IMG/VR virus record: IMGVR_UViG_3300031539_000189
Location: 1-31,564 of that record
Reading direction: 5' to 3' (one strand)
DNA from: a virus
DNA: 31,564 nt
Of this stretch, positions 1-31,564 are shown piece by piece (position 1 is the first letter of the stretch; every line of letters begins with the position of its first letter). The notes under the pieces are model-generated. The model was not told the DNA's origin. It searched no databases and saw only the letters and a list, made by a program, of their open reading frames with translations. The position numbers were made by a program, and so were the translations under genes.

Positions 1-2
1 TG

Positions 3-272
3 CTCACACCGATCTGCGTTCCCTGCCGCCTGCAAATGAGGATCACGAAGAACCACTTTCTCGTTCGCGATCCCGAGGCAGCAGGCTTCCAGTCAACCTA
101 CTGGCTCGGGGATCAATGGACTTGCGCACAATGCGGGGCCTCGGTTGTGGCCGGGTTCGGCCGGTCCTTCGGGCCGGAGAGGCTTACGCCCAAGGACGGC
201 GAGGCGCTGGAGTTCCGGTACGAGCTGCCGACCGAGGACCCCTCGCCGCTCCAACACGAGGAGATGCACTGA
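3..272 (+). CDS. Small zinc-ribbon phage protein, 5' end cut off by window
   Basis: The first in-frame ATG is at 36, but the frame stays open to the window edge. The upstream codons encode a CVPC pair that partners the CAQC pair about 35 residues later, so the true start lies before base 1 and an ATG-36 start would lose half the metal site. The layout (CxxC, a basic KNHFLVRD-like stretch, a W-rich strand, CxxCGA) matches small single zinc-ribbon proteins common in phage early regions. The role is unknown; DNA, RNA or protein binding is inferred from the fold alone. The stop overlaps a possible tiny ORF starting at 272. Confidence 0.6.
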   Translation, partial: LTPICVPCRLQMRITKNHFLVRDPEAAGFQSTYWLGDQWTCAQCGASVVAGFGRSFGPERLTPKDGEALEFRYELPTEDPSPLQHEEMH

Positions 273-358
273 TGGCGCGGCCCGGACTTATCCTGACGAG
301 AACCGATCTGAGCGGCGGTTTGCTCCCCTTTCCCGCCGGGTCCGGGCCGCTTTCGTGA
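272..358 (+). CDS. Possible 28-residue ORF
   Basis: ATG at 272 overlaps the preceding stop as TGATG, and the frame runs 28 codons to TGA at 356-358. The peptide has no recognisable motif. The only support is the coupling geometry, which is the rule for genes here. It may simply be spacer before the next gene. Confidence 0.22.
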   Translation: MARPGLILTRTDLSGGLLPFPAGSGPLS

Positions 359-367
359 AGGCAGCAT

Positions 368-384
368 GGCCGGCCGAGCCGGCC
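368..384 (+). other. GC-rich stem-loop upstream of the Acb2-like gene
   Basis: A perfect 7-bp inverted repeat, GGCCGGC and GCCGGCC, with a 3-base loop. No T-tract follows, so it is not a classical intrinsic terminator. It sits just before the CATAGACG motif (388-395) and the GAGGAGG ribosome site of the next gene. Confidence 0.5.
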
Positions 385-411
385 CACCATAGACGAGGAG
401 GAGACGATCTC

Positions 412-639
412 ATGGACCGAGACGGGCTGGACGTTGCGATCAGTATGGCGCTACAGGAGGCGAGACAGGTGATGCCCCAGTCGCGCGAGCTGTCGTTGAC
501 GATAACGAAGCTCGAAGAGGCGCAGATGTGGGCGGAACGGGCCGTACGGAGCGGGGCCCAGAACCCGGGTCCGGGCGACAACGGGCACCCGCAAGCGGAG
601 GGTGCTGAGTCAGAGCCAGGCGGCGAGGCGCCGGCATAG
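412..639 (+). CDS. Acb2/Tad1 hairpin-domain protein (putative anti-CBASS / anti-Thoeris sponge)
   Basis: A 75-residue protein. ATG at 412 is chosen because GAGGAGGAG lies just upstream at about 394-402. Residues 1-48 form a helical hairpin with the segment SRELSLTITKLEEAQMWAER. That segment closely matches the recurrent SREKSLAxTKLEEAxxWA signature of phage proteins carrying the Acb2/Tad1 hairpin domain. Characterised members bind cyclic di- or trinucleotides or gcADPR and starve CBASS or Thoeris effectors. The last 27 residues are Gly/Pro/Glu-rich and probably disordered. Family assignment is from remembered sequence pattern; the ligand is not predictable from sequence alone. Stem-loops flank the gene on both sides. 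Confidence 0.68.
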   Translation: MDRDGLDVAISMALQEARQVMPQSRELSLTITKLEEAQMWAERAVRSGAQNPGPGDNGHPQAEGAESEPGGEAPA

Positions 640-653
640 ACGTTCCCGCGCCC

Positions 654-678
654 TGAAGGACGTGGCTGTTGCTGTCCG
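654..678 (+). repeat. Intergenic repeat, copy 1
   Basis: TGAAGGACG and GCTGTTGCTGTCCG separated by TG. The same two blocks recur without the 2-base insertion at 1072-1094. Each copy lies directly after the stop of a small gene. It overlaps the start of the stem-loop at 677-701. Confidence 0.6.
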
Positions 679-701
679 CGGGTCGGTTCTGCCGGCCCGC
701 G
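677..701 (+). other. Stem-loop between early genes
   Basis: CGCGGGTCGG pairs with CCGGCCCGCG across a 5-base loop: a 10-bp stem with one G-U pair. No T-run follows, so it is either a high-GC transcript-stabilising or pausing hairpin, or a processing site. The next gene's ribosome site (AGGAGGCGAGG, about 723-733) comes shortly after. Confidence 0.5.
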
Positions 702-738
702 TGAGTAGGAGCCACTAACACAGGAGGCGAGGAGAGCC

Positions 739-1068
739 ATGGAACCCGACGAGAAGAAGCCGAGAGTGCAGGTGCGGCGCGAGATCAGCGACCTGGGGCA
801 GGAAATGGAACGGCGGATGCGCGCCAAGGTGGAGGTGATCGAGCAGGGGGACATGCCGCACTGGCGGCAGGAGTCCCTGGATGGCCTGTTCGAGCGCCTG
901 CGGGTGAACATCTACGAGCTGAAGGCCTGTGCGGGGATCGACGATGCGGGGACCCGCACAGTGACCGACCTACTCGAGGCGGCGGACGCACTACAGAAAG
1001 CGGCCGACATCGCCAACCTGGCGAACCTGATCCGTCTGCGGATCGAGGCGGAGGCCGCACAGTCTTAG
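739..1068 (+). CDS. Conserved all-helical phage protein, weakly MazG-like
   Basis: A 109-residue, predicted all-alpha protein preceded by a strong AGGAGG site. The C-terminal half reads EL..., LLEAADALQKAADIANLANLI, the shape of the 'EAADVANFxMMI' helix in many small phage proteins related to MazG-type pyrophosphohydrolases. The metal-binding ExxD acid before AAD is a lysine here, and a second ExxE pair is not clear. Catalysis is therefore doubtful and a structural or regulatory role is possible. It lies between two copies of an intergenic repeat. Confidence 0.5.
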   Translation: MEPDEKKPRVQVRREISDLGQEMERRMRAKVEVIEQGDMPHWRQESLDGLFERLRVNIYELKACAGIDDAGTRTVTDLLEAADALQKAADIANLANLIRLRIEAEAAQS

Positions 1069-1071
1069 CCG

Positions 1072-1094
1072 TGAAGGACGGCTGTTGCTGTCCG
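1072..1094 (+). repeat. Intergenic repeat, copy 2
   Basis: TGAAGGACG followed directly by GCTGTTGCTGTCCG. It is identical to copy 1 (654-678) apart from a 2-base deletion. It is followed at 1122 by CATAGACGAG, which also occurs at 388. The pairing of these two motifs in separate gaps suggests a dispersed intergenic element. Confidence 0.6.
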
Positions 1095-1167
1095 GTGCTG
1101 GGGTGCGTGGCGCGCGATCTCCATAGACGAGTTCGATGGCGAGTATCAGGAGAACGGCGCGGAGACC

Positions 1168-1311
1168 ATGGAGCACCTGCGCGTGACCCTGGGCGAGGAC
1201 GGTGCCGCCTTCGTGCTGGTGGGCCCTCCGGTGCGGATCCTGGTGCAGCCAGAGGAGGAGCCGGCCGAGGGCGAGGCTGGCGACGAGCCGATTGAGGGGG
1301 AAACGGACTGA
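1168..1311 (+). CDS. Small acidic protein of unknown function
   Basis: A 47-residue product. The N-terminus is a predicted beta pair (LRVTLGEDGAAFVLVG, then VRILVQ) and the last 20 residues are Glu/Gly/Asp-rich. GGAG lies 4 bases before ATG 1168. The frame is open upstream to a stop at 1072-1074, so a longer non-ATG form is possible. The TGA overlaps the next ATG (TGATG), so the two genes are probably translationally coupled. Confidence 0.45.
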   Translation: MEHLRVTLGEDGAAFVLVGPPVRILVQPEEEPAEGEAGDEPIEGETD

Positions 1312-1580
1312 TGCCCGGGACCACTGCCCCGACCCGCGAAGACCTGGGCCGGTACATGGTCGTCGAGCTCGCGCCGGCGCAGCCCGAGTCCGGGAAGACG
1401 AAGCGTTGGCTGATTCGGAACCGCGAGAGCAAGGACGTGCTCGGCTACGTCGCTTGGCATCCGCCGTGGCGGCAGTATTGCTTCTTCAGCATTGGATTGC
1501 TCGTCCTGGCCGCCTCCTGCCTCGATGACATCTCCGGATTCGTCAAGCGCGTGAACGCCGAGCACAAGGAGCAGAGCTGA
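1311..1580 (+). CDS. Conserved small phage protein (WxPPWRQYCFF type)
   Basis: An 89-residue protein. The core pattern (RWLIRNRESKDVLGYVAWHPPWRQYCFF, then CLDDISGFVKRVN) resembles a family of small phage proteins in which a two-stranded sheet carrying W-x-P-P-W-R-Q-Y is followed by an amphipathic helix. No enzyme motif is visible. Start and stop overlap both neighbours by one base, placing it in a coupled early operon. Function unknown. Confidence 0.6.
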   Translation: MPGTTAPTREDLGRYMVVELAPAQPESGKTKRWLIRNRESKDVLGYVAWHPPWRQYCFFSIGLLVLAASCLDDISGFVKRVNAEHKEQS

Positions 1581-1978
1581 TGGCCTTTTCCGTTCCCGAC
1601 TGCTACCGCCTGCGTGACAGCGGCCTGATGAGCCGGATGGGGCCGTTTGACTCCGACGATAGCTACGGGAATAACGGAGCGTTCCGACTCCCTCCCGCGG
1701 GCGGCAGAACATGGCTCCTCTGCATCGCCTCGGACGGCGGCGACTGGGAGCACGTCAGTGTCCATGCCATCGACAACGGAAGGGATCGAACGCCGTCGTG
1801 GGACGAGATGTGCCGAGTCAAAGACCTGTTTTGGGGCGCGGAGGATGTGGTCATGCAGCTCCACCCGAGGCGGTCAGAGTACGTGAATCACCATCCTCAC
1901 ACACTGCATCTGTGGAGACCGGTGAGCGCAGCGATTCCAGAGCCGATACCAGAGATGGTAGGGCCAAGGTCACGCTGA
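1580..1978 (+). CDS. DUF7694-like phage protein
   Basis: A 132-residue protein. The central block WLLCIASDGGDWEHVSVH, then PSWDEMCRVKDLFW, then VVMQLHPRRSEYVNHHPHTLHLWRP, is the recurring pattern of DUF7694 proteins found in many phages and bacteria. The conserved His and Trp residues near the C-terminus could form a ligand or metal site, but no activity is known. It sits in the coupled early gene run, with TGATG at both ends. Confidence 0.65.
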   Translation: MAFSVPDCYRLRDSGLMSRMGPFDSDDSYGNNGAFRLPPAGGRTWLLCIASDGGDWEHVSVHAIDNGRDRTPSWDEMCRVKDLFWGAEDVVMQLHPRRSEYVNHHPHTLHLWRPVSAAIPEPIPEMVGPRSR

Positions 1979-2106
1979 TGCCCCGGCGCGCGCCACGAGG
2001 CCGCATCTACCGGAAGGATTGGCTGCGCTCACTGAAGTTGTCGCCGCTCGAAATGGCGATAGTCGAGGTGGCGCTCATCCTATGGCTGAGGGAGCAGACG
2101 ACCTGA
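1978..2106 (+). CDS. 42-residue basic-helical peptide
   Basis: ATG 1978 overlaps the preceding TGA, and its own TGA overlaps ATG 2106, so it is held on both sides by overlaps typical of real genes here. The first 16 residues are Arg/Lys-rich; the rest is a hydrophobic-acidic helix (LSPLEMAIVEVALILWL). Possibly a small DNA-binding or membrane-associated adaptor; no family recognised. Confidence 0.45.
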   Translation: MPRRAPRGRIYRKDWLRSLKLSPLEMAIVEVALILWLREQTT

Positions 2107-2357
2107 TGGCACACATCGTCGGTCTGACAATCGACCAGCGCGAGGATGGGGTCTGGTTTGTGTTCTCCTGGGAGGGGGACGACTGGCACGCCGCGCTCGA
2201 CGCGGTGAAGGAGCGTATTCCGCCCGAGGCGCGCGAGTTCGACAAGGAGGGGAAGGTCTGGCGGGTTGCCGAGGCGTTCGAGGACGAACTCGCCGAGATC
2301 TTCAGCAACTTCGCCGGCAGTCTGGACGCGATCAGAAGCCAAGTGAGCATGTTCTGA
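2106..2357 (+). CDS. Small HARP-like protein next to SNF2 helicase
   Basis: An 83-residue protein. ATG 2106 is preferred over an upstream start in the same frame because it gives the TGATG overlap. It carries ALDAVKERIPPEAREFDKEGKVWRV and ends in LAEIFSNFAG. The 'P..aR.fd...k.Wrv' pattern is also the signature of HARP-like N-terminal domains of annealing helicases, and the SNF2 gene two positions downstream carries a comparable segment. A role as a separate DNA-binding partner of that helicase is inferred, not shown. Confidence 0.45.
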   Translation: MAHIVGLTIDQREDGVWFVFSWEGDDWHAALDAVKERIPPEAREFDKEGKVWRVAEAFEDELAEIFSNFAGSLDAIRSQVSMF

Positions 2358-2358
2358 G

Positions 2359-2988
2359 ATGCCCACCGCCCCGACCACAACCCGCGGAGGACGATCGCCG
2401 GGCCGCCTGATACGCGTCGCCCTGGTGGTCGACTACCTGCGCGGCGGATGGCGGAGCGGGCAGGAGATCATGGCGCACGTCGAGATGGAGTCGGAGCGTA
2501 TCGGCCAGCGGACGGCCTACAACAACGTCCAGGGAGCGACGAGGAATGCAAAGCTGCGGGCACTGCTCGGCGGCCTGTGCTGGCAGTACATGGACGTGAA
2601 CGAGCAGATGACGGATGCGGGCAGCGCCTTCCGTCTCTGGACTGTGACCGAGGAAGCGGTGCCGCGTGCGCACGATGCATGGCAGAAGGGGCGCGCCGAG
2701 GTCGTGATGCTGACCGGCGATCCGCAAAACCCCACCGTGCGGCGGTACAGGCGGCCGGACTTGAGCGGAGCGAAGGCGCGGACCAGCGCGGAGATCGAGC
2801 GGAGAGAAGCGGAGTTGGAGAGGCAGCGGGGCGGAGCGGAACCGACCCTTGGCATGTACCAGGGCAACGGAAGCACCGTGAGCGCGCAGGCGCAACACCG
2901 GGGTCCGACCGCTCCCACCTCCCACGACGGCATTCGCCTGGGTCCGGAGCCGGGACCGCAGGACGGCGAGCAGAGGAGGTTGCTGTGA
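2359..2988 (+). CDS. Uncharacterised protein preceding SNF2 helicase
   Basis: A 209-residue protein. Residues 12-105 look like a compact helical, possibly winged-helix, domain (VVDYLRGGWRSGQEIMAHVEM ... RTAYNNVQGATRNAKLRAL). A charged linker and a Gly/Pro/Gln-rich tail of about 55 residues follow. The N-terminal arrangement resembles a helix-turn-helix with a wing, so DNA binding is a fair guess. Its stop overlaps the GTG start of the helicase gene. Confidence 0.45.
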   Translation: MPTAPTTTRGGRSPGRLIRVALVVDYLRGGWRSGQEIMAHVEMESERIGQRTAYNNVQGATRNAKLRALLGGLCWQYMDVNEQMTDAGSAFRLWTVTEEAVPRAHDAWQKGRAEVVMLTGDPQNPTVRRYRRPDLSGAKARTSAEIERREAELERQRGGAEPTLGMYQGNGSTVSAQAQHRGPTAPTSHDGIRLGPEPGPQDGEQRRLL

Positions 2989-4610
2989 TCCTGACCTTCA
3001 CGGACAGCCGCTTCGAGGCCATCGCCTCCTATATGGAGCGCGATCTGTGCAAGCGGCAGGGCCTGCGGTGGGATCCCACGCGCAAGCGTTGGTGGACGCC
3101 GGACTGGCACGTGGCCTCGAAACTGTCCGGCTACTGCGATGAGAAGGCCCGGGCCGAGATCGGCCGCCACCAGGTGCGGACCGAGAAGACGCTGGACGCC
3201 TCCCGCGCGGTGGACGCGGAGATCGACATACCGGTGCCGCAGGGCCAGGAGTTGCGCGGATACCAGAAGGCGGGCGTCGCCTACGCGCTGGCGCGCCAGA
3301 CGACTCTGATCGCCGATGAGATGGGCGTCGGGAAGACCATAGAGGCCCTAGCGTTGATAAACGCCGACCCGACGCTCCGGTTCGTGCTCGTCGTCTGCCC
3401 GGCAAGCGTGAAGATCAACTGGAAGCGGGAGGCGCGGGCCTGGTTGACACGCCCGATGAGCATCGGCATTGCTGGCGACGGGTTCCCGGTCACTGACATG
3501 GTCATCCTCAACTGGGACATTCTGCGAAAGTACCGCGCCCCGCTTCGGACGCGCCAGTGGGATCTCGCCATCTTCGATGAGAGCCACCGGGCGAAGAACC
3601 CCGGCGCCCAGCGCACCGCCGAGGTCTTCGGCCAGCGGGCGAACAAGCTGAAGGGTCGCGAGCGGATCGATCCAATCCCGGCGCGCCGACGCCTCTACCT
3701 GACCGGGACGCCGATTCTCAACCGCCCGATCGAGCTCTGGCCCATTCTGAAATCGCAGGGTTGGAACTGGCTGGAGTTCGTGACCCGTTACTGCGCCGCG
3801 GAGCAACACGAAGTCTCGGTGGGGCGGGGCAAGAAGCGGCTTGTCTGGGATGTCTCAGGCAATTCCAATCTGGAGGAACTCCAGGAGCGGCTTCGCTCCG
3901 AGTTGATGATACGACGGCTGAAATCCGAGGTTCTGCCCGACCTGCCACCGAAGCGCCGCCAGATCATCGAGGTGTCGGCGAACGGAGCTGATCGCCAGGT
4001 GCAGGCTGAGCTGGCCCTCGTGAGGGGTCTCGCTCCAGCCGCCAGCGACGACGGCTTCCTCGAGGCCGTCATGCGCCTCCAGCAGCGCGAGTTCGGGGCA
4101 TTCGGGGAGCTCTCCCGTCTGCGGCACGAGACGGCACTGGCCAAGGTGCCGGCGGTGGTCGAGCACATCGTCGACTGCATCGAGTCGAGTCCGAAGATCG
4201 TCCTGTTTGGCCACCACAAGGACGCGCTGGCAGAGATCCGGCACGGCCTCACGCGGGCAGGCATCAAGAGCGTCGTGCTGACCGGCGACATGACGAACAT
4301 GGAGGACCGGCAGCGATCGGTCGACCAGTTCCAGAACGACCCCGAGGCCCAGGTGTTCTGCGGCACGATTGGGGCGGCTGGCGTCGGGATCACGCTGACA
4401 GCCGCGAGCCATGTGGTGTTCGCGGAGCTGGATTGGGTGCCCGGGAGCATGTCGCAAGCGGAAGACCGGTGTCACCGCATCGGGCAGCGTGACTCAGTGC
4501 TAGTGCAGCACATCGTCTTCGAGGGATCGCTGGACGCCATGATAGCGCAGACGCTGGTGCGGAAGCAGGCAGTGATCGACATGGCGCTGGACAGGGAGGC
4601 GGTGGCGTGA
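2985..4610 (+). CDS. SNF2-family DNA helicase/translocase with HARP-like N-terminus
   Basis: 541 residues from GTG 2985, chosen for the GTGA overlap and the GAGGAGG site at about 2973. Residues 1-50 (FTDSRFEAIASYM... RWDPTRKRWW) resemble the HARP/SMARCAL1-type DNA-binding segment. The SNF2 core follows: Q-like LRGYQKAGV, Walker A MGVGKT near residue 113, Walker B DESH near 197, LTGTPILNRP, and a C-terminal lobe with VLTGDM, GVGITLTAASHVVF and the arginine-finger motif DRCHRIGQ near 493. It is expected to be an ATP-driven dsDNA translocase, in fork remodelling or recombination. All canonical motifs look intact. Confidence 0.92.
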   Translation: MILTFTDSRFEAIASYMERDLCKRQGLRWDPTRKRWWTPDWHVASKLSGYCDEKARAEIGRHQVRTEKTLDASRAVDAEIDIPVPQGQELRGYQKAGVAYALARQTTLIADEMGVGKTIEALALINADPTLRFVLVVCPASVKINWKREARAWLTRPMSIGIAGDGFPVTDMVILNWDILRKYRAPLRTRQWDLAIFDESHRAKNPGAQRTAEVFGQRANKLKGRERIDPIPARRRLYLTGTPILNRPIELWPILKSQGWNWLEFVTRYCAAEQHEVSVGRGKKRLVWDVSGNSNLEELQERLRSELMIRRLKSEVLPDLPPKRRQIIEVSANGADRQVQAELALVRGLAPAASDDGFLEAVMRLQQREFGAFGELSRLRHETALAKVPAVVEHIVDCIESSPKIVLFGHHKDALAEIRHGLTRAGIKSVVLTGDMTNMEDRQRSVDQFQNDPEAQVFCGTIGAAGVGITLTAASHVVFAELDWVPGSMSQAEDRCHRIGQRDSVLVQHIVFEGSLDAMIAQTLVRKQAVIDMALDREAVA

Positions 4611-4960
4611 TCGAGTTACTGATGGCAGGAGGCCGCACAGGACCCGTCTGCACCTGTGATTGGTGCGGAGAGCGCATCCGAGCGGCCGCGGACGGTAACG
4701 CGCTCTGGTTTCTGACTGCCGACTACCAGATTGACCGGCAGGCGACGGCTTACACTCGCGGCGGTGAAGCCAAAACGGGCGAACTCTTCCTGACCCACAA
4801 GTGCTGTTATGCCGGATGGCGCCGCCGAAACGAGGATGCTGTGGGGCGTTTCGCCATGAGCGCCGAGCTCGCCGCACACATCGTCTTTCTGACGCAGAAT
4901 GTTGCGATAGATTGGAAGCGGGCGAGAGCAGTCGCGAAGATGACGGCCGAGATCATGTGA
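4607..4960 (+). CDS. Small putative zinc-binding protein
   Basis: A 117-residue protein. GTG 4607 overlaps the helicase stop (GTGA); ATG 4622 is an alternative start. CTCDWCGERI at the N-terminus and THKCCYAGW in the middle could supply a four-Cys/His zinc site. The C-terminal third is helical. No family recognised. Its coupling to the SNF2 gene suggests joint expression. Confidence 0.5.
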   Translation: MIELLMAGGRTGPVCTCDWCGERIRAAADGNALWFLTADYQIDRQATAYTRGGEAKTGELFLTHKCCYAGWRRRNEDAVGRFAMSAELAAHIVFLTQNVAIDWKRARAVAKMTAEIM

Positions 4961-5024
4961 AGTAACCCTGGACTTGTCGGGCGGTCAGAGCGATGAATGC
5001 AAGGGCGAAAGGAGGTGATGCTCG

Positions 5025-5216
5025 ATGCTGACGAGAGCCTGGTACTGGGTGACGTTCTCGGTCCAAGCCGGGAGGCGCGGCGCGATCCACGAGGCCCGCA
5101 ACTGCGCCGCGTTTGTCCTGAGCGAGGCCGACGTGAGGATCGGACGGAAGAAGGCGCAGGCGCTGATTGATTCCGGGAAGGCGTGGCTGTGCAAGCGGTG
5201 TTCAACCATGAAGTAG
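5025..5216 (+). CDS. Small protein with C-terminal CxxC
   Basis: A 63-residue protein with one of the best ribosome sites in the window (AGGAGGTGAT at 5009-5018). It begins with aromatic beta segments (WYWVTFSVQ), has a helical middle and ends in WLCKRCSTMK. The lone CxxC could complete a site with the internal Cys or act in a dimer. Function unknown. A 12-codon ORF at 4994-5032 overlaps its start and could be a leader peptide. Confidence 0.55.
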   Translation: MLTRAWYWVTFSVQAGRRGAIHEARNCAAFVLSEADVRIGRKKAQALIDSGKAWLCKRCSTMK

Positions 5217-5234
5217 CCCGGTGGGGTGACCGGG
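5217..5234 (+). other. Stem-loop ahead of the replication initiator gene
   Basis: CCCGGT and ACCGGG separated by 6 bases, starting directly after a stop codon. No T-tract follows. Another CATAGACG motif occurs at 5252-5259, the fourth in the first 5.3 kb. Confidence 0.35.
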
Positions 5235-5275
5235 TGGGGCAAGTGTCGCAGCATAGACGCAGCACGGAGGAAGCG

Positions 5276-6103
5276 GTGGCGAGGAGACGACTGGCGAACC
5301 CGGACCGATTTGCGAGCAACACCATATCCGGCTGCTGCCGGACCATGAACGATCTTCTCCCGCGTGACATATATGACGTGTGTTGGGGCGAAGTGGCGAA
5401 CGATTTCGGGGTCTTTCAGGTGTCGGCGGAGCTCATTCGGACGAGTGGTTTTCCGCGACTGCTCGACACAAACCTCGCCACCATCCCGAAAATTGAGCGG
5501 GCCTTGGCCCTGCTGACGAAGGGCGGCCAGTGGCTGGCCTGGGTGGACCGCACATCGAAGCTACGGTGGGCCATCTTCCCCAGGTGGGGCGACGAGCAAA
5601 CCATCGGAAATCCGAGTCCGAATCGCGACCCCGTTCCACCCGACAGAATCCTCGCGAAGTGCTCGCTAAAGACTCGCGAGTTCTACGCGAAGTTTTCGCG
5701 AACTATTAGCGGCGGATTCGCTCCAGACAACTACTACTTAAAGGAGGGGGTAGATAAGGCCTTGGAGGAAGGGGAGGGGGTGCAGGGGGAGGGGTCGGGG
5801 ATCGACCCGGAACTGCTCCCACTGGTGCAGCAACTGCACTCCGTCATGGGCTATCAGGCCGACGTGCCCAAGGACGTGGATATGCTCGTGCGGGCGGTGG
5901 GGCTGTATGGGATAGCCCTGGTTCGCCACGTCGTCGGCTCCTGGGTGCTACGACGCCAGGATGACCCCCTCAAGCCGAAAGCCCGTCCGAGGGTCGAGCT
6001 GTGGAACTGGTTCCGAATCCAGAAAGGATGGGACGGTGACAGAAGCAGCGGGAGTCAAGCCGCCCCCCGAGAAAGCGCGGCGAAGGGCTGGACGCCCGGC
6101 TAG
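5276..6103 (+). CDS. Phage replication initiator (winged-helix, O/DnaD-like)
   Basis: 275 residues. GTG 5276 is chosen over upstream starts because GGAGG precedes it and because family members begin MARRR...NP. The N-terminal half follows the usual order of phage initiators: a helical entry, a 'DFGVF' turn, LALLTKGGQWLAWV, then a strand reading LRWAIFPRWGDEQTIGNPSPN. The rest is a flexible linker and a helical C-terminal domain. It should bind origin repeats and hand DNA to the helicase loader encoded next. Five tandem 11-bp repeats and a G-quadruplex motif lie inside the gene, as an origin lies inside lambda O. Confidence 0.7.
   Translation: MARRRLANPDRFASNTISGCCRTMNDLLPRDIYDVCWGEVANDFGVFQVSAELIRTSGFPRLLDTNLATIPKIERALALLTKGGQWLAWVDRTSKLRWAIFPRWGDEQTIGNPSPNRDPVPPDRILAKCSLKTREFYAKFSRTISGGFAPDNYYLKEGVDKALEEGEGVQGEGSGIDPELLPLVQQLHSVMGYQADVPKDVDMLVRAVGLYGIALVRHVVGSWVLRRQDDPLKPKARPRVELWNWFRIQKGWDGDRSSGSQAAPRESAAKGWTPG
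5652..5706 (+). repeat. Five tandem 11-bp iterons: candidate replication origin
   Basis: Exactly phased units: TCGCGAAGTGC, TCGCTAAAGAC, TCGCGAGTTCT, ACGCGAAGTTT, TCGCGAACTAT. Four keep CGCGA after the first base, and the spacing is about one helical turn. Because 11 is not a multiple of 3, the repetition is not explained by repeated amino acids. A locally AT-richer stretch (about 5700-5742) and a strand-asymmetric G-rich tract follow. The position inside the initiator gene matches lambdoid origins. Confidence 0.65.
5771..5800 (+). other. G-quadruplex motif next to iterons
   Basis: Five G-runs of 4-5 bases (5771-5774, 5776-5780, 5785-5789, 5791-5794, 5797-5800) with loops of 1, 4, 1 and 2 bases, a canonical quadruplex pattern on the + strand. 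It lies inside the initiator coding region and encodes Gly/Glu-rich linker residues, so linker composition could explain part of it. Confidence 0.5.
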
Positions 6104-6905
6104 CATGGCAGAGCTACTGACACCACCCCCAGACGCGCCGCCGAAGCCTGAGCCGCTGCTGTGCGAGTGCGGGACGCCTGTGGTGCCGGCCTGGTGGCCG
6201 GCGGGGAAACTGCCGCGCTGGATTCGCGGAACGAGGTGCGGAGCCTGTCTCGAGCGTGACGAGGCGGATCGCCGGCGGAAGCGCGACGAGGCGGAGCGGC
6301 GGCGAACTCTGCGAGAGCGGATCCTACGCGCTGGTATCGACGGTATGCGGCGCCGGCAGACGCTAGAGGCCTTCCAGGCTATGCCCGGCACGGCATCTGC
6401 GCTCAAGGCGGCCACGGCGTTCGCTACCTGCCAGGAGTTGCCCGCCCGCGGCATCCTGTTCGTCGGCCCGAACGGGTCGGGGAAGACGCACCTGGCGACG
6501 GCGATCCTGAACACCGTTCTCGATCGTGACTTGCGAGTGACCGGCGCCTTCGTCACCTTCGCCGGCTACCTGCGGCGGCTCATGGCGGCGTTCTCGGACT
6601 CGGAGAGGGCCGGAGATGCGGACTCTTTGCGGCGGCTGATGGAGTCCGTCGGCCTGCTCGTGCTCGACGACCTGGGCGCGGCGGGCAAGAAGCGTAGCGG
6701 CTGGGACTCGGAGGAGCTTGTCGGCGTGCTGGACGCTCGAGACGCTACGGGACGGCCGCTGATCGCGACGACGGACCTGGGGGAGCGGGGGCTCGAAGAG
6801 CATCTCGGCCCGCGGGTGGTGAGCAGGCTGTACGGGATGTGCCGGGTCGTTCCGATGGCGGACGGGGAGACGGAGGCGGGGGATTATCGGAGGAGGCGAG
6901 GGTGA
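6036..6905 (+). CDS. DnaC-like replicative helicase loader (AAA+ ATPase)
   Basis: 289 residues from GTG 6036, preceded by AAAGGA. It overlaps the initiator gene by 68 bases; ATG 6105 is the alternative start but has no ribosome site. A Cys pair CECG and a CGAC pair form an N-terminal zinc element, then comes an Arg/Glu-rich helix. The AAA+ core has Walker A GPNGSGKT (residues 144-151), Walker B LLVLDDLGA and a sensor-like IATTDL. DnaC/DnaI-type loaders place DnaB-family helicase at origins. No phage helicase of that family is visible here, so the host's is probably used. Confidence 0.8.
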   Translation: MTEAAGVKPPPEKARRRAGRPASMAELLTPPPDAPPKPEPLLCECGTPVVPAWWPAGKLPRWIRGTRCGACLERDEADRRRKRDEAERRRTLRERILRAGIDGMRRRQTLEAFQAMPGTASALKAATAFATCQELPARGILFVGPNGSGKTHLATAILNTVLDRDLRVTGAFVTFAGYLRRLMAAFSDSERAGDADSLRRLMESVGLLVLDDLGAAGKKRSGWDSEELVGVLDARDATGRPLIATTDLGERGLEEHLGPRVVSRLYGMCRVVPMADGETEAGDYRRRRG

Positions 6906-6909
6906 GGTG

Positions 6910-7026
6910 ATGATGCCCGAGTGGTTGGCCAAGGCATGTCTGCTGCTAATCGCGGTGGGGTTCATCTCTGCGGTCATTGAGATAGTCCTCGAGGTCATGG
7001 GCTGTCGGAAGAGGAGGCGAGGGTGA
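6910..7026 (+). CDS. 38-residue single-span membrane protein
   Basis: ATGATG at 6910, with in-frame GTG 6907 as another candidate. One hydrophobic helix (CLLLIAVGFISAVIEIVLEVM) is followed by a CRKRRRG tail, so the C-terminus is predicted cytoplasmic by the positive-inside rule. The stop overlaps the next gene's GTG. It is too short for a holin assignment and lies far from any lysis gene. Function unknown. Confidence 0.5.
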   Translation: MMPEWLAKACLLLIAVGFISAVIEIVLEVMGCRKRRRG

Positions 7027-7289
7027 GCGGCGAGTGGCCCTCCTGCAAGCACGGGACGACGCCGACCCAGGCATGGGTGAACACACGGTTCGGCCGGCCC
7101 TGCTCGCATCTAGTCGAAGGGAAGCCGCCGCAGCGGGAGGGCGGGTATTGGGATATGAAACGATTCCGCCAGCACCAGCAGTTGTGCTCGGCGATGGAGG
7201 TGCGGATATGTCAGCGGCCGGCTGGCCGGCGATGCTCCGTCGTGACGGATCCGGGAGCCTGTGAGCGGTGCGAAGAGAGGGAGGCGTGA
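7023..7289 (+). CDS. Cys-rich small protein
   Basis: An 88-residue protein from GTG 7023, which overlaps the preceding stop (GTGA). Seven cysteines and several histidines (SCKHG, RPCSHL, QQLC, ICQ, RCSV, ACERCE) suggest one or two zinc sites. No family recognised. It lies directly before a nuclease gene and may be coupled to it. Confidence 0.45.
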   Translation: MSGEWPSCKHGTTPTQAWVNTRFGRPCSHLVEGKPPQREGGYWDMKRFRQHQQLCSAMEVRICQRPAGRRCSVVTDPGACERCEEREA

Positions 7290-7290
7290 G

Positions 7291-7959
7291 ATGGTGACCG
7301 AGGCCGAACTCGCCAAGCCGCTGATACCGTGGCTCGAGGCCCAACACTGGACCGTCTACCAGGAAGTGCAGTGTTCCATGTACGGCGCGGTGGCTGACAT
7401 CGTGGCGTTGCAGGGCAACCTGTCATGGGTAATCGAGGTGAAGCGGAGCCTGACATTCGCGCTGATCGAGCAGGCCACTCAGTGGCATGGTCGGGCGCGG
7501 TTTGTCTCGGTCGCCGTGCCGTCGCCGAAGACGCGAGCCAAGGGCAGGCGCATCGCAGAGAACCTGCTAGAGCAAATGGGCATAGGCCTCATTCTGATCG
7601 GCGACGAGAACTGGCGCGAACCCAACCAGGTCATAGGGCCGGCGCTCCGTCGGCGTCTGTACGAGGGCCTCGCCATCGCGAAGTTCTGCACGGAACAGCA
7701 TAAGACGTGGGCGGAGGCGGGGACGGCCGGCTCGGATCACTGGACGCCATTCCAGCAGACCGCGCGGGATGTTTGCCGATATGTCGGTGAGCATCCTGGC
7801 TGCTCTCTCAAGGAGCTCGTTGACGGCATCGACCACCACTACAACCGGGATGCGACGGCTCGGTCATGCCTTGCCAGGTGGCTGAGAGAAGGCGTTATCA
7901 AGGGGGTGCGCGTGGAGCAGGCAGGGCGGGCGATCAAGCTGTATCGGGAGGCGGCATGA
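7291..7959 (+). CDS. PD-(D/E)XK-fold nuclease with C-terminal winged helix
   Basis: 222 residues from ATG 7291; a GGGAGG site lies 6-11 bases upstream. Residues 15-75 show the PD-(D/E)XK core: a strand with VYQEV, Asp36 in GAVADIVAL, and the IEVK motif (Glu49, Lys51), followed by a helix and an FVSVAVP strand. About 70 C-terminal residues look like a winged helix (FQQTARDVCRYVGEHPGCSLKELVDGI). VRR-NUC and related phage nucleases act on DNA in replication or repair. No methyltransferase partner is adjacent, so a restriction role is unlikely. Confidence 0.68.
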   Translation: MVTEAELAKPLIPWLEAQHWTVYQEVQCSMYGAVADIVALQGNLSWVIEVKRSLTFALIEQATQWHGRARFVSVAVPSPKTRAKGRRIAENLLEQMGIGLILIGDENWREPNQVIGPALRRRLYEGLAIAKFCTEQHKTWAEAGTAGSDHWTPFQQTARDVCRYVGEHPGCSLKELVDGIDHHYNRDATARSCLARWLREGVIKGVRVEQAGRAIKLYREAA

Positions 7960-8261
7960 GACTCGGCACGATCATCGACACGAAGCGCCCGCTGGACCTG
8001 GACCTGGACACGCTCGTCGCTACCCGGCTGCTCGTGACAGCGACCAGCGGAGGCGGCAAATCCTGGGCCCTGCGGCGGATCCTCGACGCGCTGGTAGACG
8101 ATGGCGGCGCCGGCATGACGCGTGAGCAGATCGGGGAGGCGTCGGCGTTGGAGCCGAGCAGCGGGACGTTTGGCACCTACCTGGGAGAGCTGAAGCGCAA
8201 CGGTCTGGCCGAGGAGAGCGGCGGGCTGATTCGACTGGCGGAATTTCTGAGGGAGGTGTGA
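7956..8261 (+). CDS. Internally deleted HerA-like ATPase (P-loop joined to C-terminal winged helix)
   Basis: 101 residues with an ATGA overlap at the start. Residues 1-45 (LGTIIDTKRPLDLDLDTLVATRLLVTATSGGGKSWALRRIL) match the N-terminus of phage/prophage HerA/DUF87 ATPases, with P-loop ATSGGGKS at 29-36. Residues 52-101 (AGMTREQIGEASAL...SGTFGTYLGELKRNGLAEESGG) match the C-terminal winged helix of the same proteins. The middle few hundred residues, with Walker B and arginine finger, are absent. The reading frame is intact and embedded in the operon, so it may still work as a small DNA-binding protein. Confidence 0.6.
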   Translation: MRLGTIIDTKRPLDLDLDTLVATRLLVTATSGGGKSWALRRILDALVDDGGAGMTREQIGEASALEPSSGTFGTYLGELKRNGLAEESGGLIRLAEFLREV

Positions 8262-8575
8262 TGTTTGAAGGCATCGCGGTATGGTTGCTGGACAAGTTCA
8301 GAAAGCCGAAGGGCAAGCTGCACCTTCTCAGCGAGAGATCGGTCGGGAATGTGCATGACGGCTACGCGCTCGCCTGCCAGTGGGATCGCCCGATAGACGG
8401 GCTCTTCGCTAACAAACAGACAGAACGGAGCGCGGACCCGAACGCATGGCCGGCGTTGCCGATCTGCAAGCACTGTCTACGGATCGCTGGATACCGCCGA
8501 CATGGAGCGGAACGGGAACGCGATGTTCTGCTCGCATTCGTAGCTCGCGCCGAGGCGATGGAGGGAGCGCCATGA
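8261..8575 (+). CDS. Small protein with CxxC motif
   Basis: A 104-residue protein. GGGAGG is followed by TGATG, so ATG 8261 is coupled to the upstream stop. The layout of a His (HLLSERSV), a lone Cys (ACQW) and a CKHC pair (LPICKHCLRIAG) is shared by many phage proteins with one His-Cys-CxxC zinc site. The rest is helical. Function unknown. Confidence 0.5.
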   Translation: MFEGIAVWLLDKFRKPKGKLHLLSERSVGNVHDGYALACQWDRPIDGLFANKQTERSADPNAWPALPICKHCLRIAGYRRHGAERERDVLLAFVARAEAMEGAP

Positions 8576-8958
8576 TCCACATCGCCAACGTCCGCGACTT
8601 TCTCGTTCCGAACCCGACCGGCCGGGGCAAGCGTGCCGTGTTCCCCGACGAGGCGCACGTCTGGGTCGGGCGGGCGGCCCCGCGCTGGGGACTGAAGGCG
8701 AGTCCGCTGGCGAATCCGTCCGCGATTAGGGACTTCATGGGAACGACTCGCGATGAGAAGCGACGCTGGTGCATACGTGCCTATCGCATCGGTTTGCAGA
8801 ATGCTCTGATTGTCCGGGAGCCCCAGAAGCTTGCCGAACTCGCCCGCCTTCGCGCTATCCACGAGAAGCACGGTCGCCTGACGCTGGTGTGTGCGTGTGC
8901 GCCGAAGCCTTGCCATGCGGAAGAAATACGCCGAGTCCTGTTGGAGGGATTGACGTGA
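8572..8958 (+). CDS. DUF4326 family protein
   Basis: A 128-residue protein with an ATGA overlap at the start. It carries the family's fixed points: VWVGRAAPRWGLKASPLANP near residue 28, a RWCIRAYR helix, and the C-terminal LTLVCACAPKPCHAEEIRRVL, where CxC and CH probably bind metal. DUF4326 is common in phages and mobile elements and its biochemical role is not established. Its last codons overlap the -35 box of a promoter for the following HNH element. Confidence 0.75.
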   Translation: MIHIANVRDFLVPNPTGRGKRAVFPDEAHVWVGRAAPRWGLKASPLANPSAIRDFMGTTRDEKRRWCIRAYRIGLQNALIVREPQKLAELARLRAIHEKHGRLTLVCACAPKPCHAEEIRRVLLEGLT

Positions 8959-8978
8959 GCGCCCACGCTCGGTATACT
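8950..8978 (+). promoter_or_regulatory. Sigma-70-type promoter for the HNH element
   Basis: -35 TTGACG (8950-8955), 17-bp spacer, -10 TATACT (8973-8978): 5 of 6 consensus bases in each box at optimal spacing, the best promoter match in the window. The -35 box overlaps the last codons of the DUF4326 gene. A start near 8985 would put the 5' end at the first arm of the structured leader. Confidence 0.7.
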
Positions 8979-8983
8979 AGTAG

Positions 8984-9088
8984 TGCTACAGGTCGTGGAA
9001 TGAGAGGCGCTCTTTTGCTGGCCCAATCTGGCAGTCCCGGACCATCCGCGACCTGTAGCAAGCGAGCGGCTCTCGGCCCGGGACTGTC
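8984..9088 (+). ncRNA. Pseudoknot-capable leader RNA upstream of HNH endonuclease
   Basis: Stem 1 pairs 8984-8999 with 9045-9060 (16 bp, one G-U). Stem 2 pairs 9030-9040 with 9078-9088 (11 bp, one G-U). The 5' arm of stem 2 lies in the loop of stem 1 and its 3' arm outside, which is H-type pseudoknot topology, or two alternative folds if they exclude each other. TTTT follows stem 2. The start of the RNA coincides with the predicted transcript start. No known ribozyme or riboswitch class was matched. Confidence 0.55.
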
Positions 9089-9104
9089 CCTTTTGGAGAC
9101 AGCG

Positions 9105-9635
9105 ATGGCAGACGAAACGCAGGAAGAGTGGCGGCTGATCGGAGGATTTCCGGGATACGAGGTGTCTAGCCTCGGGAGGGTTCGGTGCTGGAACCCGATA
9201 AATCGCAATGCTTTCCCCCCAAGGGAACCGAGGATGCTGAGGCCAGGCCGTCATAGTGCTGGATACCTTACGGTGTCTCTGGTTGCTTCGGGGAAGCATA
9301 GATCGCGGTATGTCCATCGTCTCGTGCTGGAGGCATTCGTTGGCCCTAGTCCGAGTGGGATGGAATGCCGACACCTTGATGGCGACCGGCAGCACAACGT
9401 TCTGTCCAACCTTGCATGGGGAACGTGCGGAGATCAGGTTTCTGATCGGAGACAACATGGCACCCTGGAACGAGGCGAGGCTCATCACGCGAGCAAGCTC
9501 ACGGAGCAGCAGGTTCGCGAGATAAGGCGGACGACGGGAACTGTAACGGAAGCCACGTGGGCGGACAGGTTGGGTCTCAGTCCAGCGGCTATCCATGATG
9601 CGCGCAGTGGTCGCAACTGGGGATGGGTCAAATGA
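9105..9635 (+). CDS. HNH homing-type endonuclease (NUMOD4-HNH)
   Basis: A 176-residue protein; ATG 9105 follows TGGAGA. The frame is open back to 8955, but that extension is low-complexity and overlies the RNA structure. Residues 5-45 (EEWRLIGGFPGYEVSSLGRVRCW) are a NUMOD4 domain. The HNH core reads VHRLVLEAFVGP, CRHLDGDRQHNVLSNLAWGT. A C-terminal helix-turn-helix (LTEQQVREIRR...WADRLGLSPAAIHDARSGRNWGWV) probably gives target specificity. Such proteins cut DNA and promote their own spread. Here the gene sits between two genes with its own promoter and no visible intron. Confidence 0.85.
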   Translation: MADETQEEWRLIGGFPGYEVSSLGRVRCWNPINRNAFPPREPRMLRPGRHSAGYLTVSLVASGKHRSRYVHRLVLEAFVGPSPSGMECRHLDGDRQHNVLSNLAWGTCGDQVSDRRQHGTLERGEAHHASKLTEQQVREIRRTTGTVTEATWADRLGLSPAAIHDARSGRNWGWVK

Positions 9636-9691
9636 AGCCCTGCCATGCGTTGGTCATCAAGGAGTTGCTGAAGGAGGCCGCCGGTGTTTGA
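9632..9691 (+). CDS. Possible 19-residue ORF
   Basis: ATG 9632 overlaps the HNH stop (ATGA). The peptide (MKPCHALVIKELLKEAAGV) ends inside the start of the resolvase gene. It could be a translational bridge or the remnant of a gene interrupted by the HNH element. Confidence 0.2.
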   Translation: MKPCHALVIKELLKEAAGV

Positions 9692-10208
9692 GGTCTTCAT
9701 CGCCGGCGACAACGGAGTGAACGGCGCCATGGTCGTCGGGCGCATCGGGACCAGCGGCATTGAGATCCTCGCCCCGCCCTTCGTCTGGTGGCACAGGCGC
9801 ACCCCCAAATATGACCTGCACAAAGAGGAAATCTTCGACCGCCTGCGCTTCTGGATACAGGAGTATCGCCCCCGCTTCCTGGCGATGGAGCAAGCGAAAG
9901 TCCACAAGGGCCGGCGGCTCGTCGTTGTGTCGCAGGCATGGAAGGGCGCCGAGCTGGCGTTGGTGGCGAGTCAGTGCCCGAACCCGCCTGAGCTGATGAT
10001 GGTACCGGGGCAGGGCTGGAAGCGGACGGACGAGGGCTGGGCGATCCTGCGATCGAGCTTCGCCGAGATCGTGAGCCGGGATGAGCTGCGGGAACTGGGC
10101 GGGCCCAAAGGGGAGAACGTAAGAGACTGCTGCGCGATCCTCGTTCGCGCGGAGGCGCAGTGGGATGAGATGAGGAGGAAGATGCGAGATGCCAGAGCTC
10201 AAGGCTGA
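9684..10208 (+). CDS. RuvC-like Holliday junction resolvase / RNase H-fold nuclease
   Basis: 174 residues from GTG 9684, with AAGGAGG at 9671-9677. It has an RNase H-fold pattern: VFIAGDNGVNGAMVV with the first acid, FLAMEQ with the second (Glu), a Q-W-K-G helix, a central MMVPGQGWKR strand, and a late ENVRDCCAILVRAEA helix with the third Asp. Phage RuvC-like enzymes resolve replication or recombination branches before packaging. The glycine-rich strand is GDNGVNGA rather than the usual GIDPGxxGA, so the family is clear but the subtype is not. Confidence 0.62.
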   Translation: MFEVFIAGDNGVNGAMVVGRIGTSGIEILAPPFVWWHRRTPKYDLHKEEIFDRLRFWIQEYRPRFLAMEQAKVHKGRRLVVVSQAWKGAELALVASQCPNPPELMMVPGQGWKRTDEGWAILRSSFAEIVSRDELRELGGPKGENVRDCCAILVRAEAQWDEMRRKMRDARAQG

Positions 10209-10476
10209 AGACCTCAAAATCGGGCGGTGGTACAGGGCGAAGAAACCGGCGCCCGCGCGGGGCCAACTGGGACCCGTGGTCAATGACAGGGAGATCATCT
10301 GGATGGGGAATGGCTTGGTGCAGTATGACGGCCCGGCCGTGCGTGACGGGCAGCACTTCCCCAGGGTGTTCGTCGAGAACTTCCTCAAGTGGGCCCACCG
10401 TGACGTAACCGACGAGCTGCCGCCGGGCGACTGGGAGACGTGGGAGAGCTACCGGGAGGTCAAGGCCAGAGCATGA
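10189..10476 (+). CDS. Conserved hypothetical protein
   Basis: A 95-residue protein. ATG 10189 lies within the end of the resolvase gene; GAGGAGGAA precedes it. It is predicted mostly beta (LKIGRWYRAKKPA, REIIWMGNGLVQYDG) with a C-terminal FLKWAHRDVTDELPPGDWETW. It resembles small barrel-like phage proteins of unknown role. The stop overlaps the radical SAM gene start. Confidence 0.5.
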   Translation: MPELKAEDLKIGRWYRAKKPAPARGQLGPVVNDREIIWMGNGLVQYDGPAVRDGQHFPRVFVENFLKWAHRDVTDELPPGDWETWESYREVKARA

Positions 10477-11333
10477 AGCGCATCCTCCGCGTCTTCCCCC
10501 GCCGAACGAAGGCCACCCCGACCGATGAGCTCGCGTTCATCGGAGGGCCCGGGCTGTTCCTGCCACCGGCCGACGAGATCGACGAGGTGCATATCAGCAT
10601 CACCTTCCAGGCCGATGCCGGCGACTCCATGAACGGCCTGCGGAATGCCTGGGAACACCACTACCCAGGGAAGGTCCTGTACGGCGGGCCGGCCTTCGGA
10701 CTCATCCATGCCAGCAACCGCGAGGATACGTTCGTTCCGGGCCGCTATCTGCGCCTGGGCTACACCATCACGAGTCGCGGCTGCCCCAACGATTGCCCCT
10801 GGTGCATGGTGCCTCATTGGGAGGGCGATCTGCGGGAGATCCGCCCGATACCCGAGGGCCACATCGTCCAGGACAATAACCTGCTGGCCTGTTCCGATCG
10901 GCATGTCGAGCTCGTCTTCGAGATGCTCACACACCAGCGGCGCGCGGCGAAATTCGCCGGCGGCTTCGAGGCGGAGCGCGTAACGCCCGCCCTGGTGGAG
11001 CAGCTCCAGGCGCTGCGCATCGAGGAGATCTGGCTGGCCTTCGATGATGAGTTCTCCAGGGAGGCCGTCGTTCGGGCGATCGGGCTGTTGCGGAAGGCTG
11101 GACTCACGCGCCGGCAGGTGCGGTGCTACGTCCTGGCCGCCTTTGAGGATGAGGACACGCCGGCAGCGGCCGAGGCGAGGTGCGAGGATATGCTCGGCGC
11201 CGGCGCCCTGCCTTTCGCCATGATGTATCAGCCTCCGGAGTGCCGCACGTACCGGGGAGAATGGGCGGCGGTGCGCCGCAAGTGGACGCGGCCGGCGGCG
11301 ATGCTGGCGCGCAAGGGAGCTTCTGATGGCTGA
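10473..11333 (+). CDS. Radical SAM enzyme, phage type
   Basis: A 286-residue protein with an ATGA overlap at the start. The [4Fe-4S] motif is Cys104, Cys108, Cys111 in RGCPNDCPWCMVP (CX3CX2C). Upstream is a Rossmann-like half (PPADEIDEVHISITFQAD ... VLYGGPAFG) like the shortened cobalamin-binding lobe of B12-type radical SAM proteins. Downstream are EGDLREI, DNNLLAC and EIWLAFDDE, typical of the TIM-barrel part. The substrate is unknown; candidates include nucleobase, tRNA or protein methylation or rearrangement. A SplB-like radical SAM gene follows one gene later. Confidence 0.75.
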   Translation: MKRILRVFPRRTKATPTDELAFIGGPGLFLPPADEIDEVHISITFQADAGDSMNGLRNAWEHHYPGKVLYGGPAFGLIHASNREDTFVPGRYLRLGYTITSRGCPNDCPWCMVPHWEGDLREIRPIPEGHIVQDNNLLACSDRHVELVFEMLTHQRRAAKFAGGFEAERVTPALVEQLQALRIEEIWLAFDDEFSREAVVRAIGLLRKAGLTRRQVRCYVLAAFEDEDTPAAAEARCEDMLGAGALPFAMMYQPPECRTYRGEWAAVRRKWTRPAAMLARKGASDG

Positions 11334-11610
11334 ACTCGGCACGATCCGACGTGACGGCGACAGGCTCTACATCCGCCTCCCGCGTCAATCGTTCGGTCCC
11401 ATCCCGACAGTGGGAGGCTACTGGGCTGAGGTCTGCCCGCACGCGATCGAGGGACTCGGGGATCTCGCAGAGGGCGCGGTGATCGACCACGAGGCCCTGC
11501 TGCTGCGCGGCGAGCTCGTGGTGGTGAGAGAGCCGCCGACGCGCATGGATGACCAGACGTTCGAGGCGTTGATGCGGGAGGCAGATGCGATGGGAAAGGC
11601 GGAGCAGTGA
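11326..11610 (+). CDS. Hypothetical protein between two radical SAM genes
   Basis: A 94-residue protein overlapping both neighbours. Predicted beta-rich N-terminus (LGTIRRDGDRLYIRLPRQSFG), then a helical acidic end. No motif recognised. Its fixed place between two radical SAM genes suggests a partner or substrate-recognition role, which is inference only. Confidence 0.45.
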   Translation: MAELGTIRRDGDRLYIRLPRQSFGPIPTVGGYWAEVCPHAIEGLGDLAEGAVIDHEALLLRGELVVVREPPTRMDDQTFEALMREADAMGKAEQ

Positions 11611-12380
11611 AAGCGATCTACGAACCCAAAGGCAAGGCTCGGGAGTATGCGCCCCTGGCCTGCAACCTCTACTCCGGCTGCGTCCACGGCTGCCTCTACT
11701 GCTACGTGCCCCAGGTGGTGCACCGCAAGCGCGAGGAGTTCCACGCCGAGGCGACGCCGCGCCTGGGGATATTGGATGCGTTGCAACGGGACGCGCAGAC
11801 CTATGCTGGCACGGAGTGGCCGGTCCTGCTCTCGTTCACGTCCGACCCCTACCCGCCGATCGAGGAGGAGTTGGAGGTCACGCGCGATGCCATCGGGATT
11901 CTCACGGCGCGCAACATCCCCGTTCACGTCCTGACGAAGGCCGGGATGAGGGCGGCTCGAGACTTCCCGCTGCTGAAGGGGCGAGGCTGCGCGTTCGGGA
12001 CGACGCTGGTGTTCGCCGGGCTGGTCGGAGAGGCGCTGCGCGAACACTGGGAGCCACATGCGGCGACGATCCACAGCCGCGTCACAGCGATCCGCATGGC
12101 TCATTCCCTGGGAATCCCGACCTTCGTGAGCATCGAGCCTATCATCGACCCCTTGCAGGCAATCGTGCTGATCGAGACGCTGTCCGACGTGGTCGACGAG
12201 TGGCGGATCGGGAAACTCCACTATCACGCCCACGCGCAGACAGTGGACTGGGCCGAGTGGACGCCGCGGATCTATGAGGCGTTGCTGGCGTCGGGCCGGC
12301 GCTACCTTGTGAAGGAGAGCCTGCGGGAGTATCTGCCGGAGGGGACGACGTTCGTGGGAGGCTCGAATGGCAAGGCGTAG
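11607..12380 (+). CDS. SplB-like radical SAM protein
   Basis: 257 residues from GTG 11607 (GTGA overlap). NLYSGCVHGCLYCYVP carries Cys25, Cys29 and Cys32, the radical SAM cluster motif. The sequence then follows the SplB-like (spore photoproduct lyase-related) pattern: REEFHAEATPR, LLSFTSDPYPPIEEE, VHVLTKAG, FGTTLVFAG, VSIEPIIDPLQ, WRIGKLHYH and YLVKESLR. True SplB repairs the spore thymine dimer. Phage members lack a proven substrate, so DNA repair, DNA modification or another reaction are all open. Confidence 0.78.
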   Translation: MKAIYEPKGKAREYAPLACNLYSGCVHGCLYCYVPQVVHRKREEFHAEATPRLGILDALQRDAQTYAGTEWPVLLSFTSDPYPPIEEELEVTRDAIGILTARNIPVHVLTKAGMRAARDFPLLKGRGCAFGTTLVFAGLVGEALREHWEPHAATIHSRVTAIRMAHSLGIPTFVSIEPIIDPLQAIVLIETLSDVVDEWRIGKLHYHAHAQTVDWAEWTPRIYEALLASGRRYLVKESLREYLPEGTTFVGGSNGKA

Positions 12381-12609
12381 CCGAAGAGCGAGGCGAGAAG
12401 GCCGGGGAGCGGAGGTCGTGTCGATACCGGTCGCGAATATCAGAGCGATGGTGCAGGCGATCCCAGAGGAGTCGGAGCTCTGGACATCCCAATTCGGCGA
12501 GATGACGAAGGCCGAGATACTGGTGCGGGTGGCGCGCCTCGAGATGAACAACAGGACTGTCATCGCAGCGGTTCGAGAACCTGACGGCCGGCTGAGGATG
12601 AAGCTGTGA
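12367..12609 (+). CDS. Small basic protein
   Basis: 80 residues, GGGAGG before ATG 12367, overlapping the SplB-like gene by 14 bases. The first 15 residues are almost entirely Arg (MARRSRRARREGRG), followed by a helical acidic section and a short hairpin (RTVIAAVREPDGRLRM). Probably binds nucleic acid through its N-terminus; no family recognised. Confidence 0.45.
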   Translation: MARRSRRARREGRGAEVVSIPVANIRAMVQAIPEESELWTSQFGEMTKAEILVRVARLEMNNRTVIAAVREPDGRLRMKL

Positions 12610-12640
12610 GGGGCCTCTCGAGGGCGGGAGGTCCTTCCTG

Positions 12641-13114
12641 ATGGCGTGGGGACTCTACGGACACATACGCGCTCCGCTTGAGTTCGGCGCCGAGTTCCAG
12701 GCCCTCTGTGCGCGCCCCTACCATGGGCACCCGCGTGGCTGCCCCAATCATGGCAAGCGTGGATCATGTCCACCGGCGGCGCCGCTTATCGACCAGGTGC
12801 TCGACCTCTCGAGGCCGGTCTACGTGATCGCGACCCGGTTCGATCTGGGCGCGCACGTTCAGCGAATGCGGGAGCGACACCCCGACTGGTCAGAGCGGCA
12901 ACTCTACTGCTGCCTGTACTGGCAGGGGACGGCGCGCAAGACTCACCGGGAAGATGTGAAGTGGGCGCGGGGCCAGTGGGGATTCCGCCGCGTCGTATTC
13001 ACGCCCGAAGGGCACGGGGTCAACGTGACCGCGCTGATGGCCGCGCATGGGGTGACGCTGGAATGGCCGCCGAGGCGGTATACCTGGGTCGTCAGCCTGG
13101 GAGGGGTCGCCTAG
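12641..13114 (+). CDS. DUF2284-like predicted metal-binding protein
   Basis: A 157-residue protein with GGGAGG about 11 bases before ATG 12641. It shows the Cys layout LCARPYHGHPRGCPNHGKRGSCPP, then RPVYVIATRFDL, HPDWSERQLYCCLYWQGTARK, and a C-terminal GVNVTALMAAHGVTLEWPP. Clustered Cys with CPNxGxxxxCPP is typical of DUF2284, thought to bind an Fe-S cluster or zinc. It follows two radical SAM genes and precedes a DNA methyltransferase, which suggests a redox or cluster-handling part of the same pathway. Confidence 0.65.
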   Translation: MAWGLYGHIRAPLEFGAEFQALCARPYHGHPRGCPNHGKRGSCPPAAPLIDQVLDLSRPVYVIATRFDLGAHVQRMRERHPDWSERQLYCCLYWQGTARKTHREDVKWARGQWGFRRVVFTPEGHGVNVTALMAAHGVTLEWPPRRYTWVVSLGGVA

Positions 13115-14394
13115 TGTCCCAGCTCGCCCTGTCAACCGAAGAGGAGCGCTCCTACCTGGCAGCGTGGATCAACGAGCCTGATCCCGGCGCGCCGCCGCGC
13201 TTCATCGAGGGCGACGGGCGAGAGGTCCTCAAGCGGTTTCCGGCCGACAGCTTCGACTTCGAGGGGACCAGCCCGCCCTACCCTCGTGCGCAGCGGAAGC
13301 CCGAGGATCTTGGCAGGTATCGGCGGTTCGTCGACGACAGCGGCAGTCTGCTGCCGGGAGCGAACGACATCCCGAGGGTGCATACGGCGGCGAGGAAGCT
13401 GCACCAGCAAGGATACCGAGACGAGGACTTCCAGGAAGAGAACCGGCGCCGGAAGCGGGAGCAATACGCGCTGGAGAAGGGGGACGATCACCCGAACGGG
13501 CTGATGTCACAGACGGACAGGGCCGCCATGGCGCGGCGCCGGGAGGAGCTCGCCGGAGAACACGCCGACGCGCCGCGAGGCCGCAGGGAGAGGGACCTGG
13601 CCGCCCGGCAGGCCGACCTGCTCGACGCGGGACGATCGCCGCACGCCCGGAAGAAACTGGAGCGGGAAGGCCTTCGATCTCCACACCGGGATGCCCGCGA
13701 GGGCTTCAAGCACGGCAAGCCCAACCTCAAGGGCGAGACCGGGCTCTCCGTCCAACTGACTCCTGCTGAGTGGTGGCCCTGGTTCCGGCCGTTCGCGGTG
13801 GAGCTGCTCCGGGTGTTGAAGCCGCGCCGATCGCTCCTGCTGAACGTCGGCGGCGTGGTGAGCGAGTCCTGGCACCACAGCACCTATGACTGGGATCTGC
13901 CGCGCCAGATGGAGAGCCTGGGCTGGAAGTTCATTCGCCCCATCTACTGGGTGAAGCCGAACGGGCCGCCCTGCACGGCCGAGGGGTCGATGACCAACGT
14001 GGTCGAGCACATCTTCTGGTTCGCCAAGGGCACGAGTCCGGATGTGGGCCCGGAGTGGTTCCCCTGGGAGTTGCACCAGACGAAGGTCGGCACGCCGACG
14101 AAGCGGCCGATCGTGCGGAACGTCTTTGACTTCCCGGTGGGGCAGACGCGATGGCCGGAGGGACAGGCGCACTTCGCCTGCTTCCCCTCGGCGATGGCGG
14201 AGCGGATGGTCCGGGGATGGTCGGCGCCGGGGGAGCTTGTGCTCGATCCGTTCTCCGGCTCCGGGACGTTGCCGCTCGCGGCGTGCCGGCAGGGCCGGCG
14301 GTGGGTGGGGATCGACCTCAACCCCGAGGGTGAGCTGGACTGCGCCCGGGCGCGGTGGGAAATGGAGTTCGGAGGAGAGCGTGGCAATGACTGA
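13114..14394 (+). CDS. DNA methyltransferase, SPPY type (beta class, likely N4-cytosine)
   Basis: 426 residues from GTG 13114, whose G is the last base of the previous TAG. Motif IV SPPY is at residues 53-56 and motif I DPFSGSGT at 378-385, the beta-class order. SPPY rather than DPPY favours N4-cytosine methylation. A highly charged region (about residues 65-200) lies between them and may contain the target recognition part. There is no cognate restriction gene nearby, so it is probably an orphan enzyme protecting phage DNA or marking it for packaging or regulation. Confidence 0.85.
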   Translation: MSQLALSTEEERSYLAAWINEPDPGAPPRFIEGDGREVLKRFPADSFDFEGTSPPYPRAQRKPEDLGRYRRFVDDSGSLLPGANDIPRVHTAARKLHQQGYRDEDFQEENRRRKREQYALEKGDDHPNGLMSQTDRAAMARRREELAGEHADAPRGRRERDLAARQADLLDAGRSPHARKKLEREGLRSPHRDAREGFKHGKPNLKGETGLSVQLTPAEWWPWFRPFAVELLRVLKPRRSLLLNVGGVVSESWHHSTYDWDLPRQMESLGWKFIRPIYWVKPNGPPCTAEGSMTNVVEHIFWFAKGTSPDVGPEWFPWELHQTKVGTPTKRPIVRNVFDFPVGQTRWPEGQAHFACFPSAMAERMVRGWSAPGELVLDPFSGSGTLPLAACRQGRRWVGIDLNPEGELDCARARWEMEFGGERGND

Positions 14395-14581
14395 CCACAA
14401 CGAACTGATCGAAAGACTCGCGGCTAAGATGTGCGAGTTCGAGCGTACCACCCATGGCTGGCGGCGCTGTAGCGAGACAACGAAGGACATCTACCGAGAT
14501 CGCGCGGGGGTGGCGTATCGGTTCTTCTGCGTCCACCTCGGAGTGCAGAGAATGCCTGGCGAGAAGGAGGATGAGGCCTGA
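14387..14581 (+). CDS. Small hypothetical protein
   Basis: A 64-residue protein. ATG 14387 is chosen at 9-base spacing from GGAGGAG; in-frame GTG 14381 is also possible. It is helical with AAKMCEFERTTHGW and a YRFFCVHLGV segment. Its start overlaps the methyltransferase end and its stop overlaps the ASCH gene (TGATG), giving a coupled trio. Function unknown. Confidence 0.5.
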   Translation: MTDHNELIERLAAKMCEFERTTHGWRRCSETTKDIYRDRAGVAYRFFCVHLGVQRMPGEKEDEA

Positions 14582-15036
14582 TGCACGCACTGACGGTGAA
14601 GCAGCCGCACGCGGAGCTGATCGTCTGCGGGATGAAGACCTTGGAGATCCGCACCTGGTGGCCGCGGGTGCAACTCCCGATGCTGGTGGCGATCCACGCA
14701 GGGAAACGGGCGGATGAGTTCGCGCCGGCAGAACTCTGGCGCATGGCAGACCCACATTTGCTGCACGGGAAATGGGCGGAACGCATGGGCGGCATCGTCG
14801 GCGTGGCGCGGTTCGTGGAGCGCATAGGTTTCGGAGACTACGGCGAGATCGAGGGTCGGGCGATGTGGGAGCGACTCGCCGACCAGCATCTCAACCCCCT
14901 CGACTCGTGGGCACCGAACAAGGTCGGCTGGCGCTTCGAGGCCCCGGTCCGCTTCCCCGAGTTCATCCCGTGCCGCGGCCGACAGGGGCTGTGGATGTTG
15001 CCGGAGGAAGCGGAGAGGCTGGTGGTGACCGACTGA
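14581..15036 (+). CDS. ASCH domain protein
   Basis: A 151-residue protein. MHALTVKQPHAELIVCGMKTLEIRTWW is the standard ASCH opening (VkqPwAxlIxxGxKtxExR). It continues with LVAIHAGKR, GGIVGVARFVE and GWRFEAPVRFPEFIPCRGRQGLW. ASCH proteins have a PUA-like beta barrel that binds modified nucleobases or RNA; some are ribonucleases or amidohydrolases acting on N4-acetylcytidine. Its position beside a putative N4-cytosine methyltransferase makes base recognition attractive, but this is inference. Confidence 0.8.
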   Translation: MHALTVKQPHAELIVCGMKTLEIRTWWPRVQLPMLVAIHAGKRADEFAPAELWRMADPHLLHGKWAERMGGIVGVARFVERIGFGDYGEIEGRAMWERLADQHLNPLDSWAPNKVGWRFEAPVRFPEFIPCRGRQGLWMLPEEAERLVVTD

Positions 15037-15401
15037 TGCCCTGTGAGCATATCCGCTTCGACAATCTGCGCGGGACGCAATGCGGAGTCACCGGTGTGAG
15101 CGTGACTGCGGATTGCGGGTCTTTCACCGGGGAGCGGTGTGCTCCGATGCTGGCGCTGGACGTGCGGGAAGGCCGGCTCGCCCTCGACGAGATACAGCGG
15201 CCGATGAACGCTGCTGTGCGGTCGGTGCTGATTCAACTCGGGGACCTAGAGCCGGAGGCGCCGCCGCTGCCGTTGGGGAAGCCGCGGACATACGCGCCGC
15301 GGAACCGGGGCAGGGGCAAGTGGAAGTGGAGTCCGGAGCAGCGCGCGAGGATGGCGGAGACGAAGCGGAAGTGGTGGGCGGCGAGAAAGGCGGCGAGATG
15401 A
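15036..15401 (+). CDS. Cys-rich protein with basic C-terminal tail
   Basis: A 121-residue protein with TGATG overlap. The N-terminal half has MPCEH, GTQCG, ADCGSFTGERC, a likely zinc knuckle. The C-terminus (RGRGKWKWSPEQRARMAETKRKWWAARKA) is strongly basic and resembles the DNA-binding NUMOD3-type repeat found near homing nucleases. It looks like a small nucleic-acid-binding protein; no family is certain. A 13-codon ORF (15398-15439) bridges it to the next gene. Confidence 0.5.
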   Translation: MPCEHIRFDNLRGTQCGVTGVSVTADCGSFTGERCAPMLALDVREGRLALDEIQRPMNAAVRSVLIQLGDLEPEAPPLPLGKPRTYAPRNRGRGKWKWSPEQRARMAETKRKWWAARKAAR

Positions 15402-15435
15402 TGGCAGAGACGGAGACACCAAAGGAGGCGATGGA

Positions 15436-15630
15436 ATGAGGGACTTCACAGAGGAAGAGCTGAGAGTGGGGCGACCAACGATGGCTCCGGCTGATACCAT
15501 CGCCTTCTGCCTTGGGCGACTGTTCGCCGATCGGACACGCGCCACCGGGGATGAGGTGGTGCCGGGGCTCACTTTTGAGGAGCTGATAGGCGCGCTCCTA
15601 CAGGCAGAGACGGAGAAGGCGACGGAATGA
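15436..15630 (+). CDS. Small hypothetical protein
   Basis: A 64-residue protein, AAAGGAGG 8-10 bases before ATG 15436. Predicted helical and acidic overall; no motif recognised. The stop overlaps the next ATG (ATGA). Confidence 0.45.
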   Translation: MRDFTEEELRVGRPTMAPADTIAFCLGRLFADRTRATGDEVVPGLTFEELIGALLQAETEKATE

Positions 15631-16187
15631 TCATCCACCCGATGTACGGCGAGGGTCAGAACCATGGGCTCACGATCATCGAGCAGGGCGAGAACTCGGC
15701 CCGCTTCACCCTGGAGGCGATCAGGGAGGCACCGGCTGAGTACGGCGTGGGGGCGGCGCTCGTGCTGGTGAAGCTGCCGCCGCCTCCGCTGACGGTCTTC
15801 GTCGAGTGGACGCGGACAGAAGACTACTACCCGGAGAGAGATGGTTCGGGTTGGCGGAACCTCTGGCTGCAGTTCGGGGCGAGCCCGGACAGGCAGCATC
15901 CGGTCTTCTACGTGCGGCCCGCTGGCGCGTTTCGGTATGAGACCGGCTGGAACACGGGCCCGGGCAGGGAGCAGCAACGCATTCTCGGAGACCTGGCGGG
16001 AGAGCCCCTTCCCGGTTTCTACCTTGGACTCCGGGAGGACGGCTTCGGCATTGGCGACCGAACGGGGTATTGCGGGGGCTACAGGTGGGACGGGATCTCT
16101 CAGTATGGTGAGATCCGACCGGGGTGGCTGGGAGCGTACGTCGAGGGGTGCAAGGCGGATGTGGCTATCAGAATGGAGGCGACATGA
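15627..16187 (+). CDS. Uncharacterised beta-rich protein
   Basis: A 186-residue protein. Predicted mainly beta with many aromatic residues (TVFVEWTRTEDYYPE, WRNLWLQFGASPD, HPVFYVRPAGAFRYETGW, GYRWDGISQYGEIRPGW). The composition is that of a secreted or barrel-like protein, but there is no signal peptide. No family recognised. It is coupled by ATGA overlaps at both ends. Confidence 0.45.
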   Translation: MIIHPMYGEGQNHGLTIIEQGENSARFTLEAIREAPAEYGVGAALVLVKLPPPPLTVFVEWTRTEDYYPERDGSGWRNLWLQFGASPDRQHPVFYVRPAGAFRYETGWNTGPGREQQRILGDLAGEPLPGFYLGLREDGFGIGDRTGYCGGYRWDGISQYGEIRPGWLGAYVEGCKADVAIRMEAT

Positions 16188-16435
16188 TCACCAGGATAAG
16201 GCGGTGGCACTGGCCATGGGTGCGCCTATACTACGGGTGGCGAATCAGGATAGGGCTGTGGTGCTATGACTGGCTCTGCCGATACCACTTGTGGCGCATG
16301 ACGAGGGCGTTGCGAGGCCTTGGGCATGCGCTGGAGCGGGAGTTGACTCCGGCTATCAGGGAAGCGGCGCAAGCGATTCGAGCATTCGTGGAACGAGCCG
16401 GGCCGGCATTTGTGGCTTGGCGAGAAAGATGGTGA
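16184..16435 (+). CDS. Trp-rich basic small protein, possibly membrane-associated
   Basis: An 83-residue protein with ATGA overlap. The first 45 residues hold seven Trp and many Arg (RIRRWHWPWVRLYYGWRIRIGLWCYDWLCRYHLW), more like an interfacial amphipathic segment than a clean transmembrane helix. The rest is a helical AIREAAQAIRAFVERAG stretch. Function unknown. Confidence 0.42.
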   Translation: MITRIRRWHWPWVRLYYGWRIRIGLWCYDWLCRYHLWRMTRALRGLGHALERELTPAIREAAQAIRAFVERAGPAFVAWRERW

Positions 16436-16444
16436 CCCGGTCCT

Positions 16445-16708
16445 ATGCTGGTGATGCGAAGGAAGCGGCGCGAGAGCATCGTCGTCGAACTGACGGAGAG
16501 AGAAGCGGCGATCTTCCACTCGAAGGAGCTCTCCCCCGGCATGTCTTTCCTGCGGTTTGAGGGGATGGACGAGATGGAGGAAGGCAATGCTATCGGGCTG
16601 GGCCGAGAGAAGTTCCGCCGAACGAAGCAGCGGCTGGCGTGGTTTGCGAAGTGCGTCGCCGAGAGCTATGAGGGCTATCGGCCGGAGTGGCTCAGCGAAT
16701 GGGGGTAA
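16445..16708 (+). CDS. Small hypothetical protein
   Basis: An 87-residue protein. It starts with a basic segment (MLVMRRKRRESIVVELTEREAAIF) that could be a strand-helix DNA-binding element, followed by an acidic then basic helical part. The ribosome site is weak, making the start less certain. No family recognised. Confidence 0.42.
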   Translation: MLVMRRKRRESIVVELTEREAAIFHSKELSPGMSFLRFEGMDEMEEGNAIGLGREKFRRTKQRLAWFAKCVAESYEGYRPEWLSEWG

Positions 16709-16956
16709 GGGGCGACGAGGCACTCTTCGCGCGGATCGCCAGGGGCGAACTCATCGGCGGGAGCCAGCGGTTCGTATCAGATACGATCATTCGGCTCAAT
16801 CAGCGACCGGTCATGGAGACGGGAATCAATGGCGAGCGGTACGTGCTCTACGGCGGACCCGACGGAGAGTGGCGATCACGGAGTGCGGCGATAATCAGAT
16901 ATTTCGAGAGATGCCATGCCAGCAGGATCAGAGACGAGAGTCGCGGCAGAGATTGA
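16699..16956 (+). CDS. Small hypothetical protein
   Basis: An 85-residue protein. ATG 16699 gives a 10-base overlap with the upstream gene; in-frame GTG 16687 is an alternative. DEALFARIARGELIGGSQRFVSDTIIRLNQ suggests a helix-turn-helix-like N-terminus, and NGERYVLYGGPDGEWRSRSAAIIRYF a beta hairpin and helix. No family recognised. Confidence 0.4.
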   Translation: MGVRGDEALFARIARGELIGGSQRFVSDTIIRLNQRPVMETGINGERYVLYGGPDGEWRSRSAAIIRYFERCHASRIRDESRGRD

Positions 16957-17194
16957 AGAAAAGCTCAGGGCACTGATGGAGTCCCTCGGGATAGCCCTGC
17001 CACCGGGCGAGCTGCGCCTCGTGTCTCCGGCGCAGGGCGCGTTCCTGGACCTGTGTGCGGAGCTGGGGGATGCGAAGCTGACGCTGGTGCAGGTTGACCG
17101 CGGGGAGCCGCTGCTCGCCGACCACGAATACAGGCAGGGGATCATCCAGCGCATTCGGTTTGACGGCAAACGCGAGAAGTCCGCGGGTCGGTGA
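16916..17194 (+). CDS. Small hypothetical protein, last gene before the regulatory gap
   Basis: A 92-residue protein overlapping the upstream gene by 41 bases. Predicted alpha/beta: EIEEKLRALMESLGIALPPGELRLVSP, then AKLTLVQVDRGEPLL. No motif recognised. The gene ends the second block of coupled genes and is followed by a promoter and a noncoding region. Confidence 0.42.
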   Translation: MPAGSETRVAAEIEEKLRALMESLGIALPPGELRLVSPAQGAFLDLCAELGDAKLTLVQVDRGEPLLADHEYRQGIIQRIRFDGKREKSAGR

Positions 17195-17197
17195 GGA

Positions 17198-17227
17198 TTG
17201 CTTTGGCTGTAGGGCATATGGTATAGT
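17198..17227 (+). promoter_or_regulatory. Sigma-70-type promoter of the noncoding region
   Basis: -35 TTGCTT (17198-17203), 18-bp spacer, -10 TATAGT (17222-17227). The -10 matches consensus at 5 of 6 positions and the -35 at 3 of 6. It directly follows a gene end and is the only visible promoter ahead of a structured RNA and the ParB-methyltransferase operon. Confidence 0.55.
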
Positions 17228-17233
17228 ACGCGT

Positions 17234-17382
17234 AGACGTGCCGCGATGAGGTAGCTACCCCGCCGGGCAGACCGGACAGGCGGCGCTGAGCGGCAGACAA
17301 CTCGGAGCAACGAGAAGAGACGGGTCGGCGCGCAGAGCGCACATGCGTCCAGGGATCGATACCCCTGGGCGCTTTTCGTTTT
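17234..17382 (+). ncRNA. Structured noncoding RNA, about 150 nt
   Basis: Bounded by a promoter at 17198-17227 and an intrinsic terminator at 17345-17382, with no plausible ORF. Visible pairings: TGCCGC (17239-17244) with GCGGCA (17290-17295), enclosing the palindrome GGTAGCTACC (17250-17259) and CCGCC (17260-17264) with GGCGG (17279-17283). CTCG/CGAG and GCGC/GCGC hairpins follow. The RNA could be a regulatory small RNA, a packaging or cos-associated element, or a leader. No known family recognised. Confidence 0.5.
17345..17382 (+). terminator. Intrinsic terminator
   Basis: GCGTCCAGGG pairs with CCCTGGGCGC (10 bp, one G-U) around an 8-base loop, followed directly by TTTTCGTTTT. It is the clearest rho-independent terminator in the window and ends the noncoding RNA about 150 bases before the next gene. 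Confidence 0.75.
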
Positions 17383-17428
17383 GGGGAGGGCAGCAGTACG
17401 CGATGTAGTTGCATGATGTAAGGGAGAC

Positions 17429-17508
17429 GGGAGGCCGTGTTGTAAGCACGGCCTCCCCGGACACATCCCCTGATGAAGCAGGGGAGTGACCGGCGAGCGT
17501 TGCTCGCC
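17429..17508 (+). promoter_or_regulatory. Three consecutive hairpins before the ParB-methyltransferase gene
   Basis: Hairpin A pairs 17429-17439 with 17447-17457 (11 bp, loop TTGTAAG). Hairpin B pairs CCCCTG 17467-17472 with CAGGGG 17479-17484. Hairpin C pairs GGCGAGC 17492-17498 with GCTCGCC 17502-17508 around a 3-base loop. All are perfect. No T-runs follow, so they are not classical terminators. They may be protein-binding dyads (cos/pac or operator) or a structured 5' UTR. Confidence 0.5.
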
Positions 17509-17533
17509 ATTGGTCATTCCAGAGATCAGGGGC

Positions 17534-18793
17534 ATGTGTGAGATGGAAACGGGGCCGAAGATCGAGATGGTCGCAATAGACCAGGTGCAACTGAACCCGA
17601 AGAACCCGAGATTGAACGACGCGGCGGTAGGTCCAGTGGCCGACTCCATTCGGCACTTCGGTTTCCGGCAACCGATCGTGGCGAACCGCAGGACGCGGCA
17701 GATCGAGGCGGGGAACACCCGCTGGAGGGCAGCGCAGGTCCTCGGGCTTGCGCGGATCCCCGTGATCTGGGTGGACGATGACGAGAGTACGGCGACTGCC
17801 TTCGGAATTGCAGACAATAGGACGGGCGAGCTAGCGCAGTGGGACGAACCGGTCCTGGCAGAGCTGCTGCAGTCCCTCCAATCCGAGGGGCAACTCGATG
17901 CCACCGGCTATGACGAGAACGCCCTGGGGGAACTGGTGGCGGCGTTGCAGGCGGCGAATCCTACGCCACCGCCCGAAGAGGGCGAGATACCCGAGCCGCA
18001 GGAGGGCCCGACGCGGGTTCAGCCGGGGGAGGTGTGGCAGCTGGGCAAGCACCGGTTGCTGGTTGGTGACTGCACGGTTGAGGAGAACTGGCAGCGGCTG
18101 ATGGATGGGAAGCTGGCGCACTCGATCTCGACGGACCCGCCGTACGGGATCAACTACGTAGGCGGCAGGGCGGCCCAAGAGGAGCGCATCTCAGCCCATC
18201 GGCGTGGCGTGGGCGATTTGGAGGCCGATGCCTACTGGGACGAGATGAGCGACGACGAGTACGTTGGCATGGTGGTCGGGAGCATGTCTCTCGCCCACCA
18301 GTTCAGCGACGAGAAGGCACCGCTGTACATCTGGTTCGCCAGCACGAAGATGCGCAGCCTGCTTCGGTCCATCTGGGAGGCCGGCTGGCAGGAACGTACG
18401 CTGATTGCCTGGGTGAAGAATAACGGCGCCGGCGCGCTGTTTGCCCAGTACAAGCACTGGTATGAACCCGTCTACTACTGCTTCAAGCATGGGAAGGCTC
18501 CTCGCTGGCACGGTCCCACCAACGAGCGCACGGTGTGGGAACATGACAAGCCGACTGTCAACGACCTCCACCCGACGATGAAGCCCATCGCCCTCATCGA
18601 GCGCACAATCGTGAACTCCACTCTACCAGGCCAACTCGTCGTCGACCCGTTCATGGGGTCGGGCACCTGCTTCATCGCTGCTGAGCGAACTGCTAGGGTG
18701 GCGTACGGGTTCGAACTCGATCCCCGCTACTGCGACGTGATCCTTGCCCGGTGGGAGAACCTGACCGGAAAGCTGGCCGAGCGTGTCGTTTAA
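17534..18793 (+). CDS. ParB-like domain fused to adenine DNA methyltransferase
   Basis: 419 residues from ATG 17534; ATG 17543 and GTG 17486 are alternatives. Residues 10-110 are a ParB/Srx-like domain (VAIDQVQLNPKNPRLND, SIRHFGFRQPIVANRR, EAGNTRWRAAQVLGLARIPVIWVDDD). The methyltransferase has DPPYGI (201-206) and DPFMGSGT (371-378), beta-class order with an N6-adenine-type motif. ParB-methyltransferase fusions are common orphan enzymes in phages and prophages. The ParB part may use CTP or guide the enzyme to DNA. Likely roles are evasion of host restriction or control of packaging. Confidence 0.9.
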   Translation: MCEMETGPKIEMVAIDQVQLNPKNPRLNDAAVGPVADSIRHFGFRQPIVANRRTRQIEAGNTRWRAAQVLGLARIPVIWVDDDESTATAFGIADNRTGELAQWDEPVLAELLQSLQSEGQLDATGYDENALGELVAALQAANPTPPPEEGEIPEPQEGPTRVQPGEVWQLGKHRLLVGDCTVEENWQRLMDGKLAHSISTDPPYGINYVGGRAAQEERISAHRRGVGDLEADAYWDEMSDDEYVGMVVGSMSLAHQFSDEKAPLYIWFASTKMRSLLRSIWEAGWQERTLIAWVKNNGAGALFAQYKHWYEPVYYCFKHGKAPRWHGPTNERTVWEHDKPTVNDLHPTMKPIALIERTIVNSTLPGQLVVDPFMGSGTCFIAAERTARVAYGFELDPRYCDVILARWENLTGKLAERVV

Positions 18794-19385
18794 GAAACGG
18801 TCATGCACTATAGTACAGTGCCATCAGTGCGCCAGAATGTTTGATTCTGCGGGGCATCCCCATCAGCAATTCTGTTCTCGGCGTTGCGCGGGAAAGTCAC
18901 GGGCAGGCCAACCAACTGCGCAACATGGAGCGAAGTTAGGGCAAAGGCCATGGAACAAAGGCATCGCCTGGCATCATGCACCGCCAACAGTTGTGACGAG
19001 GGCACGGATTAGCGAATCGAAGCGGAACAGGCCGGGCGAACGCGTAACCCCAGAACATAACCGCCAACGGAAAACGAGTGAGTATGGCCGGTGGCGTCGC
19101 GAGGTGTTCCAAAGAGACGACTACACCTGCCAGTTCTGTGGCGATAGGGGCGCGAAAGGACATAGAGTCAGGCTCCATGCGGACCACATTCTGCCCTTTG
19201 CTACACACCCGGACTTGCGGCTAGATGTAGCGAATGGGCGGACTCTGTGTGAGGACTGCCATCGCAGAACGCCGACCTATGGATACGGAGGGGCCGCGGC
19301 CGAGGTGGAACGCAATCGGGAACGGGGGCAACTTGCGCTGGCGTTGAACCTGACCGGCCAGAAGGCGGAGCGCGTCCATGACTGA
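18783..19385 (+). CDS. HNH endonuclease upstream of terminase
   Basis: 200 residues from GTG 18783, overlapping the methyltransferase by 11 bases. An N-terminal zinc finger (CHQCARMF ... FCSRRCAGKS) and a PWNKGI ... SESKR segment typical of NUMOD-type DNA-binding regions come first. The HNH core follows: RDDYTCQFCGDRG ... LHADHILPFATHPDLRLDVANGRTLCEDCHRRT. Local AT content is higher than its neighbours, hinting at later acquisition. HNH proteins beside terminase genes often assist cos cleavage, but the NUMOD-like part also fits a homing nuclease. Confidence 0.85.
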   Translation: MSFKKRSCTIVQCHQCARMFDSAGHPHQQFCSRRCAGKSRAGQPTAQHGAKLGQRPWNKGIAWHHAPPTVVTRARISESKRNRPGERVTPEHNRQRKTSEYGRWRREVFQRDDYTCQFCGDRGAKGHRVRLHADHILPFATHPDLRLDVANGRTLCEDCHRRTPTYGYGGAAAEVERNRERGQLALALNLTGQKAERVHD

Positions 19386-19506
19386 GCGAGTCAAGGATAT
19401 GCTATTCACCATCCTGTTTGTCGTTGGGGGCATAGGGGTTCTCGTGTTGCTGGCGATGGGCACTTGCCTAATGGTAGATACTGGATTCGGGAGTCACGCA
19501 CCATAA
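19378..19506 (+). CDS. 42-residue single-span membrane protein
   Basis: ATG 19378 lies inside the end of the HNH gene; the frame ends at TAA 19504-19506, which overlaps the terminase small subunit ATG (TAATG). After a charged start (MTERVKDM) comes one long hydrophobic helix (LFTILFVVGGIGVLVLLAMGT). A membrane microprotein at this place is unusual. Holin or superinfection roles are guesses. Confidence 0.5.
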   Translation: MTERVKDMLFTILFVVGGIGVLVLLAMGTCLMVDTGFGSHAP

Positions 19507-20222
19507 TGGACGCCGCGCAAAGACAGCCGTGGGAGAGGTGCAAGGGAGAGGGCGAGAAGCCCTTTGCGGCGTTCTGCCGCTACCTGGACCTCGGCACCCA
19601 GCGGAGCATCCATCAGGCGGTCAAGGACTTCCTCACAGAGACTTCGCAGCCCTATCGCAAATCGGTCTATGATTGGTGGCGGCAATGGGCGGGGCGGTGG
19701 AAGTGGCGCGACCGAGCCCAGGCATTCGATGACTACAAGGAGTATGTCGCCAGGAAGGCTGAGGTTGAGGCTGAGGCGGCCGCAAGGGCGGCCGATGCCG
19801 AGGACCGCGTCCAGCAACGGAAGCTGCTTACCGAGGAAGCGAAAGGCATCCGCACCATCGCCCGGCTCCTCGCCGCCCGCATTCTGGAGGTGCTGAGCGA
19901 CCCGGCGAAACTCAGGACCCTGGAGCTCCATCGCGTCAAGACGGTGGTTGCTACGGATCCCCTCAACCGCACAGAGACGGTCACCCCCGGCGTCCTCGAT
20001 TTGGTGAAGTTGGCAGGCGACGGGCTGAAGGTCGGCTCCGAACTCTACCGGGTCGCGCAGCTCGACCAGCCCGACGAGGACGGCCAGCCGAAGACGGCGG
20101 AGCGGAAGGCCCAGGAGATAGCGACGGTGCTGACGGGGCGGCTACTGGAGATGAGCCTCGACGAGATGTTGGTGCTGAGGGATGAGCTGATCAGACTGAA
20201 TGGGAAGGCGGCTGTGGAGTGA
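19506..20222 (+). CDS. terS: Terminase small subunit-like protein
   Basis: A 238-residue protein. ATG 19506 overlaps the preceding TAA; an upstream TTG in frame is less likely. The N-terminal helix-turn-helix-like part (KPFAAFCRYLDLG... SVYDWWRQWAGRWKWRDRAQAFDDY) carries the W..W..RA..fd.Y pattern of phage small terminase DNA-binding domains. A long coiled region (EAEAAARAADAEDRVQQRKLL) and a helical C-terminus follow. TerS recognises pac/cos DNA and stimulates TerL. The assignment rests on that pattern and on direct coupling to the large subunit. Confidence 0.7.
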   Translation: MDAAQRQPWERCKGEGEKPFAAFCRYLDLGTQRSIHQAVKDFLTETSQPYRKSVYDWWRQWAGRWKWRDRAQAFDDYKEYVARKAEVEAEAAARAADAEDRVQQRKLLTEEAKGIRTIARLLAARILEVLSDPAKLRTLELHRVKTVVATDPLNRTETVTPGVLDLVKLAGDGLKVGSELYRVAQLDQPDEDGQPKTAERKAQEIATVLTGRLLEMSLDEMLVLRDELIRLNGKAAVE

Positions 20223-21709
20223 CGGCAACCATTGACATCCTTGATAGCGTGCGTGCGCACCCCGAGTTACAGGAGGCAGTGCTGTTGGGGATCGACGTGG
20301 CGCTGGCCCCGCGGTTGGCCGAACTGTACGCGGATAACTACGTCGGCTTCGTGCGGGACTGCTTCGAGTGGGGTGAGGGTGAGGGGCCGGCGCCATACCA
20401 ACTCGAGCCGCTGCGGCGGCTGCCGACGACGCGACGGGAGGCGATGCGCGGACCCCATGGCCTCGGCAAGACGGCGATGGCGGCGTGGGCAATCCTCTGC
20501 TTCGCCCTGACCCGGGAGGCCATGGGTGTCGACTGGAAGGTCGTTACCACTGCCAGCGCCTGGCGTCAGCTCTCACACTATCTTTGGCCGGAGATTCACA
20601 AGTGGTCGAGGCGGCTGAGGTGGGGGCGGATCGGGCGTGGGCCGTTCAGCGAGCGCGAGGAGCTGCTGCACCTGATGCTCAAACTCCAGCACGGCGAGGC
20701 GTTCGCAGTGGCATCCGACAAGCCGGACCTGATCGAGGGCGCGCACGCGTCGCACCTGCTGTACGTGTTCGATGAGGCTAAGGCTATCCCGGCAGCGACG
20801 TGGAACGCGGCAGAGGGCGCGCTGGCCTCCGGTGACTGCTACGCTCTGTCCATCAGCACGCCAGGAGAGCCGCATGGGCGCTTCTACGACATCCATGCGC
20901 GCAAGCCCGGGTATGAGGACTGGACGGTACAGCACGTCAAGTTGGCTGAGTGCCTCGCGGCCGGCCGCGTGTCCCCGGAGTGGGCGGAGCAGCGGAAACT
21001 CCAGTGGGGCGAGGCCTCGGCCGTCTACCAGAACCGTGTCCTGGGCGAGTTTGCTTCGTCGGAAGAGGATGGCATCATTCCGCTTTCGTGGGTCGAGGCG
21101 GCCAACGATCGGTGGAAGGCACTGGATGACTCCGGCACGTGGGGCGAGTTCACCTGCGTCGGCGTGGACGTTGGGCGGGGTGGCGATGCGACGGTGCTGG
21201 CGCTGCGGTATGGCGAAGCGATCCGGGAGCTGCGGCGATACGGGGTGGCCAACACCATGACGGTGACGGGGCATGTTGCCACGGTGCTGCGGGGCCATGG
21301 CGGCTATGCGGTGGTAGATGTGATCGGCGTCGGCGCCGGCGTGGTGGACAAGCTCAGGGAGGACAAGCGAGGCGTCGAGGCTTTCAACGCGGGGGAGTCA
21401 ACGGACTGGAAGGACCGGTCCGGTGAGATGCTATTCGCGAACAAGCGCGCGGCCGCTTGGTGGAACCTGCGGGAGTTGCTGGACCCAGCGAACGGACACG
21501 CACTGGCATTGCCGCCGGACGATCTGCTGACCGGTGATCTGACAGCTCCTCACTGGCGGCCCTCCAGCGGCGGCCGGATCATGGTCGAGTCCAAGGACGA
21601 CATCAAGAAGCGCCTCGGCCGCTCGACAGACGACGGCGACGCGGTGGTCATGGCGTTCTGGCAAGAGCCGGCGGTGGCGGTTCCGCCGTTCCGGATCGGG
21701 AGAGCGTAA
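20219..21709 (+). CDS. terL: Terminase large subunit
   Basis: 496 residues from GTG 20219 (GTGA overlap). ATPase half: Walker A GPHGLGKT (78-85), TTASAWRQ coupling-like motif, Walker B LLYVFDEAK with Asp185-Glu186. Nuclease half (RNase H fold): first acid Asp317 in GVDVGRGGDATV, second Asp367 in AVVDVIGVGAG, third Asp474 in TDDGDAVVMAF. It powers DNA translocation into proheads and cuts concatemers. All catalytic residues look present. Confidence 0.93.
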   Translation: MTATIDILDSVRAHPELQEAVLLGIDVALAPRLAELYADNYVGFVRDCFEWGEGEGPAPYQLEPLRRLPTTRREAMRGPHGLGKTAMAAWAILCFALTREAMGVDWKVVTTASAWRQLSHYLWPEIHKWSRRLRWGRIGRGPFSEREELLHLMLKLQHGEAFAVASDKPDLIEGAHASHLLYVFDEAKAIPAATWNAAEGALASGDCYALSISTPGEPHGRFYDIHARKPGYEDWTVQHVKLAECLAAGRVSPEWAEQRKLQWGEASAVYQNRVLGEFASSEEDGIIPLSWVEAANDRWKALDDSGTWGEFTCVGVDVGRGGDATVLALRYGEAIRELRRYGVANTMTVTGHVATVLRGHGGYAVVDVIGVGAGVVDKLREDKRGVEAFNAGESTDWKDRSGEMLFANKRAAAWWNLRELLDPANGHALALPPDDLLTGDLTAPHWRPSSGGRIMVESKDDIKKRLGRSTDDGDAVVMAFWQEPAVAVPPFRIGRA

Positions 21710-21921
21710 TGGGAACGGGGGCGCGGGTGATCGCGCCGTGCGAATGGTGCGGAGCGGACGTGCACGGGATAAGACCCGGTGCCCCTGCTATCCCTTGCCC
21801 GAGTTGCGACGGCCCGGTGGCCGTTGCGCGGGCTCTCATATCCCCTCCGTCGATACGGTATGCGTCCTGCAGGCTGGCGATCGTGCGTGATGGGGAGGTG
21901 GAGAGCACTGTCGAGTTCTGA
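21709..21921 (+). CDS. Zinc-ribbon small protein
   Basis: A 70-residue protein, TAATG overlap with terL. CEWCGADV and CPSCDGPV form a four-Cys zinc ribbon spaced by about 18 residues. A short beta tail follows. Function unknown. Similar one-ribbon proteins occur at several points in this genome. Confidence 0.55.
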   Translation: MGTGARVIAPCEWCGADVHGIRPGAPAIPCPSCDGPVAVARALISPPSIRYASCRLAIVRDGEVESTVEF

Positions 21922-21932
21922 AAGGAGCCCAT

Positions 21933-22172
21933 ATGCGACGAGTATGGCGATGGTTGCTTCGGACGTGGCGAGGCTGGGACTATCAGAAAGTCGATGGGCA
22001 CTGGGTAGTGGTAGCAACGCGTCCGCTGAGTGTGAAGGGATGGGAGGCGGCGAGGAAAGACGCCGCGGTGTCGCTGCCGGTGATGAACGCGGTGGATGTC
22101 TTGTTCGCCGGCGTGACGGATGGGATGGTGCACTTCGCAGAGGACGCTGAGGCGGCGGGAGCGGGGGCCTGA
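21933..22172 (+). CDS. Small hypothetical protein
   Basis: A 79-residue protein with AAAGGAG 6 bases before ATG 21933. Trp/Arg-rich N-terminus (MRRVWRWLLRTWRGWDYQ), then alternating beta and helix (GHWVVVATRPLSVKGWEAARKDAA). No family recognised. Confidence 0.48.
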   Translation: MRRVWRWLLRTWRGWDYQKVDGHWVVVATRPLSVKGWEAARKDAAVSLPVMNAVDVLFAGVTDGMVHFAEDAEAAGAGA

Positions 22173-22219
22173 GACCATCCAGTGCAGATGCGTTGAAGCG
22201 TTCGGGACAGGAGCGTGAG

Positions 22220-22588
22220 ATGAGAGTACTGCGGATTCTAGAGACGTGGTTTGAGGAGCGCTTGAGTGGGAGTATCAGGATCGGGCGGCTGACGATCTAC
22301 GGCTTCAACGCGATGCACGTGGCCCTGACATACCGCACACGGCGATGGGGTTACGTTTGCTTCCATCCCCAGGTCCGTTGCTTCGGCGGCTGGTGGCCCT
22401 GGTACTTCTATCTCAGCCCCGATGCGACCCCTGGCATGGCATACATCGCCTTCGGGCCCGGCGTGGATAAGCGAGACAAGGAGAGGGCCATTCAACGGAG
22501 GACTGGGACCGACTATGCCCGGTGGTACCCGAACGATTACAGCTTCGGGTCCGACGGGGTGAGTGCTGTCAGGGAAGGCGCGAGCTGA
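22220..22588 (+). CDS. Aromatic-rich hypothetical protein
   Basis: 122 residues; ATG 22220 has AGGAG at 7-base spacing. The middle (MHVALTYRTRRWGYVCFHPQVRCFGGWWPWYFYLSPDATPGMAYIAFGPG) is a likely beta sheet packed with aromatics. A family of phage proteins with 'WPWYFYLSPDATPxxA' is familiar, but its role is not known. The stop overlaps the next ATG. Confidence 0.52.
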   Translation: MRVLRILETWFEERLSGSIRIGRLTIYGFNAMHVALTYRTRRWGYVCFHPQVRCFGGWWPWYFYLSPDATPGMAYIAFGPGVDKRDKERAIQRRTGTDYARWYPNDYSFGSDGVSAVREGAS

Positions 22589-22791
22589 TGGCCGATGAGT
22601 ACAAAGTGGCGATCACGCAGAAGCGGCGCCCGTTGCTGGGTCGCCTTCGGATCTTCCCGCGGGCGTTCCGATTCTTCCCTGTCGTGTTCGAGTTGCCGAC
22701 GCGACGACGGCTCCTGTGGCGGGTGCTCGGCGCATGGTTCATAGCAGGCATTCAGTTCTACGTCGACGGTGTGCCGATGGAGGTGTTCTGA
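22588..22791 (+). CDS. Small basic protein with a hydrophobic segment
   Basis: A 67-residue protein, TGATG overlap. Basic first half (KRRPLLGRLRIFPRAFRFFPVVFELPTRRRLLWRV) followed by LGAWFIAGIQFYV, possibly membrane-associated. A 10-codon ORF (22791-22823) overlaps its stop and reaches the next start. No family recognised. Confidence 0.45.
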   Translation: MADEYKVAITQKRRPLLGRLRIFPRAFRFFPVVFELPTRRRLLWRVLGAWFIAGIQFYVDGVPMEVF

Positions 22792-22822
22792 TGGGGTCAG
22801 TCGAGGAAGAGGGTACGAGCTG

Positions 22823-23179
22823 ATGGCTGGCTACCTACGCCGCGTATTCCGTCGAGCTCGTCTGAGACAGGAGCAAGCGACACTGTTGAGAGGCGAGGAG
22901 AAACTGCGGGAAGCGGCGGCGGGTCTGAATCTCGCCGTCCAGCCGTCTGACCCCAACGCGCCCGGCAGTCAAGCGAGAATCATAGATCGGCACAAGCGGG
23001 AGTTGGGGATCTCTCCGCAGTTCGTGCGCTTCGAGTCGCGAGAGCGCTTGCACGCCATACTGGCCGCGTTCGCGGCCGGCGCCATGGAGATCAAGTGGAT
23101 TGCCGGTAACACCCTCGTCCTCGATACGGCGCAGCACACTATCAAGACCGAAGGCGAGATCGCCCATGGCACATCATAA
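22823..23179 (+). CDS. Hypothetical helical protein
   Basis: A 118-residue protein. Basic start (MAGYLRRVFRRARLRQEQ), a long helix, then AARIID-like and FVRFESRERLHAILAAFAAGAMEIKWIAGNTLVLD, resembling a small alpha/beta fold. No family recognised. The chosen ATG follows a 10-codon ORF with a shared TGATG. Confidence 0.45.
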   Translation: MAGYLRRVFRRARLRQEQATLLRGEEKLREAAAGLNLAVQPSDPNAPGSQARIIDRHKRELGISPQFVRFESRERLHAILAAFAAGAMEIKWIAGNTLVLDTAQHTIKTEGEIAHGTS

Positions 23180-23330
23180 GCGCAAGGGGCGGGCGAAGCG
23201 GAACACGAAGGCGAGCTGCCTCTGCTGTCACCCCTACCGATGTGCGGGCAATGCCAAGGACAGGCGACCACCGCGGGACTTGAAGCAGCAACAGACGGAG
23301 AGAGAGGACGAGGAGGCGAGGGATGAGTGA
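23166..23330 (+). CDS. Small basic CxxC protein
   Basis: A 54-residue protein that starts inside the previous gene. HHKRKGRAKRNTKASCLCCHPYRCAGNAKDRRPPRD matches a common tiny phage protein pattern (basic tail, CLxCxPxK, then NxxDRRTP). The three closely spaced Cys may bind zinc. Likely nucleic-acid-associated; function unknown. Confidence 0.55.
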   Translation: MAHHKRKGRAKRNTKASCLCCHPYRCAGNAKDRRPPRDLKQQQTEREDEEARDE

Positions 23331-23532
23331 GGCGGTGTTGTGCCGTCACTATACGACGGTGCCCCTGGCTGGGCTAGAGGCATTGCTTTGGCTTGGTGGA
23401 GGCCAGGGGCGAACTCGCTTCTGCCTCAAGTATGGTCCCAGGCAAGACAGGACGTGCGACTGCATGGTTCCAGAGGGTCAGCCGCTTTGCGGCGATTACG
23501 AACCCTGTGACAAGGGAGGCCAGCGATGCTGA
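23323..23532 (+). CDS. Cys-rich small protein
   Basis: A 69-residue protein; AGGAGG precedes ATG 23323. Seven Cys (LCRHY, FCLKYG, CDCMVPEGQPLCGDYEPC, RC) suggest a compact metal- or disulfide-stabilised fold. No family recognised. Confidence 0.45.
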   Translation: MSEAVLCRHYTTVPLAGLEALLWLGGGQGRTRFCLKYGPRQDRTCDCMVPEGQPLCGDYEPCDKGGQRC

Positions 23533-23714
23533 AGTCGCGCAACCAACTGAGGCGTGAGCGGCGGCGGGCGGAGTCCGCGAAGCCGGGGACAGTCCAGTAC
23601 GTGCAGGCGCACAGGAAGCCGCGGCCGCGCCGGTCGATGCTTAGGGCATTGGCGAAGATCAACGTCGCGCTCGGGCCAAGGCGGTTGGATAGAGTGGGAG
23701 GCACGGCGAGATGA
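23526..23714 (+). CDS. Small Arg-rich protein
   Basis: A 62-residue protein; GGGAGG lies a few bases before ATG 23526. About a third of residues are Arg or Lys (RNQLRRERRRAESAKPG ... RKPRPRRSMLRALAK). A nucleic-acid-binding role is likely from charge alone. It overlaps both neighbours. Confidence 0.45.
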   Translation: MLKSRNQLRRERRRAESAKPGTVQYVQAHRKPRPRRSMLRALAKINVALGPRRLDRVGGTAR

Positions 23715-23872
23715 CGAGACCACTGGATAGGGCGATAGAGAAGTCGGGCAAGGTGGCAGAGAAGGTGGTGGAGGCTGGGCTAACGGCACTCTTCACGCCG
23801 GCGCGCGTCGTGGAGAAGTCAGCTCTGGCAGTAGACAGGGGACTCAAACGACTCTTCGGGATGGACTGGTGA
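23711..23872 (+). CDS. 53-residue amphipathic helical protein
   Basis: ATG 23711 overlaps the previous stop. The protein is predicted entirely helical with heptad-like Val/Leu spacing (AIEKSGKVAEKVVEAGLTALF ... VVEKSALAVDRGLKRLFG). It could be a small oligomerising protein; no family recognised. Confidence 0.45.
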   Translation: MTRPLDRAIEKSGKVAEKVVEAGLTALFTPARVVEKSALAVDRGLKRLFGMDW

Positions 23873-23885
23873 TAGGAGAATCCAT

Positions 23886-24152
23886 ATGCGCCTGAGCGAT
23901 CTGAACGGCCTGCCAACGGAGAGGCTTCAGAGGGCGATGATCGCCGCCGGTGTCACCATGACGGAGGATGAGGAGGAGGTTCTCTTCCGTGGGGATTCGC
24001 CGGCAGCTACGATGCTCAGAACGCTGATGGTGGGTTGGCTGGGGAACATAGAGCTCACCGACGAACAGGCGGACGCCGTGATAGCGGTCGCAGCCGCGGC
24101 GTTCTGTTTGGGGTGCGCGTATGAGTCCGTGGCAGCCGGTCCGATACTGTGA
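23886..24152 (+). CDS. Small hypothetical protein
   Basis: An 88-residue protein with AGGAGAA 8-10 bases before ATG 23886. Mostly helical; the C-terminal AVIAVAAAAFCLGCAYESVAAGP is hydrophobic but short for a membrane span. No family recognised. Confidence 0.45.
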   Translation: MRLSDLNGLPTERLQRAMIAAGVTMTEDEEEVLFRGDSPAATMLRTLMVGWLGNIELTDEQADAVIAVAAAAFCLGCAYESVAAGPIL

Positions 24153-24349
24153 GGCAAGCCCGCGACCAACACTGGGCGGAGCTGCTCAGGGCACTAGAAA
24201 TCGCTGCGGACGGTCTCCCTGGAGGGCATGGAGAACTTGGGGTGCGCGTGACGATCTATGATGGATACCCGTCTCGCGTGCGGATAGTGGAGCGAGTGAT
24301 TGACTACAACAAGTTGGGCATGGCGAATTCGGTGCTGAGGGAAACGTGA
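24149..24349 (+). CDS. Small hypothetical protein
   Basis: 66 residues from GTG 24149 (GTGA overlap). A helix (HWAELLRALEIAADGL) is followed by a beta pair (GVRVTIYDGYPSRVRIVERVIDY). No family recognised. The stop overlaps a 17-codon ORF. Confidence 0.42.
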   Translation: MRQARDQHWAELLRALEIAADGLPGGHGELGVRVTIYDGYPSRVRIVERVIDYNKLGMANSVLRET

Positions 24350-24402
24350 TGGGGGAGAAGCGTAGCGTCGAGCGAGTGCGCGAACTGCTTGACGCGGAGT
24401 AA
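24349..24402 (+). CDS. Possible 17-residue ORF upstream of head promoter
   Basis: ATG 24349 overlaps the preceding TGA and the frame runs to TAA at 24402. The peptide (MGEKRSVERVRELLDAE) is a plausible amphipathic helix. The -35 box of the following promoter lies in its last codons. Confidence 0.3.
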   Translation: MGEKRSVERVRELLDAE

Positions 24403-24418
24403 CTCGTCGGCGTAGTAT
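24389..24418 (+). promoter_or_regulatory. Putative promoter of the head-gene operon
   Basis: -35 TTGACG (24389-24394), identical to the HNH-element promoter, 18-bp spacer, then TAGTAT (24413-24418), a weak -10 keeping TA...T. It lies between the small-gene block and the portal gene, where a late promoter would be expected. Confidence 0.42.
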
Positions 24419-24466
24419 GGTACTAGCTTTGTGACAATCGCATAACGATCGCCCACGTAAAAGACG

Positions 24467-24510
24467 AGGCGAGCCATGTCTTCGGGAGACCGGAGCGGCT
24501 CGCCTTTTTC
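24467..24510 (+). terminator. Terminator-like hairpin in the portal leader
   Basis: AGGCGAGCC (24467-24475) pairs with GGCTCGCCT (24497-24505), 9 bp, with a nested GTCT/AGAC hairpin in the loop, followed by a T-run and CGTTT. It lies only 15 bases before the portal start and after a promoter, so it could act as an attenuator rather than a simple terminator. Confidence 0.6.
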
Positions 24511-24525
24511 GTTTGGGAGATGCGC

Positions 24526-26694
24526 ATGGGGGTTGCAGAGAAACTGCGGAATCTGTTCCAGCGGCAGGGCGAGGCACAGCCTACAGTCGCCCGGGCAAAG
24601 GCCGCGGCCCGCGCGAGGCGGGAGTCGCTATCCCTCGTCACGCCTCAGCAGGCGAACCGGCCCCAGTGGACGGACTGGAGCACCGCCAACGCCATCCAGA
24701 ACGGGCTGAAGGCGAGCGAATGGGTCTATTCATGCGTGCGCAAACTGGCCGACGCCATATCTGCCGCATCATGGTTCGTCGAGCAGCGGGCGGGCGAGGA
24801 TGAGTGGGAGCGCGACATGTCGCACCCATTGACCAACCTGCTGTCCCGGCCCAACGCGCAGATGAGCCGACAGGACCTGTTCGAGCGTACCGCGTACCAC
24901 CTGTATTTGGGCGGCAACGCGCTGTGGCATCTGGAGCGCAGCGGCAAGGGCATCCCGCAGAGCATCGTTCCGTTGATGCCCGATCAGATCAAGCCGGTGC
25001 CTGCTGGCACGGGGCTGGAGGTGGCGCGTTACGAGTACCGGATCGGGAGCAAGAAGCAGGACCTCGAACCGCAGGAGATCTGCCACCTGCAGATCGCTGA
25101 CCCTGGCAATCCATTCTGGGGACTGGCGCCGCTGCGGGCAGCAATGACGACGGTGGACACCGACGTGGAGGCGGTGCGCTGGAACAAGGTGAGCCTGCAG
25201 AATCGGGCAGTGACCGATGGCGTGTTCGCGTACAAACAGCCGCTCACCAATGAGCAGTGGGAGGACGCGCGCAAGCACGTGAGGGAGCAGCACATGGGCG
25301 CTGATAACGCGCACACGCCCTGGGTGCTGGGCGCCGACGCGAGCTACCACCAGATGAGCCTCACGCCGGTCGAGATGGATTTCCTCCGGACGCGTCAGTT
25401 CAACGTGGCATCGATCGCGAATGTGTTCGGCGTGCCCGTCGTACTCATCTCCCAGGAGCGTACGACGTTCAACAACATGACCACCGGCCGCAAGATGTTC
25501 TGGGAAGATACGGTGATCCCGCGCCTTGATGACCTATGCGATGCCCTCGATCTGCGCCTGACGCCATATTGGAACCCCGAGGGACTGACCGACGCGAGCA
25601 AGAAGGTGTTGCAAATCGGCTATGACGTGTCGGGCATTCCGGCGATGCAGAGCATCTGGCGCGAGAAGGTTGACAGCGGACGCAAGCTCTGGGATATGGG
25701 CGTGCCGTTCAATGCGGTAAATCAGCGGCTTGAGTTGGGCATTGATGTGGTGGAGGGCGGCGACCTGCCTTGGGGAGGGAGGCAGCCCGGGGCCGTCGGC
25801 GCGCCGGCTGGAACGGGGGCGGTACCGAAGGCACTGATCGCCGCCACGGAGCTAAAGGCCGGTATGGGGGAGTCCGCGAAGGCGGCCTTCTACAAGGCCT
25901 TCGATAATGATCGAGCCCGGTGGGAAGAGCAGGTGGCGAAGCAGGTGGCGCAGCTCTTCGAGGCCGAGGGCGAGGCGGTGGCGGCCGCTTACGAGGAGGG
26001 CGGCAAAGCGGCGATCACCGGTGCCATCGCGCGAGGCGAAACCTACTGGTCGGCCTACCTCGTCCAGGCCTACGGCGCCATGATCAAGCACTTCGGGACA
26101 CTGGAGGGCCGGCGGATCGTGCGGGCGATCCCGAAGGGCGATCTGCCCGAGCTGGAGCAGAAGCTGCTGGAACTGAAGGAGCGCGCCTGGGCGTTTGACT
26201 TCGAGGATCCCGCAGTGGAGCAGTTCATTCGGAGGACAGCGGCCGAGAAGGTCACGCTGATGACCGAGACCACCAAGGACGCCATCGCCGAGGCCGTCGC
26301 CGAGGGCGTGTCGCTGAACGAGGGCTCAGCCGATATTGCGCGCAGGATTCGGCTGTCTTACGCGGACTGGGCGGGCAAGGGCGACTCGCCGCTCGACCGC
26401 AGTCGGAGTTTCTTGATTGCGCGCACCGAGGCGGGGGCGGCGGTGAACTTCGGTCATCACGAGGGGGCGAGGCAGGTCGCCGAAGAGACCGGGGCCGTCG
26501 TGCTGAAGGAGTGGATCAGCTCGAGGGATGACAGGGTGCGGGATTCGCACCGCCACGTCGACGGCGAGATCAGGGCGATGGAGGACACGTTCTCGAACGG
26601 CCTGCTGTACCCGAATGCGCCCGGCGCGCCGGCGGCTGAGACCTGTAATTGTCGTTGCGCGGCGGCTCACCTTGTGGAGGGCTTGAGCGCGTGA
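24526..26694 (+). CDS. Portal protein fused to MuF-like head morphogenesis domain
   Basis: A 722-residue protein. ATG 24526 is chosen because GGGAG sits 6 bases upstream; ATG 24520 is too close to it. Residues 1-420 are an HK97-family portal (SEWVYSCVRKLADAISAASW, HLYLGGNALWHLER, DVEAVRWNKVSLQNRA, FNVASIANVFGVPVVLI, NNMTTGRKMFWEDTVIPRL). The rest contains helical linkers and a Mu F-like C-terminus (FLIARTEAGAAVNFGHHEGARQ, EWISSRDDRVRDSHRHVDGE, ETCNCRCAA). The portal is the DNA gate; MuF domains help head assembly and may be injected. In most phages these are separate genes. Confidence 0.9.
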   Translation: MGVAEKLRNLFQRQGEAQPTVARAKAAARARRESLSLVTPQQANRPQWTDWSTANAIQNGLKASEWVYSCVRKLADAISAASWFVEQRAGEDEWERDMSHPLTNLLSRPNAQMSRQDLFERTAYHLYLGGNALWHLERSGKGIPQSIVPLMPDQIKPVPAGTGLEVARYEYRIGSKKQDLEPQEICHLQIADPGNPFWGLAPLRAAMTTVDTDVEAVRWNKVSLQNRAVTDGVFAYKQPLTNEQWEDARKHVREQHMGADNAHTPWVLGADASYHQMSLTPVEMDFLRTRQFNVASIANVFGVPVVLISQERTTFNNMTTGRKMFWEDTVIPRLDDLCDALDLRLTPYWNPEGLTDASKKVLQIGYDVSGIPAMQSIWREKVDSGRKLWDMGVPFNAVNQRLELGIDVVEGGDLPWGGRQPGAVGAPAGTGAVPKALIAATELKAGMGESAKAAFYKAFDNDRARWEEQVAKQVAQLFEAEGEAVAAAYEEGGKAAITGAIARGETYWSAYLVQAYGAMIKHFGTLEGRRIVRAIPKGDLPELEQKLLELKERAWAFDFEDPAVEQFIRRTAAEKVTLMTETTKDAIAEAVAEGVSLNEGSADIARRIRLSYADWAGKGDSPLDRSRSFLIARTEAGAAVNFGHHEGARQVAEETGAVVLKEWISSRDDRVRDSHRHVDGEIRAMEDTFSNGLLYPNAPGAPAAETCNCRCAAAHLVEGLSA

Positions 26695-27875
26695 GCATCG
26701 TCATCCCGATAGATTGGCACGCCGAGACGCCGCCGCCCCCGCCCCTGGGCGCGGATTGGATGGCGCAGATGCCGCGCGAGATCGCGGCCGAGCATCCGGC
26801 GCAGATGGCATTCCTGGGGGACTGGCGGGCAGGTCCGCGCAAGCGGGTTGACGCCGACATCCTACGCGGGGTAGCGCCGAAGGAACTGCGGCGAGCCGAG
26901 GTGTCGGGTGCCGACCAGGACGCGATACTGGACCTCGTCGCCCGCTTCTGGGTTGCCGCCGAGAAGCATCTGGACCTCGAGCGGCCGACGGCCCTCCTGC
27001 TCTGGAACTGCGGGAATGCCGATCAGAATCTGTGGGCGAAGCTGGCGGGCGAGCACCACATTCCGATCATGCACTGCGAGCATGGCTGGCTCCCTCAGAC
27101 GAGGATCTTCGACCCGGTGGGCGGGTACGTGACGGGCCGGTGCGAGTGGGATGTCCTGCCGAGTCGTCCTGCGGGGGAGTGCCTGGGCGCGGCTATCATC
27201 CGACTCTGGCGGAAGGCTAGGCTGAGCAAGCACCAGCAGGGCGGCCGGCCATCTGAGCGGACGCAGGAGTTCTGCGGCACGGGTCCGGCGCTCTTGGTGG
27301 CGATGCAGCTCGAGGCGGACGGAGCGGCCGTCTACCACGAGACCGAGTTCGACTGCCAGCGCGATCTCATTCGCAGGTGCCTTAGCTGGCCCGGGCCCGT
27401 AGTGGTCAAACGGCATCCGCAGGCTGAGCGAATAGAGTGGGAGCCGGAGTTTGCGGAACAGCGACGGCTCTGCCAGATGGAGGTCGAGGCCAAGGGCGGG
27501 ATGTGGCTCGACGCCAACGAGAGCATCCACGAGTTGCTTCCAATCGTCTCGGCTGTCGCTGCGATCAACAGCAACCTTCTGCTGGAAGCGGCGATGTCGG
27601 GTAGGCTCGCACTCTCCTTCGGCCACGGCCCCCATTCGGGGCGAGGTCTTACCGTGGACATGAGAGCCGGCGACTCCTGGCCGGTAGGCGAGCAGACACC
27701 GGAGCAATGGGCGGCGGTCTGCAAGCATGTCGGAAGCATGGAGGCATACTTGAGCCCGGAGGGCGCGTGGCTGCCAGACTGGGATCGCGAGTCGTTCTGG
27801 GGCTTCCCCTTCTGGGAGAACGCGCAGGCGGCGCTGGCGGAGAAGTGGCGACGATTACTGAGCAAGGAGAACTGA
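26691..27875 (+). CDS. Capsule_synth-like (KpsC/KpsS-type) glycosyltransferase
   Basis: 394 residues from GTG 26691 (GTGA overlap with portal). Fold cues: ALLLWNCGNADQNLWAKLAGEHHIPIMHCEHGWLPQTRIFDPVGG (the E-x-G-W-x-P nucleotide-sugar motif region), ALLVAMQLEADGAAV, VVVKRHPQAE, and NESIHELLPIVSAVAAINSNLLLEAAMSGRLAL. These are GT-B-like landmarks of capsule-synthesis transferases that use CMP-Kdo. Here the gene is inside a head operon, between portal and protease. Possible targets are virion proteins or host surface glycans. Confidence 0.65.
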   Translation: MSIVIPIDWHAETPPPPPLGADWMAQMPREIAAEHPAQMAFLGDWRAGPRKRVDADILRGVAPKELRRAEVSGADQDAILDLVARFWVAAEKHLDLERPTALLLWNCGNADQNLWAKLAGEHHIPIMHCEHGWLPQTRIFDPVGGYVTGRCEWDVLPSRPAGECLGAAIIRLWRKARLSKHQQGGRPSERTQEFCGTGPALLVAMQLEADGAAVYHETEFDCQRDLIRRCLSWPGPVVVKRHPQAERIEWEPEFAEQRRLCQMEVEAKGGMWLDANESIHELLPIVSAVAAINSNLLLEAAMSGRLALSFGHGPHSGRGLTVDMRAGDSWPVGEQTPEQWAAVCKHVGSMEAYLSPEGAWLPDWDRESFWGFPFWENAQAALAEKWRRLLSKEN

Positions 27876-27876
27876 C

Positions 27877-29019
27877 ATGGAGGAGAAGGGCGCTACCACA
27901 TTTGGGGATCTTCCGCTGGCTCCGCGGGAGCGCCGCTGGGACGCGACGGGTGCGGAGAAGCGGGTGCGGAAGTGGGCGGGCGCAGACGAGGCGCCGAACA
28001 CGAAGTATCGCCGCGCCTTCTTCTGGTTCGACGGCGAGGCAGCCGAGACGTTCGGGGCCTACAAGCTCCAGTTCGCGGACGTGATCGACGGGTCGTTGGT
28101 GGCCGTGCCGCGGGGCGTCTTCGCTTCGGCGGCCGCCATCCAGGGGGCGCGGGGTGGCGTGGACATACCGGACTCGGACGTGCCCGGAGTGAAGACGCAC
28201 ATCGGACGGTACTACGCGAAGATGCGGCGGGAGTGGGAGGACGAGACAGTGCAGCCACCATGGAAGAGCAAAGCCGCCAGTGACGGGGAGGGCGGGGGAA
28301 TGGAGTACAAGTCATTCCCTGCCGAGTTCAAAGTCGAAGGGGATGGGCGCACGGTGGAGGCGTATGCTTCCATCTTCGGCAACGTGGACGAGGGGGGCGA
28401 CCGCGCCAACCGCGGCATGTTCGCGAGGACCATCGAGGAAAGCTTCGACGAGATCGCGTTCTGCTGGCAGCACGACTGGAAGTGGCCGATCGGCGTCCCG
28501 GTGGTCGTCGAGGAGCATTCCACGGGACTGTTCACACAATCGTACGTGTCGGAGACATCGAGCGGGAACGACGCGCTGGTGCTGCTGCGGGACGGCGCCG
28601 TCAAGCAGATGAGCATCGCCTACAACACCGTCAAGAGCATGACCGATGAAGATACGGGCGTGCGCGATCTGCTCGAGGTGGACCTGTGGGAGTATTCGCC
28701 CGTGACATGGGGCATGAACAAGCTCGCACGCGTTACCGGCGTGAAGGCCGGTGAATACGGCCTAGCGCTGAAGAAGTTCGCGGCCATGCGGGAGGACATC
28801 TCCGGCGGCCGCCTGTTGGACCCGCGATATCTTGGCGAAGTGATCGACGCCCTCAAGACTCTCCGCGAGGCGATGCCGGGTAACCCGCCCTCGCCAGACG
28901 GAGACGGAGAGGCCCTCGATCCTGCGCTGAAGGTAATCGCGACGGAGCTGTCCGAGTTCGTGAGTCACATCCGAATCGGCGAGGAACTGGCGGACTTCGC
29001 CAGGGGCCTGCGCGGATAA
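27877..29019 (+). CDS. Prohead protease with N-terminal extension
   Basis: A 380-residue protein; AAGGAG precedes ATG 27877. Residues 1-130 (YRRAFFWFDGE, FGAYKLQFADVIDGSLVAVPRGVFASAAAIQGARGGVDIP, RYYAKMRREWE) are a domain often found attached to phage proteases. Residues 142-310 are the HK97-type serine protease: EYKSFPAEFKV, VEAYASIFGNVD, His199 in WQHDW, Ser246 in MSIAYN, and LWEYSPVTWGMN. An internal ATG at 28300 with GGGGAGGG upstream could give a protease-only form. It cleaves scaffold and delta domain during prohead maturation. Confidence 0.88.
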   Translation: MEEKGATTFGDLPLAPRERRWDATGAEKRVRKWAGADEAPNTKYRRAFFWFDGEAAETFGAYKLQFADVIDGSLVAVPRGVFASAAAIQGARGGVDIPDSDVPGVKTHIGRYYAKMRREWEDETVQPPWKSKAASDGEGGGMEYKSFPAEFKVEGDGRTVEAYASIFGNVDEGGDRANRGMFARTIEESFDEIAFCWQHDWKWPIGVPVVVEEHSTGLFTQSYVSETSSGNDALVLLRDGAVKQMSIAYNTVKSMTDEDTGVRDLLEVDLWEYSPVTWGMNKLARVTGVKAGEYGLALKKFAAMREDISGGRLLDPRYLGEVIDALKTLREAMPGNPPSPDGDGEALDPALKVIATELSEFVSHIRIGEELADFARGLRG

Positions 29020-29030
29020 CGAGCGGACAG

Positions 29031-29045
29031 TCGTTCTGAGAACGA
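29031..29045 (+). promoter_or_regulatory. Perfect palindrome in the capsid leader
   Basis: TCGTTC and GAACGA around TGA, just after the protease stop. It resembles an operator half-site pair, but no repressor is known here, and a 3-base loop also permits an RNA hairpin. Confidence 0.35.
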
Positions 29046-29063
29046 AATCACAGGCCCGGTCTA

Positions 29064-29081
29064 GGCCGTAGGCATACGGCT
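29064..29081 (+). other. Tetraloop hairpin in the capsid leader
   Basis: GGCCGTA pairs with TACGGCT around GGCA (6 bp plus one G-U). It is one of several hairpins between the protease and capsid genes. Confidence 0.4.
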
Positions 29082-29099
29082 GAACCGAGAGATTGAAAC

Positions 29100-29145
29100 A
29101 GCCCCGTCTTCCCTGATCAGGGGGGGAGCCGGGGCTTTCTCTTTT
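29100..29145 (+). terminator. Terminator-like hairpin before the capsid gene
   Basis: AGCCCCG (29100-29106) pairs with CGGGGCT (29130-29136), with the palindrome CCCTGATCAGGG (29111-29122) in the loop, followed by TTTCTCTTTT. It would lower read-through from the protease unless used as a processing or stability element. It lies 50 bases before the most highly expressed class of phage gene. Confidence 0.55.
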
Positions 29146-29161
29146 GGCCGGGCCACAATTC

Positions 29162-29178
29162 CCTCGCCGAGGGCGAGG
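29162..29178 (+). other. Hairpin just ahead of the capsid ribosome site
   Basis: CCTCGCC and GGCGAGG around a 3-base loop, a perfect 7-bp stem ending 3 bases before AAGGAG (29182-29186 region). It may stabilise the capsid mRNA or modulate initiation. Confidence 0.45.
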
Positions 29179-29195
29179 ACAAGGAGATTAGAGTA

Positions 29196-30518
29196 ATGAG
29201 TGCGATCACAGAGGAAATCAAAGGCAGCCTCGTGGAGTTCAAGAAGCTCTACGAGGAAGCGGTAGCCAATGCCGACGCCGCCAACGACCGCGTCGCGAAG
29301 TGCGAGGCAGGCGTTGAAGAGATCAAGGCCCGTATCACTGCGGGCGAAGGTTCGTCTATCGAGGAACTCAAAGAGCACAAGGAAGAGCTCAAGGAGGAGC
29401 GACGTGTCGCCGAGGCAGCGAATGCCGAGCGCGACGCAAAGCTCGTAGAGCTCTTCGGTCGAGTCGACAAGGTGGAGGCCGACGCCAAGCGGCTTCCGCA
29501 GTTGCTCGGCGGCGACGAGCAGGACAGCATCGGAGGGAGGATCGTTGAGTCGGAGGCCTACAAGGCCTTCCAGCCTGGGATGCAGAGCACCTCGGGGACG
29601 ATCCTCGTCAAGACCTTCTTCCCCCGCGGCCGCAAGGCCAACGAGTTGACCGGCGGAAGCCTGGGCAACGTCGGCAGCTATCTCGGAGGCGTCACGCGCG
29701 TGCCTGGGATCATCGGTCCCCCGATGCTGCAGCTGCGCGTGCGTGACCTGTTTCCGGTCATGACCACAGACCAGGCAGCGGTCCAGTTCGTGCGGGAGAC
29801 TCTCTTCACCAACCTCGCCGCGGTCCAGGACGAGGCAACGCCAGCCGCGAAGCCGCAGTCGGCGCTCGCCTTCGAGTCCAAGCAGGTGACAGTGGCGACC
29901 ATCGCCCACTGGCTGGCGGCTGCCCGGCAGGTCATTACCGACGCGGCCGGTCTCCAGCAGTACATCGACAACAGGCTGATCTATGGCCTGGCGGTGGTCG
30001 AGGACGACGAGATCCTCAACGGGACCGGCGGCGGCACTCACCTCGAGGGCTTGCTGACCGAGGAGGACATTCAGACCATCGCGCAGGGCACAACGCCCTC
30101 GGTGGCCGACGACAATTACGCCGACGTTATCCGGCGTGCAATGACACTGGTGGAACTCGCCGAGTATTCGGCGAGCGGCATCGTGCTGCACCCGAACGAC
30201 TGGTCGGCGATCGAGTTGCTGAAGGACGAGGACGGCCGCTACATCTGGGCGCGCGTGCAGGAGACCGGCGTGCGGCGCCTGTGGGGCCTGCCGGTCGTGA
30301 CCACCCCGAAGATCGACGAGGGGACGTTCGCGACTGGCGCCTTCGCTCAGGCGGCGGCCCTGTACACTCGCGAGGACGCGACCGTGCGCATGTCCGACCA
30401 GCACAGCGACTTCTTCACCAAGAACCTCGTTGCCATTCTGGCCGAGGAGCGGTTGGCGCTCACGGTCTTCCGGCCGGAAGCGGTCGTGCTCGGCACGTTC
30501 ACGGGAGCCGGTAGCTAA
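29196..30518 (+). CDS. Major capsid protein, HK97 gp5-like
   Basis: A 440-residue protein; AAGGAG precedes ATG 29196. Residues 1-105 are a long charged coiled coil (EEIKGSLVEFKKLYEEA ... EERRVAEAANAERDAKLVELFGRVDK), the delta domain that acts as internal scaffold and is cut by the protease. The capsid fold follows: LRVRDLFPVMTTDQAAVQFVRE, a HWLAAARQVITDAAGLQQYIDNRLIYGLAVVEDDEIL spine helix with GTGGGTHLEGLL, YSASGIVLHPNDWSAIELLKDEDGRYIW, LWGLPVVTTPKI, and FFTKNLVAILAEERLALTVFRPEA. The order protease-capsid is classical. Confidence 0.93.
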   Translation: MSAITEEIKGSLVEFKKLYEEAVANADAANDRVAKCEAGVEEIKARITAGEGSSIEELKEHKEELKEERRVAEAANAERDAKLVELFGRVDKVEADAKRLPQLLGGDEQDSIGGRIVESEAYKAFQPGMQSTSGTILVKTFFPRGRKANELTGGSLGNVGSYLGGVTRVPGIIGPPMLQLRVRDLFPVMTTDQAAVQFVRETLFTNLAAVQDEATPAAKPQSALAFESKQVTVATIAHWLAAARQVITDAAGLQQYIDNRLIYGLAVVEDDEILNGTGGGTHLEGLLTEEDIQTIAQGTTPSVADDNYADVIRRAMTLVELAEYSASGIVLHPNDWSAIELLKDEDGRYIWARVQETGVRRLWGLPVVTTPKIDEGTFATGAFAQAAALYTREDATVRMSDQHSDFFTKNLVAILAEERLALTVFRPEAVVLGTFTGAGS

Positions 30519-30550
30519 CGACAACTACCGCCTCGCCTCCTGGGGCCAAT

Positions 30551-30582
30551 GGGGGCCGGCCGTCTCGATCCGGCCGGCCCCC
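30551..30582 (+). terminator. Strong hairpin after the capsid gene
   Basis: GGGGGCCGGCC (30551-30561) pairs perfectly with GGCCGGCCCCC (30572-30582) around a 10-base loop: an 11-bp all-GC stem. No T-run follows on either strand, so it is a non-canonical terminator or an mRNA 3'-end stabiliser between capsid and methyltransferase. Confidence 0.55.
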
Positions 30583-30597
30583 ACGAAAGATGACTAA

Positions 30598-31329
30598 ATG
30601 ACTGGTGAGCGGGAGACAACCTACCTGGCTCAATTGCGGGAGAAGTGGGAACGGCTCGCCGTACTCGATCCGCTGTGGGCTGTGTGGACCGATCCGGCAC
30701 ACAAGGGCCGGCGCTGGAACCCGGAAGCGTTTTTCACCATAGGCGAGAGGGAAATGGCGCGGCTGATGAGTCAGCTTGAGCGCGGAGGCCACCAGTTCCC
30801 CCGCGGCGCGGCGCTCGATTTCGGCTGCGGCGTGGGCCGGCTCACCAGGCCTCTCGCGCGGCGATTCGAACGAGTGGTCGGTGTGGACATTTCGGCCACC
30901 ATGGTCAGCTTCGCTACTGGCTACACGACGGAGTCGAACTGCACCTATGCGGTCAACGAGGCCGCCGACCTGCGAGGATACGGCACCAGGGGCTTCGACT
31001 TCGTGCTAAGTCGCAACACCCTCCAGCACATGGCGCCGGCGCTCAGCGAGGGCTACCTCTCCGAGTTGGTGCGGGTGCTGTCGGGCGAGGGCCTTCTGGT
31101 CTTCCAGCTTCCGAGCACGCGGAAGTCTGACGGCAAGGACAGCCAAGCGTGGGCGCCGTTGGGGACAGGGTTGGACAGCGACGGTTACCCGCGGATGGAC
31201 ATGTACGGGATGAAGCGGCGGAAGGTCTGTGCGATCATCGAGCGCGCTGGTGGGCGAGTGGAGGAGGCGTGGGCAGACGCGACGGCCGTCGGATGGGACG
31301 GCTATACCTACCTGGTGAGGCGAGGATGA
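30598..31329 (+). CDS. Class I SAM-dependent methyltransferase
   Basis: A 243-residue protein. The SAM motif is ALDFGCGVGRLTRPLARRFERVVGVDIS (motif I and the acidic end of beta-2). FDFVLSRNTLQHMAP is motif IV-like and LLVFQLPS post-motif. It resembles the small-molecule or glycan methyltransferases (UbiE/Methyltransf_11/25 type) rather than DNA methyltransferases: there is no NPPY/DPPY. It follows the capsid gene and precedes a second methyltransferase, so sugar or protein methylation on the virion is possible. Confidence 0.78.
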   Translation: MTGERETTYLAQLREKWERLAVLDPLWAVWTDPAHKGRRWNPEAFFTIGEREMARLMSQLERGGHQFPRGAALDFGCGVGRLTRPLARRFERVVGVDISATMVSFATGYTTESNCTYAVNEAADLRGYGTRGFDFVLSRNTLQHMAPALSEGYLSELVRVLSGEGLLVFQLPSTRKSDGKDSQAWAPLGTGLDSDGYPRMDMYGMKRRKVCAIIERAGGRVEEAWADATAVGWDGYTYLVRRG

Positions 31330-31564
31330 CTGCGGCAAGCGAGATAAAGGACGCGCTTGATTTCCTCGAGGTGATCGGCGGCGGACCGCGGGCGGAGTGC
31401 GAGGCACGGCTGCGCTACGCGATGCAGGTGGAGCAACCGAACGTGATCGTCGAGCTAGGTGTCCTGCGCGGGCAGGGCATCTGCTGCCTGGGCTGTGGAT
31501 CGAACTTCGGCCATAAGGTGCTCGTCGTCGGCGTCGACCTCTTCGGCCTGCGACCCAGCGGTCA
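31326..31564 (+). CDS. Class I methyltransferase-like protein, cut by window end
   Basis: ATG 31326 overlaps the previous stop (ATGA), and the frame is open to the window end (79 codons). NVIVELGVLRGQGICCLGCGSNFGHKVLVVGVDLFG matches the first beta-alpha-beta of Methyltransf_24/cephalosporin hydroxylase-like proteins (VvElGsyrGxS... gS...g.v..vDpf). The 3' part is outside, so the full domain cannot be judged. Confidence 0.6.
   Translation, partial: MTAASEIKDALDFLEVIGGGPRAECEARLRYAMQVEQPNVIVELGVLRGQGICCLGCGSNFGHKVLVVGVDLFGLRPSG

Follow-up and report, generated by a model that had tools for sequence, protein, structure and literature searches.

A putative RNA of three interlocked stems leads a homing-type HNH endonuclease unit inserted into a phage DUF4326 gene

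The window, by which we mean the whole stretch of DNA analysed here, is a 31.6-kb virus contig with a G+C content of 65% that encodes terminase, portal-MuF fusion and prohead protease genes. The Mu F-like domain is fused to the portal protein at 24520-26694. Our analysis centred on a DUF4326 gene whose 3' end holds a sigma-70-like promoter, a predicted structured RNA and the gene of a homing-type endonuclease (Table 1). Elsewhere in the window, an N6/N4 DNA methylase is fused to a ParB N-terminal domain (17486-18793), and a second HNH gene of another type (18783-19385) lies directly 3' of this fusion. The stretch at 17200-17486 is apparently intergenic; it contains a hairpin resembling a terminator, followed by TTTTCGTTTT (17345-17372), and yielded no tRNA.

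Table 1. Coordinates of the features of the inserted unit in the window and of the stems of the second RNA, in contig L113
Feature	Position	Strand	Basis or remark
DUF4326 gene, invaded host gene	8572..8958	+	Pfam PF14216 (E 4.4e-8), reading frame
Left copy of 16-bp direct repeat, GAAGCCTTGCCATGCG, codes KPCHA	8904..8919	+	repeat search
Putative substitute gene end brought with the unit	8920-8958	+	last 13 codons and stop of DUF4326
Sigma-70-like promoter TTGACG-17-TATACT	8950..8978	+	10/12 match
Stem A, 5' arm	8984..8999	+	
Stem B, 5' arm	9002..9012	+	one G-G mismatch
Stem C, 5' arm	9030..9040	+	
Stem A, 3' arm (A')	9045..9060	+	
Stem B, 3' arm (B')	9064..9074	+	
Stem C, 3' arm (C')	9078..9088	+	
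Shine-Dalgarno GGAGA	9095..9099	+	sequence, pairing probabilities
NUMOD4-HNH_3 homing-type endonuclease gene, 176 aa	9105..9635	+	Pfam; PHROG HNH endonuclease
Displaced, probably native DUF4326 3' end, MKPCHALVIKELLKEAAGV and stop	9632..9691	+	overlaps next gene start, 9684
Right copy of 16-bp direct repeat, GAAGCCCTGCCATGCG	9634..9649	+	begins within HNH stop codon
L113 stem A	4701-4718/4762-4779		18 bp
L113 stem B	4728-4738/4782-4792		11 bp
L113 stem C	4749-4761/4793-4805		13 bp

The unit is bounded by a 16-bp direct repeat, GAAGCC(T/C)TGCCATGCG, whose two copies are 94% identical and lie 730 bp apart, leaving about 714 bp between them. The present DUF4326 gene ends in ...KPCHAEEIRRVLLEGLT, and a second C-terminus, MKPCHALVIKELLKEAAGV, follows directly after the HNH stop codon. 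The substitute C-terminus EEIRRVLLEGLT resembles the displaced LVIKELLKEAAGV (window 8904-8958 and 9632-9691). A chimera carrying the downstream end scored higher than the present gene against both Pfam DUF4326 (36.0 versus 34.1 bits) and Pfam DUF488-N3a (28.9 versus 21.3 bits), suggesting that the downstream piece fits the family better and is, as judged from these scores, probably the native end of the gene. In a relative (L255), DUF4326, a methylase gene and radical SAM stand in a row, and the unit is absent. The insertion footprint, namely the repeat and the displaced end, together with this unit-free relative, argues that promoter, RNA and HNH gene arrived together with a substitute gene end. 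The sequence-only reading of this locus had described a self-contained mobile element between two genes; the flanking repeat and the interrupted host gene support its mobility, but its position must be corrected, as the unit lies inside the 3' end of DUF4326. From its sequence, the unit appears to restore the gene that it has entered, perhaps through co-conversion of a donor's gene end, and the KPCHA-coding region of DUF4326 is the predicted target site of the HNH enzyme.

The HNH protein matched Pfam HNH_3 (E 4e-12) and NUMOD4 (E 5e-6), above the curated cut-offs, and H71, H90, D92, N98 and N102 are conserved in its alignment. The promoter upstream of it is the only promoter-like match within positions 1-16000, and one equally good at the right distance from a point would be met at 0.02% of window positions. 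It ends 5 nt before stem A (8978 to 8984), and the first bases of the 5' arm of stem A are the expected transcription start, in agreement with the earlier proposal that a near-consensus sigma-70 promoter leads into the first arm of a 16-bp stem. The promoter spacer contains a palindrome, GAGCG-CCCA-CGCTC (8957-8971), both 5-mers of which are seen again in stem B; it is possible that the palindrome serves as an operator or as an alternative pairing on read-through RNA. We also considered I-TevI-style autorepression through a look-alike of the homing site, which found no support: local alignment of the insertion site with 8920-9105 gave similarity below the chance level, that is, the insertion site does not resemble the promoter region beyond chance.

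The RNA expected from this promoter has three stems in the strand order A B C A' B' C' within a span of 105 nt. Stem A has 16 bp (15 Watson-Crick pairs and one G-U) and stem C, which interlocks with it, has 11 bp (10 Watson-Crick pairs and one G-U). These two stems had been reported from sequence alone and both were recovered; stem B had gone unnoticed. It forms 10 of 11 possible pairs, with one G-G mismatch, and crosses both A and C. The suggestion that such long complementary arms are unlikely by chance was borne out by two kinds of shuffling. In 60 shuffles of the 31.5-kb window, no helix exceeded 14 Watson-Crick pairs, compared to 15 in stem A, and in 30 whole-window shuffles the best triple scored 33.1, compared to 41.2 for A-B-C. 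At a cut-off of 28, the + strand of the window gave A-B-C and no other triple, and its minus strand gave none. For a local test, stem A was kept fixed, the loop and tail were shuffled with dinucleotides preserved, and two ordered crossing stems were scored. The score observed in the window was reached in 0/3000 local shuffles, or in 1/3000 when a 50-nt tail was used, a frequency of at most about 1/3000. Given A, two ordered crossing stems beat the local shuffles in the window and in a second locus, L113, with p at most 3e-4 in each. Control long hairpins from other loci reached p 0.01 in one of 106 cases, and that one is coding and of low complexity.

L113 (IMGVR_UViG_3300035179_000901) was chosen by scanning for interlocked stems in 1.3 Mb of collected sequence, where its locus stood far above all others and above shuffled sequence. 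It comes from a related phage whose terminase is 76% identical. The strand order and the 105-nt span are those of the window, and the stem sequences are different. When the two RNAs were aligned from their outer ends, 18 of 38 pairs had changed on both sides and still paired, and such changes occurred in A, B and C; the remaining changes comprised two one-sided pairs and one non-pairing position, the G-G of stem B in the window. Missing covariation among homologous leaders had been named beforehand as grounds for giving up the proposal, and the stems of L113 proved to be changed yet paired. An independent genome thus carries the same crossing architecture with altered but complementary stems, which is what we would ask of a new RNA family; two members of it are known, from one virus clade. 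Its most conserved part is the outer end of A (TGCNACAGG/CCTGTNGCA), and 10 of 16 pairs of this stem are identical in the two sequences. Apart from the G-G mismatch, all six non-Watson-Crick pairs (two in the window, four in L113) are G-U on the promoter's strand, and the L113 triple is weaker on the minus strand than on the promoter's strand. This G-U bias, together with the weaker or absent minus-strand triples, points to an RNA of the promoter's strand.

The promoter-like site of L113 is weaker than that of the window (8/12, with a TG-extended -10, TGATAGAGT), but it likewise ends 5 nt before A, and a site equally good at that spacing is found at 0.8% of positions. The gene 3' of the RNA encodes a GIY-YIG nuclease with a RAMA domain (4888-5604), for which tblastn gave no match among about 50,000 phage records. 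The leader is non-coding, with an in-frame stop at 4864 upstream of the GIY-YIG ATG at 4888. A repeat search recognised no direct repeat marking the insertion of the L113 unit.

Relatives of the HNH protein, about 29-45% identical (L002-L012 and L081-L086), had no A B C A' B' C' leader. Many are leaderless, and in several the HNH gene overlaps or directly adjoins the gene before it, indicating that the RNA does not follow HNH descent. HNH genes lacking the leader had been listed in advance as evidence against the same proposal, and the relatives provide exactly such genes. The coupling therefore survives as an association, extended by the GIY-YIG gene of L113, and fails as a specific link to HNH. 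In L002 and L003 the HNH gene is preceded by another non-coding leader, conserved between these two related loci and different in sequence. That the same RNA architecture stands before a different nuclease type in a related phage suggests that phage homing endonucleases are accompanied by a kind of RNA not described so far.

The triple scan was extended to about 3.5 Mb of loci in all, and L113 was the one further credible case; no third member was recovered from these loci or from the viral, genome, phage and plasmid collections. When exact 15-/16-mers of arm A and of the B-C loop were looked for in the viral collection, the matches were such as chance would give. Searching by pattern for the conserved outer arm of A re-found the L113 contig and no new structural member, and Blast of both leaders against phages and plasmids returned short, chance-level matches only. 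The other matches of the triple scan were discarded as coding sequence or tandem repeats, those of L125, L182, L218 and L279 as low-complexity GC, and that of L213 as palindromic recombinase sites. A triple in TurkishDelight (21866-21978, score 38.7) is intergenic, but it was rejected with no nuclease downstream and a local-test p of 0.12. Rfam gave no match to the window at the gathering threshold or at E 5, group I intron and known ribozymes included, and only weak matches to L113, far below the gathering scores. A limited literature search found no counterpart of the three-way interlocked architecture.

The linkers bear on how such an RNA could fold. At the putative junction they measure 2 nt (A-B), 3 nt (B'-C') and 4 nt (C-A') in the window and 9, 0 and 0 nt in L113. 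Instead of capping loops, the outer ends of the stems have connections between them, of 3 nt (window) or 2 nt (L113) from A' to B' and of 17 nt (window) or 10 nt (L113) from B to C. In the proposed three-dimensional fold of the 105-nt RNA, the inner ends of A, B and C would meet as a three-way junction, and linkers as short as these are plausible with the stems lying side by side, unlike the end-to-end stacking of an H-type pseudoknot. The summed energies of the isolated duplexes are -69 kcal/mol for the window and -88 kcal/mol for L113, before any pseudoknot penalty, compared to -49 and -71 kcal/mol for the cores in their best nested folds. The rival nested fold of L113 (-71.3 kcal/mol) pairs B with C and B' with C', and both of these stems are G+C-rich; the window has no equivalent strong nested alternative.

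We favor the reading that the locus is a homing unit for an HNH endonuclease whose mRNA begins with a knotted leader, and that this leader controls the expression, or dose, of the nuclease; we hold it at about even odds (roughly 0.5). A free-standing HNH unit would have inserted where DUF4326, close to its 3' end, codes for KPCHA, replacing the last codons of this gene and supplying its own promoter. In the mRNA from that promoter, the first 105 nt would fold as a compact knot of A, B and C, and read-through transcripts could fold otherwise. A knot at the 5' end should resist 5'-dependent decay, and it could thereby shield the mRNA. We infer that the knot controls translation or stability, and its 5'-terminal position may set both the dose and the timing of the nuclease. 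Pairing predictions for the window bring in the ribosome-binding site. The last five bases of C' (CTGTC, 9084-9088) can pair instead with GACAG (9098-9102), covering this site. In the nested ensemble all Shine-Dalgarno bases but one are fully paired, and with the core occupied their predicted pairing falls to 0-0.7. The Shine-Dalgarno sequence would therefore be open when C' is held in the knot and closed when C' lies on GACAG. This suggests a switch at the ribosome-binding site, for the window only. The site of L113 is predicted to be covered with or without the knot, indicating that such a switch is not conserved. Under nested folding, transcripts from the unit's own promoter and read-through transcripts have similar predicted pairing at the ribosome-binding site, which is covered in both.

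One challenge to leader control by a knot is that stem A might suffice, as a stabilising hairpin at the 5' end or, at the level of DNA, as an inverted repeat to which a regulator or repressor could bind, with B and C incidental and the L113 RNA nested. No other stem is as strong as A or has so conserved an outer end, the nested fold of L113 is very stable, and the palindrome in the promoter spacer would suit a regulator. However, the excess of crossing stems over local shuffles was calculated with A already in place and holds in both sequences, the control hairpins almost never showed it, and stem C has no strong nested alternative in the window. We consider this explanation doubtful. The opposite view, which gives the RNA more than a leader's part, is that it is a functional partner of the mobile unit, either a ribozyme or processing element or a trans-acting, guide-like RNA with exchangeable nucleases. 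Its high structural order, the retained outer end of A, the precise, intron-like insertion and the recurrence of one architecture ahead of nucleases as unrelated as HNH and GIY-YIG would be consistent with such a partner. The Rfam results, the lack of similarity between the insertion site and the leader region, and an HNH protein that is an ordinary NUMOD4-HNH_3 speak against it, and a conserved catalytic core is not recognisable from two sequences; we judge it unlikely.

The region could also be coding, with the HNH gene starting upstream at GTG 8955, overlapping the DUF4326 stop, or at ATG 9000, and with repeats that reflect protein sequence. An open frame does run from 8769 to 9635, but the Shine-Dalgarno sequence and ATG 9105 agree with the start of HNH relatives, and the in-frame stop of L113 parts its leader from the nuclease gene, making this very improbable. 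Chance or an assembly artefact would account for a unit seen in a single window with no close relative in the phage or plasmid collections; the shuffle statistics and an independent second case on another metagenome contig leave this scarcely credible. More ambitiously, the two RNAs may represent a new class of structured RNA, with three long stems interlocked as a knotted three-way junction, carried on homing-endonuclease units of phages whose nuclease type (HNH, GIY-YIG) can be exchanged and acting on its own account in the spread of the unit as a ribozyme, an exonuclease-proof 5' cap or a nuclease partner, a proposal that we put forward as tentative.

Three mutually crossing stems of 11-18 bp in 105 nt, kept while the sequence and the nuclease change, would be an unusual topology for a natural RNA, and an RNA of this size would be a compact test case for the folding of knots during transcription. 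If the repair reading is true, the window unit would also illustrate cleanly how a homing unit can mend the end of its target gene. Flaviviral exoribonuclease-resistant RNAs form a three-way junction closed by pseudoknots that protects against 5' decay. There is no relation in sequence or length between these RNAs and ours, the stems of the window are far longer, and any likeness would lie in the proposed shape and in protection from 5' decay.

Among mobile units, the lariat-capping (GIR1) ribozyme precedes the homing endonuclease in twin-ribozyme introns, which resemble the window unit in having a structured RNA near the endonuclease gene (PMC4167309). GIR1 differs in being derived from group I and lying within a self-splicing intron, and the window RNA has no Rfam match. 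The ShiLan insertion element places an HNH gene, intron-less and intein-less, inside a phage methylase gene, and it shares with the window unit a stop codon placed right where the insert ends; it differs in being out-of-frame, with the host gene reading through, and the parts of the ShiLan account used here report no structured leader of its own (PMC11855218). The unit also resembles the free-standing T4 homing endonucleases, in which own promoters and leader RNA structures control expression (PMC2988022). Aeh1 mobE splits its host gene, and in Aeromonas phage 25 the ribosome-binding site of seg43(25) is left unmasked, with a very stable hairpin immediately before it (PMC2988022). Like the window unit, these T4-type systems (I-TevI, segB, Aeh1 mobE and seg43(25)) combine a nuclease gene with a leader structure, several with their own promoter. 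The published homing-endonuclease leader structures compared here are described as hairpins (PMC2988022), whereas the RNA of the window would start directly with three stems of 11-16 bp that all cross one another, and, unlike the T4-type leaders, its architecture recurs in a related phage before a nuclease of another family.
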